A stretch of DNA of 64,000 nucleotides, from NCBI GenBank assembly GCA_030849075.1, contig JASAOO010003557.1:84235-148234 (forward strand). The letters run 5' to 3'. Below the pieces are notes generated by a model. It did not search any database and was not told the origin of the DNA. It was given only the letters and a program-made list of their open reading frames with translations. Within the stretch, counting starts at the first letter, position 1, and every line of letters starts with the position of its first letter. Below, in pieces: positions 1-64,000 of this stretch. The stretch is from Zelonia costaricensis. Lineage: Eukaryota > Euglenozoa > Kinetoplastea > Trypanosomatida > Trypanosomatidae. Position numbers and translations under genes: made by a program.

Positions 1-195
1 CTGAGCAAGGTGAACGCGGTGGACCCGAGTGTGACGGACTTCTCGCAGATGCTCTTCTTCGACAACCAAACCAACAACGTGCGCGATGTGTCTCGACTAG
101 GGGTGACGTGCTGCTACTGCTCGAGTGGCATGACGCCCGGCACCTTCCAGCGCGGACTCGAGCTGTGGCGCAAGGACCAGTCGTCGAAGATGTGA
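1..195 (+). CDS. Magnesium-dependent phosphatase-1-like HAD protein, 3' end only
   Basis: Frame 1 is open from the first base to a TGA at 193-195, so only the C-terminal 64 residues are present. The segment matches the end of the MDP-1 (acid phosphatase, HAD superfamily) family: an FFDN...N..DVS.LGVTC block, followed by a GMT...FQRGLE stretch, where animal MDP-1 has FFDD...N..DVSKLGVTC and GMN...LSQGLE. MDP-1 enzymes are small Mg-dependent phosphatases acting on phosphotyrosine and protein-bound sugar adducts. FFD is HAD motif IV. The usual second Asp of that motif is Asn here, although another Asp lies seven residues on. The nucleophile motif DxDxT lies outside the window, so activity cannot be judged. 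The family call rests on remembered motifs. Confidence 0.72.
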   Translation: MSKVNAVDPSVTDFSQMLFFDNQTNNVRDVSRLGVTCCYCSSGMTPGTFQRGLELWRKDQSSKM

Positions 196-212
196 CAAGC
201 TGGGATGGGGAC

Positions 213-238
213 GGGGTGGGTGGGTGGGTGGGTGGGTG
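213..238 (+). repeat. (GGGT)n G-quadruplex-type run
   Basis: Starting 18 bases after the stop codon of the phosphatase gene there are at least six GGG triplets separated by single T residues, preceded by further G runs at 201-210. On the transcribed sense strand this is a textbook G-quadruplex sequence with one-base loops, and it would lie in the 3' UTR of the mRNA. Confidence 0.8.
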
Positions 239-1092
239 GATGAGTGTGGGGAGACTGAGCAGTGAGGGCGGGAAGTGGCACTCAAGACGTCTCCTGGTGC
301 TCTCCTGCTGTTGCACCCCACCTCTCCGCAGTTGTATTCAAAACAGAAGGGTGCTCTCGTGTTGTTGCTGCATCGCCTGACGTGCTGCTGCTTTTGAGTA
401 GATGAGGAAGAAACCGCGAGGTCCACCCTCTTCGCACCCGCGCACAAGACCTCAGCCGCAGCCGTGGCCAAATTCGGTTCGCGTGCTCCTCGCGCGCGCG
501 ACGGAGGGTGAGGTTGCCGCAGCCAACCGCGGGCTCTTGGGTTTGCCGAACACGCAACAAGGAAACGCCAAAGGACCCCCTAGCGAGGGCGTGAGGATAA
601 GAAAAGAGAAGCTCCTCCCAAGCTTCGACCATGCGTCTTCCTGCACGCCCCTCACCTCCCCCAAAACGCGAGGCCCCAAGAGCGGAGTTGAGTGCGATGT
701 GATACCTAAGTCTCGTGAAGGAAAATAATAAAAAAAACATAAAACAACAGAGGCCTGTATATCGAGGGGCTCCGCGCTGGTCCACTTCATCTCTCACACC
801 AGGAAGGAGGCGCGTCATTTGGACGGCCGCCTGGCGGCTGAGTACCCCAACACGACGCATCCCTCTCTTGGCCCTCCCCCCCCTCCCCACCCCTCTCTCA
901 CCTCTCTCATGCCTTTTCTTTTTCTGATTGCCCTCTTCTCCCTGTGCGCGTTGTCCCCCCCCCCCCCCCCATCCTCCCCCCTGGCGGCGTGCTCCCACAC
1001 GCACACACGTAGCAGTACCCTGCTCAGCAGGTGAGTGCTCCCCTGCTGGTTAGCTGAGCGGGCCCTGTCTTTCCACGCTGTTCACAGCGTGG

Positions 1093-1126
1093 CTTCTCTC
1101 CCTCTCTCTTTCTCTTTTCCGTTGAG
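1093..1126 (+). promoter_or_regulatory. Predicted trans-splice acceptor for the 1187 gene
   Basis: A C/T tract of about 28 bases ends near 1120. The first AG is at 1125-1126, with another at 1137-1138. Either would leave a 5' UTR of about 50-60 bases before the ATG. Inferred from kinetoplastid trans-splicing rules only. Confidence 0.5.
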
Positions 1127-1186
1127 TTCCACGGGCAGGGTACGCGTGAAGAAGTCCAAAAACAGAAAAAAGAGGACACAGCCGCA

Positions 1187-4100
1187 ATGGGCGCCTTCAC
1201 GCTGTGTGTCGAGAGCGCAACGCGCGACATCCACTCGCTGCTGACGCTGCACCGCGTACACCCGCAGGTGCGCACTGATATCCAACGCATCCTTGGCGGC
1301 CTGCTGCGCAAGAGCTACGAGAACATGACCGTCTCCTTCTCCAAGGAACTGACCGAGTCCTCGGAGCACGTTTGCCGCGCGCTGGTCGAGAGCGTCGTTG
1401 ACGACATCTTCAAGACGGCCCTGCCAGCCTCAGACATGCGCGCGCTTGATCGCCGTTGCATAAACCTGGAGCAGGAGAACGCGGAGCTCCGGGAGATTGC
1501 CGCCGAGGCGGACAAGCGCGTCGCCGCCGCGCAGGAGGTGCTCTGCGACCTCAAGCAGGCGCACGACTACATGCTGCACAGCTACTTCCGGGAGGTGCTC
1601 GTCCTTCGGTGCCGCATCGATGACTTGCAGCGACAGGTGCGCAGCCGCCGCGCCTTCTCCGTGAGCGCCTCGCCTCTGCTGGGCGGTGGTGGTGGTGGTG
1701 GTGGTGGCGGCCAGCCCGGCACGACGATGGAGTCGCAGCTGCAGCACTTCTGCTTCAACACGAACATCGCCGCGGGCCTGGCCGGCAGCGACGCAAGCCG
1801 CCGGCAGTCCCTGGCCTCGACCACCCCGCCCCTGCTCACGACAAGGTCACAGCGGGGCTCGGACGAACCGGACGACTCAAGCAACAACAGCTTCCCGGGC
1901 CCGCCCCTCTCCGCAACGCGCGCAGGGCCGCACACCGCCGACGCCGGGTCGGTGCCCGCCGACGGCGACCCCTACGCCGCGCCGCTGATGCAGCGCCTGG
2001 CGGCAGACGGGCAGTCGGGGCAGTCGCCACAGCCGTCCTCCACGCTCCCGAGCTCGGCGCGCAAGGGGCGTAATGTCCGTATCACGTCGCCCATCGGGCG
2101 ACACACGCGCGTTCCGTCCCCGTCGGGGCTGCCGCCGCGCGGCGTGACCATGCAGACGGTCACGACGACCACGGAGGTGGTGAGCACGCCGACGGAGCAG
2201 GTGCAGCCCAGCGTCGACGCCATCTTCGACTACGAGGAGTACGTGCGTATTCTGAACGGCGAGCAGGGGGAGTGGAGCCGCCGCTTCGTGGGGCTGGCCG
2301 GCGACCCGGAGCGCGAGGGCGGGCTGCGCGCCCGTCGGCTGTCGACACGTCTGCGCACGCTGGCTAGGGCTGAGGTGTATCTGATGGACAACGGGCAGTG
2401 GTACGGAGGCGGCGCCGGCACGGCTAGTGGCGATGCGGGCGGTGTTAGCGGTGCTGGTGCCGGTGGGCTGGGCTCGCGGCTGCACGGCTCGTTGCGCTTG
2501 TCGAGTGACATGGCGTCCACGGCCGACCGGGCTCGCGAGCAGGCAAAGGCTACGGGCTTCCGCTGGCTGCTGCACCTCGCGTTGGAGCCGATTCAGTTTA
2601 AGTTTCACGCGGAGCTGGAGAAGATGCGCCGCGCCGTGCGGGACATGCAGCAGGTGCACGCCGAGCAGATTCAGGTGATTCAGCGCAGCCTCCTCCTTCT
2701 CCAGAGTCGCAACGACGGCCTGCTGGACTTCCTTAACACCTACGTTGCAGAGACGCAGCAGACGATCGCGCTGCTCGCACAGGATGCGCAGGCGCAGACG
2801 ATGATGGAGCTGCTCGCCAGCGGTGCGCAGCTGCCGCCGGATGCGGAGAAGATCTCGAACTTCTTCAAGTTCGGTACCGAGCCGTCCTCCGCGGGTGCGC
2901 TGCGCAGCCGCCCGCCGCTCGCCCTGTCGACTGCGGCGCTGCTGTCGTCGGTGGAGGCGTCGGCGGAGGAGGGGCTGGACAAGTTGCCCTTGACAGCGCG
3001 CCGGAAGCTGTGGCGGCGCAAGCCGGCGGTCGTGCTGCAGGAGCAGGAGCTGGCCGCGCGCATGGAGGAGATGAATCAGCGGCTGGGCAGGTCGGGATCG
3101 AGCAGGAAGCAGCCCAGCTCCCCGCCGCGGGCCCCGACGAGTGCGGCGGACGAGGAGAACTTCTACCGAGCGGACCTGGGACTGCCGTGCTGGAACGCGC
3201 ACCCAGTGACGGTGCACGCACAGCAGGTGTTCACCGAGCTGCAGCAGGTCGCGGCAGCGATGCGGACGGCGCGGGTGCGGCAGCTGGTCGCCATGGAGGA
3301 GAGCCTTGCGAGCGAGCGGCGGCGCGTGCGGTTTGGCAGCCAGAGCCGCGCGGAGTCCTACGGCCCTGAGGGGCGGCGCAGCGGCACCCGCCGCAGCCCG
3401 CCCCCATCCGGTCAGCACGGCAGCCGCGGCTCCTCCTTCTTTTACTTTCGCAGCAGCACCACCGATCAGCCGCAGGGGGAGGAGAACCACAGCCTGTCCA
3501 CCCAAGGCGGGCACCGGCGGCTGCGCGACGGCTGGCGCACCGCCGCCGTGTACGGCGCCTCGGGCAAGACCGGGGCGGACCTGCTGCGCGAGCTGGTCGA
3601 CCTGCGCATGCGCCGTGCCTGCGATCAGAAGCGGCTCAAGGCAGTGGTCGCCGCGCTGCCCCTGCAGTTCCGGCGGGACGCCGCAGCGGCCGTCAGCGAA
3701 CGCGCCGCGGCCGCGGCGGCTACCGTGCGGACGAAGCAGCCGAAGAAGAGCAACGCCGACGGCAACGGGGCTGCGGCTGCGGCGGCATTGGCTGCCGAGG
3801 AGGCCGCGAGCAGGGCGGCGGCGCAGGCGCTCTTCTCGTCGCCAGAGGAGGTGCTTCGGACGCGCGCCTTGCACGACCTGCGGACGCGCACGCAGCATCG
3901 CATGGATGTCACTTCGCTCCGCATCGCCGAGCTGCAGCGCCTGCTTGATATGCACTTTGATGAGTTCCTGGCGGAGCCGGAGGACGACTCCGTGGGCTCG
4001 GAGGCGGCGCGGCAGATCGCCACGGAGGAGGCGCAGGGCCTCTTCCGTGTGAACGGTGAACTCAAAGAGGTGGGCAACCTGTGGAGCTCGCCGTACCTCA

Positions 4101-5935
4101 ACGACGCCGTGCTCGACGCCAACAGCCGTCAGCCAGGACCGCAGCCGCGCATCGTGTATCGGCCGGTCGGGCTGGCCGGGGCGCAGGACGCGGACGGTTA
4201 CGCCACCGGCGGCGCGGGCGCCTGCCTCGTGTTCGACGGGACCGTCGTGTCCGCTGCTCCGTTTGCCGCCAGCGCAGACGCGCGCGCCGGCACGGCCGGT
4301 GGCGTGGATGGGGCGGGCGGGTCTCTTGCCCGCGCGGCGGCCCTGCCCGAGGGCACGCTGCCGTACGTGGCTGTGATGGACTACTGCCGTGGTGTGCAGC
4401 TGGGCCGTCCGCTGGGTGGCCGCGGCGGCCCGGTGTATCTCTTCCAAGACGTGACGACGGGCGGCTTCTACGTGGGCGACCAGGACGGGCGCAATGTGTT
4501 GCTGGGCCCCGAGGCCATCACCCCGTCCGAGGAGGGGGCGGGGGTGCAGGTGGGCAACGAAGGCGGTGCCGGTGCCACCGCAGCAACCGCCCCCACCGCT
4601 GCTGCGAGTGGAGGCGTGCGGCGCCCGCTGCTGCCCATGACGCGCATCATCTTTCCAGCTCCCGCGAGCATTGCGTCGACGAGCGCGGCGACCACCGCGG
4701 CGGCGAGCGACGGCACGGCCACGCCTGGCCTGCAGCCCGTTTTCCTTGTCCCCATGGGCCTGCCCTTGTCCGACGACGCGGCCGTCGTGCGCGAGGGGTG
4801 GCAGGCGAGCCACCGCCACGGACACGCCCGGGGTGACGCCATCTATCACCCCACCATGGCCCCGGTGCCCCTCTCCACGTCGTACCACCACGTCGTGCCG
4901 CAGCCCGCGCTCTTCGCAGCCGACGCCGCCGCCCTTCAAGCGGCCCGCTCCGCCGGCGCCGGCGCCGCCTCGCTCAACCGCTACCTCTACGCGCCGCCGC
5001 GTGTGTTCCGGCCACCCGACGAGACGGCCGTGATGGTGCAGGTGCGCTCCCTGTCGCTGCACCCGCGCAACCCCAGCACCCCCGCCACCTTGGATGGCTC
5101 GGCGGCGACCCCACTCGCGGACCCCGCGCTGGCCAACACGTACCCCGGCGCCGTGGCACACGCGGGCGCCGACAAGGCGACAGCGGCTTCCAACAGTGCC
5201 TCCCCAGGCGCCACCGCGAGCCTCGCCGCGACCCCGACAGGGCCCTCCTCTCTCGGCCCGCTCTCTTCACCCGAGGCGCAACTGGCCGCTGGCACGGCGG
5301 CGGTCCCACATGGGTGGTCGCCAAGCAGCGCCTCTGCGGCAGTGCCGTCGGCTGCGGCGGCGAGTGCCCCCGCGGTGCCGCCGCTCGCACTGCACCTCGC
5401 TCTGTCCCCGTCGATGCTGGGTGCTGGCCCGGCCCACCTTGCACCCTCTCCCGCCGCCGCCGCCGCAACCGCCGCTCCGTCCCCCACGCTGCCGACCGCG
5501 CCGGCACCACAGCCCCCCGCGATCTCGCAGGCCGCATCGGCAACCGCCACCGCCCCCTTTCTCGCCGCGGCGCTGTTGCAGGCCAAGGAGCAGCGCAGCA
5601 CGCGTTTAGCCGAGGAGGCGGCTCGTGCAGCGCATGCGCGGTCCCTGCGGCAGGACACGCTGCGCAACCGTCCCATCCAGCGTGCGAGCCCCAAGAGCGA
5701 GGACGACGTGCCGCGCGGTGCGCCGCACCGGCTTGCCCCGCTTGGCAGCTCCACTGGCGCCGGTGACCCGTTCCCGCTGCTGCCGCACCCAGCCAACTCC
5801 GCGCGTATGCAGCGGCAGCTGCGGCCAGAGAAGTACTCGCTGACGCCGCCGCCGCCCTCGTCGCGGTGGCGCGACATAAACGGCGCCGGCGCCAGCGCCT
5901 GGAACTTGAACGAGGGCGAGACCGACATGACCTGA
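1187..5935 (+). CDS. Large coiled-coil, Ala/Pro-rich protein of unknown function
   Basis: An uninterrupted 1582-residue frame starting at the first ATG after a pyrimidine tract. I do not recognise a catalytic domain. Residues 1-90 form a helical N-terminus. Residues about 94-155 are a coiled coil beginning LEQENAELRE. A run of about ten glycines follows at 166-175, then a disordered Ser/Pro stretch. A second long helix lies at about 461-545, rich in Gln and Leu with heptad spacing. A third helical region is at about 895-935. From about residue 1000 there are Gly/Ala-rich parts and a small compact patch reading GPVYLFQDVTTGG. The last 450 residues are very rich in Ala, Pro, Thr and Ser. The architecture is that of a cytoskeletal or scaffold protein, but that is inference from shape alone. 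No signal peptide or membrane helix is visible. Confidence 0.85.
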   Translation: MGAFTLCVESATRDIHSLLTLHRVHPQVRTDIQRILGGLLRKSYENMTVSFSKELTESSEHVCRALVESVVDDIFKTALPASDMRALDRRCINLEQENAELREIAAEADKRVAAAQEVLCDLKQAHDYMLHSYFREVLVLRCRIDDLQRQVRSRRAFSVSASPLLGGGGGGGGGGQPGTTMESQLQHFCFNTNIAAGLAGSDASRRQSLASTTPPLLTTRSQRGSDEPDDSSNNSFPGPPLSATRAGPHTADAGSVPADGDPYAAPLMQRLAADGQSGQSPQPSSTLPSSARKGRNVRITSPIGRHTRVPSPSGLPPRGVTMQTVTTTTEVVSTPTEQVQPSVDAIFDYEEYVRILNGEQGEWSRRFVGLAGDPEREGGLRARRLSTRLRTLARAEVYLMDNGQWYGGGAGTASGDAGGVSGAGAGGLGSRLHGSLRLSSDMASTADRAREQAKATGFRWLLHLALEPIQFKFHAELEKMRRAVRDMQQVHAEQIQVIQRSLLLLQSRNDGLLDFLNTYVAETQQTIALLAQDAQAQTMMELLASGAQLPPDAEKISNFFKFGTEPSSAGALRSRPPLALSTAALLSSVEASAEEGLDKLPLTARRKLWRRKPAVVLQEQELAARMEEMNQRLGRSGSSRKQPSSPPRAPTSAADEENFYRADLGLPCWNAHPVTVHAQQVFTELQQVAAAMRTARVRQLVAMEESLASERRRVRFGSQSRAESYGPEGRRSGTRRSPPPSGQHGSRGSSFFYFRSSTTDQPQGEENHSLSTQGGHRRLRDGWRTAAVYGASGKTGADLLRELVDLRMRRACDQKRLKAVVAALPLQFRRDAAAAVSERAAAAAATVRTKQPKKSNADGNGAAAAAALAAEEAASRAAAQALFSSPEEVLRTRALHDLRTRTQHRMDVTSLRIAELQRLLDMHFDEFLAEPEDDSVGSEAARQIATEEAQGLFRVNGELKEVGNLWSSPYLNDAVLDANSRQPGPQPRIVYRPVGLAGAQDADGYATGGAGACLVFDGTVVSAAPFAASADARAGTAGGVDGAGGSLARAAALPEGTLPYVAVMDYCRGVQLGRPLGGRGGPVYLFQDVTTGGFYVGDQDGRNVLLGPEAITPSEEGAGVQVGNEGGAGATAATAPTAAASGGVRRPLLPMTRIIFPAPASIASTSAATTAAASDGTATPGLQPVFLVPMGLPLSDDAAVVREGWQASHRHGHARGDAIYHPTMAPVPLSTSYHHVVPQPALFAADAAALQAARSAGAGAASLNRYLYAPPRVFRPPDETAVMVQVRSLSLHPRNPSTPATLDGSAATPLADPALANTYPGAVAHAGADKATAASNSASPGATASLAATPTGPSSLGPLSSPEAQLAAGTAAVPHGWSPSSASAAVPSAAAASAPAVPPLALHLALSPSMLGAGPAHLAPSPAAAAATAAPSPTLPTAPAPQPPAISQAASATATAPFLAAALLQAKEQRSTRLAEEAARAAHARSLRQDTLRNRPIQRASPKSEDDVPRGAPHRLAPLGSSTGAGDPFPLLPHPANSARMQRQLRPEKYSLTPPPPSSRWRDINGAGASAWNLNEGETDMT

Positions 5936-6402
5936 TCGGCGCCGCCATGCCGGATGCTGCTTCTTTGCGAAGGTCCCTCTGCACCGCGCCCCCGCGGAAC
6001 GCTTCCCGCACCCCCTTTCCCGCGTGTGCACTTCTTTTTGGTTGTTCTCGTTGGCTACGCTGCTTGTCGCCGCTATGTACATGAGGCCTGTTGTGCCACG
6101 TCAGTGTTCACGGACCCCCCTCCCCCACCCCCTTCCGCCCTCCTTTCACACCGTGCACGACGCACTTGTCACAGTTCGTGTCAATCGCGCCTGTTCACTC
6201 GATGTACATGTCCTTTGCAGGGCACCGCTCTCCTTTCTGTGTGCTTTTTCCTTTTTCGAGCTCGGTCACTCCTCCACCCCCCCTCCCCTAGCTGTTCGCG
6301 CGCACGGACTTCTCGCCCGCTTTCCTTTTTTTTTTTGTCGGGCCGTTCCACAGTGCAGATTGTGGCGGTGCGTCTGTGTATGTGTATCTTCGTCGGCGTG
6401 TA

Positions 6403-6424
6403 TGTGTGTGTGTGTGTGTGTGTG
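6403..6424 (+). repeat. (GT)n microsatellite
   Basis: Eleven GT units on the + strand, about 470 bases after the stop at 5935, in the presumed 3' UTR. Confidence 0.95.
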
Positions 6425-7000
6425 CCTGCTCGTGCTGATTCACCTCAATCCATTTTGTGAGCGTGTGAACCAACAGGATCTCTTCAGGCGCAGCGGCGAC
6501 AGCGCCGCTGTTGAGTGCGCTCCGTCAGACAGAGGAAACACAAACCAGCAAACCGACGAAGGAAAAAAAACGGAAGCGTGCAGGTGCGTGGTCCGCTAGT
6601 GAAGGGTCACGTACTTCAACTCTCCCACAGGGCCGCCAGCATCCGAGGTGGGGCGTGCGCTGCTTTCTTTTGTTGCTGCTCGTCTCACGCCACCCGGACG
6701 GCGCCATCATCGAGCGAGCGGCATACATGGTGCTCTCTGTGCCCGCTGTGCAGCTCACTCCGTGCGCATACAGCTCCCTGCACGCCTCGCTCTCTGACGC
6801 AGTGACGAGCAACAAAGGGGCGGCAATGCCGCGCCTCTCTCTCTCCGCCACGAGACCACAAGGAGCGCGGCCCTGGCGTTGCCGAGGAGCTCTTGCTGGA
6901 GGCCGCTGAGTAACCCTCTTTTGCTTTCACCACCACTTCCTCTTCCACGCCCGCGCCGACTAATCTATATAAAACAAATGCACACCCCCCACATCCGCGT

Positions 7001-7024
7001 ACACACACACACACACACACACAC
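7001..7024 (+). repeat. (CA)n microsatellite
   Basis: About twelve CA units on the + strand inside the gene-free region, in the orientation seen elsewhere just upstream of genes. Confidence 0.95.
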
Positions 7025-7871
7025 CATCGCTTGTGCACTCCGCTGCGTTGCCTACAGTGAATAGCAACTGAAGCTCAAGCTGCACCGCGACACGCAGGTC
7101 CCCTAGGACTCCCACTCAGTACGACGAAGCCCCTGCCCCTCCCCCCGTCCCCAGACGAGCCCCCTGGCACACCCCCCCCGCATCCTTCCACCGTGCACTT
7201 CCCTCACCCACCGCGCTCTTTTTTTTTTTCAAATCCCGCGCGCGTGCGTGTGTGTCGATCAGACCGTCTGGGTGCGCACGCCTCACGTGCAGCAGGGCTG
7301 AGCCCCCCATTTTAATTCTCTACTGTTTTCTTCTTGTTTGTTTCTCCGTCCTTTGTCGCACCCGTTGTACTGCCTCCGCCGCGCGCAACCGGGCGACGAA
7401 CGCGTTTCCCCCTTCCGCGCACATTTTGGCGTGCGGCTGACCCCGCGGTGCGGCGTTATTTGACGCAGTAGCCGAGGCAGCCACATCAGCGGCAACGGTG
7501 CAGCCGGCGAGGAGTGCGTCTCCGTGGTGGACGCCGATCTGCGTGCACGATCAGCGCTGCTGGACGCGTTCTTCCGTCCCCCCCTTCTCCGCCGCCTCGA
7601 GTTAAGCGCGTTGACCCCTCGAGCGGCATCTCTCAGGTTGCTTTCATTTTTTGTTTCTCTTGCGACTCTTCCGCACAGGTACCTCGCAGTGGTGCGCTCG
7701 GGTGTATCGTTGCGTGCCTGGCTGTGCGTGTGTGTGCGTGTGCGTTTGACTGTACGCGTTGTTTGACGCGCGCAATCATAGACTCTCCGCGAAGAGCCAA
7801 TAACTGTTCCGTCGCCAAAGCAACAAGGAAAAGAACAAGCAGTACACGCGCGCGGATTTCGTCCCCCCCTC

Positions 7872-7875
<4 letters not shown>

Positions 7876-7910
<35 letters not shown>
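7876..7910 (+). repeat. (CA)n microsatellite
   Basis: A perfect run of about seventeen CA units. Purine-rich sequence follows and then a long pyrimidine-rich tract from about 8045. No coding region follows. Confidence 0.95.
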
Positions 7911-7912
<2 letters not shown>

Positions 7913-10900
7913 AGCAGAGTCTTCACGTCGGCGGCTTGCACTCCGCCACTCTCGAAAAGACAAAGGCAAAAGGTAAGACGACGCGCTTCCACTGAGAAAA
8001 AAAAAACAAGACACAAAGAAGGAAGTAGAGAAGAGAAATAAAATCCGTTTTTGTTTTTCTGTATCCCCTCTTTCCACTTTCGCTGTCCTCCATCGCTCCC
8101 TTCAACCCCTCACACGCCTCTCTTTCACGCCTCTGACACCATTGCCGTGGGCTGCGTGCTCCTCCCACGTTTGTCCTCTCTCTCTCGTGAGAGGCAAGAG
8201 AAAGCAACGAAACAAGCAAACAGAAGCGCAAGACATCTCCTGCCTTGCCACCACCTCCTCTTCCTACTACTCCTGTTCCCGGCTCTTCCTTCTCTTTCGC
8301 CTTCTTTTTTTTCCTTCTTCTGCCTCCTCCTCTGAGCTTTCTCGGTAAAACCACTTGCGTGTGTGTGTGTGTGTTTGTGGCGGGTGTCCTTGTGTCTTCG
8401 CTTTGCTGGTCTTCGGGCTCCCCCTTTCCGTCACCCCCTTGCTCTCCTCACAGACGGAGACGTGCGTTCGGAGGGGGTTGCTAGCTCATCACTTTCCAAC
8501 CGCCACTCACGACTGTCACCTATCGCGAGCTTTCCTTTCCTGCCTCAACGTCGGTCGCTGCTGTCGTAGTTGTTCTCGCCGTGGTTGTCCCTGTGTGTGT
8601 GTCGGTGTGTGTCTGTGTTTGGGCGAAGGTGAACACAGACGTTTGTGGTAGGGTGCTTCTTGTCACGGTGCGCTTTTTTCCACTTCTGCGTTTGCGTGAG
8701 GGAGGTTGTGTGCTGTGTTCGGTCTTCCTCGCCTTTTCTGTATGCTGTTTCCTCTTGCTTGCTTTGCCTGCTGGCAGCTTCCGTCTCTGTGTTGAGGCGC
8801 CATAGAAAACTGCTTTTCGCCTTCTTCACCTTTCCCTTCCGTAACAGCCTGGAGTGTCTTCCGCTGCCCTCCTCGTACCGCGCCCGCTCTCCCCCCCCCA
8901 TCGCCACTTCCCACACGACGTTGCTGCCCTTCCCTTTTTTCTTGTCTGCCGCTCCGCATACAGTGAAACACTCTCAGACTTGCGTTTCTCTTCACCCTTT
9001 TTCTATCTTCAACGTGCTCACCCACAAATCCGCATCCCCCACCTGCAGGTCGCCACTCCTGTGTGTGTGTGTGTGTGCCTCTCCCTCCCTTGCTGTCTCT
9101 ATTCTCACTCACCTGGCTCACCCGCCACCCCCCCCCTCCGCCCCGCCTGCCCCCCTCCTCCTCTCTCTCTGGCACGCTACCCGTGCTACGGGTGTACCAT
9201 TTCATCCCCGCTCTCTCTCTCTCTCTCTCCTTATTCGCCACTTCCGCTGCGTTAACGGCGACCCCCCGTGTTCACCTGTTCTAGACTGAAGTGTTCGCCC
9301 TTCCTCTTTTGTTTCGGTTTTCCCGTTTTGATCTTTGTTTTTTTTTTCTTCTTTCGCTGTTGGTTGGCTGCTTTTTCTTTCCCACTGCGATTCACCTTTC
9401 GGGGCTTTCGCCTTCTCGTGCCATTCTTCTCTCCTCCGTCCCTTCTGTCCTCATCCTTCTCCGTCCTTGTCCCTGTTGGCGCTTTGTGCTGTGTTTTCGT
9501 GTTCTTGTATCTTCTGTGCTCTCCTCCCGCTCTCTGCTTGTGGGCGGCTTCTCAGTGTTGTCCTGTTCTGTTTTGCTTTTCCTTTCGATTTACAGCGTTT
9601 TCTTTTGTGCGCTCGTTGTAGAGCGCGTTGGCGTGTGTGTTTCGTGCCCTTGCGTGCTTGTGTATCCGTGCGAGTCGTTCTTCTCTCGGCTCTCTCTGAC
9701 TCTCTTTCTCATTTACGGTGTGTGCTGGACACGCCGTCAGGCTGCCGAGGTGCTTGTCAGCACGCTGTTTTCCTTCCTTCCCCCCCTGCCCCTTCCAGCT
9801 GCCATCTCCTTTTTGCAGCTTCCGTTAGTCCTGTTCTTGACTTCTCCCTCTTGGCGTTTCTCTGAATTTATCCGCCGCCCCTGTCCGTCTCTCTCTTTCC
9901 CTCACCGGCGGTTTCGATTGCTCGCCTACACGCGCTCCTTTTTTCCTCTTCCCTGCTCAGCACTGCTTTCTTCCTGTATCTCTACGTGCGTGTCTGTCTG
10001 TGTGTGTGTGTGTGTGGTGGTTACGCGTCTTCGTACAAGCGGGCTGCTCCTTCTTTTCCTCCTCTTTCTTTTTGGTGCCCCTTCCCCCTCCCTCCGGCGC
10101 AGGGTCGACACACTACGTACACGCGCGCCTCCTCCGTCCCCTTTTTCTTTTCTGTTCGCACACCTTCTCGAGATCTGCCTTCGCTTTGCTCTGCTGCAGA
10201 GGAAGGTGAAGACAGGGGGAGAAAAGGAGAAGGTGCGAGCCCTAGTTCCGAGTACACGCCATCTCTGGCTGTAGTGCTGGTCTGCAGTTTTGTGTGCGTC
10301 TGAGTGTGCATGCGCGTGTGCAAAACCTTGGTTCACCCCCGTGTGTGTGTGTGAACTCATCTCGTCCTCTCGTCTTTTTGTTTTCTCTGGCCTTTTGTTT
10401 CTCTTCGTTTTTGAATTCCCTTACAAGCTGATCGTGGTCGCACCTTGTTAACTCACACTTGCACTTTTCCGCGCCTACACCACGCGTCAAATCGCTGCTG
10501 CTGCTGCTGCCCATCTTTGAACCTATCTCGGAGCAGCCCTTGCCCCCCCCTCCCTCCCTCTTCCTGTCACGCTTTCGTCACCCCGAGGCCTTCACCCCCC
10601 TTCCCCTGGCGTTCACATCCATCACCGGTTGCGTGCCACCGGCTCTGCTGCGTCGCCCTGTCTGTCCCGCTGGCGGATTCTGCCGTGCCACAGGCCAGCG
10701 CTCTCAGTGGCGCTAAAGATTTCTCCCACATTTTTTTTTTTGCTTCCTGTTTTTCTGCGTGTTTGCGCGCGAGCACGTGTCTGTCTTGTGCCTTCCTTGA
10801 CTGGCCTCTACGGGTCTCACACCAACGCGTAGTTGCTCTTGCGTTCGTGAGTTTGGTTTTTTCTGTGGCCTACGTCGCAGCGACGCACCCTTTGCTGCTG

Positions 10901-13081
10901 CTCTCTCAGTTCTTCTCCTGGCCTCCCTCCCCTTGGACCGCGCTGTTTCTCTGGCAGCCCCCCTGCCCTCTCTCTCTCGCCTGCTTTGACATTTTCCACG
11001 TGCCTGTGCCGGTAGTGCGTCGTCCTGTTTTTTTTTTTTCCCGTCTGTGTTCTCACCCCCTCCCTTTACGCCGTCGTCTCTACGCTTGTGGGAGAAGTCT
11101 TTGCTTCGTTGGGCCCCTCTTTTCCCTCACTTGGGAGGTCGTGCATGTTTGTCCGATACCTGCTGTGTAGTTGCGTTTCGTTCGCGCTTGTGGGCGCGCG
11201 TTCGTGTTAGCTTTGACGCTTTCTTCTTTGCAGCGTCGCATTCGATCATCAGATTCTGCGCTTGTTCTTCTCCCTCCTCCTTTTTGCTTCTTGAGGTCAG
11301 CCACCGTCCGTGTGCTATTTTTTTTTTTTTTTCTTGAGCTTGCCCCTTCACTGCTCGCAGAGGGCGACTGTGGTTGTGTGTGTGTGTGTGTGTATGCGTG
11401 GGCGTGGGCGTCGATCGAAGCACCCCAACTCGCGCATCAGTTTTCCTTTCTCATCCCAGCGTGTAGCTGGAGAAAAAGCAAAAAGGGGGACACAGAAAAG
11501 AACTTGTACAATTACTTCTGTTCCTTTGTACTTTTCTCTGGTGTGCGGCTGGACACCTCGCGTCGCTGGCCTTCTTCTTTTTGAGTTGAAACCAACCGCA
11601 TCGGTGCTCCTTCGTGTTTTGTGTGTTCCTCTTTGGGTTCTCTCCGAGACGGGTGCGACTCGGCAATCAGCGGCCCTTGTTCATCTTTGTGCTTGCGAAT
11701 TGCGCCCGCCGTCTTCTCGATTTACCTACTGCGCAAACACCTAGGCTTCGGCCAGAGCGCCGGCGTCTTTTTTTTTTTTGCGGAAGCAGCTTCTGCAAGT
11801 CCCCCCCTCCCCGCTTCCGTTTCACCCCTTTGATTTTCGTAGCCTCTGCCAACCCAGAGTTGTGAGTTGGCTAGAGTGACAACGTCGCCGTGCACCCGTC
11901 GTCTGGGCTTCTTTTTGCACGCAGCCCCCCGCCGTCTATACACCCGCATACACTTTTTTTTCTTTTTGGGGGTGGGGAGGCACTTTTAGGGTGCGAACCT
12001 CTCGCGGTGTCTTTTCCCGCCTGTCGCGCTGCCTCCGCATCACTTCGGCACAGCTGTGTTTGCTCCCTACCAACCCACCACACCCACCACCCCCCCCCTT
12101 CGGGCTGTGCTTCATCTCTGCTCCGCTCTTCCTCTATAGCCCGGATCGAGCTGGCAGGCAGCGCTCCTGAGTCCTTCTGGTCCCCTTGCCGCACTACGTG
12201 TCTCACGGCTGCTTCCGCTTCCTGTCTTTCCTATTCTCCCGAAGTGCTCCGCCTTCTTTCAGCTCCCTTCGGCGCTACACTACAGCAGAGTTTGGAGCCG
12301 TGCCGCGCGTATCCTCTGGCGGGCCTGGTGGGGTTTGTCTGTGCATAGCGGTATCTGTCACAGCTTTCTCCGCGCCACGCTTCACAGCACGCGCTTGGCC
12401 TCCTCCCTTCTGATTCTCCCTTTTTTTTCTTCTCCCAATTCTGCACATAACTCACTCTCTCTCTCTTGGGCTCCGAATAACCCAACACCGTTCATCACCC
12501 CTCACCCTCTCCTTTCCCCTCCCCCTTTTCAGCTTGCTACAACCCCCCTTTACCTCACCATCTTGTTCTCGGCTCTGCAACCTACAGACGGACTATACAG
12601 CGCGTCCGCCGTTCACTCGTTTTTTTAATTTTGTTTGTTTCCCTGCGCTTGGTGCATTTTGCTTTGTTTCTTTGTTGTGCGTTTGGGTGTGCACCCGCCC
12701 TTTTTTTTGTTTGCCTTGCCACGCAGGGCATCATAGAGTCGACTCAGGTTTACCTTCCCGTTTTACCCCCTTTTCTTCCTGCGCGCGTGTTGCACTCGCG
12801 GCGCGCTTTGCAACCTTCTTCTTGTTTTTTTTGTTTCTCTTCGCGTGTGTACTCCACGATCCGGTTGTTTCCGGAGCACCTCGCGCCTGCCAACCCCCTC
12901 ACTTTTCTGTGACCACACGTGCGCGCTCGCGGTGCGTCGGCGTCGGGCTCTTGCTTGTGTCTGCCAGCGCGGCTTCGTTTGCACAAAGGGCACCGGCGCT
13001 AACGACGCCCACAACCTGGTTTTAAAAAAAAAGGAAAGAGAGAACAGTGCGACGGTGCATTTTTGCTCTAGCCCGGCCTTG

Positions 13082-13110
13082 TGCTTTCTCATCACCCGCT
13101 GCCCCCACAG
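13082..13110 (+). promoter_or_regulatory. Predicted trans-splice acceptor for the 13293 gene
   Basis: A pyrimidine-rich stretch ends in CCCCCACAG, with the AG at 13109-13110. This would give a 5' UTR of about 182 bases. Confidence 0.5.
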
Positions 13111-13292
13111 TCGCGTGCAAGTTTGGGCGTCTCTGTTTGTGAGTAGGCGTCACACGACGGCCACGGCAACCGCGGTTGCCGTGACTTCTGGTTGCGTCAG
13201 TTCCACAACGGAGTGCAGGTGCTTGTTCCCACCGTGTTGTTGTTCTCGCTCGGCTTTGGTTGAATAGCGGAGCCCTCCTCCCGCACGGTGAC

Positions 13293-16200
13293 ATGTTTCT
13301 CAACTACGAGGACGAGCTCGTCGCCACCGCCGGCTCGATGGCGCACGAGGGCGTTGAGCTGTTCGACGGCGCCGATGCGCGGTACGTTGGCGTGGCAAAC
13401 GAGCGCGTGTTCGCCGCCCTGCCGGTCTCAACGCACGCCACCCTCGCGGGCGCGTGTGGGGACGCTGCCCAAGTGCTGGGCTCGTTTTGGCGAGCCGCAG
13501 GACCGTACAAGTCCCCCGCCCCCCTGCGGCCGCACTCGTACCGCGACGCCGGCGCCACACCACTTTCACGCCACTCCAGCGCTGTCACCCCCGCCACGGC
13601 GGCCCTCTCACAGCAGCTCACCCCGGTGCACCGCGGTTCGCTCGGCCGCTCACCCCAGCAGCGTCCCACAGCGCCGCCGCCGTTGCCCCCGTCGCAGACG
13701 GCGCAGGCCCCGCCGCCGCGCGCCCCGCCGCATCACTGCACCTCGTACGACCAGGACCGCTATCAGCGCTGCCTCACCACAGCCCTGCTGAGCGGCGCCG
13801 AGGCAGGCGGCCGCCACGCGAATGTGCTCTCGTTTCCCATGCGGACGCCAAACCGCCCGCGGAAGTCCTCGGGCAGCCGCACGACACCGGACGCGCCCAA
13901 CCGCCAAAGCGCCGGTGTTTCACAGCACACTGCGGGGCTCACCCACACCCCACCCAGCACGACATGCGAGCTGGACGACGCCGCCGTGTGGGCCGGCGCG
14001 GCGAGCCTCGACAGTCCTACAAGGGAGGCAGCGCGCCGCGGTGGTGAAACCCGAGCGCCGGCAATCGCCGTGTCCTGGCCAGCCTCTGCAAGTCAGCCGT
14101 GCGCCCCAGCGTTTCCCGAACGCGACGGCGTCGTCTCGATGCGGGCTGAGGCCGCCGAGGGAGATGGCACCTATGATGACGTCGTGGTGCGCAGCCCCGC
14201 GATGGGGCCCCTCGAGTACTTTCTGCGAGCCCCGCCGGTGTGGCCCACCGCGGCGCTCATGACCCCGTCGCACCGGCGCTGGGACGGCGACGCGTCGGAT
14301 GAGAGCGAGGAGGGCGGCTACAGTGCCGTCGTCATCGACAGCGGTGTGCTGCCGCTGGGCGCGGCAGAGCAGCAGCACCGCTGCAGCGCTGCGGGACACG
14401 CTGCACGGTGCGTGACGAGCGTGAACAGCGCGGCGCCGCCGTCGCCCGCCTCCTCGCACACCCCGAGCCCCATGCAAAGCCAGCCGGCGCTCCCCGAAGC
14501 CGCGTACACAAGCAGCGACGGGCCCGGCACCCCACACGCGCGGTGTCGTGCCTCCGAGGCGGTGGTAACAGGTTGCGCCGACGGTGGCACTTCTACGCCC
14601 TTCCGCCTGCCGTGCAGCACGACGCAGCGCTTTGCTGTCTTCACCTCTCCGTACACGCCGTACCCGCCGGTCTACCGCGAGCCCGCCGCCGCCACCACGA
14701 CGCACCACCACGGCAGCGGCGACACCGACGACGACGAGGACGGCCACCCCGCGACCACGCAGCTGGCGCTCTCCACTCCTGTGAGCATCCGCGTCACGGC
14801 GGTGGGCTTGAGCTGCGCCACTCCGGGCGGCGCTACCACCCCGGTGCAGTCCGGGTCTGCGTCCGCTTCGGGGCACGCGCCGCAGCTGTTGCATGGCATG
14901 GTGGCTCCCGCTGCCGCCTCTGTGCTCGCGGGGACGCCAGCGTCGCCGGCCGCGCTCCGCCGCTCCAGCGGTGGCCTCCCAGGCGCTGCCCTCCCCTCGT
15001 TCCACGCCACGCGCCACTCCTCGACCCCGCCATTCCTCTCCACCCCGGTGCGCCACCACGAGAACTCGATGCGCAGCAACTCCGCGCTGGCGGCCAGCTC
15101 CGCCGCACTGCGCCGCGGGCCCGGCGCGTCACCGCTCGAGACGACCCCGCCGCGCCCCTCCATTGCCGCTGCGCTCTACCACAGCCCGCATCACCTCGGC
15201 CTGCGCCCTGCGCTGGACGTTGGTGGGCGGCGGAGCGGCAGCGGCAGCGGCATGCGGGTGCGGCCTCACACAGACAGCCAGAGCCGCACATCTCCGCGGC
15301 GCCGCGATGTCTTCCACTTCACCCGCGCGCTGACGGCGGGTGAAGTGTCGATGAGTGAGCGGCACCACCCGCTGTCGTGGGGCTGCTTTGGTATTCTTGT
15401 TGCGCAGCCCGCCGAGGTGTGGTGTGTCGGCAAGCAGCAGCCCTTCCGCCTCTACCCTGCGGCGGTGCGGGAGGCGCCGGCGTGGATGCCGCGGGCGGAG
15501 GCCCTCACCGTCACGGCCGTGGCCACGACCGAGCGTCTCACGCTGGCGCAGTGGGAGGCGGCGGCCGGCGCGGCGTCGGTCGGCGCTTCAGCGGCAGCGG
15601 CGGTCGTGTACGCAGCGATCGGCACGGCGGATGGGGACGTGATTGTGTACGGCTACGCCAGGTGCCCGCCGTCCGCGCCCGGTGCCATTCCCGTGTCCCT
15701 CGACGTCGACGCCGCCCGGGCAAGCGACACGCACGCGGTGCAGCTGCAGTGGCACGGCATTTTGCACCGTGCCGATCGCGTCGGCGGCGACGGGGCGTCG
15801 GATGCCCGTGCTGCGGAGCTGGAGAGCACCGAGGGCGACTCGGCCGCGAGCCACACCGTCTCCGTCCTCCACATCGCAGAGCACTGGCTGTACATCGCGG
15901 ATCAGCGCGGCCACGTCGCCCGCTACAGCTTGCGTCACACAAGATTTCTCGAGAGCGTCGCGGCGAGCCGGCCCTCCGCCTCTGCGGCCAGCAGTGGCGC
16001 GGCGGGAGGACTGCCGGCAGCGTCGCTGAGGACGGGCGCTGCGGCGCGGTTGCACGCCTGCATGCCTGTGCACCACTTCGCACGGCCGCCGCTCGTGGGT
16101 GGGGTCGGGGCAGCACAGCGGGTGCAGCCTCTGCCGGCACCGACGTACCACTACGCCGTCGATGTGGGCGAGCCTGTGTACCACCTCGCCGTGACAGACA

Positions 16201-17639
16201 ACCAGAGCTGCCTCGCCGTGGGGACGCAGACGCGCCTCCTCGTGTATCGCACGGCGCAGCTGCCCCGAGTCGCCGACGCGCCGCAGCCGCCGTCGCCTGC
16301 CACGCCGCGTGAGAGGCAGCTGGCGACGGTGGAGCCGCTCGTCGTGGTTCGTGACGCAGCGCAGCCGGTGCGGTGCTTTGCCTGGATGCTGTGCGACTAC
16401 GAGGCGGTGGTGCGGACGCCCAATCGCCGGGGGCACCTGGGCATGTTTGCCGATGCTGCGGAGTTGGGGGACGACGATGACGGTGAAGGCGGCGTGGGGA
16501 AGAGCGAGTACGACGAGGACTCCGACGGGTCGTCGCCGATGCCTCTGACAAGTGACGACGAGGTCGGCGCGGTGCGGTCCTTCGGGCCGCGCGCCGCCAC
16601 GGGGTATCGCGGGCACAACCCAACGCCGAGTCTCGTTTTCGCCGTTGCAACCTACGGCCGCGCTGCGGCGGCGACGCCGGCAGAGGAGGCGGCGCACGCG
16701 TCGGCCTCGAGCTGGGGCGCCCGGCTGCGCACTGACATTCGCGTCTTTCGGCTTGTGACGGAGACGACGGTCGCCTGTTGCACGCTCGACTACCCCGCTC
16801 GCATGCTCGCCGTCTTGCCGGGCACCACGCAGCTCATCACCGCCACGGGCGGGGAGGCGGAGCTCATCGCACCGGCACTGGCCCACGAGCGGGGCGGCGC
16901 AGTCGGTGGCTTTGCGCTGCACTCGACGCCAACTGGACCGGTTGAGCTGCACGCCGGGCTGTCGCTGAGCACCGACTCCACGTCCCCCGCCTCGCTGTCT
17001 TTCGCCGCTACCACGCCGGCCGGCTCACCTTCGGCTGTGGGGTCGCACTCGCCGATGCTCGCAGCGAGGCGGCCGGCTGCACCGACGGCAGGTGGGGCAG
17101 CCCCATGGCATGCCCCCTTCGCTACCCGCCCGACCTTGCGCAGCGCCAACGCCGCGGAGGGAAGCGGTGCGGCCGCCCCACAGCAGCAGCAGCAGCAGCA
17201 GCAACATCACCACCACCGCCAGCCACCAGCACCGCGAGCTGTGGCTGGCGAGGAGCGGGACGGGTACCTCTTTCTGCTGAAGGTGTGCCCGGCGGACGAC
17301 GTGGCGGCTGGCGACCTCGGCGCGGACACCGGGGTGCGGCTGCGTGTGTGCGGCGAGGTGCGGCTTGGGGAGGGCGAGAGCGCTGTGTGCGGGTCGGTGA
17401 GCCCGGCGCTGGACCACGTCTCCGTGCTGGTCCGGCCAACGGAGGTGGAGGCGCGCTGGGGCAGGGCGGCGGCGGCTGCAGCGGCAACGGCGACGACGGT
17501 GCGCGATCTGACGCGGCACAAGGTTAAGGTGTGGCGCGTGCTCACAGGGGCACCGACCGTCACCTACGCTGACGTTTCGCCTGGTTGCGGCCCACTTCTC
17601 CTGTCCGAGGCGCAGCAGCAGATGGAGAGTCTGCGCTAA
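13293..17639 (+). CDS. Large protein with C-terminal beta-propeller, possibly CDC20/Cdh1-like
   Basis: 1448 residues. The frame is open further upstream, but the first ATG is at 13293. Residues 1-680 are low-complexity (Pro, Ser, Thr, Ala, His). Residues from about 687 to the end show repeated beta-strand blocks: a strand pair followed by a W or Y that closes each blade, for example GTADGDVIVYGY, YIADQRGHVARYS, LAVGTQTRLLVYR, IRVFRL and VKVWRV. The order and spacing resemble the seven WD blades of the CDC20/Fizzy family, APC/C activators, including a short lead-in like its DDFYLNLVDW segment. A DRYQR at 155-159 sits roughly where the family's C-box (DRFIP) would be, but it is poorly conserved. 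A Q8H4 run interrupts the propeller at 1297-1308. Propeller: fairly sure. CDC20 identity: a hypothesis. A generic WD40-like scaffold is the alternative. Confidence 0.7.
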   Translation: MFLNYEDELVATAGSMAHEGVELFDGADARYVGVANERVFAALPVSTHATLAGACGDAAQVLGSFWRAAGPYKSPAPLRPHSYRDAGATPLSRHSSAVTPATAALSQQLTPVHRGSLGRSPQQRPTAPPPLPPSQTAQAPPPRAPPHHCTSYDQDRYQRCLTTALLSGAEAGGRHANVLSFPMRTPNRPRKSSGSRTTPDAPNRQSAGVSQHTAGLTHTPPSTTCELDDAAVWAGAASLDSPTREAARRGGETRAPAIAVSWPASASQPCAPAFPERDGVVSMRAEAAEGDGTYDDVVVRSPAMGPLEYFLRAPPVWPTAALMTPSHRRWDGDASDESEEGGYSAVVIDSGVLPLGAAEQQHRCSAAGHAARCVTSVNSAAPPSPASSHTPSPMQSQPALPEAAYTSSDGPGTPHARCRASEAVVTGCADGGTSTPFRLPCSTTQRFAVFTSPYTPYPPVYREPAAATTTHHHGSGDTDDDEDGHPATTQLALSTPVSIRVTAVGLSCATPGGATTPVQSGSASASGHAPQLLHGMVAPAAASVLAGTPASPAALRRSSGGLPGAALPSFHATRHSSTPPFLSTPVRHHENSMRSNSALAASSAALRRGPGASPLETTPPRPSIAAALYHSPHHLGLRPALDVGGRRSGSGSGMRVRPHTDSQSRTSPRRRDVFHFTRALTAGEVSMSERHHPLSWGCFGILVAQPAEVWCVGKQQPFRLYPAAVREAPAWMPRAEALTVTAVATTERLTLAQWEAAAGAASVGASAAAAVVYAAIGTADGDVIVYGYARCPPSAPGAIPVSLDVDAARASDTHAVQLQWHGILHRADRVGGDGASDARAAELESTEGDSAASHTVSVLHIAEHWLYIADQRGHVARYSLRHTRFLESVAASRPSASAASSGAAGGLPAASLRTGAAARLHACMPVHHFARPPLVGGVGAAQRVQPLPAPTYHYAVDVGEPVYHLAVTDNQSCLAVGTQTRLLVYRTAQLPRVADAPQPPSPATPRERQLATVEPLVVVRDAAQPVRCFAWMLCDYEAVVRTPNRRGHLGMFADAAELGDDDDGEGGVGKSEYDEDSDGSSPMPLTSDDEVGAVRSFGPRAATGYRGHNPTPSLVFAVATYGRAAAATPAEEAAHASASSWGARLRTDIRVFRLVTETTVACCTLDYPARMLAVLPGTTQLITATGGEAELIAPALAHERGGAVGGFALHSTPTGPVELHAGLSLSTDSTSPASLSFAATTPAGSPSAVGSHSPMLAARRPAAPTAGGAAPWHAPFATRPTLRSANAAEGSGAAAPQQQQQQQQHHHHRQPPAPRAVAGEERDGYLFLLKVCPADDVAAGDLGADTGVRLRVCGEVRLGEGESAVCGSVSPALDHVSVLVRPTEVEARWGRAAAAAAATATTVRDLTRHKVKVWRVLTGAPTVTYADVSPGCGPLLLSEAQQQMESLR
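17181..17216 (+). repeat. CAG repeat coding poly-Gln/poly-His
   Basis: Seven CAG codons, one CAA and four His codons in frame, giving Q8H4 within a loop of the propeller region of the 13293 gene. Confidence 0.95.
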
Positions 17640-20600
17640 CACGAGCCTCTGCCATCCCCTGATGGAGAGCAGCTCGAGGCTGGTGAGCGGGGGAAGGGTG
17701 AGGCGGTGAGGGGCGTGGCGTGGCTCGAGGTCCGCTTGATGGACGCGGTGTCGATAGGCGTCATTGACGGACACTTTTTTTCTACCTTTGAGATGATAGA
17801 CGGGCTGGGGCTCGAGGGTGTGACGGTCTTTAGTGCGTGCCGCACGCGGTATTGGCGGCGCACAAGCGCCGACGGGGAGCCGCCACTCCACCTTCATAGA
17901 GTGTAGCCGTTTTTCTTTTTCTGCGTGCTACTGAAGCTGTCAACGCCAGCGTTCTGTGAGTGTGTGTCGTGCGATGTTTCTGAGAAGCGGAAGGCGTTTC
18001 TGCAGGTGGGCAACTATACAGGCGCACCTGCAACGCACCGCCGTCTTTGCTTTTGCCTTTTTTATTTTACCTTGAATCCACCTTGACCACTGCGTCGCCC
18101 CCTCCCCCCCTCCACCACCAGCCGCGCGACTTCCTCCTGCCAATTTGCTTGCCGGCGCTTCCGACTCTATTCCTCACGCGACACGCCACCTCCAACCAAC
18201 GGAGAGGCACTCCTGTGAGTGAGTCGTTTCACCCCTCTTGTCCATATCTTCCCAACACCGTGTGGCGTGCGCGTGTCGCGCCTCCCTGGCGCGAGAAGCA
18301 CCCCACCACCGCGAGCTCACGTGTTGCTCCACCGTTTTGCCCCCTGGAGGGTGCGTATGTCTGAGTGCGTGTGTATGTGTATTGTGTGCGTGTGTGTGTG
18401 TGTGTGCCAGTGCGTGCGTTCACAAGAACCACGCACGCACATGCCTTCCTCCTCTTTCCCCCTGGGAACGCGTCTGCAATACCCCACGACCTTCCCTTCC
18501 CCCCCTTGCTCCTTCTCCTCTGTATTTCTCTCAATGACTTGCTCTCCGTTCCTCGTTGCCATCTGCGTGAGACGACCTTGCTCCCCTGTCCTCGCTTTGA
18601 AGTTTCCGCGCTGCGCTGGCCGCAGTTTTGTTGCCTTGGCTGGATCCCCCCCCTCCCCCTCCCCACTTCACCTCTGCCTCGCTTTCTATTTTTCTTCCTC
18701 CGTGCCGTATGCTTGGCTACCCACCGCGCACACCCGCGCTGTGTTGCAGCATCTCCTGGTCCGAGCCGTCCGGCACGTGCACTTTTGCCTGGTTCCTCTT
18801 TCTTCTCTCTGTTTCGCCCATGCTCCTCCTCCCCGCTGCACACTGTATGCTTGCCTTGGCAGGGGGGGGGGTGGATGGGCTCATGCACACCAACCAGGCC
18901 CTAATCAAAAGAACAAGCAAAAAAAAACCCATCCTTACCATTGCGGCGTCTGCGCCTTGAGTGACGCGCTTGCATGGGGGTGCCTTTACACTCGCTGCTT
19001 GCTCTAGCTCGCCTTCTCTCTCTACGCTTTCGGTGAGCTCCTGCTTCTTTTCTTTTTCTGGTTGTGCTTCGTCTTTCACCTCGCTTCTCGTTTCGCTCAG
19101 TGAACGCGCGCCTGTGAGTTCGTGTGCGTGTGTGGGCGTCTGTGTTGCCGTGTTGGCGCTGGCGGCGCCATCACCGTGTGCCTCTCGGTGCATGCTGTAG
19201 CATCTTGTGGCGCGCTGAGAGCTCACCCTCCAGGGGGAGGCATTCCCTATAGTAAAGAAAACGCACTTCGGGCCGCACTTGGAGCTCGCGAGTTTCTGCT
19301 TGCCGTGGCGAGTGGATGGCGGGGTGCTTCCATTTTCGCCTTTTCCCTTTCCACCCGCCCTTTTCCGTGCCGCACCTCCACCTCTGGTGCCGCTGTCGTA
19401 ACTGCTAGCGTGTTACTCCGTCCAGAGGCTTCCATTCCGGTGCACATGTTTGTTTCTGTATGTTTTCTTCTTCGTTGTGGACTGAGTCGCGCCTCCACGT
19501 GTACTGCTGCCACCTCCTTCCCTTTTCACGATGTTCCATTGCGCTCCGGGTGTCGCAGGCACACCTTCTCCCCGCGCCAACCCCCTTGCCCTCTTCGTTT
19601 CTTCACAGATTCAGAGTTTCGCCTCCGCCTCCTCACACACGCACACACGTGTGTGCACTCTTGCAGTGCATCTGTGCGTGTACCGACTACAACACCCACA
19701 AGAACAGCAACAAAAAAAGAGAGCAGCGTTCAGGCCGTCTATATCACCCGTCTTGTGTGTGCTTTTTCTTCTTCTTGATCTCCCTCTCCTCTTCGCTTTG
19801 CTTGTCTATATCTCTGACTTGCCGTTGCGTCCCCCCCTCTCTCTCTCTCTCTCCTCCAACACCGACTTCCTCCTCCTGTGCTTGGCACTGAGCTTTTGTG
19901 TATTTCACAACATCTTCGCCACGCGTTCCTGCCTCCTCCGCTCTGTCCTGTTCACGGCTCAGTCGCAGCCGATGAGGCCTCACTGAACGGCCTTGCCTAC
20001 TTCCCCTAGGCGGAGGTGCACGTCTGCACAGCTCATGGGTTGCGTGTGTGTATACAATATGTGTGTTTATGTGTATTTTTGTGGCTTGCAAATGAGTGGG
20101 GGCAAGAGGGTGCACGCGTCGTTGACGAGTGCGCGATTCTCCTCCCCAAGGCGCTGGGAGGGAGGAGACAGACGAGGCGGCTAGCCTCCTGTAGTGGCGG
20201 CTACCGCGTCCAGTCGCGACGCCGCCCCTCATGGGTCAGCACACCTCTTTTCTTCACGTGTCGCAACAGCGGGAGCGAGAGCGTGTATGCATCCTGGGCA
20301 CACGGACACAAGGCTGGGTCTGTTGTGCCTTTTCGCCGCTCTCTCTCTCTCTCACTCTCGGCGCACGCCCTCGGTGTCGCGCTGGCTCTCCTTTCCGTGT
20401 TGGAATCTTCACTCGCCCCGGTGACGGCCGTGCGTCACGAGTGCACATTCCCACCTCAAACAAAAAAAGAACAAAAGAAAGCGACACCCGAATCGGGGGG
20501 CGGGGGCAAACACCGCCACCCTCCCTTTTGGAGAGTCAAGCGGAGTGCTGCCAGAAGAGGGACCGGTGCGCGAGAGCACCGCTACCCCCGCCCTCAGCTT

Positions 20601-21148
20601 GACTTGGAAGTGGTAAAGAGACGTGGGACTGCAACGCGGCTCCGGGTGACGAAGCGACGGCACAGGATGGAACACCATCGTGCCCGCGTCACTGCGACTT
20701 GCTCGCACCCCGCCCCCCACCCCTCACGCTCTCCTCCCCGAGAGTGCGCTCCTCCTTCGCGGAGGTTGCAGGGGCTGTTGTGTGCTTGCCCGTCATGCTC
20801 TTACCGCCACCACCACCACGACCACCGCCCCGCTCTTAAAGTCTCGTTCTCGCTTCCCCGCCCCCTTCTCCCTACGCCTGCACACATTGCCTTATTTCTC
20901 TTCTCTTCTTGCCACCGCAACACGACCGCGAGTGGCTGAACTGCGCCTCCGCATCTCTCATAGCACCCACAGCGACACCGCGAAACACGTGCGTGTGGTG
21001 CCCCGTGAGACAAAGGGCAGCGCGACTGTGAGCACTGCTCGACCCCCCTCCTCGTGTCTCTCTCTCTCTGTCTTGCACCGGCCTCACTTCACTTCCTCCT
21101 CCGTCCCATAAGGAGAGAACCTTTCTTCATCTTCGCGCCGGTCAAGAC
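17640..21148. other. 3.5 kb intergenic region
   Basis: Beyond 17906 I see nothing gene-like. It contains (GT)n tracts around 18370-18411, C/T-rich stretches and mixed sequence. The first 267 bases are unusual because the reading frame of the upstream gene stays open after its TAA (see findings). Confidence 0.6.
21082..21112 (+). promoter_or_regulatory. Predicted trans-splice acceptor for the 21149 gene
   Basis: A C/T tract runs into CCCATAAG, with the AG at 21111-21112, 36 bases before the ATG. Confidence 0.5.
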
Positions 21149-24100
21149 ATGGACTCGAACGTTCGCCATGGCCACCGCTACCGCTACCACCCCGACGTGG
21201 TGCCGTACACCCGCACGACAGCGTTTCTCTTTGCCCCCGTGACACCCACGAGTGCAGTGCCGACGCCAGACTATCCTGCGATGGATTGGCGGGTGCTGCG
21301 AGGTACGGCGCAGGAGGCCCGCCCCAGTGTCCGTGGCAGCGCCGCACCCGGGCCCACTCTTCGCTCCTCCGCCCCGGTGATGTCCGGGGGCCGTGCTGGG
21401 CGGGATGTCGCACCGGTTGCGGCGCAGCGTGTCAAACCGGAGCGGTCCACCAAGGCGGGTCTCCCTGGGCACATTTCTGCTGCGTCTTCCATGACGCTCC
21501 GCCCTCCTCCACTCGTCGCACAGCACCACCACTCGGTGGCGAGCCGCTTCGCCGAGAACGCCGACCCACGCGAGCGCGTCCGTGAGCCCGTCGCACAACA
21601 CCGCATGCATGCGCCAGAGATGTACGCGGGCATGCACGCGGCCCGGCCCATAAACGGGGTACCAGCTGAGTACTGCAGCCACACACACGGCGCCACTGAC
21701 GGCGCCCGCGCTCGGCAGCTGGAGAGACGTGAGATGTCGCGGTACTCCGACCTGGACGCCGTGTGGAGCGTTGGTGCGTTTGAGCCCTCTTTCATCTCCG
21801 CCCTGCAGCCCGGGGGTCAACGGCAGCCCTTCAGCGTCTCTGCGGCTGTCGCAATGGCAACAGGGCGGCTGCACGCGCGACCGATCAACAATGAGCAAGC
21901 GGGCGTGGTGCGCACCTCCTGGACTGGGGGCAGGAGCGACGGCGTCGGGAGGCAGGGCGGTGCGACACAGGAGACGCCAAACGGCTCGGCACCACGAGCG
22001 CCGCAAGCTCTGCCGAAAAGCCTCATCAACGTGCGACCCGCGCGGGAGTCCGAGACTTCCGTGCGCCCCCATGATCTGCCGAGCGGCGCCCCCTACGGCG
22101 CCCTCCCGTCAGCGGAACAGGCGGCCGCTCACAGCGTCCACGCAAACCACGGCACGGCGCCGCTGGTGCCCACGCAGGCGTGCATGGTTGAAGCCGCCTT
22201 CGCCCCGGCAACCTCCTTTGCGGGTGCACGCGCACCCAGCGTCGCGGCGACGTCGCCACCGCCGCGGCAATCACCGTCACCGCCGTCCACGCCCGTGCAG
22301 CGACGCGTGTGGGCGGACACCCTGCACAGCTCGTATGACAGCCCAGCGGCGGCGGTCTTGTCCCACGGCACCTCGCCACAAAGCCGCTCTCAGATCGAGG
22401 CCTCTGTGCGTCGGCGCCTCGAAGCGCTCGCGGTGGCCCTGACCGACGGCGAGTTCACCGGCGCAAGTGAGGCGGCAGCAGCACCGCTCACGGCTGCCGT
22501 GCACGAGGCGCACGGTGCAACGGCGGAGGGGGAGGAGGAGGAAGCGGTGCCGCCAGTGGGTAGCGTCTCCTCCGCCTCGGTCCTGTCCCCGCTCTCGCCC
22601 CAGAACTCGCGGCCCAGTCTGCTTTCTGTTTCTGCCAGCGTGTCCGCCACATCGCTCTCGTCGCACGCCACGTCGCCATCGGCGGTGCGAGCGCGGCTGA
22701 CGTACGGCAGTGCGCAGGACGAGAAGGAAGCGGAGGGGGAGGGGGAGGCGGCGGGCAGCCCCGCACTGCGGCGGCGGCGGCACTCCTCTCCGCGGGGAAG
22801 CGTTTCTCCCTTGTCGCGGCTGTTTGTGAGCGACTCGCAGCTGCCCCTGCTTCTGCCCCTGCCGGCGCGCCAGTCGCGCTGCGGCGTCGGGCTCGACCTG
22901 GAGGGCCAGCGGTGCGCGCTCCTGACACGCGAGGAGGCCGCGGAGCGAGAGTGGCTCGCCGTGGATGCCACAGTGCGGCTGCACCGCCTCGCGTGTCAGG
23001 AGCGCGCTGCCTTCGAGGCCCTCGAGTCTCCGCACCGTGCGCCGAGCTGCCCCGCCGCGCGCGGCGGCGGGGCAGTACCCGAGAGAGGCGCCACGGGCCT
23101 GGCTGCGTCGGCGGCGCATGACTCGCCCTCCACCACGCCGGCGGAGCGGCGCCAGCGTCGGATGCCGTCGGCGAGCTCGCTGCCCCCGCTGAGCCCCCGC
23201 TCACCGGTGTTCAGCCGCCCCGTGTCGGGCAGCGACAGCGACGTTTCCGATGTCTGCCGAGACGAGGGCAGCAGCCAAGCCAGCGAGGAGGTGGAGGAGG
23301 CGTCGTTGGCCGACATGGAGGACACCACGGAGCTTGGAAGAGACGAGGAGAGCGTGGAGGAGTCGCCGACAAAGGCAGAGACTGCTGCTGCTGCTGCTGA
23401 TGCGATGAGCGATGGCACGACTGGCGCCGGGTCGGCGCAGCGGGACTCCGGTAAAACTCTGCCGCCGCTGACGTCGCCGTCCCACAGCCCGCACCGGCGG
23501 CTGCGCACGCTGTTCGAGGAGGAGGAGGACCTGCGCTTTCTGATCACCGGCGCCTGTCCCCCGCCGGAAGTGTTCCAGCGGTGGGCCGACCGCTACCTCG
23601 AGGGCCAGCAGGCCGCTGCTGCTGACGCTGCAGGCGCGCCCCCAACAGAGGCGTCGCAGGCGTCGGTGCACACGAGCTACACGGCTGAGGAGGGGGAGGC
23701 AGCGGCAGGCACTGCGGTCAAGTTGAGCCCGGTCACACCCTTCGCCACCTCCTCACCGCCGGTCTCGCCTCTCGCCCGTGTCCCTGGCGGAAGGCGCGCC
23801 ATGGACGGTCCGCACGGCCACCGCGGCGGGAGCGGCAGCGCGCCTCGCACAGCTTCCTCGTCGCGAAGCCCCGCGCCGCGTCCTGTGTCGGCTGGGGACG
23901 CGATCGAGGCGGAGGAAGCTGCCGCCGCCGCAGAGGCGCCGCTGTGGCGCGACTCGGAGTCGTCGCCGTCCACGGCGCGGCAGCAGCGGTACAGCGAGCG
24001 CAATCGCGCGTGGGCCACTGACGACGCTTTCGAAGAGCTCGGCCCGGATGGGGACGGCTACGCGCGCCGCAGCGGCACCGCCACCGCCTCCACTGGCCGG

Positions 24101-24469
24101 ACGTCCGCCGGAGCGGGGCGTGGTGGGCGTGCGGCGGGCGAGTTTAACGCAACGGGCCGGTACGCGCCACTGCCCCACGTCTTTGCCGGGGCGCCCACGC
24201 CGCAGTCCTCGCCGCCGGCCTCTCCGGCGACGTCGTCGCCTTCAGCAGCGTCGCGGCCGACGGGCGGGGAAGGGGCGGCGACGAGTGAGACGTCCTCGCA
24301 GCCGCGCCACTCCTCGCAGGTGGCGGGCTCGAGCTCCTTCTCTCTGCACGTGGTGGCGCCGCCGACGGAGGAGACGTATCTGTCGCCTGTTGGGAGCGAG
24401 CGAGATGCGTGGCAGGCGCTGATGGACCTCTTCATTGAGGGTCTCCTGCAACTTGTCGACCACGAGTGA
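21149..24469 (+). CDS. Disordered Ser/Ala/Pro-rich protein of unknown function
   Basis: 1106 residues from the first ATG. I recognise no domain. The N-terminal 40 residues are Tyr/His/Pro-rich. Many Ser-Pro and Thr-Pro pairs (for example around 370-400 and 455-510) could be proline-directed phosphorylation sites. Two short ordered-looking blocks stand out: about 555-640, with a Leu-rich stretch followed by LTREEAAEREWLAVDATVRL, and about 785-825, with an acidic EEEEDLRFLITG followed by PPPEVFQRWADRYLEG. An acidic Glu/Asp-rich zone spans about 700-760. The C-terminus ends in an amphipathic helix (WQALMDLFIEGLLQLVDHE). No signal peptide or membrane segment is visible. It may be a scaffold with short binding motifs, but that is inference only. 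Confidence 0.82.
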   Translation: MDSNVRHGHRYRYHPDVVPYTRTTAFLFAPVTPTSAVPTPDYPAMDWRVLRGTAQEARPSVRGSAAPGPTLRSSAPVMSGGRAGRDVAPVAAQRVKPERSTKAGLPGHISAASSMTLRPPPLVAQHHHSVASRFAENADPRERVREPVAQHRMHAPEMYAGMHAARPINGVPAEYCSHTHGATDGARARQLERREMSRYSDLDAVWSVGAFEPSFISALQPGGQRQPFSVSAAVAMATGRLHARPINNEQAGVVRTSWTGGRSDGVGRQGGATQETPNGSAPRAPQALPKSLINVRPARESETSVRPHDLPSGAPYGALPSAEQAAAHSVHANHGTAPLVPTQACMVEAAFAPATSFAGARAPSVAATSPPPRQSPSPPSTPVQRRVWADTLHSSYDSPAAAVLSHGTSPQSRSQIEASVRRRLEALAVALTDGEFTGASEAAAAPLTAAVHEAHGATAEGEEEEAVPPVGSVSSASVLSPLSPQNSRPSLLSVSASVSATSLSSHATSPSAVRARLTYGSAQDEKEAEGEGEAAGSPALRRRRHSSPRGSVSPLSRLFVSDSQLPLLLPLPARQSRCGVGLDLEGQRCALLTREEAAEREWLAVDATVRLHRLACQERAAFEALESPHRAPSCPAARGGGAVPERGATGLAASAAHDSPSTTPAERRQRRMPSASSLPPLSPRSPVFSRPVSGSDSDVSDVCRDEGSSQASEEVEEASLADMEDTTELGRDEESVEESPTKAETAAAAADAMSDGTTGAGSAQRDSGKTLPPLTSPSHSPHRRLRTLFEEEEDLRFLITGACPPPEVFQRWADRYLEGQQAAAADAAGAPPTEASQASVHTSYTAEEGEAAAGTAVKLSPVTPFATSSPPVSPLARVPGGRRAMDGPHGHRGGSGSAPRTASSSRSPAPRPVSAGDAIEAEEAAAAAEAPLWRDSESSPSTARQQRYSERNRAWATDDAFEELGPDGDGYARRSGTATASTGRTSAGAGRGGRAAGEFNATGRYAPLPHVFAGAPTPQSSPPASPATSSPSAASRPTGGEGAATSETSSQPRHSSQVAGSSSFSLHVVAPPTEETYLSPVGSERDAWQALMDLFIEGLLQLVDHE

Positions 24470-25533
24470 GGCGGCTGTGCTGCTGATGTAAGTGTTTGTC
24501 TGTTTGCGCCGTGTGCACGGCAAGTTGGAACACGTCGCTGCTCACCGTACATATGCCTTTTTCTTTCTTTCTCGCGCTTGTGCGCTCGAGTAGTGCGCTG
24601 CTGTCGCCAGCCCTATTGTTGTGCAAGAGGCGGGAATGGGGGGGGGACTAGGATGCAAGCCCTGCCGCACCTCAGCTTGGGGCTCCCTCGCTATTCGTCT
24701 CTCTCACCCCGCGCAGCTCCAGTCTTCCTTGCTGACACAGCGCCTCTGATCCCTGCTTTTTGTTGTGCGTGTGTCTCTTCACTTGCTTCGGTAGATGCCA
24801 ATTAGATCTCGTGTCTTTTTCTTTCCTGCTATGCACTTGGCTCGGAGGGCCGACCTCCTTTAGTGCGGCTGGTGGGCAGCACGATGCCGTTGCGTCGCGG
24901 ATGGCTATCCGTGGAAGGGGAGGGCTGCGCCGGCTTCTCCGACGCACTCCTGCCCTTTCCTCGCGATGCGGGCGCATTCGTGCTGTGACCTCCTCCCCCT
25001 CCTCCTTCCGTGTCCGATGTCTCTCCTCCCAGATTGTTGTGGGTGCGGGGGAGGGGGGGGGCAGCCAAAGCGGTGGCTCGTGTCTCTGCACCTCGATATC
25101 TGCATAGACGACGACCTCAGAGCGCCTCCATCGCTTCCCCTCATCCCCCGTCCTGTTTCTTCTCCAGCGTGTTAGCACGAGGTGGAAGGTGAGCAGTGCG
25201 CATCTTCCGCGTCCGAACCCATTCACTGGTACGCAGATGCACTTGTGTGTCTGTGTGTCTGTGCGCCTGTGGCATCACGCAGCGGTAGAAAACCTAACCA
25301 GTAACGCCAGAGGTGGACCACGCTCGCTCTCCTCATCTCTTTATCGCACTCGTACCGCCCCTCTGCGAGCGCAGGCGCGGCAACAACCCGAAGAGGCGTT
25401 CTGCGAGCAGCAGCGCGTGAGAGAGGCACGGGGAAGAAAAAGCACACCGGCGACTCGCCGCCCTCGTCCAAAGCGGCTCACGTGCCCCAGGCGGCCACAA
25501 ACCGTATTATCCATGGCTCAACTTCCATCATAA

Positions 25534-25542
<9 letters not shown>

Positions 25543-25564
<22 letters not shown>
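25543..25564 (+). repeat. (CA)n microsatellite
   Basis: About eleven CA units, 340 bases upstream of the next start codon and just before a pyrimidine tract. Confidence 0.95.
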
Positions 25565-25599
25565 TCCCGTATCTTCTCCAACGTACCCCCCGCTCGCAT

Positions 25600-25659
25600 T
25601 GGTCTTTTTCTCTGCTGCTGTTCTCTCTTACGCTGCTGCTGCTACTGCTACTGCTGCAG
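25600..25659 (+). promoter_or_regulatory. Possible trans-splice acceptor for the 25905 gene
   Basis: The tract TCTTTTTCTCTGCTGCTG continues through CTG repeats to AG at 25658-25659, with a second AG at 25663-25664. A weaker, closer pyrimidine stretch lies near 25840-25852, so the site is uncertain. Confidence 0.3.
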
Positions 25660-25904
25660 TGCAGAGAGTCGCCACCACACACGCACGGAACGCACGAAGG
25701 GTAGACACGCCACCACGCAGGCGGTGTTTTGGGTGTGTGCGTGCTTTTGTGAGGTCCACCACTCGCTGCCAAAAAAAGGCGGAGGGGGGGGGGAGCTGCG
25801 CTTGACAAGTCGGCACCTGCTTCCGGCGCCACGGCAACACCCTCACTCTCTTGATTCGCGCCCTTGTGGGGCGCCCTTTTCTTGCACCACGTCACAGAGC
25901 AACG

Positions 25905-27299
25905 ATGCACGCATCCGTCAGCACCTTGGCCCGGCGAGCTGGAGGGCGGGCGTCGTGCTCCCTTCAGCTGCAACGCCTCGCCCTGCTGCGTCCTCGCCAT
26001 GCCGACCGCGCGCCGCCTGCTGCTCTATACACGAGCTGGGCAAACACCGCCTGCGCTCGCCGCTCTTTCCACACCACTGCTCGTCGTCTGGCAGACGGCC
26101 CACGCGCGAGCCGGCCCAAGACGGCGCTGGCGGACGCGCTGCTGTCGCAGTGGAGTCGACCAAGCGCACACGCCAACGCCGGCGGTGGCAGCGTAAAACA
26201 CGCGGAGCGTAGCGAGGCCGCAGGCCCGTCTGGCACAGCAGCCGATTCGGGGTCCGCCTTGAATGCAGCGGGGACGAGTACTGCGGCTGCAGTTGCTGCG
26301 CCGCCATCCATCGAGGAGCTCTTCGCAGAGACCGAGGACACTACGGACACCACCGTGGAGGCTCGCGGCACACGCGAAGGCGAACTCCGCGAAAACAGTG
26401 CGACCCCTTCGGGTGCGAGCTCCAGCCGCCGCTCTGCCTCGCGCTCGGAAAGCGTCAAGACTCCGCAACGTGCGTCAACCCCATCCGCGCATGAGGCTCC
26501 CGAGGCTGCCGTCTTGGCCGACCTTCTCCAGCAGCAGCTCACAGCCGAGCTGCTGGAGGCTGACGACGGTGTCGACGCTGACGTCGATGCGGACGATAAT
26601 GGCGATAATGACGATGAAGGAGGCGGGGAGGAGACGGACAAAAATGCCGCGTGGGGAGAAGCGGACGTCCTCGCCCGCACCGGAGGGGAGGGAGCCACGC
26701 TCCGCGACGCCACCGACACGGCGAGCACCTCCCCAGTACGCGCCGATGCGGCTGGCGGCGCGTCTCCAGTGGCCCCCGAGTCACCGAGGCCTCCCTCCAC
26801 CTCTGCGTCTCACGTGCTCCCAGCCGCCGCGGATCAGGCTGATGCCACCCCTGCCGGCAGCGTCGAAGAGGACGAGGGCGAGTCAATGGAGGATGTGCTC
26901 GAGGAGGAGGCGGAGCGGCTCTACCGCGCCGCCATCGCTAACATGACCCGCGAGGCACAGCATGCAGACAGCACACACACGGCGCCTCGCAGTGGCGCTG
27001 ACGGTGCTACGGGTGCTGCCGGAAGCGGGGAGCCTGCGGTCCGTCGCGGCGCTGTGAGCGAGTACACCTTTTTTCCCAAGGAGGCGGTGCAGGCGGCGGT
27101 GGAGACGCTCGCCGCCCTCGAGCACGCCAAGCAGGCACGCGGCGCTGCACTGGCGAGCTCAGCGGACGAACTACGTCGTGCCTCTCCCGCGCCTGCCGCG
27201 GAGTTCGACGATGCCGCAGCACGGGAGGCGGAGCTGGCGTCGCTGGGCGACGACATGGCGTCTGCTGAGCGGGCAGGGGCCGCAGCGAGCAGGCGCTGA
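25905..27299 (+). CDS. Acidic Ala/Glu-rich protein with mitochondrial-type N-terminus
   Basis: 464 residues from the ATG at 25905. The frame is open for 18 more codons upstream but without an ATG. The first 65 residues contain many Arg, no Glu and very little Asp, and include RRSFHTTARRLADG. This is the pattern of a mitochondrial targeting presequence with a cleavage-like Arg/Thr site. The middle is acidic and disordered, with an Asp-rich run around 225-245. The last 100 residues are helical: EYTFFPKEAVQAAVETLAAL and then Ala/Glu-rich heptads. No enzyme motif is visible and I do not recognise the family. The two following genes also look mitochondrial. A mitoribosomal or respiratory accessory role is possible but only a guess. 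Confidence 0.78.
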   Translation: MHASVSTLARRAGGRASCSLQLQRLALLRPRHADRAPPAALYTSWANTACARRSFHTTARRLADGPRASRPKTALADALLSQWSRPSAHANAGGGSVKHAERSEAAGPSGTAADSGSALNAAGTSTAAAVAAPPSIEELFAETEDTTDTTVEARGTREGELRENSATPSGASSSRRSASRSESVKTPQRASTPSAHEAPEAAVLADLLQQQLTAELLEADDGVDADVDADDNGDNDDEGGGEETDKNAAWGEADVLARTGGEGATLRDATDTASTSPVRADAAGGASPVAPESPRPPSTSASHVLPAAADQADATPAGSVEEDEGESMEDVLEEEAERLYRAAIANMTREAQHADSTHTAPRSGADGATGAAGSGEPAVRRGAVSEYTFFPKEAVQAAVETLAALEHAKQARGAALASSADELRRASPAPAAEFDDAAAREAELASLGDDMASAERAGAAASRR

Positions 27300-27873
27300 C
27301 CGCTGACATGAGCAACGCGCAAGCCTCACTGCGTCCGTCTCGGTGAGGCCGACACTTTTGGGTCACGGCTCGCATGGAGGTGCCCGCCCCTTTTCATTTT
27401 ACAGATCTCGTGTCCCCATACCGGCCCAGGCAAGAGGAGGAAAGAAACGAGAAGCAAGGAAGCCAAGTAAAAAGGCGGCCGTTTCTACGAAGCGCAAGTC
27501 GATCACGCTCGTGGACAGCAGCCGTGCAAGCGAGCTCGCACGCCCCTTTTTTTGTTTTTCTCTCTTGTGAACTTGAGGCAGTGCGTTGTGTGTTGTACAG
27601 CAGCGGTTTGCTGCACCGTGGATGACCGCAACGACGGGGCCCAGACGGCCTGCAACAAGCCCCCCCCTCTCTCTCACTACGCTCCGACTCTTAACGCCCT
27701 TTTCACCCCTTCCCACGTACATCGTCGTCTGTTGCACCTCCCCCCCCTCACCTGCGAGCTTGTCGACTCCCAAGAGGCATCCACTGCCATCGCGTGACGC
27801 TGATACTCTCCACTTCTACTATACCCTTAGAGTCTCCTCCGCGGCGTCACACAAAAAAAGAAAAGCGCGTGTC
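27300..27873. other. Intergenic region
   Basis: No gene seen. Several C-rich and T-rich stretches precede the splice acceptor of the next gene. Confidence 0.7.
27804..27830 (+). promoter_or_regulatory. Predicted trans-splice acceptor for the 27874 gene
   Basis: The pyrimidine-rich ACTCTCCACTTCTACTATAC leads to CCTTAG, with the AG at 27829-27830, 44 bases before the ATG. Confidence 0.45.
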
Positions 27874-28716
27874 ATGCTGACCTCAGCGCTGCGGCGATGT
27901 GCGCTGGCGCGTGGCGCTGTGCACCGGTGCCCTCTGCCAGCGCAGCGCTGTCTTGCAGCTTCGCCAATCGTGCTGTCGCGTGCGCGTGCCACTGCGATGC
28001 GCAGCGTGGCAGGCGCACTCGTGGCTGGCCAGCGCGCCGTGCACCTCGCGAGCACTCCGGCGGCTTCAGCAGCTGCAGCGGCCCGCACAGACGGGGCATC
28101 GGCAAACGAGGCAGCTCCAGCCGCCGCCACCACGGCCAGCGCCGCTGAGTGTGCCGGCGAACTCGCCGAGGCACCCGCCACGCCTACAGCAGCGTGTGCC
28201 ACCGACGTGAACGCGGGGGCGCAGCCCTCAGCGGATGAAAAGAACGGCGCCACACCGACCGCAACGACGTCGGTGAAGGCTGCCGAGGCCCGTCCGCCGG
28301 CGCCCACGCGAGAGAGTCTGTGGCGGCGTGGCTGGCGTGCCTTCAAGGGTGAAGGCAAGGACTTCACCATCTTCTACACCCCCTTCTACATCGCCACCTT
28401 CGTCTTCCTTTACGCGGCTTTCGCAACCGGCACGCTGCACAAGGAGAAGCTGCTGGAGTTTTTGCTCTCCTACATGGGGAGCTGGGTGGACCGCGAAGCG
28501 CTGCAGAAGCGGATCGCGGCGTGGGACGCGTGGGTCAACCTCGGCTTCGCCGTTGCCATCAACGAGCTGATCGAGGTGGTCCGCCTCCCCGTGGTGTTTT
28601 TCCTGTACTACGTGACGAAGCCGTACTCGAATCACCTCGCGCGCTGGTTGGCAAGGTCGGCGCGCCGCCTGCGGTGGTCCAGGAAGTCGCGCGGAGACGG
28701 CACAGCCGCCGCCTAG
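27874..28716 (+). CDS. Mitochondrial two-helix membrane protein, DUF1279/FAM210-like, copy 1
   Basis: 280 residues from the ATG at 27874. The first 60 residues are Arg/Ala-rich with no Glu, a mitochondrial presequence pattern. An Ala/Thr-rich linker follows to about 145. The conserved part is about 155-255. It has a lead of the form FKGEGKDF and a first hydrophobic helix ending LYAAFATG. A charged loop containing WVDREALQKRIAAWD follows, then a second helix with the buried-looking motif NELIEVVRLPVVFF, and finally a basic tail (RRLRWSRKSR). This two-helix plan with an A..I..[P/L]RLP motif resembles DUF1279 (human FAM210A/B, mitochondrial inner membrane). The gene 29694-30548 is a clear paralogue. 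The family link is by motif memory and is moderate; the paralogy is seen directly. Confidence 0.75.
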   Translation: MLTSALRRCALARGAVHRCPLPAQRCLAASPIVLSRARATAMRSVAGALVAGQRAVHLASTPAASAAAAARTDGASANEAAPAAATTASAAECAGELAEAPATPTAACATDVNAGAQPSADEKNGATPTATTSVKAAEARPPAPTRESLWRRGWRAFKGEGKDFTIFYTPFYIATFVFLYAAFATGTLHKEKLLEFLLSYMGSWVDREALQKRIAAWDAWVNLGFAVAINELIEVVRLPVVFFLYYVTKPYSNHLARWLARSARRLRWSRKSRGDGTAAA

Positions 28717-29231
28717 CGCGCACGGTGAAAGCGAGCGGTGGAGGAAGGCGAGCGTTGCAGCGACGGCACTTCCCCCGCGCGCGTTTGTGTCCATCGGTTT
28801 GCATCTTGACTGTGGCGGGGAGAGACGGGTGCCAGCGCAGTGCGCAGGTTGTCTCGTACACCCAGGAAGACGCAAATGCACACAAAGTTATTACAGACCA
28901 AGAAGAAAAGGCAGCACACAAGTCTATCTCTGTGAGTCGCTCTCTTCTTTGTGGTTTCCTCTTCCCTTTCCCACCTTACCGTCCTTCGCGTTTGTCATTT
29001 CGTGCGCCCGCATCCACGGAAGCTGCAGCGGCAGAGAACGAACGAAGAAGAAAAAAGGGGCACTCGATGGGGGGGATAGGTCTGATGAACGGACCGGGCT
29101 GCTGCTGCTGCTGCGTTTGCTGAGTTGTGTTGTGACTTGAGGCGGCATCGAAACGGAAAATAGAATCGATCGACATACAAGGGCCGGGGCAGAGAGAGAG
29201 ATAGAGAGGCGGTTGGAGGGAGGCGGCACTT

Positions 29232-29250
29232 GATTGTACAACGTACAATC
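29232..29250. repeat. Perfect 8+3+8 inverted repeat
   Basis: GATTGTAC, a 3-base spacer AAC, then GTACAATC. It could form a small hairpin in DNA or RNA. Confidence 0.85.
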
Positions 29251-29275
29251 ACAACGCACTTCGCCCCCNCCCACT

Positions 29276-29301
29276 CCCCCCCCCCCCCCCCCCCCCCCCC
29301 C
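29276..29301 (+). repeat. Poly-C run beside an ambiguous base
   Basis: Twenty-six consecutive C residues, with an N at 29269 and further C-rich sequence just before. The run length is likely to be uncertain in the assembly. Confidence 0.9.
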
Positions 29302-29609
29302 GTCTGTGCGCTGCTCCGTTGTGCCCCCACGCATGAGCGCCGCTTCCTCCCCTTCTCTCACAGCCCCCACATCAAGTGGCGCGGGTACACGTGCTAAGCG
29401 GCATCAGAGGCGATTTGGTGCGTGTACGCAAATCCTCTTTTTCCCCGTGCAACCGCAGCGCTTCCTCTGGCTAGCATCACGCTCCTGATGTCTGCACGTC
29501 CCGTCGTATCGGCGCACTCTCCCGACTCTCCTCCTGCCTCCCCCTTTTCTCTCCACGTCACGCACATTTCACCCCCCTACCCCCCAACGTCACCACCACC
29601 ACAGCATCT

Positions 29610-29668
29610 GCCATTCTCTCGTTCGTTTTTTTTTTTTGTTGCCTGACATTCGCCCCCTCCCCCTCCAG
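29610..29668 (+). promoter_or_regulatory. Predicted trans-splice acceptor for the 29694 gene
   Basis: A T-run (29626-29637) and a CCCCCTCCCCCTCCAG tract, with the AG at 29667-29668, lie only 25 bases before the ATG. This is one of the clearest sites in the window. Confidence 0.65.
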
Positions 29669-29693
29669 CACGGACAGCCTTCAGAGGTGTGCG

Positions 29694-30548
29694 ATGTTGT
29701 CGCGCATCCTGGGCCACCACCTTCCGTGTGGCACGGCAGCCGCCCTGCCATCGCTTCGCCTGGGCAGTGGACACGCCCTCCGTGGTGCCGGCCTGCGCGG
29801 GTGCGTTGCGGCGCGGCTTGGCAGTAGCAGCAGCAGCGCCCTTCTGCGCAGCCACGGGGCTGCTGCTGCTGCCGCGCCCGCCTTCCTCGTCGACGCGAAG
29901 CGGTTTGTGCAGTACGAGCAAACCAGCGAAACGATGCTGGGCATCAACAAGAACAAGCGCGCACTACACAACCGGTGGGTGACGAAGAGCACGAAGGAGT
30001 ACATGAGCGAGGCGGACTCGAAGAGCTCAAAGGGGAGCAGCCTCCTCTTCTCGAACGCTCGAGAGCAGAAGCGGGACGGGGTGGAGGGGCGCCGCACCCG
30101 CTTCCGCCAGGTGGCTGAGGAGACGGACCGCACGTTCGAGCTGGAGATGGACCGCATGCGCGACGACAGCGATCGGCGGTGGCGCAAGGGCTTAAACTTC
30201 TTCAAGCGCCAGGGTAAGGCGTTTGTATTGCTGTACGTTTTCGCGTACACCGTCCCGCTCGTCCTCCTCTACGTCGGCTTCGCCACCGGCGTGCTGCCCA
30301 AGGACGCCGTCTTCGAGTTCTTATTCTTCTTCCTTCAGACCTTCATGGACCGCGACATGTTCTTCGAGCGTGTCGAGGCGTGGGATACGTACACAAATTT
30401 CGGCTTTGCCTTCGTCGTGAACGAAATGCTAGAGATGATGCGCTTCCCCACCGTCATGTTCTTCTTCTACCAGTGCCGCCCGTTCCTCACCGGCGTCAAC
30501 CGGCGCGTGAAGGCGTCCATTTTCCGCTTCACCGCGACCGAGTCGTGA
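29694..30548 (+). CDS. Mitochondrial two-helix membrane protein, DUF1279/FAM210-like, copy 2
   Basis: 284 residues. The ATG at 29694 is the first after the splice site. The N-terminus (residues 1-65) has Arg, Leu, Ser and Ala but no acidic residues, a strong mitochondrial presequence pattern. A charged segment follows at 70-165, with many Lys, Arg and Glu. The membrane domain at about 167-265 parallels the upstream gene position by position: FK..GK.F...Y, LY..FATG.LPKD, D R then R.EAWD, N.GFA..VNEMLEMMRFPTV.FF. Both copies keep the NE..E..R.P motif inside the second hydrophobic helix. Outside this domain the two proteins are unrelated in sequence, so the duplication is old. Partner, substrate and exact function are unknown. 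Confidence 0.78.
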   Translation: MLSRILGHHLPCGTAAALPSLRLGSGHALRGAGLRGCVAARLGSSSSSALLRSHGAAAAAAPAFLVDAKRFVQYEQTSETMLGINKNKRALHNRWVTKSTKEYMSEADSKSSKGSSLLFSNAREQKRDGVEGRRTRFRQVAEETDRTFELEMDRMRDDSDRRWRKGLNFFKRQGKAFVLLYVFAYTVPLVLLYVGFATGVLPKDAVFEFLFFFLQTFMDRDMFFERVEAWDTYTNFGFAFVVNEMLEMMRFPTVMFFFYQCRPFLTGVNRRVKASIFRFTATES

Positions 30549-31503
30549 GGAGCCTGGCAGAGGAGGGGAGTGACGCGGGGGGTGGTGGGGTGGGTTGGGG
30601 TGGGAAGGTCACACACACCTCCTCCTTGCCCAATCGTTTCACTGAAGGCGGCGCTTCCTGTTTTCGTGTGTGCGTCTGGAAATTACGGTGAGAAGGCGGC
30701 GGTTGATCTGGTGGTGCTCCTGCACGCGTGTGTAGGTGTGTGTATCTCGCGGCCGTGTCGCCTTCACCCCCCTCCCTCCTCAGGGCGAAGGGAGGGAGTG
30801 GAGGGGGGAGTGGAGGCGAGGCAAGTCGGTTGGTCTTTCACAGTTCGGTGGCTGATGCGTATTTACAGTACGCACTCACACACACTCCCTCTTTTTTTAT
30901 GACGACTTCGTCACGGTATCGACGCACTTCGGTAAAACAACACATGACACCCAGAGCCCCTGCTCCGCGCCTTGTGTGTGTCGCCCATTCAACGACGCGA
31001 TTGAGTACAACGGCAGCCACAGTTCATAGGGAGTGACGCATTCGACAGCTGCAGCACACGGTGTGGGCGGGTGGGGGACTCTCAGCGGGTCGCAAGGGTG
31101 CTCTCCATGCCTTCCCCTTCTCCGCAGTCCTGCACACGGCGGTGGACGTGCTCGACGTGTTTGAGCGGGATACCCGCCTGCGCAGACTTGTTGAGGCGTT
31201 GCCGAACGACTCTCTCTCTGCCAGAGACGCTGCCGGGACGGGAGAGGGTGCGTGTGACAGTCGGCACCACACGACCTCTGCCGCCACGCAGAGCCGCGGC
31301 TCTTGCCACGCTCGCACTGCCGCTACGTATGGCTCAGCACCGCACTCAGCACCTCAGCCGCAGTTGCATCGTTGCTCTTCACCTTTCCTCTATTTCTACT
31401 CTTCTTGCATTCCGCTTTCAGTTGCTCTTCGAGCTGCCCCCCTTTGCTCTCACTGCGCCTCAGCCAGCACCAAGAGCAGCGCAGCAACGCGCTCATAGCT
31501 ACG

Positions 31504-31548
31504 CACACACACACACACACACAGACACACACACACACACACACACAC
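31504..31548 (+). repeat. (CA)n microsatellite
   Basis: About twenty-two CA units with one GA interruption, ending about 65 bases before the predicted splice acceptor of the CFAP91 gene. Confidence 0.95.
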
Positions 31549-31590
31549 GCACAGCAGCAGCGGGGTCACTCGCTTCGCTCTTTCGGCTCC

Positions 31591-31616
31591 ACTTACCTTT
31601 TTTCCTTGTCTTCCAG
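31591..31616 (+). promoter_or_regulatory. Predicted trans-splice acceptor for the CFAP91 gene
   Basis: An uninterrupted pyrimidine tract CCTTTTTTCCTTGTCTTCCAG with the AG at 31615-31616. The ATG follows 110 bases later. Confidence 0.7.
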
Positions 31617-31725
31617 ACATCAGCGTCTCGACTCCCTCCCCCCCCCCGCCTCAACACAGAGCCGCGCATTTCGAGAACAAAACAAAAAAGAAGTGGCTTC
31701 TGATAGGAGGCGCGGTAGCTCGATC

Positions 31726-34011
31726 ATGTACAGGCAGCAGCAGGCGCCGAACGTCCCCGGCGGTCGCGGGTACGCGACGGAGGTGGCGGGGCGCGACCGG
31801 GTCAAGTTCTTCCGCCGCCCGGTGGAGCCGGACAACACCGTCTTCGATGGTACCAACCCAAACTCCGACGCGGCCTACGCGGGGCGGCGCGCGGATGCGA
31901 TACAGGCGCAGTTCTCCGCGAGCTGCCCGTCCTTCACGCTTCCGTCCAACGCGATGGGCTTTGCCGCCTCGCTGCAGCAGGCGGGAGCGGCTGGAGCGGG
32001 TCGCAGCGGCGGCGGCGGCGGCCGTCCGTCGTCGGCGCTCGCCTGGCACCCACGCGGCGGCGCAGGGGGCGGCGGCAATGCCCTACTCCGCAAAGGAGGG
32101 CAGCGGCGCGCGAAGCCGCACCACCTGCCCAGCCTGCAGCGCGGGAACACCGCAGCGAGCCAGGGCAGCGCGGTGCAGGAGGGCGGCCGCGTCACGGCCG
32201 GCGCGCAGACGGTGCAGCGGGAGAACGAGGCGCAGACGGACCCGTACTCGCCCGACTACTTCATCCCGGAAGGCGCGCCAAAGCCGGAGGTTCTCGGACT
32301 GCAGAGCCTGACCTACCGCAACGGCGGGCTGCCGGCGGGCAAGGAGGGGGTGGAACTCATCCAGCGCCTGCGCCGGCGCCGCGAGGTGGAGGCGGCGCTG
32401 CCGACCGGGAGCGACGCGGCGTCGGTGGAGGTGCGCTACACCGTTCTGCACGAGCTGGAAGAGAAGGAGTGGGCTGAGCGGGAGGAACACGTTGAGAAGC
32501 TGCGCGAGCGCCGGCTGGACCGGATGCGGGGCACGATGCTTGCCCGCGAGGAGGCGCGCGAGGAAGCGAACCGGCAGCGGCTGGAGGACATCAAGGCGCA
32601 GTACATGCAGTCGCTGGGCGGCAAGCTCACCTCGCTCGAGAAGCGTCGCGTCGCGTCGAGCAAGCGGGGCATCGACAAGATGGCGCAGCTGCAGGCCGAG
32701 GGTGGCGCCGACCTCAGCGCCGGGGCGACCGCGCTCGGTGGCGGGCACGCATCCACGGCCGCGCGCAACGGCGCCGCCGCTGCCGGGTCGACTGGGCGCG
32801 GCATCCCGGCAGCGACGGCCAGCGGCCGGGCCAAGCCGAGCATTGCCACCTACGCGCGCTACGGCACCGACGGCGCGCCGCCGCAGATTGAGCACGGCGA
32901 TGCCGCTGCGGGCGCCAGCATCGATGCCCGCCTGCGGGCCGCGCGGCAGACCTTCAACTACGACGTGCGCCCCCAGCTGCTCTCCGACCCGGTGGGCACG
33001 GAGGTGGTGGACAGGGAGCGCGGGGAACGGCTGGACCGCGTCGCCGCGCGCACCTTCGTGGTGCCCGAGAACGCCGCGGTGAACCAGCTGCCGACGCTCT
33101 ACCAGCGGCGCGAGGCGCAGCGGGTGCTAGAGTCGCTCGAGTACGCGTACAGCAAGCTGCACCCGTCGCCCGAGGCGGAGGCGGGCAATTCGGGCGAGAT
33201 AAGTGCGCAGCGGGTGCTGGAGCTGTACCGCGCGACGCCGAAGCTACAGCGTCCCGAGACGCCGGTGCTGGAGCTGGACGGCGACGACGAGGAGGAGGAG
33301 GAGGATGCCTGCATTCTGCTACAGCGCCTCCTGCGCGGTCGCGCCGTGCAGAACGACTTCTTCGACGGCCGGGAGCGCTGCCGCGGCCTCATCGAGGAGC
33401 TGCAGGCCGCCTCCACAGCGCAGAACGCGGAGCAGCAGGCGGCGGAGCAGCGCAAGGAGGAGCTGCTGGGGAAGGAGCGGGAGGCCGAGGCGCACAACGT
33501 CGTCGGCACCGCACTGGGCTCGGTCATGCACGACACCCTCGGCTTCCTTGCGCAGGAGCTGAGCCGGCAGCAGGACATGGCGGCGCTGCGGCGGCTGCAG
33601 GAGGAGGCGGAGGCGGTTCGGGCCACGCGCGAGGCGGCCGAGCGGGCCCGCCGTGCCGACATGCGCCAGCAGCGCGACCGCAACGAGGTGGCGTACGCGG
33701 CATACATGCGTGCCACCGACACGACCCTGCAGTGCTTCATCGACGACGTCACGCGCGCCGCAGTGGAGGAGACGGCGATGCGGGTGGCGGTAACGGCCGA
33801 GGTGGGGCGCCAGGCGGCCCGGCCCTCACCGCGCGAGCCGGCCAACGAGGAGGAGGCGGAGGCGATGGTGTGCGACATGCTCGATGGCTTCCTCATCCCC
33901 GCCGTGGTGGATGCGATTGGGCTGCAGGGGCGCGAGCGCGAGAAGAGGGCGATCGCCGGCGCAGCGCTGGACGCCGCTCACGCGATCAGCAAGCCCGGCG
34001 GCGGTGGATGA
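31726..34011 (+). CDS. CFAP91: CFAP91/MAATS1, cilia- and flagella-associated protein
   Basis: 761 residues, against about 767 for the human protein. The start is the first ATG after a strong splice site. An upstream in-frame extension lacks an ATG. Diagnostic CFAP91 blocks appear in order. At about 168-225 there is EAQTDPYSPDY followed by P.PE.L.L..LT...GLPAG...VE.I.R.R..R..EA.LP. At about 230-320 there is a charged coiled coil with KEWAEREE and EKLRERRLDRM. At 529-550 there is CILLQRLLRGRAVQNDFFDG, nearly the same as the human ILLQRLLRGRAVQ motif. The last 200 residues are helical. CFAP91 (Chlamydomonas FAP91/AAT1) belongs to the calmodulin- and spoke-associated complex at the base of the radial spokes on doublet microtubules, so this gene should be needed for normal flagellar beating. 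The N-terminal 165 residues are Gly/Ala-rich. Confidence 0.93.
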   Translation: MYRQQQAPNVPGGRGYATEVAGRDRVKFFRRPVEPDNTVFDGTNPNSDAAYAGRRADAIQAQFSASCPSFTLPSNAMGFAASLQQAGAAGAGRSGGGGGRPSSALAWHPRGGAGGGGNALLRKGGQRRAKPHHLPSLQRGNTAASQGSAVQEGGRVTAGAQTVQRENEAQTDPYSPDYFIPEGAPKPEVLGLQSLTYRNGGLPAGKEGVELIQRLRRRREVEAALPTGSDAASVEVRYTVLHELEEKEWAEREEHVEKLRERRLDRMRGTMLAREEAREEANRQRLEDIKAQYMQSLGGKLTSLEKRRVASSKRGIDKMAQLQAEGGADLSAGATALGGGHASTAARNGAAAAGSTGRGIPAATASGRAKPSIATYARYGTDGAPPQIEHGDAAAGASIDARLRAARQTFNYDVRPQLLSDPVGTEVVDRERGERLDRVAARTFVVPENAAVNQLPTLYQRREAQRVLESLEYAYSKLHPSPEAEAGNSGEISAQRVLELYRATPKLQRPETPVLELDGDDEEEEEDACILLQRLLRGRAVQNDFFDGRERCRGLIEELQAASTAQNAEQQAAEQRKEELLGKEREAEAHNVVGTALGSVMHDTLGFLAQELSRQQDMAALRRLQEEAEAVRATREAAERARRADMRQQRDRNEVAYAAYMRATDTTLQCFIDDVTRAAVEETAMRVAVTAEVGRQAARPSPREPANEEEAEAMVCDMLDGFLIPAVVDAIGLQGREREKRAIAGAALDAAHAISKPGGGG

Positions 34012-34158
34012 GAACTCCCGGATGCGAAGTTGACGCTTGCCTTCTCACTCCCTCACTTGTGCATCGTTGTGCCACTGTTGGGCAGGGTCGGCGTCGCGTC
34101 TCTGAGGTGCTTCTTGCTGGCTGTATTTACGGTGACGCGTTTTTTGTGAGCTGATACG

Positions 34159-34194
34159 TGTGTGTGTGTGTATGTGTAGATGTGTGTGTGTGTG
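34159..34194 (+). repeat. Interrupted (GT)n tract
   Basis: GT units interrupted by TATGTGTAGA, about 150 bases after the CFAP91 stop codon. Confidence 0.9.
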
Positions 34195-35064
34195 CTTCTG
34201 CAAGCACGCTGGTGCGTTGTCTGGTTTGTCTTTTTTTTCTCCCTTCCGACTTGCCGCTAGACTTCATGTACAGTGCCATCAACTGTCTCCCTCGTGGAGG
34301 GCTCCCTTCACGTGACATGCTGATTTCGTGCGCACACGTGAGTTGCCACGCTTGCTGTTGTTCCACTTCGCTGCACTTTCGCGCGAGGCGTTGTGCGTGT
34401 GTGGTTGGCGACTCTGACAGTTTCCTTCTTTTTTTTTTGAGGAGCGGGATGGCTGATGTCGAGCCTCCCTCCCCCTCCCTTCTCCTTGGCTCGCGTTGCT
34501 GCGAGACGATGTCCAGTTAGTGCCTTTCTTCATCTATCTCTGTGTTTGCAGGTGCGGTGTACTGCAATCACGCGTTGAGCCCTCGATGCTACACTTTCAA
34601 CCACAGCAATATGCAAAGCGATGACGACCAATTGGCACACACACACACACACACACACACGAAAAAAAGGAGCGAGGAGACGGGCAGATGACTCTCGCTC
34701 CACAACGCGCGCGCCCTGTGCGGGTGCGGGGTACGTACGAGTGCCTGCTCTGGTTGTCCGCGACGTGACAGAGGTTGTCAACGTGTCACCGCCTCGACGG
34801 CAGCGACACGCAATCCAGCACGGGCGTGCTTGGTGAACCCTTACTGACAGCTGTGCCACATCGGCTGTCGTGTGGCGCTGCGCTGCAAACAGCGCTAGTA
34901 CTCGTCCAGGTGACCAGCCTACGCCACTGATGCCCACCTGACCTCCCTCATGCCTCACTTCTTGGTGCACTCAGAGCTCTGCGGCCGCGTCGGCTAACGC
35001 GAAGGACGGCTGAAGGGTTTCCGCGCCATCGTGCTCGCTGGGCTGCTTGTCGCCTTCCAACTTG

Positions 35065-35089
35065 ACACACACACACACACACACACACA
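35065..35089 (+). repeat. (CA)n microsatellite
   Basis: Twelve CA units, about 250 bases upstream of the 35338 start codon. A matching tract lies at 34636-34660. Confidence 0.95.
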
Positions 35090-35280
35090 TTGCAGGTATC
35101 TGGTGGCCTGGATTTTGTCCTCGTACGCGCGTTGCTTCCTCGCGCGCCGGCTGGTGGCCCGTGACGCGTCCTGCAGTTGAGCGAAGGAACAAACAAAGCA
35201 AAAAAAAAGAAGAACAAGGCAGCGCCGTGGATCCTGCCGCTCTTCGACTGCCCTTTCCACACCGTCTGCTAGATCCCGCA

Positions 35281-35303
35281 CGCTTTCTCCCTTGTCTCTA
35301 TAG
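35281..35303 (+). promoter_or_regulatory. Predicted trans-splice acceptor for the 35338 gene
   Basis: CTTTCTCCCTTGTCTCTATAG with the AG at 35302-35303, 34 bases before the ATG. An alternative AG is at 35271-35272. Confidence 0.6.
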
Positions 35304-35337
35304 ACCCCACCCTCTCCGGCCCGCCACGGTCACCGCC

Positions 35338-37203
35338 ATGACGGAGTCCTTCGTACCGCGGCTGCAGCTCAACGTATCGCGGTTCTCCGGCGGCACGGGT
35401 GGCGGTGGGGTTGGACAAGCTGGTGCCCTCAACCGCACGGCCGCCCCACCGTCCAACGCCGCTGCAGCTGCTACGGCGACTCACTCCCATCTCGGCGGGG
35501 GCGGCGCTCCAACCAACAACACCAGCATGACGAACAACACGTCCAGCAGTGACTGGATGCGGGACAGCTACGCATCTGGTGGTGGTGCGCGCGGCAACGG
35601 AGCTGGTGAGCCGCCCTCGCCCATCCCCCGCTTTGGTGAGAATGGCGTCGGCAAGGGCGGTGATGCGTGGGCTGGGCCCTGGCAGCGCTACGCGAACCCG
35701 CAGCCGACGGGTGACTACCGCGATGGCACCGACAGCGGCAGCCGCGGCATGCCCGGCCCCTCCGCGACTCGACCGCTCTTTACCACCATCAGCGCGTCGC
35801 AGCCGCAGGACCGAAACGTGCAAGCCGGTGACACGGGCTATGTGGCGTGGTCCAGCCAGCCGCACCGAGTTTTCACGTCCAGTGCGACTGCGGCCACCAG
35901 CGCAGCACACCCCCCTGCAGCGCCCTTCTCGTCGGCCACGTCCGCCGCCTACACACGCCCTGCCTTCACCTCCACCTACGTCGGCACCTCCTCCGGCGCC
36001 ATGCCGGCATCACGGCAGCCGTACACCAGCGTGGGGGTCTCGGATGCGGACTGGCGCGGCACCGGGGCCTCGGCCGCACAGCCCGGCGCGGACGGACTGG
36101 TCAGCAGCCGCTCCCGCGTGCGAGCGGATCGCTGGACAGACGAGGACCCGTGGGGCCCGGCGACGGACAACAACATGTCGGGCAGCGGCTCGGACGAAGA
36201 TGACGACGGCGACACCTCGCGGTCCTCAGGCTCGGCGTCCGAGAGCAGCGATGCCTCGGAAAAGGTGCGTCCGCGGCGAAGCAGCCGGCGGCACCGTCAC
36301 CGCTCTGGCGGGGGTCAACACTCCAGCCGTCGCCACCGCAGTCGTGGACCGCGCGTCAGGGACAGGGAGAGCGGCGATGACTTCAGTGATGGGACGAGCG
36401 GCAGCGGTGGTGGCGGCGACTTCCCGCTGTCCTTTGCGGACGCTATTGTTGCGGCGATGGACTCGCAGCCGGTGGTGCCGCTGACGCTGCTGCGCAGCGC
36501 GCAGGAGCCGCCGTTCATTTGGAACCGGCACCCGAGCCACGGCATCCTGCTTATCCTGCTGCAGCACCGCGGCATCTACCTCCCCCGCTACCGGGAGCTG
36601 GTCGACTACCACATGGCCGAGCTGTTCCTGCACTACATCGACCTGTGTCGCGAGGGCGCCTTTTTCGTCTTCTACGCGCCGGGCAAGTGGCCCAAGGAGC
36701 GCTTCTTCCGCATCCGCATGCTGCCGGTCAACCGAATCGAGGCCTCGACGGAGCCCGTGCCGCACCTCGTCATCACGCTGCACGAAAACGCTGTCGACAT
36801 CGTGGACGCCATTCCGCTGGACAACCTGGTCGGTGTGACCGTCACCCCGCAGGCCGCGTGCTTCCGGCCGTTCCTGGAGTCGCCGAACACCATCATCGGC
36901 TGCCGCGAAGGCCGCGGCCACCGCGCGCGCCTCCCCGTCGACGGCGCCTTCAGCTTGTGGTTCTACGACGCGACGCGCCACACGTCGCGCAGCGTGGACC
37001 TGCTCACGTGCGACGCGAAGGTGTTCGACATCTGGACGAAGACGTTTCGCGGCCTCGTGAGCGTCAACAGCTCGTCGGTGGTGCAGGTCGCGCTGACTCC
37101 GCAGGGCGAGTCCGCCGAGCTGGCCGAGCGCGCCATGGCCGCGCAGCAGCAGGGCGAGATCGACCACGGTGAGTCACGTGGCAAGCGCTCCCCACGCGAC
37201 TGA
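35338..37203 (+). CDS. Protein with disordered N-terminus and kinetoplastid PH-like C-terminal domain
   Basis: 621 residues from the ATG at 35338. Residues 1-270 are Gly/Ser/Thr/Asn-rich. Residues 275-350 combine an acidic Ser/Asp patch (SGSDEDDDGD) with an Arg/His/Ser-rich stretch (RRSSRRHRHRSGG). The ordered part is about 370-600. It opens with a helical block (WNRHPSHGILLILLQHRGIY, then a Tyr-rich segment). A beta-rich domain follows: FFVFYAPGKWPKERFFRIRM, LVITLHENAVDIVDAIPLDN, then a Cys/Phe segment, FSLWFYDATRHTSRSVDLLT, and a closing helix around VFDIWTKTFRGL. A run of strands closed by one C-terminal helix with a central Trp is the pleckstrin-homology plan, and a PH-like domain of this kind is common in trypanosomatid proteins. 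Ligand and role are unknown. The domain call is structural inference. Confidence 0.75.
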   Translation: MTESFVPRLQLNVSRFSGGTGGGGVGQAGALNRTAAPPSNAAAAATATHSHLGGGGAPTNNTSMTNNTSSSDWMRDSYASGGGARGNGAGEPPSPIPRFGENGVGKGGDAWAGPWQRYANPQPTGDYRDGTDSGSRGMPGPSATRPLFTTISASQPQDRNVQAGDTGYVAWSSQPHRVFTSSATAATSAAHPPAAPFSSATSAAYTRPAFTSTYVGTSSGAMPASRQPYTSVGVSDADWRGTGASAAQPGADGLVSSRSRVRADRWTDEDPWGPATDNNMSGSGSDEDDDGDTSRSSGSASESSDASEKVRPRRSSRRHRHRSGGGQHSSRRHRSRGPRVRDRESGDDFSDGTSGSGGGGDFPLSFADAIVAAMDSQPVVPLTLLRSAQEPPFIWNRHPSHGILLILLQHRGIYLPRYRELVDYHMAELFLHYIDLCREGAFFVFYAPGKWPKERFFRIRMLPVNRIEASTEPVPHLVITLHENAVDIVDAIPLDNLVGVTVTPQAACFRPFLESPNTIIGCREGRGHRARLPVDGAFSLWFYDATRHTSRSVDLLTCDAKVFDIWTKTFRGLVSVNSSSVVQVALTPQGESAELAERAMAAQQQGEIDHGESRGKRSPRD

Positions 37204-37854
37204 GGGGGAGCGTGCGTGTGTATAGGTGTGTCCATATGTGTGTGTGTGCCAGGGGGTGCTACACCACGACATGGGCGGTTCATGCTTCGCGTTGTGCCGT
37301 GTCGCCGGTGTTTAGAGTAGACCCGTTGTGTGCCCTCCCCCCCTCCGTTTGATTTCATCTACGGTGGAGCACAAGCGCAGAAACTTGAAGAAAACAAAGA
37401 GCGCGTCGACCTGTCACCTCTGGTGAACGTTGATGTTTCTGAGAGAGAGAGAGCATGGGTTTCTCGTGCACGTCATGAGGCGACTGCTGAGGCGTGTGAG
37501 ACGGAGGGAGAGGGAGGGGGGGGGAGGGCACACCGTCGTGGTGTTGCCAAGGCAAGGCGCTCCTCTCTTGGTCTCCCCTTCTCATCTGTTCAGGCCATGC
37601 CTTCCTTTCTCCCGCGGATATACACACACACACACTGCTTCTCCACCCTTCACCCCTCTCTCCATTCCGTCCCTCTCCTCCCTCCTTCTTTGGCCTACAC
37701 ACAGAAAGGGGGGTACACGTCAGTGCGATTTGCATCTTGAGCGACGCTGCAGCCAGCTCCCCTACTGTGGACGCAGACTCTTGTGTTGTCATCTCTCTCT
37801 CTCTCTCTAGGCGCTTCCTCTGCAGTAGCTGTCGCTGCTGCTGCTACAACGACC
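37204..37854. other. Intergenic region
   Basis: No gene seen. (GT)-type sequence at 37211-37248 directly follows the stop, a short (CA)n lies at 37622-37635, and the CT-repeat splice tract follows. Confidence 0.75.
37790..37810 (+). promoter_or_regulatory. Predicted trans-splice acceptor for the 37855 gene
   Basis: A (CT)n tract of about nine units ending in CTAG, with the AG at 37809-37810. This gives a 44-base 5' UTR and is a textbook kinetoplastid acceptor. Confidence 0.7.
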
Positions 37855-38790
37855 ATGAACACGCGCCGCAAGCTGATGGAGGCGAAGCCGAACCACCCCT
37901 CGAGCCACTGGCACCTCATGCACGAAACCTTCCACCCCCTCTTTGAGGCCGACAAGCGCGAGCACGTGGAGTTCTGGTACAACGTGGTCGCCACCGGGGT
38001 GCAGCGGGACATCTTCCGCCGCATCTGCGCGCAGATCTTTCAGCAGGACCCCAACCGACCTGACCCAGCCTTTGCGGCCGCCGCGACGGAGGTGGTGGAG
38101 AAGGAGGAGGTGCTGCTGCTGCTCAAGAACTACGGCGTCGTGCTCTCCGACTCGGTGGGGAAGCCGAGGACGCGGGCCTGGCTGCTGCACTGCGGAAAGT
38201 CACGCCGCGACCGCAACGACTTCCGCTCCGTCTTCACGGGCTGCCAGACCACGTATGAGCGGCGCAGTGTGATGCACACGGACTACGTGCCGCCAGACAT
38301 GGACACCTACCCAAGCGACCGCACGCATTTTGTTCGCTCGGTCGATTGGACCAGCCTCAAGTCGCGCGACGAGATGCAGCGCCTTGAGACGGAGCGGCGC
38401 GCGTGCGGCGGGGTGGCGGCCAGTCAGATGGACAAGCGCCCCAGCGCCATCGAGGAGGAGCAGCGCCGGCTGAAAAAGGACGGGACGGCGAGGCCGCGCA
38501 CGACGAAGCCGAAGAGCCAATTCGACGGCGTGAGCTTCCTCTCCTCGCTCGGCCTCGACGGCGAGCCGTCCGAGGAGGCCGTGGCGCAGCTCAAGGCGAA
38601 GCAGCTGGCCCACCAGGAGGCGGACTGGTACTACGTGGACAAGGACGGCAGCACAGTATACAAGGCACGCACCACCAACGGCGCGGCCGCGGCGGCGGCT
38701 GCCGGTGCTGCGGCGAACGGCACGGGCAGCATCCTCGCCTCCGTGACGTCGGACCCGATGACGCGGTGGGTGAACAAGACCATCTTCTGA
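37855..38790 (+). CDS. Conserved-looking protein of unknown function
   Basis: 311 residues from the ATG at 37855. Unlike its neighbours, it has little low-complexity sequence before residue 280, so it is probably a folded and conserved protein. The N-terminal 100 residues are helical and aromatic (HWHLMHETFHPLF, VEFWYNVVATGVQRDIFRR). The centre at about 115-180 contains LLHCGKSRRDRNDFRSVFTG and then a Tyr/Pro/Asp-rich stretch ending FVRSVDWTSL. Residues 215-240 are basic. Around 225-245 there is SFLSSLGLDGEPSEEAVAQL. WYYVDKDGSTVYKA follows at about 260-273, and an Ala run precedes the end. No membrane helix, signal or known catalytic motif was found. I do not recognise the family. A flagellar or cytoskeletal role is possible but unsupported. 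Confidence 0.85.
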   Translation: MNTRRKLMEAKPNHPSSHWHLMHETFHPLFEADKREHVEFWYNVVATGVQRDIFRRICAQIFQQDPNRPDPAFAAAATEVVEKEEVLLLLKNYGVVLSDSVGKPRTRAWLLHCGKSRRDRNDFRSVFTGCQTTYERRSVMHTDYVPPDMDTYPSDRTHFVRSVDWTSLKSRDEMQRLETERRACGGVAASQMDKRPSAIEEEQRRLKKDGTARPRTTKPKSQFDGVSFLSSLGLDGEPSEEAVAQLKAKQLAHQEADWYYVDKDGSTVYKARTTNGAAAAAAAGAAANGTGSILASVTSDPMTRWVNKTIF

Positions 38791-39743
38791 GAGACAACTT
38801 GTGTGTGTGGATGTGCGTGTGCTACACCGTGACACTGCTGCTTGTTGACCGACGTTGCTTCAACCGCCCCCCCCCTCTACCCCCGCCCTCGTCGTGTGCG
38901 TGTGGGTGCGTGTCTCTGTCGCGGGTTTGGGGCCTTCCCACACCTGGGTGTCGCAGCCCGGTGCTGGATCTCATGTACACTAGTTTACTTTACGGCGTCA
39001 GCGTTGCTTCACTGATTGTCTCTCTCTCTTGGTGGATGCGGGCATCCGTGCGCTTTGGCCACCCCGTCGTGGCAACTCGGGATCAGCGGAGGCGAAGCAG
39101 CCGAGCAAGTTACCGTCGAGCGTGCGCTGGCGATGGGTACCTTCCTGCACACCTCCCCCCACCGCGCTTGCGTGCGTTGTCTCGTCTAATTTCGCCATCT
39201 CCGCACGGATGCATTCACCACACCCAAGCTGCAATGACGAACAACAGCAACAACAACAAATGATGGACAAGCGCGCTCCTCAACCGAACGAGATCAAGGT
39301 GGATCGGTGTAGCAAGGGGTGGGGAGGCCGCGGCGCTGTACGAGGTGCTCCCCATCGAACCCACGCCACATCCAACCGCAAGCGGCGTAGCCGGGCTTCG
39401 GACGGTCAGCGCAGGCCACACTGCGGACAACGGGCCCGCGACCCCCCCGCCCTCCCCTGTGCACGTCAGCGAGCTTTTGCATCTCTCCGCGCAAACGCGC
39501 CTGCCTGCACACTCGCGTAGCGTGCCATCCGGCGCGCTCCTCGTCGCGGGTCCTCCGCCCCCCTCCCCCCCTCCACCTCACGCAGCGCTGTAGTCTCTGC
39601 GGGCATCCCTTTGACTTGCCACTCTCCCCCCCTCCCCCTCTCTGCCTTCCTGTGTTAGCGCCTTGGCTGGGCTGTCCCCACTTCGACTTCGAGATCTACA
39701 CGCCCTCGGTGGAAAAAAAAAGAAGGCAAAGCGGGCAAACGCC
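38791..39743. other. Intergenic region
   Basis: No supported gene. (GT)-type sequence lies at 38801-38820 just after the stop, an AACAGCAACAACAACAA stretch at 39241-39259, and C-rich splice-region sequence after 39550. Confidence 0.7.
39620..39658 (+). promoter_or_regulatory. Predicted trans-splice acceptor for the 39744 gene
   Basis: A long C/T tract (CTCTCCCCCCCTCCCCCTCT and onward) ends at GTTAG, with the AG at 39657-39658, 85 bases before the ATG. Confidence 0.6.
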
Positions 39744-41117
39744 ATGTCGATGGAGGGCATTATTCAGTACCGGCTGCTGGGCAACCACCCGGCAGCCTCG
39801 GGCCGTTACCTCACGCTCGGCTTTCCAGGCGAGACCACCACGACCGACAAGCTCCTCGAGCAAGTGATCCAGGACCACCGCATCAACACGAGCCGGTACA
39901 AGTTCGAGGTGTGCCGCCTCGTCGTCTCCCGCGAGGCAGCGGCGTCGTCGCCGCCGCCGCCTGGAGTCACCCCAGGCGGCACATCGGGTGCCACGGAGGG
40001 TGTCAGCGACGGCACATTCTCCGGCTCCGGTGCCGTGGCCGGTGCCCAAAACACGCTTGTGCCGGTCGTGATTCATGGTGCCGATGTGCTGCGCACGTAC
40101 GACCGCCTCACCATCACGGTGTCGAAGCGCGACCTCGCCGACGATGAGGCCGCGCGTAAGGAGAAGGAGCGGTTGGAGCGGCAGCAGCAGCTGAAGGAGA
40201 TGGAGGAGCAGCTGCTTTCCACCGGGGTGCCCCCGCCGTCGATGCAGCACGCCGCCGGCGCCTCCCGCGTCGCGCAGTACTCGCGCGGTGCAAGCGCGCC
40301 GTGCGGGTCTGGGTCTGGTGGCGGTGCTCGTGGTGCTGGCGGCCGCTCGCCTGTGCCCCGCTCCTCCGCTTCCAGTGCCGCCGTTGACCCACTGCGTCTC
40401 CAGCGCGCGGCGCTGCTCGCTGGCCAGCTCTTCCCCATCATGAAGGGGAAGCACAGCGCTCTGAAGGGCCTCGACGACCCTGCGAACACACACCAGTGCG
40501 TCTTGTGCCGCCTCTCCGCATTTCAAGAGGAGCTCACGCCGTGCTGCCGCTTCAGTGTCTGCCACGCATGCTACGCTTCCGCCGCGGAGATGGTGATGGA
40601 AGAGGGACAGTGCCCCGTGTGCGGTGCCACCCCCTCCACCGCTGCTGCTGCGGCTGGTGGCGGTGCTGTGACGCGTTCGCCGGGGCACATCAAACGGGAC
40701 CGCGCCGATCCCGGCGAGGACGACGGCATGCCAGCATGGAAGCGCGAGGGGGACGAGCAGAAGGCCACGATGCAGCGGGCCATGGGCACTGCGGCTGGCG
40801 CTGCTGCCGCCCCGCACAGCCGCGGCGCCGGTGCCGATGAGGACGCAAGTACTGGCTACGAGCTGCACACGGGGCAGCGCGGGGGCAGCGGGTCGCCGGG
40901 GGAGTCTGGCCGATCCCTCAAGGTGGGCCCACGTGGCAGCGGTGGCGAGGGCGGCGCGTTGGCGGGGGCCAACGCCCGCGACGTGGCGCAGGTCGAAGAG
41001 CGGCTGCGCAACGACCTCCATCAGGCGCTGTCGATGCTGGACGCACCAGACCCGCTGACGGCGGCGGCCAAGGCGCGACGCGTCGTGAGCGCCGAGCTCG
41101 CCGCGCTCTGTGAGTGA
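39744..41117 (+). CDS. DWNN-domain RING-finger protein, RBBP6/Mpe1-like
   Basis: 457 residues. The N-terminus (about 6-130) has a ubiquitin-like DWNN pattern: IIQYRLLG, a Leu/Phe strand, a helix KLLEQVIQDH, a strand YKFEVC, then DRLTITVSKRDL. It is interrupted by a Gly/Ser/Thr-rich insert at about 70-105. A RING-like domain lies at 252-293 with C-x2-C, 11 residues, CC-x4-C-x2-C, 13 residues, C-x2-C. This is the same spacing, one residue apart, as the human RBBP6 RING with its CC pair. RBBP6/Mpe1 proteins are ubiquitin-ligase-like subunits of the cleavage and polyadenylation factor. In kinetoplastids, polyadenylation is coupled to trans-splicing of the next mRNA. The CCHC zinc knuckle found in Mpe1 is not visible. 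The C-terminal 160 residues are disordered and Gly/Ala-rich with a final helix. Confidence 0.82.
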   Translation: MSMEGIIQYRLLGNHPAASGRYLTLGFPGETTTTDKLLEQVIQDHRINTSRYKFEVCRLVVSREAAASSPPPPGVTPGGTSGATEGVSDGTFSGSGAVAGAQNTLVPVVIHGADVLRTYDRLTITVSKRDLADDEAARKEKERLERQQQLKEMEEQLLSTGVPPPSMQHAAGASRVAQYSRGASAPCGSGSGGGARGAGGRSPVPRSSASSAAVDPLRLQRAALLAGQLFPIMKGKHSALKGLDDPANTHQCVLCRLSAFQEELTPCCRFSVCHACYASAAEMVMEEGQCPVCGATPSTAAAAAGGGAVTRSPGHIKRDRADPGEDDGMPAWKREGDEQKATMQRAMGTAAGAAAAPHSRGAGADEDASTGYELHTGQRGGSGSPGESGRSLKVGPRGSGGEGGALAGANARDVAQVEERLRNDLHQALSMLDAPDPLTAAAKARRVVSAELAALCE

Positions 41118-41805
41118 CAGTCTGGCGAGGAGGAGGAAGAAGAAAAACGAGAGATGCAAGAACGAGCGCTCCGAGGAGGGGGAGAGGGGGGGGGCGCCAC
41201 CTCCGCGTGTGCTTCTCTTCTATGCTGCGGCGGCCTCCTTTTGAGAGTCGAGCCGTCGCGATTCTAGGAGCGCAGAGCCACAGTATCTGTAAAGAGACGA
41301 AGGTACGGGGGGGGGAGGGGAGGGGGAGGGGTGAACCGAGGTGCGGCGCGCAGATCTGCACGCGTACATCACCATCACATGCTTCCACTCTGGCCCATGT
41401 TTCATGTCTCTGTCCCTTCCTCCTCCTCCTCCTACCTCCGCTTTCCCTCGCCTTCATGACTGGGGCGCCTTCACACTTTTCTCTTCTGCGCGTGACCCTT
41501 TCCCGTCCTCCTTCCCTCGGCTGCAGCTCCACCTGCATTCCGCCTCGTATCCGGTCACGGGAGTGCCAGCTTCGCCCCCCCCCTCTCTCATCAGCGTAGC
41601 CTCGATTGACGCACCTCAGCTGTCCTCCTTTCCGCCGCTACAGGAACCCCGCGTACACACATTCACACACACACACACACACGCACACACATTGTGTTGT
41701 GCTTTATAGTTTCCGCGTCTTCGTCCCCCCTTTGCGGCACCGTCACCCGCCTCCCGGAATTCAGCGGAGGACATCGCGTGTCTTTCGGCCGGAGCTGCCA
41801 GCGCC
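41118..41805. other. Intergenic region
   Basis: No gene seen. G-rich runs at 41175-41192 and 41308-41332, then C/T-rich sequence and a CA-rich tract at 41655-41690 that lies between the predicted splice site and the start codon. Confidence 0.7.
41619..41643 (+). promoter_or_regulatory. Predicted trans-splice acceptor for the 41806 gene
   Basis: TGTCCTCCTTTCCGCCGCTACAG with the AG at 41642-41643. The 5' UTR would be about 162 bases and would include the CA-rich tract. Confidence 0.5.
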
Positions 41806-44800
41806 ATGTCGTCCTCGAGGCAGACCGTGAGCCTGTACCGCTATGACCTCACGCAAGGCATGGCGCGCAGCCTGGGGCCGATGCTCATCGGCCGCCCCCT
41901 CGAGGGCATCTGGCACACATCCATCGTCGTCTTCGGCAAGGAGTACTACTTCGATGGCGGCGTCGGCATCGTCGGGGACCCCAACCCCGGCCGCACCCGC
42001 TTCGGGGCGCCGTACCGCACCGAGGTGCTGGGCCAGACCACCAAGCGGGAGGAGGAGTTTTTCGCGTGGACGCAGCAGCAGCGCCGCAGCGGCTTCGGCC
42101 CCAACGACTACCGCATATTCGACAACAACTGCAACAGCTTCTCCGACGCTGCATGCATGTATCTGCTGGGCCGCCACATCTCGCAGGACGTGTTGGACAT
42201 GATCCCCACGCTCCTCTCCACCCCGATGGGGCAGATGCTGCGACCGATGCTGGAGCAGGCCACGTCCGGCGGGGCGGGGGTCGGTGGCACCGGCATGGTG
42301 GCGCCACCCGCGCCACGGCCGCTGGCCTCGGCGCCAGCGGGCACCAGCAGCGCGGACGAGTGCTCGGGCCTGCTCAGCCAGCGCGGCAGCTTGACGGAGT
42401 CAGACGAGGATGACCTTGTCATGGCGCAGGCAATGCTGGAGAGCAACGAGACGATCGCCGACGGCCCGCGCAGCCCGGCCGAGGCGTTCGAGAAGACCAT
42501 CAGCGGTCTGACGCTGCTCCGCACGGTGATGCTGAACATTTGCCAGAACCCGACCTCGGCCCGCTACCGCGCCGTCTCCACCGAAAGCAACGCCTACCGT
42601 ACAAAGCTGAAGCCGCTGGAGACCTACGGGGTCACGGAACTGCTGCGCGTCGCCGGCTTCCGTCGTCGACCCCACAGCAGCGGCACCGGTGGCGAGCAGT
42701 GGTTCCTGTCCGACAGCGACGGCAGCGCCGGCGTGCTGGGCCGCGTGGCGGATGCGCTGGAGACGACAATTGCGAACATTCAAGCGGCGGCCGATGAGGC
42801 AGCGAGGCTGCGCCGTCAGGCGTCGGCGGGGGCAGAGGAGGACGCTGGTGCGCAAGCTCGCACCACCGCGACGGTCCCAGCGTCCGCGTCCGGCCCGTCG
42901 CCGTCGTCGGCCCGCGACGACGGTGGCGTGGCGCCACTCAAGACGCCACCTGCGCCGGCGAACCACGTGCAGGCGCACAGGAGTGACGTGCTGCGGTACT
43001 GCTCCCCGCCTTTCCCGACGGAGTGGGTGCCGCTGCCAGTCGGGCGCGAGGCGGGCGCTGCGCTCTTCTCGATCCACTGCCTCGCCACGAGTTCCGCGGA
43101 CGGACCGTACTGCTTCGGCAAGTGCCGCCTCTCCGGTGCCAACCAGCAGCACCTGCAGGCGCACTACTGCAGCAGCGATGGCAAGGAAGTCGAGATCCGG
43201 GGTGGGTACGAGGTGCTGTGCGTGCGTCGCGGGCAGCAGCCGCAGCAGGCCCTGACGTGGGTGCCGGCCTCGCTCGCCTTCACCCAGCAGCTGCAGCAGG
43301 CGACGTCACCGCACGAGTCGTTCATCTTCACCGGCTACGGTCGCTTTGCCGTGGCGCGGGCGGAGCACGGCTGCGGCGTGCACCCCGGCGTGATGGAGCC
43401 GTCGGGCCGCTGCGTCATCCCGTACGGGGGCCGCGCGGTGGTGGTGACGGACGTGGCCGAGGTGCTCTGCGAGACGGCGCGGCTGCCGCCAGCGGTGGCG
43501 GAACAGACGGCGGCGTTGCAGCGTGGACACGATCTCGCCGAACTCGTGCGCGCCGCTGGCGGGCTGCCCATCTCGTCCTTCGACGAGCTTCTTTCCTCGT
43601 GGCAGCCGCCCGCCTTCTACATGAAGCCGTGCCCGCTGCGTACCTGCACGCCGCTCGGCTTGCGGTCGCTGAAGTGGACGGCAAACACCGGCACAGCTGA
43701 GGGCGGCGCGGCGGTGGCGAGTGTCGGCAGCGGCGACGCGGAGGGGGACGGGTCTGCGGCGCGGCTTCTCGTCTGCCACGACTACGGCGGCGGCTACACC
43801 CCCGGCGACCGGCGCCTCTTCCTGTGCGGCGACGGCGCGGCAGATCGGCTGCCAAGCGTGGAGAGCGCCTACACGGTGAGCTACTGGGACCGCGCGGACG
43901 CATTCGTATACTTCTCGCATCAGCGCGTCAGCATCCCGCCGCGGGAGTGGATCGAGTGTGGCCATCGGCACGGCGTGCCCGTGCTCGGCACCGTGATCAC
44001 CGAGGGCGAGAGCGGCCACGCTGACTTGCAGCTCCTCTTGACAGATGCGACCCGCATGGCCACCATTATTGCCCGCCTCGCGGCTGTCTGCGACGCGCAC
44101 GGCTTCGACGGCTACCTCATCAACATCGAGAACTCGCTGCCCGAGACGCTGGCGAAGCGCCTTGTGGTGTTCTGCACGCAGCTCCGCAAGCAGCTAAACC
44201 GCGCCCCTGCCCCTTCGACACCCCGCCTCGTCGTCTGGTACGACGCCATCACGACCGACGGCCGGCTGCACTACCAGAACACGTTGAACGCACGCAACAA
44301 GCCCTTCTTCGACGTGAGCAGCGGCATCTTCGTCAACTACTTTTGGAATCCGATGCACCTCGCGCTGGCCAAGACCGCCGCCGGTAGCCGCGGCCTCGAC
44401 GCGTACGTTGGGGTGGACGTGTTTGGTCGCCACATGTACGGCGGTGGCGGCTACAACACGCACGTCGCCGTGACCGAGGTCGCGAAGGCACGGCTCTCCG
44501 TCGCCCTCTTCGCGCCTGGGTGGGCGATCGAGTCGGAGAGCAAGGGTACGCGCGACGGCTTCCAGGTGGCAGACAGTCGCCTGTGGTCCCGCATGCAGGA
44601 GAAATTCGCGTACCACACGCGGGTGGTGTCGGCGACGCATGCTGGGTCTGAAGCGCACCACCGGCTCCGGGCGTGGACCTCGTACAGGTCCGGGGTTGGC
44701 TACAGCTTCTACGTGAACGGGCGCTGCATCAGTGGGGCCTGTGACATCAGCAGTAGCAGCGGCACCGACGGCAGTGGCAGCAGGCGCAGCGGCTGGTGCG

Positions 44801-45984
44801 AGCTCTCCGGCGCACACGGCGTGCCCGCTTTCCTCTTCGAGGTCCCACCAGCAGCACCACCGCACCCTGCTGCTGCAGCAGCGGCCGCAGCCACACCCGC
44901 CCCCGCCCCGGCGGCGCCCTTCGCCCCGGTGCCCATCCGCCTGCCCGTTGCGCCTCTCCAGGGCAACCTGTACGGTGGTGTGGCGCGGGCGGAGTGGCGC
45001 TTCGATGCGGCGTGGTTTGGCGACCGCCACCTAGCGTGCCTCGTGCCGCCGATGGAGGCGGCGGAGGTGCTGCGGTGGTACGTGCGGGATGCGCTGCCGG
45101 CGGGGTCAGCTGTCACGGAGCTGCACGTGGAGGCGGTGTACCTGGTGCCGGAGACGGCGCAGGGGGAGCGGGCGGCCGCCCCACGCGGGCTGCGGCTCGG
45201 CCTCTACTGTGCCTCCCGCGGCGCCTTTTTCGCGACCGTCTGGGAGACGGCGGCAGCGACGACGTCGGAGCCGCTGGCGGAGCCGCTGGTCGCGCTGGAG
45301 GGCTGCGGCGGGCATGTGCGCGCCAGTGCAGCGCACGCCCCAGGCACGGCGGCGTCGCCACGCTGGGAGCGGGTAACGTACCGGCTGGAGAACACGTCGC
45401 AGGAGTCTATCCACCTCACCTCCCTCTCCGTGGCGAACGGCGACGCGCGGCGTACGATGCAGTGCGGTGTTGGCGGCCTTGCTGTCTATCACCGTGTCCG
45501 CATCGAGGCGACTCCAACAAACGCAAGTGACGCTGCTGCTGATACGGTGGGTGCAGCCGCGTCGCCGCGCTCGTCAGTGCTGCGCGCCCTCGGCCCGTAC
45601 CAGTGGGCTCGCCATCACACGCATCGCACGCACAAGACGGCGGAGCAAGTGTTGGTGCTCAGCGGCGCCGACGCCGCGTTCGCCCGTCTCCGCGCGCGGC
45701 ACGGCGTGCACGAGTCGCTCGTGGTGTTCGCGCGCATCGGCAATGCTGCTGCTTCACTGCACAGCGACCCAGCCGCAGCGGTAACGCAGGCGGCGGCGGA
45801 GGAGGACGCCGCTGAGGTCGAGGTGCCGTGCGACGGTGAGGGTGATCTGATGTACCTCGGCCAGTACCCGCTTCTGCCTGAGGCTTGCGCGATTCACAAT
45901 GACGCCCTCCTCGTCCCCATCGCTCTCCCAACAAGCGCAGGCATCGCAGCGGTGCACTACTACATCGTGTCAGAGGGTTACTAG
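41806..45984 (+). CDS. PPPDE-PUB-DM9-ENGase fusion: GH85 endo-beta-N-acetylglucosaminidase with isopeptidase, p97-binding and lectin-type modules
   Basis: 1392 residues; the frame begins at this ATG. Four modules are visible. (1) About 8-150, PPPDE/DeSI cysteine isopeptidase: GIWHTSIVV with catalytic His37 and DNNCNSFSD with Cys109, both intact. (2) About 225-315, PUB domain: NICQNPTSARYRAV, then LLRVAGF, the fold that binds p97/VCP tails in peptide:N-glycanase. (3) About 400-560, two DM9 (DUF3421) repeats: GGYEVLCV and LTWVPAS, then HPGVMEPSGRCVIPYGG; some DM9 proteins bind mannose. (4) About 586-1000, GH85 endo-beta-N-acetylglucosaminidase: LLVCHDYGGGY, DAFVYFSHQRVSIPP, HRHGVPVLGTVITE and FDGYLINIENSL, with catalytic Asn773 and Glu775, then VALFAPGW. 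Cytosolic ENGase cleaves the GlcNAc-GlcNAc core of N-glycans. The rest (1000-1392) is beta-rich, as in GH85 C-termini. There is no signal peptide, so it is probably cytosolic. The fusion suggests handling of retrotranslocated glycoproteins (inference). Confidence 0.93.
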   Translation: MSSSRQTVSLYRYDLTQGMARSLGPMLIGRPLEGIWHTSIVVFGKEYYFDGGVGIVGDPNPGRTRFGAPYRTEVLGQTTKREEEFFAWTQQQRRSGFGPNDYRIFDNNCNSFSDAACMYLLGRHISQDVLDMIPTLLSTPMGQMLRPMLEQATSGGAGVGGTGMVAPPAPRPLASAPAGTSSADECSGLLSQRGSLTESDEDDLVMAQAMLESNETIADGPRSPAEAFEKTISGLTLLRTVMLNICQNPTSARYRAVSTESNAYRTKLKPLETYGVTELLRVAGFRRRPHSSGTGGEQWFLSDSDGSAGVLGRVADALETTIANIQAAADEAARLRRQASAGAEEDAGAQARTTATVPASASGPSPSSARDDGGVAPLKTPPAPANHVQAHRSDVLRYCSPPFPTEWVPLPVGREAGAALFSIHCLATSSADGPYCFGKCRLSGANQQHLQAHYCSSDGKEVEIRGGYEVLCVRRGQQPQQALTWVPASLAFTQQLQQATSPHESFIFTGYGRFAVARAEHGCGVHPGVMEPSGRCVIPYGGRAVVVTDVAEVLCETARLPPAVAEQTAALQRGHDLAELVRAAGGLPISSFDELLSSWQPPAFYMKPCPLRTCTPLGLRSLKWTANTGTAEGGAAVASVGSGDAEGDGSAARLLVCHDYGGGYTPGDRRLFLCGDGAADRLPSVESAYTVSYWDRADAFVYFSHQRVSIPPREWIECGHRHGVPVLGTVITEGESGHADLQLLLTDATRMATIIARLAAVCDAHGFDGYLINIENSLPETLAKRLVVFCTQLRKQLNRAPAPSTPRLVVWYDAITTDGRLHYQNTLNARNKPFFDVSSGIFVNYFWNPMHLALAKTAAGSRGLDAYVGVDVFGRHMYGGGGYNTHVAVTEVAKARLSVALFAPGWAIESESKGTRDGFQVADSRLWSRMQEKFAYHTRVVSATHAGSEAHHRLRAWTSYRSGVGYSFYVNGRCISGACDISSSSGTDGSGSRRSGWCELSGAHGVPAFLFEVPPAAPPHPAAAAAAAATPAPAPAAPFAPVPIRLPVAPLQGNLYGGVARAEWRFDAAWFGDRHLACLVPPMEAAEVLRWYVRDALPAGSAVTELHVEAVYLVPETAQGERAAAPRGLRLGLYCASRGAFFATVWETAAATTSEPLAEPLVALEGCGGHVRASAAHAPGTAASPRWERVTYRLENTSQESIHLTSLSVANGDARRTMQCGVGGLAVYHRVRIEATPTNASDAAADTVGAAASPRSSVLRALGPYQWARHHTHRTHKTAEQVLVLSGADAAFARLRARHGVHESLVVFARIGNAAASLHSDPAAAVTQAAAEEDAAEVEVPCDGEGDLMYLGQYPLLPEACAIHNDALLVPIALPTSAGIAAVHYYIVSEGY

Positions 45985-46600
45985 GCGGCGTGCAAGCGGG
46001 CGGCGGGGTCAAACAGGTTGTCGAGGTATTCGCCCGCTGGCTCTTGCCGGGTGTCTCGAGGACGGCACGGAGAGCCCCTTGACCTCTTCACCTCACTCTG
46101 AGCGTTGATGCACTTCCTCTCGCGCTCTTCTCTTTCACCTCTGCGGTCGTGCGCACGAGAGGAAAGGCAGACAGCTCCATCGCATAAGCGAAGTCCACAC
46201 GTGCGCGCGTGAATGTGCTGTGTTTCGCGCGTTTTTTTTGCGCAGACTGCGTCCGTGTGGGACTTTCTTTTTGTTCTTCTTCTCCCCATGCGAAGGTCAC
46301 CCTGCACAAGAGCGAAGGAAAGAGAAGACAAACAAAAGCAGGTGTGCGCAGTGGTACGCGACGTCAGCGCCGAGCGGCCACGCCGCTGTTGGCACGCCTC
46401 CAAGGTACCCCTGTGGGTAGACTTGAGCGTCGACAAGGGTGTCTTTCGGCTTCTCAAGATGTCGCTGCTGCTGCTATCTTGTGCAGCTGATTGGCAACGT
46501 ACTTTCGGTGGCGCTGATACTCGTCTTTCTCCCCCCGTTGCCTTTACTGCACTCCTCTACTGCTTGCTGTTCGAATCGCCTTTCACCCCCCCTCCCCCCG

Positions 46601-46607
46601 ACACACA

Positions 46608-46647
<40 letters not shown>
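46601..46647 (+). repeat. (CA)n microsatellite
   Basis: About twenty-three CA units with one ATA interruption, preceded by a C-rich tract. Confidence 0.95.
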
Positions 46648-46648
<1 letters not shown>

Positions 46649-47210
46649 CGCTCACCTGGACCACCGGCGCGTCGCCTGCGTTGCTCCGTACCCGCACAGC
46701 CCTGCTTGTCTTTTCGTGACCACAGGAGCCACGCACCCCATTCTCGCTTTCCCTCTCTCCGCATTCTCTACTCCTCCTCTCCTCTCCCCCAGTCTGGCTT
46801 GAACGTGTGTTGGACTGGCGACGAGCAGACTCCATTTCTGCCCTCGTTCAACAACTCTTCCAGGTGATCTGCACGATTTGACCTTGCCTGATTGTCACAC
46901 GCTGCAGGGTACGCACAGCTCTGGCCCCTTTGTGCTTTTCCTTTTCTTCTATCGCGCAGTGACTGCAGCCGTCGGTGGCGCTGGCAACGGGCGTTGCAGC
47001 AGGCGGACTTATCCACGGGCTTTGTTCCTCTGCAGCTCGTACCCCCCAACGCTTCTACGGAGTCTCTCTTCGAGAGTTTCGATTGGCAGAACTCTCGCTT
47101 CTTCTCTTAAGTGTGCTCTCAGCAGACCTACCTACCTGCCTCACAACAACACACGCCCCGCACTCACTGCCATAGATAGACCTACAAGGTAGCCACGAGT
47201 GTACATCTCC

Positions 47211-47218
47211 ACACACGC

Positions 47219-47261
<43 letters not shown>

Positions 47262-47274
47262 TACACAAACACAG
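47211..47274 (+). repeat. Interrupted (CA)n tract
   Basis: More than twenty-five CA units interrupted by CG and TA steps, about 260 bases upstream of the next start codon. Confidence 0.9.
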
Positions 47275-47427
47275 AAAAAAAAAAGACCCTGAATCCATGT
47301 AGTCACACGGAGGCACTCCTAACACGATAAACAGCATCTAGCCACCAAAAACAAACCACACAAACAAATTGAAAACAAAAAAAAGTCCAAGGGTTGCCCC
47401 CGCGTTGTCACCACCTCCCAGATCTAC

Positions 47428-47447
47428 ACCTTTGCTTCCGGCCTCAG
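47428..47447 (+). promoter_or_regulatory. Possible trans-splice acceptor for the 47534 gene
   Basis: CACCTTTGCTTCCGGCCTCAG with the AG at 47446-47447. A second candidate AG is at 47491-47492. The pyrimidine tract is short, so confidence is low. Confidence 0.35.
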
Positions 47448-47500
47448 CGCATCTCCCTGCCACCATCTGCTCTGAGAAGACCTTCTACAACAGACCCAGA

Positions 47501-47529
47501 CACGCACACGCACACGCACACGCACACGC
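47501..47529 (+). repeat. (CACACG)n hexamer repeat next to the start codon
   Basis: About five copies of the hexamer, ending five bases before the ATG at 47534, so it would form most of the 3' end of the mRNA leader. Confidence 0.9.
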
Positions 47530-47533
47530 CGCC

Positions 47534-48685
47534 ATGCTCGGCTTCCGTGACGAGTCCCCTGATGTGGCGGAGCCCATCGAAGACGAGACCTCCTACAGCG
47601 ACTCCGCCTCCCAGGCGTCTTACAGCACGAGCAACTCGCGCAGCTCCAGCGGGAGCGTGTACAGCAACTCCACGGCGACCACGGACAATGAGATATACCA
47701 AACTCTGCGCGTCGAATTTGACGTTGCCCAGGAGAACCTCAAAGAGCTGCAGAAGAAGTACGAGGACCTTGAGCGTACCTCCAACTACGCCAAGGGCCAG
47801 CTGCAAACAGAAATTGATCTGCTGCGGACCCAGCTCGAGCGCGCCAAGGAGAAGAGCGCGGAGGAGCCGGAGATGAACCGTGTAACCGAACTGCAGACTG
47901 CAGCGGATGCGAGGGCCGCGGAGCTGGAGGCTGCCGCCGCTTCCGCTGCCAAGCACGCTGAGCAGCAGGCTGCCCGCTCCGCCGAGCTGGAGGCCGCGAA
48001 GGCTGCAGCGGAGGCGAGGACCGCAGAGCTGGAGGCTGCCGCCGCTTCCGCTGCCAAGCACGCTGAGCAGCAGGCTGCCCGCTCCGCGGAGCTGGAGGCT
48101 GCCGCCGCTTCCGCTGCCAAGCACGCTGAGCAGCAGGCTGCCCGCGCCGCCGAGCTGGAGGCCGCGAAGGCTGCAGCGGAGGCGAGGACCGCGGAGCTGG
48201 AGTCCGGTATTCAGGAATCCGAAGCTCGTATTCGTGATCTGGAAGTTTCGGTTGGCTCGGCGGAGAGCCGTAGCTCTCGTGTGCAGCTGCTCGAGGCGGC
48301 TGTCGACGGACTGGCGGAGGTTGTGGGGAAGCAAGGTTTGAACGGCGGTATTATGTTCCTCCTTGATAACAAAGCCTTGGGGGAGTCCGTGGACCAGGTA
48401 GAGCTCGCGAAGAAGCTGAGGGAGGGGCTGAGGCAGCAGAGCAGGGAGTGTGAGGAAGCTTTGACGAAGCTGGCGGACGAGGTGGCGGAGCTCAAGTCAA
48501 AACTGGCGGCTGCCGAGGCGGAGAAGGCCGAGGTGGCACGTCTGCGTAGGGAAGTGGAGGCTGAGGTGAAGCAGCGCGCGGCCGTCAATGAGCGAACAGG
48601 GCTTCTCTCGGGCCATGAGGCGGGCGCCAATGGTAGCGCCGTCAAGGGCCACCGGAGTTTCTGCCCGATGTGCAACGTGATGTAA
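47534..48685 (+). CDS. Repetitive coiled-coil protein with CaaX-like C-terminus
   Basis: 383 residues. The frame is open 55 codons upstream but without an ATG. Residues 1-55 are Ser/Asp/Glu-rich. Residues 60-115 are a heptad coiled coil (YQTLRVEFDVAQENLKELQK). Residues 129-219 are a perfect tandem array of two related units, 21 and 14 residues long, both starting AELEAA, in the order A-B-A-A-B. Because both lengths are multiples of seven, the coiled-coil register is kept. A further coil runs at about 290-355. The protein ends SFCPMCNVM, where CNVM fits a CaaX prenylation signal with Met at X (farnesyl type), and a second Cys three residues upstream could be acylated. This suggests a rod tethered to a membrane at its C-terminus, as in some golgins. 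No exact family was recognised; the lipid anchor is inferred. Confidence 0.83.
   Translation: MLGFRDESPDVAEPIEDETSYSDSASQASYSTSNSRSSSGSVYSNSTATTDNEIYQTLRVEFDVAQENLKELQKKYEDLERTSNYAKGQLQTEIDLLRTQLERAKEKSAEEPEMNRVTELQTAADARAAELEAAAASAAKHAEQQAARSAELEAAKAAAEARTAELEAAAASAAKHAEQQAARSAELEAAAASAAKHAEQQAARAAELEAAKAAAEARTAELESGIQESEARIRDLEVSVGSAESRSSRVQLLEAAVDGLAEVVGKQGLNGGIMFLLDNKALGESVDQVELAKKLREGLRQQSRECEEALTKLADEVAELKSKLAAAEAEKAEVARLRREVEAEVKQRAAVNERTGLLSGHEAGANGSAVKGHRSFCPMCNVM
47918..48190 (+). repeat. Tandem 63/42-bp coding repeat
   Basis: Five nearly identical DNA units in the order 63-42-63-63-42 bp, encoding Ala/Glu-rich heptads. The near identity at the nucleotide level points to recent expansion or gene conversion. 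Confidence 0.9.
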
Positions 48686-50671
48686 GGAGCGGTGCTCCAT
48701 CGTTGTCTTCTCCCGCTCCCCGTGTTCCTCGTGTTTGCGTTGCCACATGTCGGGTCTCGATCGTTTGCCCACGTAAATCGAAGACGGCAGCGAGCTCGTT
48801 GTGTGCTGCTGCGCCGAGAAGTGCGCGTGGGGTTCCTCTTTCGATCTTTGCTTTGCGGCGCGACTGGCCGCTACGCGAACCAGCCATGTGTGCGGTGGCG
48901 AGACGCAGGTTGTGTATACTTGTGTGTGTGTATGTGTCTGCCGTATTGTGGTTCTTGTTTTTAGAAGGTACTCTGATGTGCTGCGCTTGCGGGAAGGCGT
49001 TTCGGGGTGCTGCTCTCCGGCACTCATGTCTCGCGTCTATTTCTGAATGGGAACGAGTGATGCGTGGGTGGGCTTAGATGGGGTTTTGCTTTGCTCTCCC
49101 CTGGCGTGGCTTCTCCACCCCTGCGAACCTGAATTAGAGAGGGCGTGACCTGCTTTACGTGTCTTGGTTGTTTTCCTTTATGGCCTGCGGCGTGCCCGTC
49201 CGTGATGGCTGCCGAGGGTGATCTTCTCTTATCTTTTCTTTTTTTGTTTGTTGAGCTGGTCGATGCTGGTGTGGATTCGTTTTTTCTCCTATCGCTGCGC
49301 GCACGTGGCTCGGTGCGCTTCTCGAATAAACAGGTCTCTTGTTGCCTTAGAGAAGGCCACAGAATCGCGGAAAGGGCTGCAGCGAGCTGTTCGAGACAAG
49401 GCAAAGGAGTCATTTGCTTTGCTGTTTGTCTTGTTCTCCCCTCTCTTCACTGCGCGCTTTAAAAAAAAAATGCGCCTCTTCGGCTGCGCTGCGTGTGCAC
49501 AAGGCAGCCACACACGTGCGGGGAGGATGGTTGCGCGCAACCCGCAGGCAGGAAGTCAGCGCGGGCTCGCGAGACGAGGGTGCTTAACCGTAGATGTTTG
49601 CATGCGTTTGTGTGTGTGTGTGTGTGCACGTCTCAACCCTTTCTCTTCAGAAGCACATACAAGCACACACACACACACACACAAACCAAAAAAAAAGTCT
49701 ACGCATATCGTTTTCTCGTTCTTCGGCAGCGTGCCTCACACTGAGTTCTGTGCTTGGTTCTCTTTTTCATTGTTGTGTGATTAGCCGATGGTGTTGCCTT
49801 GTGTTCTCTGTGTGTGGGTATGTGTTTTCGTGTTGAACCTACAATTTGTCTCGCGTGTGGTGGGGTGCGTGCGCATCAACCGCTTCTCTCTCTGGGTGTG
49901 TGTGTGTGTGTGTTTCTTATTTCGGGTTGTCCCCACTTCCTCTCCCCCCACCCGCCTCTCCGTACCTCTTCTCTTCTTCGTTTTACCGTCGGGGACCCAC
50001 ACGCATTCCCCTGACTCTCCCTGCCCCCCCCTCCTCCCTATCAAGCCTGTTTTCCCGTTTCTCGACATCAAAACAAACACCCTGTGCCCAGGGCAGCCGG
50101 CGCACATCTTGTGCGTAGGGTGGCGAGGGGCTCCTCTCAGGCCTGGCTTGCTCTCGCACCGCCCCCACAGTGAACGGTGCCCCCCCCCCCCCCCCAGCCC
50201 CCTCCCCTGCGGAGTACCATACGTGCCCCTGCGTGCCCCTCCCGTTGTGCGAGCAGCAAGCCTCGCCCATCCCCGTACACGTCAGGATGAAGCCCGTACC
50301 CGTTGTTCACGTTTTACTAGAGGCGAGCTACTTGCAGCATTCAGACAGCGGCGCTCGCAGGGGTTGCCGTGACAGCGGATGCGCGCTCGCCATCGCTTCC
50401 CCCCCGTGTCGTCTCCTACCGCACTCTCTCTCGAGCTACCGCTCCCTTCCCTCGCTCGCTGCCCCAACCCTCCCCCCCTCCCGGTGGCATGATGGCACGC
50501 CCGCTACAGTGAATCACACCGGTCCCCCCTTAACCAACCCCTAAAGGAAGCCACGCCGATCCATCGGCTTTCACAAACACCTCGCAGCAGACACACACAC
50601 ACACACTTGTTTGTGGCTTGTTTCATCCCCCTCCCCTCCCTGCTAGGGCCGACTCCATCAGCGTGCACGCC
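48686..50671. other. Intergenic region
   Basis: No supported gene. (GT)-type tracts lie at 48921-48936, 49611-49626 and 49897-49911, (CA)n at 49664-49683 and 50591-50606, and a C-run at 50180-50197. Confidence 0.65.
50620..50646 (+). promoter_or_regulatory. Predicted trans-splice acceptor for the 50672 gene
   Basis: GTTTCATCCCCCTCCCCTCC, then CTGCTAG with the AG at 50645-50646, 25 bases before the ATG. Confidence 0.65.
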
Positions 50672-53632
50672 ATGTCGTTGGCGGAGACCTTCCTTCGTGG
50701 CGGTACGCCGTGCACGTCGCCAGCGGAGCTCGCCGAGGTGCTCAGCGCCGCGCAACCGCCGTACACGTGCTGGCGCTGTGTGGCTTACTACCCACGCCGC
50801 TGGTACCACGACGCCGTGGAAAACAAGCTCACAGCGCCGCTCTTTTTCCTTCTCTTTGCTGCACGGGACCGGGCTGGGGAGATCGGCACCGCTGTCGAAT
50901 GGCACTTGCTCTACTTCACGATCCTTCCCGAGGGCGCGTCCCCCGCGGAGGTCTTCACGCGCGACCACGCAGCCGCCTTTGAGGCCCACGACCTGGACGC
51001 CAGTGGCGCTAGCGCACTCCTGAGCAGCGGTGGCGGCGGTGTGGGTGCCCTGCGTGCCGTGCTGCGCGGTGTCCCGGCCACACTGCAGCCCAGCGTGTCG
51101 CTGGAGTGGTTCAGCGTGGCGGACGGCGTTGCCTACCGCAAGATGGAGCTTCTGTCTGACCGTGTCTTTCGCAGCATGATCGCGCCAGGGCTGTGTGACG
51201 TGCTGCGCAAGCACTGGACTCCCCCACAACGGGAAAGTCGGGAGCCGGGTAACAGGCGCGCGCCAGAGAGCGCCAGCCGAGTGGAGGGCGATGCGCAGGC
51301 GTTTTGCGGCGCTGCGCCGTCTCCACGCAGCTCGGCCTACTACGTGGCAGACGGGGTGGAGGTGGCGGCGGTGGCCGACGCAGGGAACGCCTGCAGTGCC
51401 GCGTCTGACTTCACATCTGGCGGCTCCCCAGACGGTGCGGGCCGCGGCTCTGTCGATGAGGTGGTGTCCCTCTTGCCACACACGCCGCAGCGGGACCACG
51501 CGCCGTTTGCTCCGCAGACGGTGCGCGATGCTGTGCAGTGGCTGAGCGCGCAGAAGAAGGCGGCTGCCCTTGCGGCAGACGCCTCGGTGCCGTCCATCAC
51601 GTCAGCGGGCTACTCCACCGTGTACCCCCTCGCCGCCACACTGCCGCCACGTCTCTACACAACGCTCTTCACGGAAAGGGCCGACACCTCTTCGCTGCCG
51701 GACGCTGCTGCGGTGGACGTGGAGGCGCTAACGGGGCTGGCCAAGCTGCGGGCAGAGCGGGACGCCGGGATTGTGCAGTGGAAGAAGCGAATTGGCGAGT
51801 ATGGCAGCTTCACCGTGCCAGCCAGCAGCAGCGGCAGCAGCAGCGGCGGCAGCCCCGAAGCCGGCGCTGCCCGCAGTTTTCGGCACGCCCTCCTGCTGCA
51901 GCGGCCCACTGTCGTGAAGAGGGCCATCGACGTCGACAACCGCGACGCCGGCCCGCTCTCGCCGCAGCCCATTGGGGCGGAGCTGCACCTCATGCAGGAT
52001 CGCGGCGACGTCCACCACGCGCTCGAACAGCTCGGCAACCGCGCCAATGTTCACTTTGTCTTCGAGGACGTCGTGCACGATGACGGTGAAGTGCTGGTGC
52101 AGCTGGCCCCTGTCGAGGGCGTCCCGTTCGCCGACCTCGACGTGTTCTTCGCGTCGGTGCCAGCCGACTCACCCCTGCTCACCTCCGGCCCTGCCGCGCA
52201 GTGTGCCGGGTCGTGCTGCGCGGCTGTCGTCCCCCGCGTCGTGTTCCGCCGACCGACAGGGAAGTCGCAGAAGGCAAACCCTATCGCCCACGCTCTGACG
52301 GAGCTGGAGGTGAGCTCGCCGACTCCTGACATGCTCCAGGCAGCAGCCGCGGCGCTGCAGTTCCTGGCGGCGCACCTGGTCGTGGTGCCGGAGCCGGCTA
52401 GCCACGGGCGCGGCGGGGCCGAGCCGTACCCGGGCTACACCCTCGGCGCGCCTCCAGTGGACGTGTCGGCGCTGCCGACGCGCACCTGCGGCTGGTGTGG
52501 CCGGCGGCGTGAGGCGCTGTTGCGCTGTGGTGGCTGCAAGGCGGTGTGGTACTGCTGCAAGCGCCATCAGGCGCTGGATTGGAAGGAGGGGACGCACAAA
52601 TCTGAGTGCAAGCTGTGGCGCCGTGCGTACGAGGTGCAGGAGCGGGTCGTCGCGCCCTGGGCTGCAGCGCGTGCCTCTGCAGCGTCCGGCTTCTCTGCGA
52701 CGAGTCGGGGCTGGTCGTGTGCCGCGACGCTCGTGGCGTTTCTCACAGATGTGGCACCTCTCCTGCGGGCAGCAGCGGTAGCCACCGTAACCGCGTACGC
52801 GTATGTACACGTCGTCGGCCTCGACGCGTCTTGCGTGGCGGACTTCGTGGCGGCGCTGGCTGAGGACACACAGCTGCACGCCGCGCTCACGCAGCGGACG
52901 TCTTCGCCAGACGCCGCACCCTGGCAGCTGCGGCTGCTCCTCTGCTCCGACACCTTCGCCGACGTCCAGCGCAACGCCGTGTGGGCTATTCGACGAGAGG
53001 GTCCGCTGGCGGGGACACCGTGGCTGACGCCGGGCACGGGCGTGCTGGGCGATGCGTGGCACTGCGCCGGCGACAATGCTGCCGCAACGCAGCCTGCCGC
53101 AGCGGCGGCGCTGGTGCGGCTGGCAGCTGTGAAGTACCACACGGTGGAGCGCCACCGCGATGCCGCGCGAGAGGGTTGCGCCGCGGCCGTGCTCTCTTTC
53201 GGGCCAGCCACGGGCGAGGGCTGCACGTACCTGAGCGCGGCGCTCGAGACGTTTGCGAACTGGGACGTCGGCGTCGTGCCGCTGCGCTTGGTGGACAGCT
53301 CGTACGTGGGGGCGGTCCGCACACGTGAGGCTGTGTTGGCCCGCGTGAGTGGCAGCGAAACGTGTACAGCAGCGGTGAAGGCACGGGTGGCGGCGCTGGT
53401 GGGTGTGGCGAAGCAGGCGGAGGCGGCACCGGCCGACGCACCCGTCGCGATGGCAATACGCGTCAACGTGGACGGAGCTGTCCCCGTTCCGACGTCAGCG
53501 GAGGACAGGGCCATCACCACCGACCCTCCCTCGGCGGCCACACCGCCGCTGCTCAACAACGCCGCCATGCTCGTAGTCACGCCGTACATCAACTCGTTTC
53601 TCTGCGACCTTTTTCCGGCGGACTGCAGTTGA
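50672..53632 (+). CDS. MYND zinc-finger protein
   Basis: 986 residues from the ATG at 50672. A MYND finger spans about 606-645: C-G-W-C-G, then LLRCGGCKAVWYCCKRHQALDW and H..EC, giving the C-x2-C, C-x2-C, C-x3-C, H-x3-C set of the family, which mediates protein-protein contacts. The first 190 residues are compact and aromatic (CWRCVAYYPRRWY, LFFLLFAARDRAGEI) with no recognised family. The stretch around 200-420 includes low-complexity sequence and a Ser/Gly run at about 385-400. After the finger, residues about 690-985 alternate hydrophobic strands and helices: YVHVVGLDAS, LRLLLCSD, AAVLSFGP and MLVVTPYINSFLCDLFP. This resembles the C-terminal domain found in yeast MSS51-type MYND proteins. 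That resemblance is tentative. Localisation is not evident. Confidence 0.83.
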   Translation: MSLAETFLRGGTPCTSPAELAEVLSAAQPPYTCWRCVAYYPRRWYHDAVENKLTAPLFFLLFAARDRAGEIGTAVEWHLLYFTILPEGASPAEVFTRDHAAAFEAHDLDASGASALLSSGGGGVGALRAVLRGVPATLQPSVSLEWFSVADGVAYRKMELLSDRVFRSMIAPGLCDVLRKHWTPPQRESREPGNRRAPESASRVEGDAQAFCGAAPSPRSSAYYVADGVEVAAVADAGNACSAASDFTSGGSPDGAGRGSVDEVVSLLPHTPQRDHAPFAPQTVRDAVQWLSAQKKAAALAADASVPSITSAGYSTVYPLAATLPPRLYTTLFTERADTSSLPDAAAVDVEALTGLAKLRAERDAGIVQWKKRIGEYGSFTVPASSSGSSSGGSPEAGAARSFRHALLLQRPTVVKRAIDVDNRDAGPLSPQPIGAELHLMQDRGDVHHALEQLGNRANVHFVFEDVVHDDGEVLVQLAPVEGVPFADLDVFFASVPADSPLLTSGPAAQCAGSCCAAVVPRVVFRRPTGKSQKANPIAHALTELEVSSPTPDMLQAAAAALQFLAAHLVVVPEPASHGRGGAEPYPGYTLGAPPVDVSALPTRTCGWCGRRREALLRCGGCKAVWYCCKRHQALDWKEGTHKSECKLWRRAYEVQERVVAPWAAARASAASGFSATSRGWSCAATLVAFLTDVAPLLRAAAVATVTAYAYVHVVGLDASCVADFVAALAEDTQLHAALTQRTSSPDAAPWQLRLLLCSDTFADVQRNAVWAIRREGPLAGTPWLTPGTGVLGDAWHCAGDNAAATQPAAAAALVRLAAVKYHTVERHRDAAREGCAAAVLSFGPATGEGCTYLSAALETFANWDVGVVPLRLVDSSYVGAVRTREAVLARVSGSETCTAAVKARVAALVGVAKQAEAAPADAPVAMAIRVNVDGAVPVPTSAEDRAITTDPPSAATPPLLNNAAMLVVTPYINSFLCDLFPADCS

Positions 53633-55126
53633 TGCGCGCGTGCGTGTGCGTGTGGGAGGGCTTGCCAAGATGGTGACGTGCTACCGCCAAGCACCGGGCA
53701 CGCACCGCATTCGCGCATTGCAGGAGACAGCGGAGAAGAAGGACCACAACATCTAAAGCCCACGGAAGGGCATGCGACTCTCTCGAGCCTTTGAGAATGC
53801 AGAAGGAAAGAAGATGAAGATGCAACAACGAGAGACCTGACAAGAAAAAAAAAAGAGCATCCACCAGATCAGAGAAGCGCAGCGTCGATGTCGGTGTGCA
53901 CGCTCAGGCACAAACGGCACTCCCCCCCCCTCCCACACACCAAAGGAGAGCATCGGCTGCGTGCTGACCTGGCTTTGCAGCGTCGTTCACAGCCGCCTTC
54001 CCCCCCCCTCGCACCACTTGTCCTGTTCTCTCTGCACACGCCCTGTCACCTTCCTCTGCCGCACCCCTTTGCTCGCCCGCTCTGCCCCCCTCCCCTCACC
54101 CTCTTCCACATTGCCGCCGCGCTGCCCTCAGGTGATTTGAAGGGTATTGCGTGCACAAGGCTTCTCTCCTTGACACAAGCCTTGCCCTCCTTTTCCTTTT
54201 CTTCCACTGCGCTGTCCAAGCTGACCAACACACACACACACACACACAAGCGTTTGCGTGTGCGGCGGTGTGCCTTCTTGTGTCGCATTCTGCGCCGTCC
54301 GCTGGCCATCGCCCCCCCGTCCGCATGCTCCCAGCCGTTGAGAAGTCCTCTTGCGTCAGTCTTTTCCCCTTCACCCTCCAGAGCTGACCCGTCTTCCTTT
54401 TTTCTTCGCGTGAGGCAGAATAACAGCGCACCCACCCTGTCCCACCCCACAACCACCGCAGTGCGCGGAAGTCGAGACAGGCTTGAGGTCCGCGACGCGC
54501 CGGGGGCTCATCGGCGCATCAAGGCGGACTCTTCGTACGCACAAGTGTCTGACGTGCCAGCCTGCCATACGCGCCTCCTTGCCGTTTCCGTAAAACTCTT
54601 CTCCCCCCAGGGGGCGAGCGCACGCTCGAGTGCAAACCCTTTTCGTTTCTCGTGATTTTTGGTGTCTACCTGCTGCACAGCCTTCCCACCCATCGAGCGA
54701 CCTCCTGTACTGTGGTGTGCCCCCCTCCCCCTCCCCTCCCCCATTTTTCGAGCCGCAGGACGTACGCTCAAAAGGTGGGTGAGACAGAGGGTCCGCATCT
54801 TCGAAGAGCCAACCTTAGAATTTTACGTTTTTCTTCTTCTCTACAGTGTTTCTTGTCTTCCAGACGTGTGCGGCTCTGCGTGCGTGTATGTGTCTACGTG
54901 TGTGCAGGTTCATGCAGAGCTGCTTCTTGGCGACCCTTCATTGAGTTTTCCCACTTGGTACGAGCGTGCCTGCCCGGTCTCCCACAAACGCGTTCGTCCT
55001 GCTCCGCTTCCTCCTCTTGCTGAGAGGCGCCGCAGAGCGCACCTCCACTTCCCCCCCTCCCCGCCGCGCGCACACGTCGCCCCGTGACACCGCTCCCCCC
55101 AATTCCTCTCTTCTGTTTGTCCACAC

Positions 55127-55151
55127 CACACACACACACACACACACACAC
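55127..55151 (+). repeat. (CA)n microsatellite
   Basis: About twelve CA units, followed by CT-rich sequence. Confidence 0.95.
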
Positions 55152-56537
55152 CTTCTCTTTCTCTCTCGCCCCGCACTCCCTCCGCTGTTGCGTTGCACAA
55201 GTGCAAACATCCAAGCCAACGCGAGGAAAGCGAACGATCGATCGATCGAGAGAGACAGAGCTAAAAGAGAGGACGTGCACCACACGCACCAACGAGTTTT
55301 GCAAAAGTGGAGAAGAAGAGGCGAAGAGTCACGGGCGAAGCAGGGTCGGGCTGCGCGAGGGAGCGAGGAGAAGGCTGGCGGTCTGGACTCGACTGAAAAC
55401 GAAATCGAAACTCAAGCGCCAGTCGAGGCGAGGAGCCAGCGGGTGGCGGCTGTCTTATCCTGTGCCTGGCCGCGTGAATCTTTGCTGAGTGCTGGAGACG
55501 TACGAAAGGGACCTTTATAACCCTTCTTCTGTGACACCCGTTTCCGCTCCGTCATCACCACCACCATCAGCAGGCCTTTCTCCCCAACTCGGTTCGCTCC
55601 TTGCTCTTGCTTTTTTTTTCTGGGTTTTCGTGTTGTCTTCTCCCGATCGCGGCGCGCCCTTCACTTTCTCGGCTGCCTTTCTTTCACGCGTGTTGTTCGT
55701 GTTTTTCTGTTTTGCTTTTGCTTTGAAGGGGTTTATCCCTTTTCCGCCCGGGCCACACATATCTTTTTTTCTCTCTCTTGCGTGCACCTGTCACCTGATT
55801 TCCTGGCTGTACCACTGCGTCTTGTCCACCCCCCTACCTCACTTCCCTTTCCTGGAACTTCTCTTGACTGCCTCTGTCTTCCTCTCCACTGGCTGTCGCT
55901 GCTCCGCTTGCGCTTCCTCGGTCGTGGCCCTTCCTGCTTTGTTGAAAAAAAAGCAGAGGCCTCGCGCGCGCCTGTGTGTCTGTGTGTGTCTGTATGTGTT
56001 CTTTGTGCTGGTGTGTCTTGACGTGGCTGTAGGCGCACATCTTGTTTTTGTGCTCGTGTGCCGGTCCTCGACCCTTGACTTCGCTTCTATCTCCTGTCTC
56101 TCTTTTTTCTTTTTTCTGTGTGGCCTCCCCCCCCTCCTCCCTCGCTGGAATAAGTCGAGGGCGTGGTTCTCTCGTCTTGTCCTTTCCTTGTTTGCCACTT
56201 TGCGGCTCTTCAAACTCCGTTGTCTGTGTGAATTCCTCTGGCACGTTGACTTCTCCTTCTTTTTTGTTTCTGGCTGGGGCTTTGCCTATTGGAGCCCCTT
56301 CTCTCTCTCTCCCACTCACTTCGAACTCGAATCTCTGCCCTCCCCCCCCGTCCACGGCCCGAAGTTGGAGAGTCCACTACACCGCCTTGAAGGCTTTCCT
56401 CCGTAACTGGCGCATTTGTTTTGCTTTGCACTCCCAGCCGCGTTGTGTTATCTTGTTTGGTTACGGAGACTTCCCGTGGAGCTCGGCCGGGAATTGCGCT
56501 CCTGTGCGACGTGACAAAGACAGGAGCTCGCATCTCG

Positions 56538-56574
56538 CCTTTTCTTTTCTCTGCTCTTCTACCCCCGCCTGCAG
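56538..56574 (+). promoter_or_regulatory. Predicted trans-splice acceptor for the receptor-kinase gene
   Basis: CCTTTTCTTTTCTCTGCTCT, then TCTACCCCCGCCTGCAG with the AG at 56573-56574, 88 bases before the ATG. Confidence 0.65.
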
Positions 56575-56662
56575 TGCCTGTGTAGGCGCAGAGGGTTGCC
56601 GAGGCGAGGAGAGCCCAGCAAACCAACAAAAAAGAGGCGGACGCGCACGCTTCAGACACGCG

Positions 56663-59600
56663 ATGGAGGACGCTCACAGACTTGCCACGCCGCCGGACCC
56701 GGACAACGTCTCTCCACAGGTTCGCGGCGATATCAGCGGCGCGCGAGTCATTCTGTCGCCGCTGTCCGTTGGTGCCTCGGTGCCGCATGTGCCGCTGCCC
56801 CCCATCGTCGTCCGCAGGGCCAGCGCCGATGACGCGGGAGCTGCCGCGGACGGCGCCGCGCTCACCCCGCCGACTGCAGTGACGGTGCCGCTGATGGTAC
56901 GCGCAGCGGGCACCGACTCCGGCACAACCACGTCGCCGACGCAGCAGAGCGCCTCGCTCTCCATCTTCACCTCGACGCCGCCCTTCTACCGCACAGCGAA
57001 CTCGCCTTCGCGAATCGTCTGTGCGGGAGTCGGGGAGGCGGAGCAGGAAATGCGCACGTACGGCCAATTCGGCGCGATTCAGCCCTCGCTGTCGCCGCAC
57101 TTTCCACTGCAGGTGCAGCCCCGCGTCACTACTCCTTCCGCAAGCCTCAACACACCAGGCTACGGCAACTCCGCCGCAACCAGCTCGGTGGACCCGAGCG
57201 GGAGTGCGGCGCGGGCACGCCGCAAGCTGCGCGAGTCAGAGGTCTCCTTCACCGGCGCCTCAACCGGCGAAGCCGGCACAACGGTGGCCGCCCCCACCGC
57301 CGCGACTGCGCCGCAGTCGCTGGGAGCAAACGCGCTGAGCGGCGGCCTCAACCTGCGTGGGTCTGGAGCCCGCTTTGGCAAGTCCAGCAGCGTCGCAGCG
57401 CTCGCCTCCTCCTCTGCCGTCGGCAGCGGCCTCCTGCCGGGCGGCGACGGGCTCAGGCGCAGCAGCCCGTCGAGCTGGAACGCCACGGCGTACAGCAGCC
57501 GCGCGGCCAACAGCACCAACGACGACAGTCGCGGCGAGAGCTCGCGGTACGACACGATGTGTGGCAGCCGTGCTGGTGCCGAGAACTCGTACGCATCGAC
57601 GGCCCGCAGCGCGGCCGTGACAGCGGCGTCGTGGACGCCGACGACACCTGGCGTGACGCCGCGGCCGCTCATGCGCTTGCCGTCGAACCTACGCGCGAGT
57701 GCGCCCACCTCCGCCGCGAGCCCGCACTGGTACGCGGGCGACGCCGTGGCGTTCGAGGAGGCGATGCCGTCCATGCAGCACAATGGGGCGCCCAGTGCCA
57801 AGCGGCGTCGCCGCTCCTGCCGCGTGCCAGTTTCGGTGGCCGTGATGATGAGCACCATCATCACGGTGATCCTTGTTGCGGCCATGACGATTGTACCGCT
57901 CAACGCCGTCTCCATCCAGGCCGCCGACTACGTCACCTCGACGCTAAGTCTATCTCTCGCCTCCTCGTACACCCGCTCGGTGGAGGCGGCGATGCTGTTC
58001 CTGCCCAACGCGATCAGCACATACGCCTTCGCCTACATGAATTGCGCAGACCAGCAGGCGTGGAACTGGACCGCTGACGACATGCCGCAGGCGATGCGGC
58101 AGATGTGCCACACCGTCGCCGGCACGCGGCGCAACCCGACCTCCTTCCTGCTCTACATGTCCCTCAGCAGCCCCTACACCGGCTACAGCGCGTACTGCTC
58201 CCAGCAGTACAACGCCAGCTTCCTCGTGGGCAACTACATCATCGACAACTCGTCGCAGCCGCGGTACTTCATCGACAGCTACTCGTACAACTACGCCCAC
58301 CCGCTGACGGAGTACCCGGCGGTGATGTCGATGACGCCGTGGGAGTACACAGTGGACTTTGGTGGGAGCGGGAATGCCTGGCACGAGGTCGTGGTGCCCT
58401 GGTACTCGGAGTACCTGGCAAGCATGCGGCCGAGGACAACAGCGGCGAGCAGCACCGGGCCGGCTGTGGACATCGGGTCTGACCTCACCCGTATAGTGGC
58501 GCCAAACCCCTCTATATTGAACCTCGCCAGCTACCTGAACGGCTACTGGCGTGTCGTCACGGTGGGCAACGTCAGCGTGATCACGTACTCCTTTCCCTTT
58601 GTCGACTACGCGGGTCACCCCGCTACCATTTCTGGAGCGCTGCAGACCGATGGCTTCAACTCCCTGCACCCCGACGGCCTCATCGCCTCCAGCCCCACCG
58701 CACGAGCGATGGTGGTCGACACCACCAGCGGCCTCGTCTTCCTCGCTTCGTGGCCGCAGGACACGGCGGTGCGGCTGGACAACTGGAACGAGTCATGCAA
58801 CTGCACCCCGGGCGGGCAGCAGCAGAGCGCCGTCTACATCGACGACATCGATGACCCGCTTATGATTGCGGCGGTGCAGAATATTGGCGGCATCAACGGC
58901 ATCATGAACACCCCCCTTGAGGTGGAGCGCTGGATTGGCGAATTCTCCGGGGACGGCACGGACAACTTGATGGTGGTGAGCCGCGTCGGCATCACGTCCA
59001 ACTTCTCCGACATGACCCTCGTCGTTGTCTTCGCCGTCCGCCGCAGCGACTTCACGGACTCGATCAATCAGGTGCAGCGCTCGACTCTCATCTCGGTGCT
59101 GACCGTGCTCGTGATTGTTGTGTTGGTCGAGATTGCGCTGCTGTACTTGTTGGTGCAGCCGGTGCGCGGCATCGCGGCCGGGCTGCGGGCCGCGGCGGAG
59201 CTGCGCGACGGCAGCGAGTGCGTCGACGACGTGACGTCGATGGTCAAGGAGGTGGCCGAGATGCAGCGCGACTTCCGCATCATGAACGCAAAGCTGATGC
59301 AGATGAAGACCTTCCTGCCGCAGGGTATGCTCGGCACCGCGGCGTCGTACTCGGACACGCAGAACCCGACGGACCCGAACCCTCCGCTCTCGCCCACCTC
59401 GGCCACGTACGGGCGCGGCGCTACCGGCTTTAGCGGCTCCAGCGGCGTGTTCGGCGAGGAGAGTTTGCCCAACGCGCCGCAGCGCAGCTGCCGCGACGGC
59501 GAGGACGACGAGGGCGGCGGCGGCGGCGGCGCTTTCGGGTCGAACGAGTCGGGGGCGCTGATAGGGCAGCGCCGCATGCTGCAGGAGCAGTCTGACGAGG

Positions 59601-62600
59601 CGCCGCTGGCGGACGCGACGAGTTTCCGCTTGAATGACCGCGTGCTGCTGGACGAGGTGAACCACTTCCGCCGTCGGTACTGCAGCATTATTGCCTTCTG
59701 CATGCACGTCATGGAATCGGAGATTGGCGTCAAGTTCCTCAACGAGCACTGCACGTACTTCATGGAGGGTGTGCTGCCGTGTGTGCTGCGCCACGGCGGC
59801 GTGATTGAGCTGCAGCGGCCCGACTACATCGTGGTCAGCTTCGGGGCGCACAACAAGGTCGCCATGCACCAGGGCCGTGCTGCCAAGTGCGCGCTGGAGG
59901 TGATGCACCTGCTGAACACCACGACGCCGATCGGCCCGCGCATCGGGTGCCTGCTCGATGCCAGCGAGTACTACGTCGGCACGTGCGGTGCGGCTGGACG
60001 TAATGCCGTCGTGACGTTCTCGCACAGCCTCGCCCCAAAGGGAGACCTCATTCGCATCCTCAAGTCAGTGCAGACGCAAATTCTGCTGACGCAGCGGCTT
60101 GCCTCGACGCTGGAAAACACGATGCTGCTGATGCCGGTGGACTGCATGGTGCTCAACCCGATCGGCAAGAAGGATGTCATTCTGTACGAGCTGCGCGGCC
60201 ACATCCGCATGCTGCCGCCTGAGGTATCAGAGGTGATGGTGCGGCAGGTGATCCGGGCGGTGCGGATGGGCTTTACCCGCATGCTGAAGGGCGACTACGT
60301 CAAGGCGCTCGAGATGCTGGAGCCATACGAGTCGACGGAGCTGCAGGCGGCGCGGCTGGCCTTCATGTGCCGGGCGTTCGTGGCCCGCCACATCAGCCGC
60401 CCCTTTGTCCGCTCCGTGACGCGCTTGACCTTCTCCGAGGCGCACTTTTCCGGCTACAACGAGGATCACGCCGGGGAGTGGATGGATGCCCACGTCAGCG
60501 GCGCGTCGATGGGAACGCACGGCCCCGGCAACGGACCGGGGTTGGCGGCGGAGGTGGCCAACCCGCTCGGGTTGAGCCCCGCCGCCTTCGCCATCTCCCC
60601 TTTCATGAACGAGCTCGACCCCACCGCGTTACTCACGACGCCGGCGACCATGCGACTCGTCGTAGGAGCGGAGCCTAGTCCACCAACGCCGAGCCACGAG
60701 GACGACGTGGATCGCCCCAACGAGGGGAGCATGACGGCGGGCGCCGCGTCCGCGATGATGCGCGTCAACAACGCCTCGACCAGCACGCACCGGAGCAGCG
60801 TCTTCGGCTGCGAGACGAGCGTGAGTGCCGGCGAGGCGCCCGTCTCGACCGCGTCGGCAGCGAGCGTGGCGGCCACCGATGGGGCGGCAGGAGCGGCACC
60901 GGCTGGGGCAGACGAGGGCGAGACGGCGCTGTTCGAGATGTTCATCGAGGACCAGCCGGACGATGACGATGATGACGACGACGATGGTGCGGAGGGGGGC
61001 ACGGTGATGGCGGGCGCCGCAGCGGGTGGGGATGGGGCGTCAACAGGCGCCGTGCACGGCGAGCGCTCCGCGTCGATGCAGGGGGCAGGGGAGTCCGAAG
61101 GCGGCTCCGTGGCGCCGTCCTCCGCCCCGCCAGCACGGCGACTGCGCAAAGGAGAGCTGCCGCTCTTCTTCCACGACTATGAGGGCAACCCATGGCGCCG
61201 GTCCTACGACGTGCTCGGCACCGGCGCCTTCTCTACGGTGTACCGCGGCCTCTCGATGTCCGGCAACCTCGTCGCGCTCAAGTGCTTTCAGCTCAGCGCG
61301 CGCAACAGCGACGTGCACGCCATTGTAGACGAGATCCGACTCTTCGCAAACCTGCATCACGAGAACGTGGTGCAGTACCTCAGCCTCTACGTGTCCGAGT
61401 CGTTCGTGATCGAAATCATGGAGTTTGTGCCCGGCGGCTCGCTGGACACGCTTCTGAAGAGCTTCGGCTGCCTGCGACCGGAGTCGATGCGCCGCTACCT
61501 GCGTGACATCACCCGCGGGCTCGGCTACCTGCACGCCGCCTGCATCGTCCACTGCGACATCAAGCCACACAACGTGCTGCTCGCCATGGATGGGCAGTGC
61601 AAGCTGAGCGACTTCGGCTCAGCCATCGCGCGTGCCACGTCGTCGGTGTGCAAGATCGATGACGTGCTCGAGATGCGCGGGACGCCGGGGTACATGGCGC
61701 CTGAGGTGGCCCGTGGCGATGTGCCCACCATGAAGAGCGACGTCTACTCCCTCGGCGTTACCATTCTGGAGCTCCTCACCGGCAAGCTGCCGTGGGACTA
61801 CGCCGACACCTTCGCCCTGGAGGCGTCCGCCACGCGGCTGGCGCGCGGGCGCAGCGTGTCGGAGCGGCGCGGCCCACAGCAGCTGGCCGATCTCGCCTCC
61901 CCGCTCGGCCTGTCCGTGCCGGAGGCGAGCGAGACGGGACTGACCGTCGCGCAGGTGCCGCCCCGGCGGCCGAGCTCATCGAATACGGCGACCTTTGGCT
62001 CGAGTCACACCGACCCCGCCCCGTCCACGAACACGACCGCGTGCGGCCTTGGGGCGTCGGGTCGGGCCGCGGAGCTGAGCCACAACCAATCAAACTCCAT
62101 GCGGAGCGGCAACGAGGCGGTGGCTAGCGCCTCGGCCGGCAGCAAACTGCTGTTTGTGTCAGAGGGCGACGTGAGCAGCCCGCTCGGCAACGCTTTCACC
62201 ACTGTCGGCGCGTTGACAGGGGTGGCTGCACTACCGGCGCTAGCGCGGTTCCGCCGCAGCAGCGTTGAGCTGGCGCGGCTGCCGGCCTCGATTCCCGGCG
62301 AGCCAGGCGCCACTGCGCCGGCCTCGACACAGGGGCAGTGGTTTGCGGACGCTGGGCCAGGCACAAAGGAGGGAGGCACCGGCGGCGAGGGTGAGGCGGC
62401 TGGGGCACGCACCGGCGTGCCGCGCCGGAGCTCCGTCGCGGCCTCGACCCACTCGCGATGCGCGTCGGACACAGCCGGCTCCTCGTTCGTGCAGACACAC
62501 CGCTCCACCCCTTCCGTGCATCGCCGTCCCATCGAGCAGGTCCTGCGCAGCGCCACACAGCTTGTCGTGTACATTGGCCGCGGTTGGGTCGTGCCGCACA

Positions 62601-62713
62601 TCCCGGACACCCTCGACGAGGATGTCGTCGACTTCCTGGAGCTGTGTCTCAACCCCGATCCGGAGCAGCGCGCCACCATGTCGGAGCTCATGCTGCATCC
62701 TTGGCTCATGTAA
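56663..62713 (+). CDS. Receptor-like protein with degenerate cyclase domain and STE11-like kinase domain
   Basis: 2016 residues. The N-terminal 385 are disordered. TM1 is at about 390-412 and TM2 at about 809-831, enclosing a 395-residue ectodomain with many Asn-x-Ser/Thr sites and CACHE-like Tyr-rich blocks (inferred). A helical linker follows TM2. Residues 997-1190 resemble a class III nucleotide cyclase: Asp1054 fits the second metal site (DYIVVSFG), but the first metal Asp of FAD is Met1014 (FCM), so catalysis is doubtful. The kinase runs from about 1510 to the end: Gly loop GTGAFSTVY (1519-1527), Lys1540, HCDIKPHN (Asp1632; the usual Arg is Cys1631) and DFG at 1650-1652. About 240 disordered residues are inserted after the LPWDYADTF segment, and the last subdomains (DFLELCLNPDPEQRATMSEL) close the protein. 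The plan resembles trypanosome RDK1, a membrane STE11-like kinase that represses life-stage differentiation; orthology is unproven. Confidence 0.9.
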   Translation: MEDAHRLATPPDPDNVSPQVRGDISGARVILSPLSVGASVPHVPLPPIVVRRASADDAGAAADGAALTPPTAVTVPLMVRAAGTDSGTTTSPTQQSASLSIFTSTPPFYRTANSPSRIVCAGVGEAEQEMRTYGQFGAIQPSLSPHFPLQVQPRVTTPSASLNTPGYGNSAATSSVDPSGSAARARRKLRESEVSFTGASTGEAGTTVAAPTAATAPQSLGANALSGGLNLRGSGARFGKSSSVAALASSSAVGSGLLPGGDGLRRSSPSSWNATAYSSRAANSTNDDSRGESSRYDTMCGSRAGAENSYASTARSAAVTAASWTPTTPGVTPRPLMRLPSNLRASAPTSAASPHWYAGDAVAFEEAMPSMQHNGAPSAKRRRRSCRVPVSVAVMMSTIITVILVAAMTIVPLNAVSIQAADYVTSTLSLSLASSYTRSVEAAMLFLPNAISTYAFAYMNCADQQAWNWTADDMPQAMRQMCHTVAGTRRNPTSFLLYMSLSSPYTGYSAYCSQQYNASFLVGNYIIDNSSQPRYFIDSYSYNYAHPLTEYPAVMSMTPWEYTVDFGGSGNAWHEVVVPWYSEYLASMRPRTTAASSTGPAVDIGSDLTRIVAPNPSILNLASYLNGYWRVVTVGNVSVITYSFPFVDYAGHPATISGALQTDGFNSLHPDGLIASSPTARAMVVDTTSGLVFLASWPQDTAVRLDNWNESCNCTPGGQQQSAVYIDDIDDPLMIAAVQNIGGINGIMNTPLEVERWIGEFSGDGTDNLMVVSRVGITSNFSDMTLVVVFAVRRSDFTDSINQVQRSTLISVLTVLVIVVLVEIALLYLLVQPVRGIAAGLRAAAELRDGSECVDDVTSMVKEVAEMQRDFRIMNAKLMQMKTFLPQGMLGTAASYSDTQNPTDPNPPLSPTSATYGRGATGFSGSSGVFGEESLPNAPQRSCRDGEDDEGGGGGGAFGSNESGALIGQRRMLQEQSDEAPLADATSFRLNDRVLLDEVNHFRRRYCSIIAFCMHVMESEIGVKFLNEHCTYFMEGVLPCVLRHGGVIELQRPDYIVVSFGAHNKVAMHQGRAAKCALEVMHLLNTTTPIGPRIGCLLDASEYYVGTCGAAGRNAVVTFSHSLAPKGDLIRILKSVQTQILLTQRLASTLENTMLLMPVDCMVLNPIGKKDVILYELRGHIRMLPPEVSEVMVRQVIRAVRMGFTRMLKGDYVKALEMLEPYESTELQAARLAFMCRAFVARHISRPFVRSVTRLTFSEAHFSGYNEDHAGEWMDAHVSGASMGTHGPGNGPGLAAEVANPLGLSPAAFAISPFMNELDPTALLTTPATMRLVVGAEPSPPTPSHEDDVDRPNEGSMTAGAASAMMRVNNASTSTHRSSVFGCETSVSAGEAPVSTASAASVAATDGAAGAAPAGADEGETALFEMFIEDQPDDDDDDDDDGAEGGTVMAGAAAGGDGASTGAVHGERSASMQGAGESEGGSVAPSSAPPARRLRKGELPLFFHDYEGNPWRRSYDVLGTGAFSTVYRGLSMSGNLVALKCFQLSARNSDVHAIVDEIRLFANLHHENVVQYLSLYVSESFVIEIMEFVPGGSLDTLLKSFGCLRPESMRRYLRDITRGLGYLHAACIVHCDIKPHNVLLAMDGQCKLSDFGSAIARATSSVCKIDDVLEMRGTPGYMAPEVARGDVPTMKSDVYSLGVTILELLTGKLPWDYADTFALEASATRLARGRSVSERRGPQQLADLASPLGLSVPEASETGLTVAQVPPRRPSSSNTATFGSSHTDPAPSTNTTACGLGASGRAAELSHNQSNSMRSGNEAVASASAGSKLLFVSEGDVSSPLGNAFTTVGALTGVAALPALARFRRSSVELARLPASIPGEPGATAPASTQGQWFADAGPGTKEGGTGGEGEAAGARTGVPRRSSVAASTHSRCASDTAGSSFVQTHRSTPSVHRRPIEQVLRSATQLVVYIGRGWVVPHIPDTLDEDVVDFLELCLNPDPEQRATMSELMLHPWLM

Positions 62714-64000
62714 CCCCAGGCGGAGGCGCCTCTCCCTCTCCCTCCTCTTCTTTCCTCCGTAGAATTGGGGTGGGTGGGGGAGGCAGCATGTTTAAGTCGG
62801 GCAGGCCAACGTGGCGTTCCATGTTGTGTCTTTGCTTCCGTGTGTGATGCGTGTGGTGAAGCCGAATGCGCAGCCTCGCCAGCCGTTTGACATGTCTCTG
62901 ACGCCGCTTTTGTCGAGTGTCTTTTCCGGCAGCTGCTACGGTTTTGTTTTTCTTTCCATGCCTTCTCATGTGAATTGTCGTGCTCTTGGTGTCTCTCGCG
63001 CTCTGCCCGAGTTTTGCTCTACTGTGTGTGTGTGTGAGTGTGTGTGTATGTGCGTGTGTGTTTTGTGGTGCTTTGACGAGTTCCTGATCCGCTGCCAACG
63101 AGCACCAGCGTCGTTGATGTGTTGCTTTCTTTTTTTCCCATGCATCCCGTCGCACCTACGCACCCCCGAGCGTGGGGACTTGTGGGACACAGAGCGCTGT
63201 GCTCTGCCTTCTCCCTGTGTAATCGTGCAACAACAAAAAATGGTTCATGTGGTGACGAGTCGGCTCGCACTTTTCGTTGTGGCTGGCCATCTCCTTCTTC
63301 CAGCAGTGTTGTGCCTAGGATATGGGCACCTCCTCAGCATCCTCCGCCCGTCTCCTCCTCCCTTAACGCTGTCTCGCCGTTGAGGGAGCGTCGCGGCTTT
63401 GTTTTTCCCTTTCTTTTTCTTCGTCTTCTTCTCTGTGTGTATGTGTGTGTGTGTTCCAGAAAAAGCATCTCTGCATGCTTCTTTCGAATTTTTTCTTTTT
63501 GGAAAGAACTATATGCGCGTGGTTCCGTTTTGTGTGACACGCTTCTTTGTGGTGCCGCGGAGTGGGAAGGATTGGGGGATCAACCTCATGAGATTTGTGC
63601 AGAAACGCCGCGCTTACCTTTTTCTTTTTCTGGTTCCTTCCTGTGCTGCTGACACTTGCTCGTGCGGGGACGTTGGGGTTCTTGTTCTGCATCTCTTGTG
63701 CACGTCTGACCGTTTCTCGCCTCTATCTTGTGTGTGTGTGTGTTGTGTTCTTCTCGCTGTCGGCTTTCCATCCCTTTTGTTTTACGCCCTCCACACTTCG
63801 GCTGTAGGCTTCGGTTTCCTCGTAGGAGAACCGTGCCACTCTCCCCCCCCTCTCTGGCTGTTTCTTCGAACTGCCCTTTTGCTTTCAAGTGTTGGCCACT
63901 GTTTCTTGACCCTCGCTTCTATGCTGCCCTGTCAGACTGCTCATTTCTCGCCTTCTCCTTGTTCTTGAGCTTCGGCGTGTTTGTGTCTCTGTGCTTTGTT
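62714..64000. other. Downstream region to window end
   Basis: No gene seen. (GT)-type tracts at 63023-63062, 63433-63453 and 63728-63743 and T/C-rich sequence fit a long 3' UTR and the approach to a gene beyond the window. Confidence 0.65.
63023..63062 (+). repeat. Interrupted (GT)n tract
   Basis: GT units interrupted by GAGT, TATG and GCGT steps, about 310 bases after the kinase stop codon. Confidence 0.9.

Follow-up and report, generated by a model that had tools for sequence, protein, structure and literature searches.

An ENGase joined to cysteine isopeptidase, PUB and mannose-lectin-like modules in Zelonia costaricensis

A single open reading frame in a 64,000-nucleotide stretch of Zelonia costaricensis DNA (the window) raises two questions: whether a cysteine isopeptidase, a PUB domain, a mannose-lectin-like pair of repeats and an ENGase truly belong to one chain, and what such a chain would do. 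The initial annotation, made from the sequence alone, had read the frame as a self-contained processor of misfolded glycoproteins that docks on p97. We confirm that the fusion is real, and revise the part assigned to its PUB domain. Table 1 gives the features.

Table 1. Features of the open reading frame within the window
Feature	Residues	Position	Strand	Basis or remark
Whole ORF		41806..45984	+	1392 aa, intron not needed
PPPDE / Peptidase_C97	7-149	41824..42252	+	Pfam and PDB alignments
PPPDE dyad	H37; C109	41914-41916; 42130-42132	+	Alignment
PUB	229-301	42490..42708	+	Pfam; alignment to PNGase 2hpj/2hpl
Two DM9 repeats	397-558	42994..43479	+	Pfam, AlphaFold2 model, Foldseek, VIA-align
GH85 TIM barrel	686-968	43861..44709	+	Pfam; Endo-A alignment
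GH85 catalytic residues	N773; E775; Y812	44122-44124; 44128-44130; 44239-44241	+	Alignment
C-terminal beta-rich region	969-1392	44710..45981	+	Normal GH85 tail

One chain with four modules

Profile searches recovered all four proposed modules, in the order PPPDE, PUB, DM9 pair and GH85, an order also kept in relatives. PPPDE scored 93.5 bits (curated cut-off 29.2), PUB 41.9 (34.3) and GH85 289.6 (22.2), and DM9 was matched as well; a scan of the protein against NCBIfam gave no match. Both active sites that had been called intact are present, H37/C109 in PPPDE and N773/E775 in GH85. Upstream of the ATG the frame stays open for 32 further codons, the preceding stop lying at 41707.

A few relatives (P0031, P0032 and P0033) lack the N-terminal modules, as might be expected if separate genes had been run together in the assembly or the gene model. 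However, all four regions stand in order in 25 of 41 aligned rows from different sources, outgroup transcriptome proteins hold subsets in the same order (P0099, PUB and GH85; P0042, PUB, DM9 and GH85), and relatives in named Leishmania, Leptomonas, Porcisia and Novymonas records rule out a join, which we regard as virtually impossible. The 41 rows are the window, the matches with PPPDE, PUB or DM9 beside GH85 in precomputed Pfam lists, and P0032, which has GH85 only; they were picked, not drawn, so that 25 of 41 is not a frequency among ENGases, and near-identical rows such as P0003/P0004 are among them. DM9 is recognised by Pfam in 15 of the 25 four-region rows (the window, P0002-P0013, P0015 and P0127) and by alignment only in ten (P0014, P0016, P0020-P0022 and P0034-P0038), with scores under the Pfam cut-off of 21.6 bits in P0038 and 14.0 bits in P0035. 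PUB is under its cut-off in P0020, P0022, P0031 and P0038.

Two protein searches (best 120 of 362 and best 120 of 464 matches) place this architecture among known ENGases, and one further protein search scored 7999 candidates. Among those best 120 of 362 and of 464, GH85 stands alone or beside PF25529 (Ig_ENGASE1_C) in most animal and plant ENGases, a few have other domains, no animal ENGase has the architecture of the ORF, and PPPDE, PUB or DM9 accompany GH85 outside kinetoplastids only in P0039, P0042, P0099 and P0127. The module subsets of P0099 and P0042 suggest that the fusion may have been built stepwise. A free GH85 tree splits the 25 rows grouped as Euglenozoa (3 changes) and leaves P0127, P0042, P0039 and P0099 on the other-eukaryote side; a single clade for these 25 rows was not rejected (p-AU 0.278), which is compatible with their vertical descent. 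Loss of DM9 counts as two changes on the tree, where P0099 was coded as having DM9 although it lacks it.

As to the claim that no protein with this combination had been described, our literature searches found no paper describing the four-module architecture. Database records, however, already exist; one of the same protein type, from T. cruzi, is labelled 'putative endo-beta-N-acetylglucosaminidase'. PPPDE genes figure in the accessible portions of PMC6247020 and PMC10137940, from which no tie to the present gene was established.

The catalytic and sugar-binding modules

PPPDE is the most conserved region of the protein, at 87% to 11 Leishmania/Leptomonas-group rows and 58% to five Trypanosoma rows, against 66% and 52% for GH85. 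We take the domain to be of DESI-1 type and its PDB matches, 3ebq and 2wp7, to be DESI-1 structures. The His/Cys dyad, common to DESI-1 and the ORF, is kept in all 35 rows having PPPDE (the raw count for C109, 36/41, includes P0039, a domain-less alignment stray), and it is plausible that the module strips a ubiquitin-like tag. DESI-1 is a small homodimeric protein, according to the accessible text of PMC4281951, whereas the PPPDE of the ORF heads a 1392-aa chain. The fungal protein P0024, which enters none of our counts, joins PPPDE to PUL, also a p97-tail-binding family in the part of PMC7403338 available; the ORF has PUB instead and, unlike P0024, a glycosidase.

In GH85, the equivalents of N171, E173 and Y205, essential in Endo-A according to the accessible part of PMC2646837, are kept in 41 of 41 rows. 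The barrel is followed by an Endo-A-type beta-rich tail, so that the ENGase fold is complete to the last residue; an unknown C-terminal domain had been considered for residues 969-1392 and was rejected. For the second model, barrel matches (residues 9-370) make up most of what VIA-align lists, and absences there carry no claim. The complete GH85 fold with its N, E and Y residues is common to cytosolic ENGases such as Endo-A and the ORF, and the ORF adds PPPDE, PUB and DM9 N-terminally. The genome holds a single GH85 gene.

The DM9 sequence alone gave no match in the PDB, and the fold was found through an AlphaFold2 model of the pair, whose best matches in Foldseek and VIA-align are to the high-mannose lectin CGL1; the mannose-lectin-like reading is supported by this predicted fold, with conservative equivalents at one sugar site. 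Site A of CGL1 is formed by D22, K43, H52, E59, F126 and A127 (PMC4932603). Its equivalents in the ORF are E415, K439, Y454, E461, Y540 and G541, identical at K43 and E59 only, the conservative replacements E415, Y454, Y540 and G541 being placed by alignment and not by coordinates. A 24-row DM9 alignment shows no change at K439 and very little at E461. Site B, the second mannose site, is replaced (K114>V529, Y123>V537, E130>A544), which sets the pair apart from CGL1 / natterin-type DM9 lectins; CGL1 is also an oyster lectin, and the DM9 pair part of a fusion enzyme.

These patterns bear on whether the protein is simply an ENGase to which other modules became fused passively, in which only glycan release is selected and PPPDE, PUB and DM9 are leftovers of a structural or regulatory kind. 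DM9 is absent from 10 of 41 rows and the PUB clamp is lost (see below), as such a reading would allow, but PPPDE conserved above GH85, its dyad present in every one of 35 rows, together with the invariant sugar-site lysine, makes it quite unlikely in our judgement.

The PUB domain and the p97 tail

Does direct docking of the PUB domain on the p97 C-terminal tail bring the enzyme to act there on glycoproteins extracted from the ER? The fold is clear from Pfam, and the p97/CDC48 of the same genome has a canonical tail ending PPADDDDLYS; DDLYS is also the Leishmania VCP tail used for the in silico docking of LiPUB1 (PMC7403338, in the portion available). Three of the five tail-pocket residues of PNGase are nevertheless replaced (Y38>V241, R55>S258, N58>S261), with N41 (N244) and Y51 (Y254) kept, so that the pocket core Y-x-x-N-(x)9-Y reads V-x-x-N-(x)9-Y and the carboxylate clamp K/R-x-x-N reads S-x-x-S. 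Across 35 kinetoplastid rows, equivalents of Tyr38 and of the clamp Asn58 occur in none and a basic residue at 55 in three (absent in 32), while Asn41 is kept in 24 and Tyr51 (or Phe) in 34. P0127, having no PUB match, is excluded from this count, P0032, P0033 and P0039 were not entered, and P0042 and P0099 are kept apart; the outgroup P0099 retains a K-x-x-N clamp.

Mutational studies bear on both sides. In the accessible text of PMC6995525, mutation of R55 in PNGase abolishes binding, and Y181A and N201A in UBXD1 lose about 8-fold and 5-fold in affinity; in HOIP, N102D/Q abolishes OTULIN binding (PMC4017264). These results argue against docking through the altered pocket, whereas the loss with UBXD1 K198E is only about 3.5-fold (PMC6995525, same portion), which is more favourable to it. 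The PUB proteins named as pull-down partners of LiVCP are PUB1 (LinJ.09.1060) and PUB2 (LinJ.11.0920), with a third Leishmania PUB protein, UBX-PUB, known from a genome search; LiPUB1-3 have the PUB fold in common with the ORF, and the main text of that paper, as far as available, does not name the present gene as a VCP partner (PMC7403338). Relatives of the present gene sit on 1.4-1.6 Mb contigs in six Leishmania records and in Porcisia. We assume such lengths to be too long for Leishmania chromosomes 9 and 11, so PUB1 and PUB2 are apparently other genes, which also counts against docking.

The genome holds three further PUB genes (L014-L016), of which L015 and L016 keep the K/R-x-x-N clamp that the ORF lacks and yet are also without the first Tyr, a position that may not be decisive by itself in this group. 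Across 11 relatives the PUB of the ORF averages 75% identity, which indicates that it does something. Both observations leave some room for docking. Nonetheless, judging from the residues, the module has probably lost much of the known p97 grip; the docking proposed initially is not supported, and we consider it doubtful.

A candidate counterpart of PNGase

A separate PNGase was looked for and none was detected in the genome: Transglut_core, the PNGase core, gave no match even at E 1, in a search that is positive for 10 of the 14 genomes used as controls; Pfam finds none in the ORF protein itself. The Rad4 family, whose fold we take to be related to the PNGase core, is present in the same genome. 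PAW gave nothing above cut-off in the genome, the same search being positive in no control. Nothing decisive came from papers on trypanosome PNGase or ERAD, including the accessible part of PMC4497807. Animal PNGase (NGLY1) consists of PUB, a catalytic core and the mannose-binding PAW (PMC9102325, in the portion available), a plan of PUB, N-glycan cutting and mannose binding that the ORF parallels. The catalytic fold and the bond cut differ, the GH85 of the ORF leaving one GlcNAc; the mannose module is PAW in PNGase and DM9 in the ORF, and the tail clamp of PUB is lost in the ORF.

Building on the domains, folds, catalytic residues, sugar-site residues, clamp loss and lack of a detectable PNGase computed here, we propose, with even confidence for and against, that the ORF is a cytosolic ENGase serving as the kinetoplastid counterpart of PNGase. 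A cytosolic location seems probable because PPPDE starts at residue 7, leaving no room for a signal peptide. The DM9 pair would hold high-mannose N-glycans of misfolded or retro-translocated glycoproteins via a single mannose site, GH85 would cut between the two core GlcNAc residues so that one stays on the protein, and PPPDE would take SUMO or ubiquitin off the same or neighbouring clients. PUB, perhaps from a p97-docking ancestor, may now bind p97 weakly or otherwise, or bind another partner. We infer these substrates, the isopeptidase target and the link to ER-associated degradation. The self-contained processor first envisaged is supported in part, by the modules, active sites, lectin fold, complete ENGase and absence of a detected PNGase, but its p97 docking is not supported.

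A role in glycan salvage and not in ER quality control, such as reuse of glycopeptides or free glycans, would fit the trimming of free oligosaccharides by human cytosolic ENGase (PMC2909182, accessible part). It would also fit the missing GH38, which breaks the usual cytosolic pathway. Isopeptidase-type and PUB domains on one chain would point instead to protein quality control; we think salvage improbable.

Returning to the PNGase counterpart, a broader and more tentative scenario, which we favour less than its negation, is that Euglenozoa rebuilt PNGase function: an ENGase would have gained PUB and a high-mannose lectin, kinetoplastids would have added a SUMO/ubiquitin isopeptidase and lost PNGase, and PUB would later have been rewired from the p97 tail to another partner. 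This would be convergent domain shuffling, a plan of PUB, glycan cutter and mannose grip having arisen twice around unrelated enzymes, and the altered pocket would offer a test case for PUB function without the p97 grip. Our literature searches found no description of cytosolic N-glycan stripping of misfolded glycoproteins in kinetoplastids. If the proposal is true, Leishmania and T. cruzi would deglycosylate such proteins with one multi-enzyme chain in place of PNGase, a GlcNAc stub staying behind, and, if the absence of PNGase holds group-wide, a single conserved gene would carry this step in both.

Domain architecture and its distribution

The initial annotation read four modules, PPPDE, PUB, DM9 and GH85, in a single chain, and the corresponding Pfam profiles each match the window protein above their cut-offs. 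Both proposed active sites are likewise intact. N773, E775 and Y812 of GH85, the equivalents of the essential Endo-A residues N171, E173 and Y205 (PMC2646837), are conserved in all 41 rows of our comparison, and H37 and C109 of PPPDE in all 35 rows having that domain, which is the most highly conserved along the whole chain.

Window protein, its domains and neighbouring genes
Feature	Position	Strand	Evidence or description
ORF, 1392 aa	window 41806-45984	+	one open reading frame
PPPDE	residues 7-149		Pfam, 93.5 bits, above cut-off
PUB	residues 229-301		Pfam, 41.9 bits, above cut-off
DM9, two stretches	best, residues 516-556		Pfam, 30.2 bits, above cut-off
GH85	residues 686-968		Pfam, 289.6 bits, above cut-off
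Neighbour	window 31303-34011		CFAP91-type protein
Neighbour	window 35047-37203		PH-like domain protein
ORF directly upstream of the ENGase gene	window 39663-41117		weak RING-like zinc-binding stretch, below cut-off
Neighbour	window 50618-53632		MYND-finger protein
Neighbour	window 56042-62713		2223-aa ORF with protein kinase domain

Six-frame profile searches of the host genome (28.7 Mb, 755 contigs) place GH85 at one locus, PUB at four, PPPDE at four, and DM9 only at the window gene, below cut-off in this search. The 41 rows comprise the window protein and 40 relatives from three protein searches, picked by domain content. The four-module architecture extends to 25 of them (P0001-P0016, which include Leishmania, Porcisia, Novymonas and Leptomonas; P0020-P0022; P0034-P0038; P0127), with DM9 in 10 of these 25 assigned by alignment, without a Pfam match above cut-off. 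It does not hold throughout: only DM9 is absent from 10 rows (P0017-P0019, P0023, P0025-P0030), including T. cruzi, T. rangeli, T. conorhini, T. grayi, T. vivax and T. melophagium. P0031 (T. congolense) is without PPPDE as well as DM9, and in P0032 and P0033 (L. tarentolae) PPPDE and PUB are missing. Late gene starts may account for the missing N-terminal modules of these three; the recorded P0033 begins within the DM9 region, through either its gene model or real decay in L. tarentolae. In the GH85 tree, the seven Trypanosoma-type rows form one clade (support 100/99), and the DM9-less state of eight kinetoplastid rows requires two changes, counted on the rows of that tree only. No row named T. 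brucei appears among the 120 best GH85 matches listed, where T. vivax, T. congolense and T. cruzi do; T. brucei has possibly lost the gene.

P0127 carries the EukProt label PhM_4; PhM-4 is a clone of the free-living prokinetoplastid Papus ankaliazontas (PMC7859406). Its PUB region aligns to the others yet has no Pfam match; about residues 196-300 it seems shortened mid-domain. Three transcriptome proteins have part of the window protein's module set in unchanged order, P0042 (PUB, DM9, GH85; DM9 at 95.9 bits), P0039 (DM9, GH85) and P0099 (PUB, GH85), and our guess is that they belong in Euglenozoa. Another GH85 protein, P0071, is fused to PF04300, which we take to be the F-box-associated FBA family; on that identity, it is another ENGase joined to a possible glycoprotein-recognition module.

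The PUB pocket and p97

Docking on p97 had been proposed for the PUB domain. The p97-tail pocket is defined as Y-x-x-N-(x)9-Y plus K/R-x-x-N (PMC6995525), and the window protein has V241, N244, Y254, S258 and S261 at these positions. Among 35 kinetoplastid rows, neither the first Tyr nor Asn58 occurs in any, and Lys/Arg55 is found in only three, with Asn41 in 24 and Tyr/Phe51 in 34; canonical p97-tail docking is thus unlikely. The ligand tail itself is present, the genome's own p97 ending PPADDDDLYS. The K/R-x-x-N clamp is retained in P0099 (K-x-x-N) and, of the genome's three other PUB genes, in L015 (R-x-x-N) and L016 (K-x-x-N); L014 reads R-x-x-T. The first Tyr is missing from both L015 and L016 as well, so on its own it may not be decisive in this group.

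In Leishmania infantum, VCP co-precipitation yielded LiPUB1 (LinJ.09.1060) and LiPUB2 (LinJ.11.0920), and LiPUB3 (LinJ.36.0140; UBX and PUB) was identified by search (PMC7403338); the terms "Glycosyl hydrolase" and "N-acetylglucosaminidase" do not occur in the main text of that paper. In six Leishmania records and in Porcisia, relatives of the window gene sit on contigs of 1.4-1.6 Mb. Leishmania chromosomes 9 and 11 are presumably shorter, so the window gene is likely none of LiPUB1-3.

Elsewhere in the genome, another PPPDE protein (L019:1911-3917, contig C753) has a sub-threshold match (15.6 bits against a cut-off of 25.5) to PUL, a p97-tail-binding family joined to PPPDE in the fungal protein P0024.

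The putative DM9 sugar site

In CGL1, site A comprises Asp22, Lys43, His52, Glu59, Phe126 and Ala127, and site B, which binds mannose more weakly, Lys114, Tyr123, Glu130, Phe55 and Ala56 (PMC4932603). Aligned via P0042, site A corresponds to E415, K439, Y454, E461, Y540 and G541 of the window protein, and site B to V529, V537 and A544. Across the 41 rows, position 415 is E in 26, D in 1, H in 2, R in 1 and a gap in 11; position 439 is K in 28, S in 1 and a gap in 12; and position 461 is E in 27, A in 1 and a gap in 13. The Lys (K439) does not vary among the 24 rows of the DM9 alignment. From sequence alone, a single working mannose site is therefore plausible.

PNGase and the glycan pathway

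The host genome was also searched for a separate PNGase. Transglut_core gave no match even at E 1; of 14 control genomes, this search detects its target in 10. A search of the same type detected Rad4, presumably of a fold related to the PNGase core, at E 4e-13. The only PAW match was sub-threshold (E 0.26), and this search finds PAW in no control genome. In animal PNGase, the catalytic core is accompanied by PUB and by PAW, which binds mannose (PMC9102325). The window protein combines PUB with a mannose-lectin fold and a different N-glycan-cutting enzyme. We read these parallel domain sets as functional convergence and take them as the best guide to the protein's role. Two findings speak against a direct replica of the mammalian route: no GH38 alpha-mannosidase profile matched in the whole host genome, and DM9 is dispensed with in the Trypanosoma rows. 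GH18 is present as one gene, on contig C458.

Our literature searches found no paper describing the architecture. Databases do contain it: their records, which already carry Pfam assignments for these domains, give relatives names such as "glycosyl hydrolase-like protein" or "putative endo-beta-N-acetylglucosaminidase". The window protein is a variant of the known cytosolic ENGase, and its interest lies in its domain combination and in the possible replacement of PNGase.
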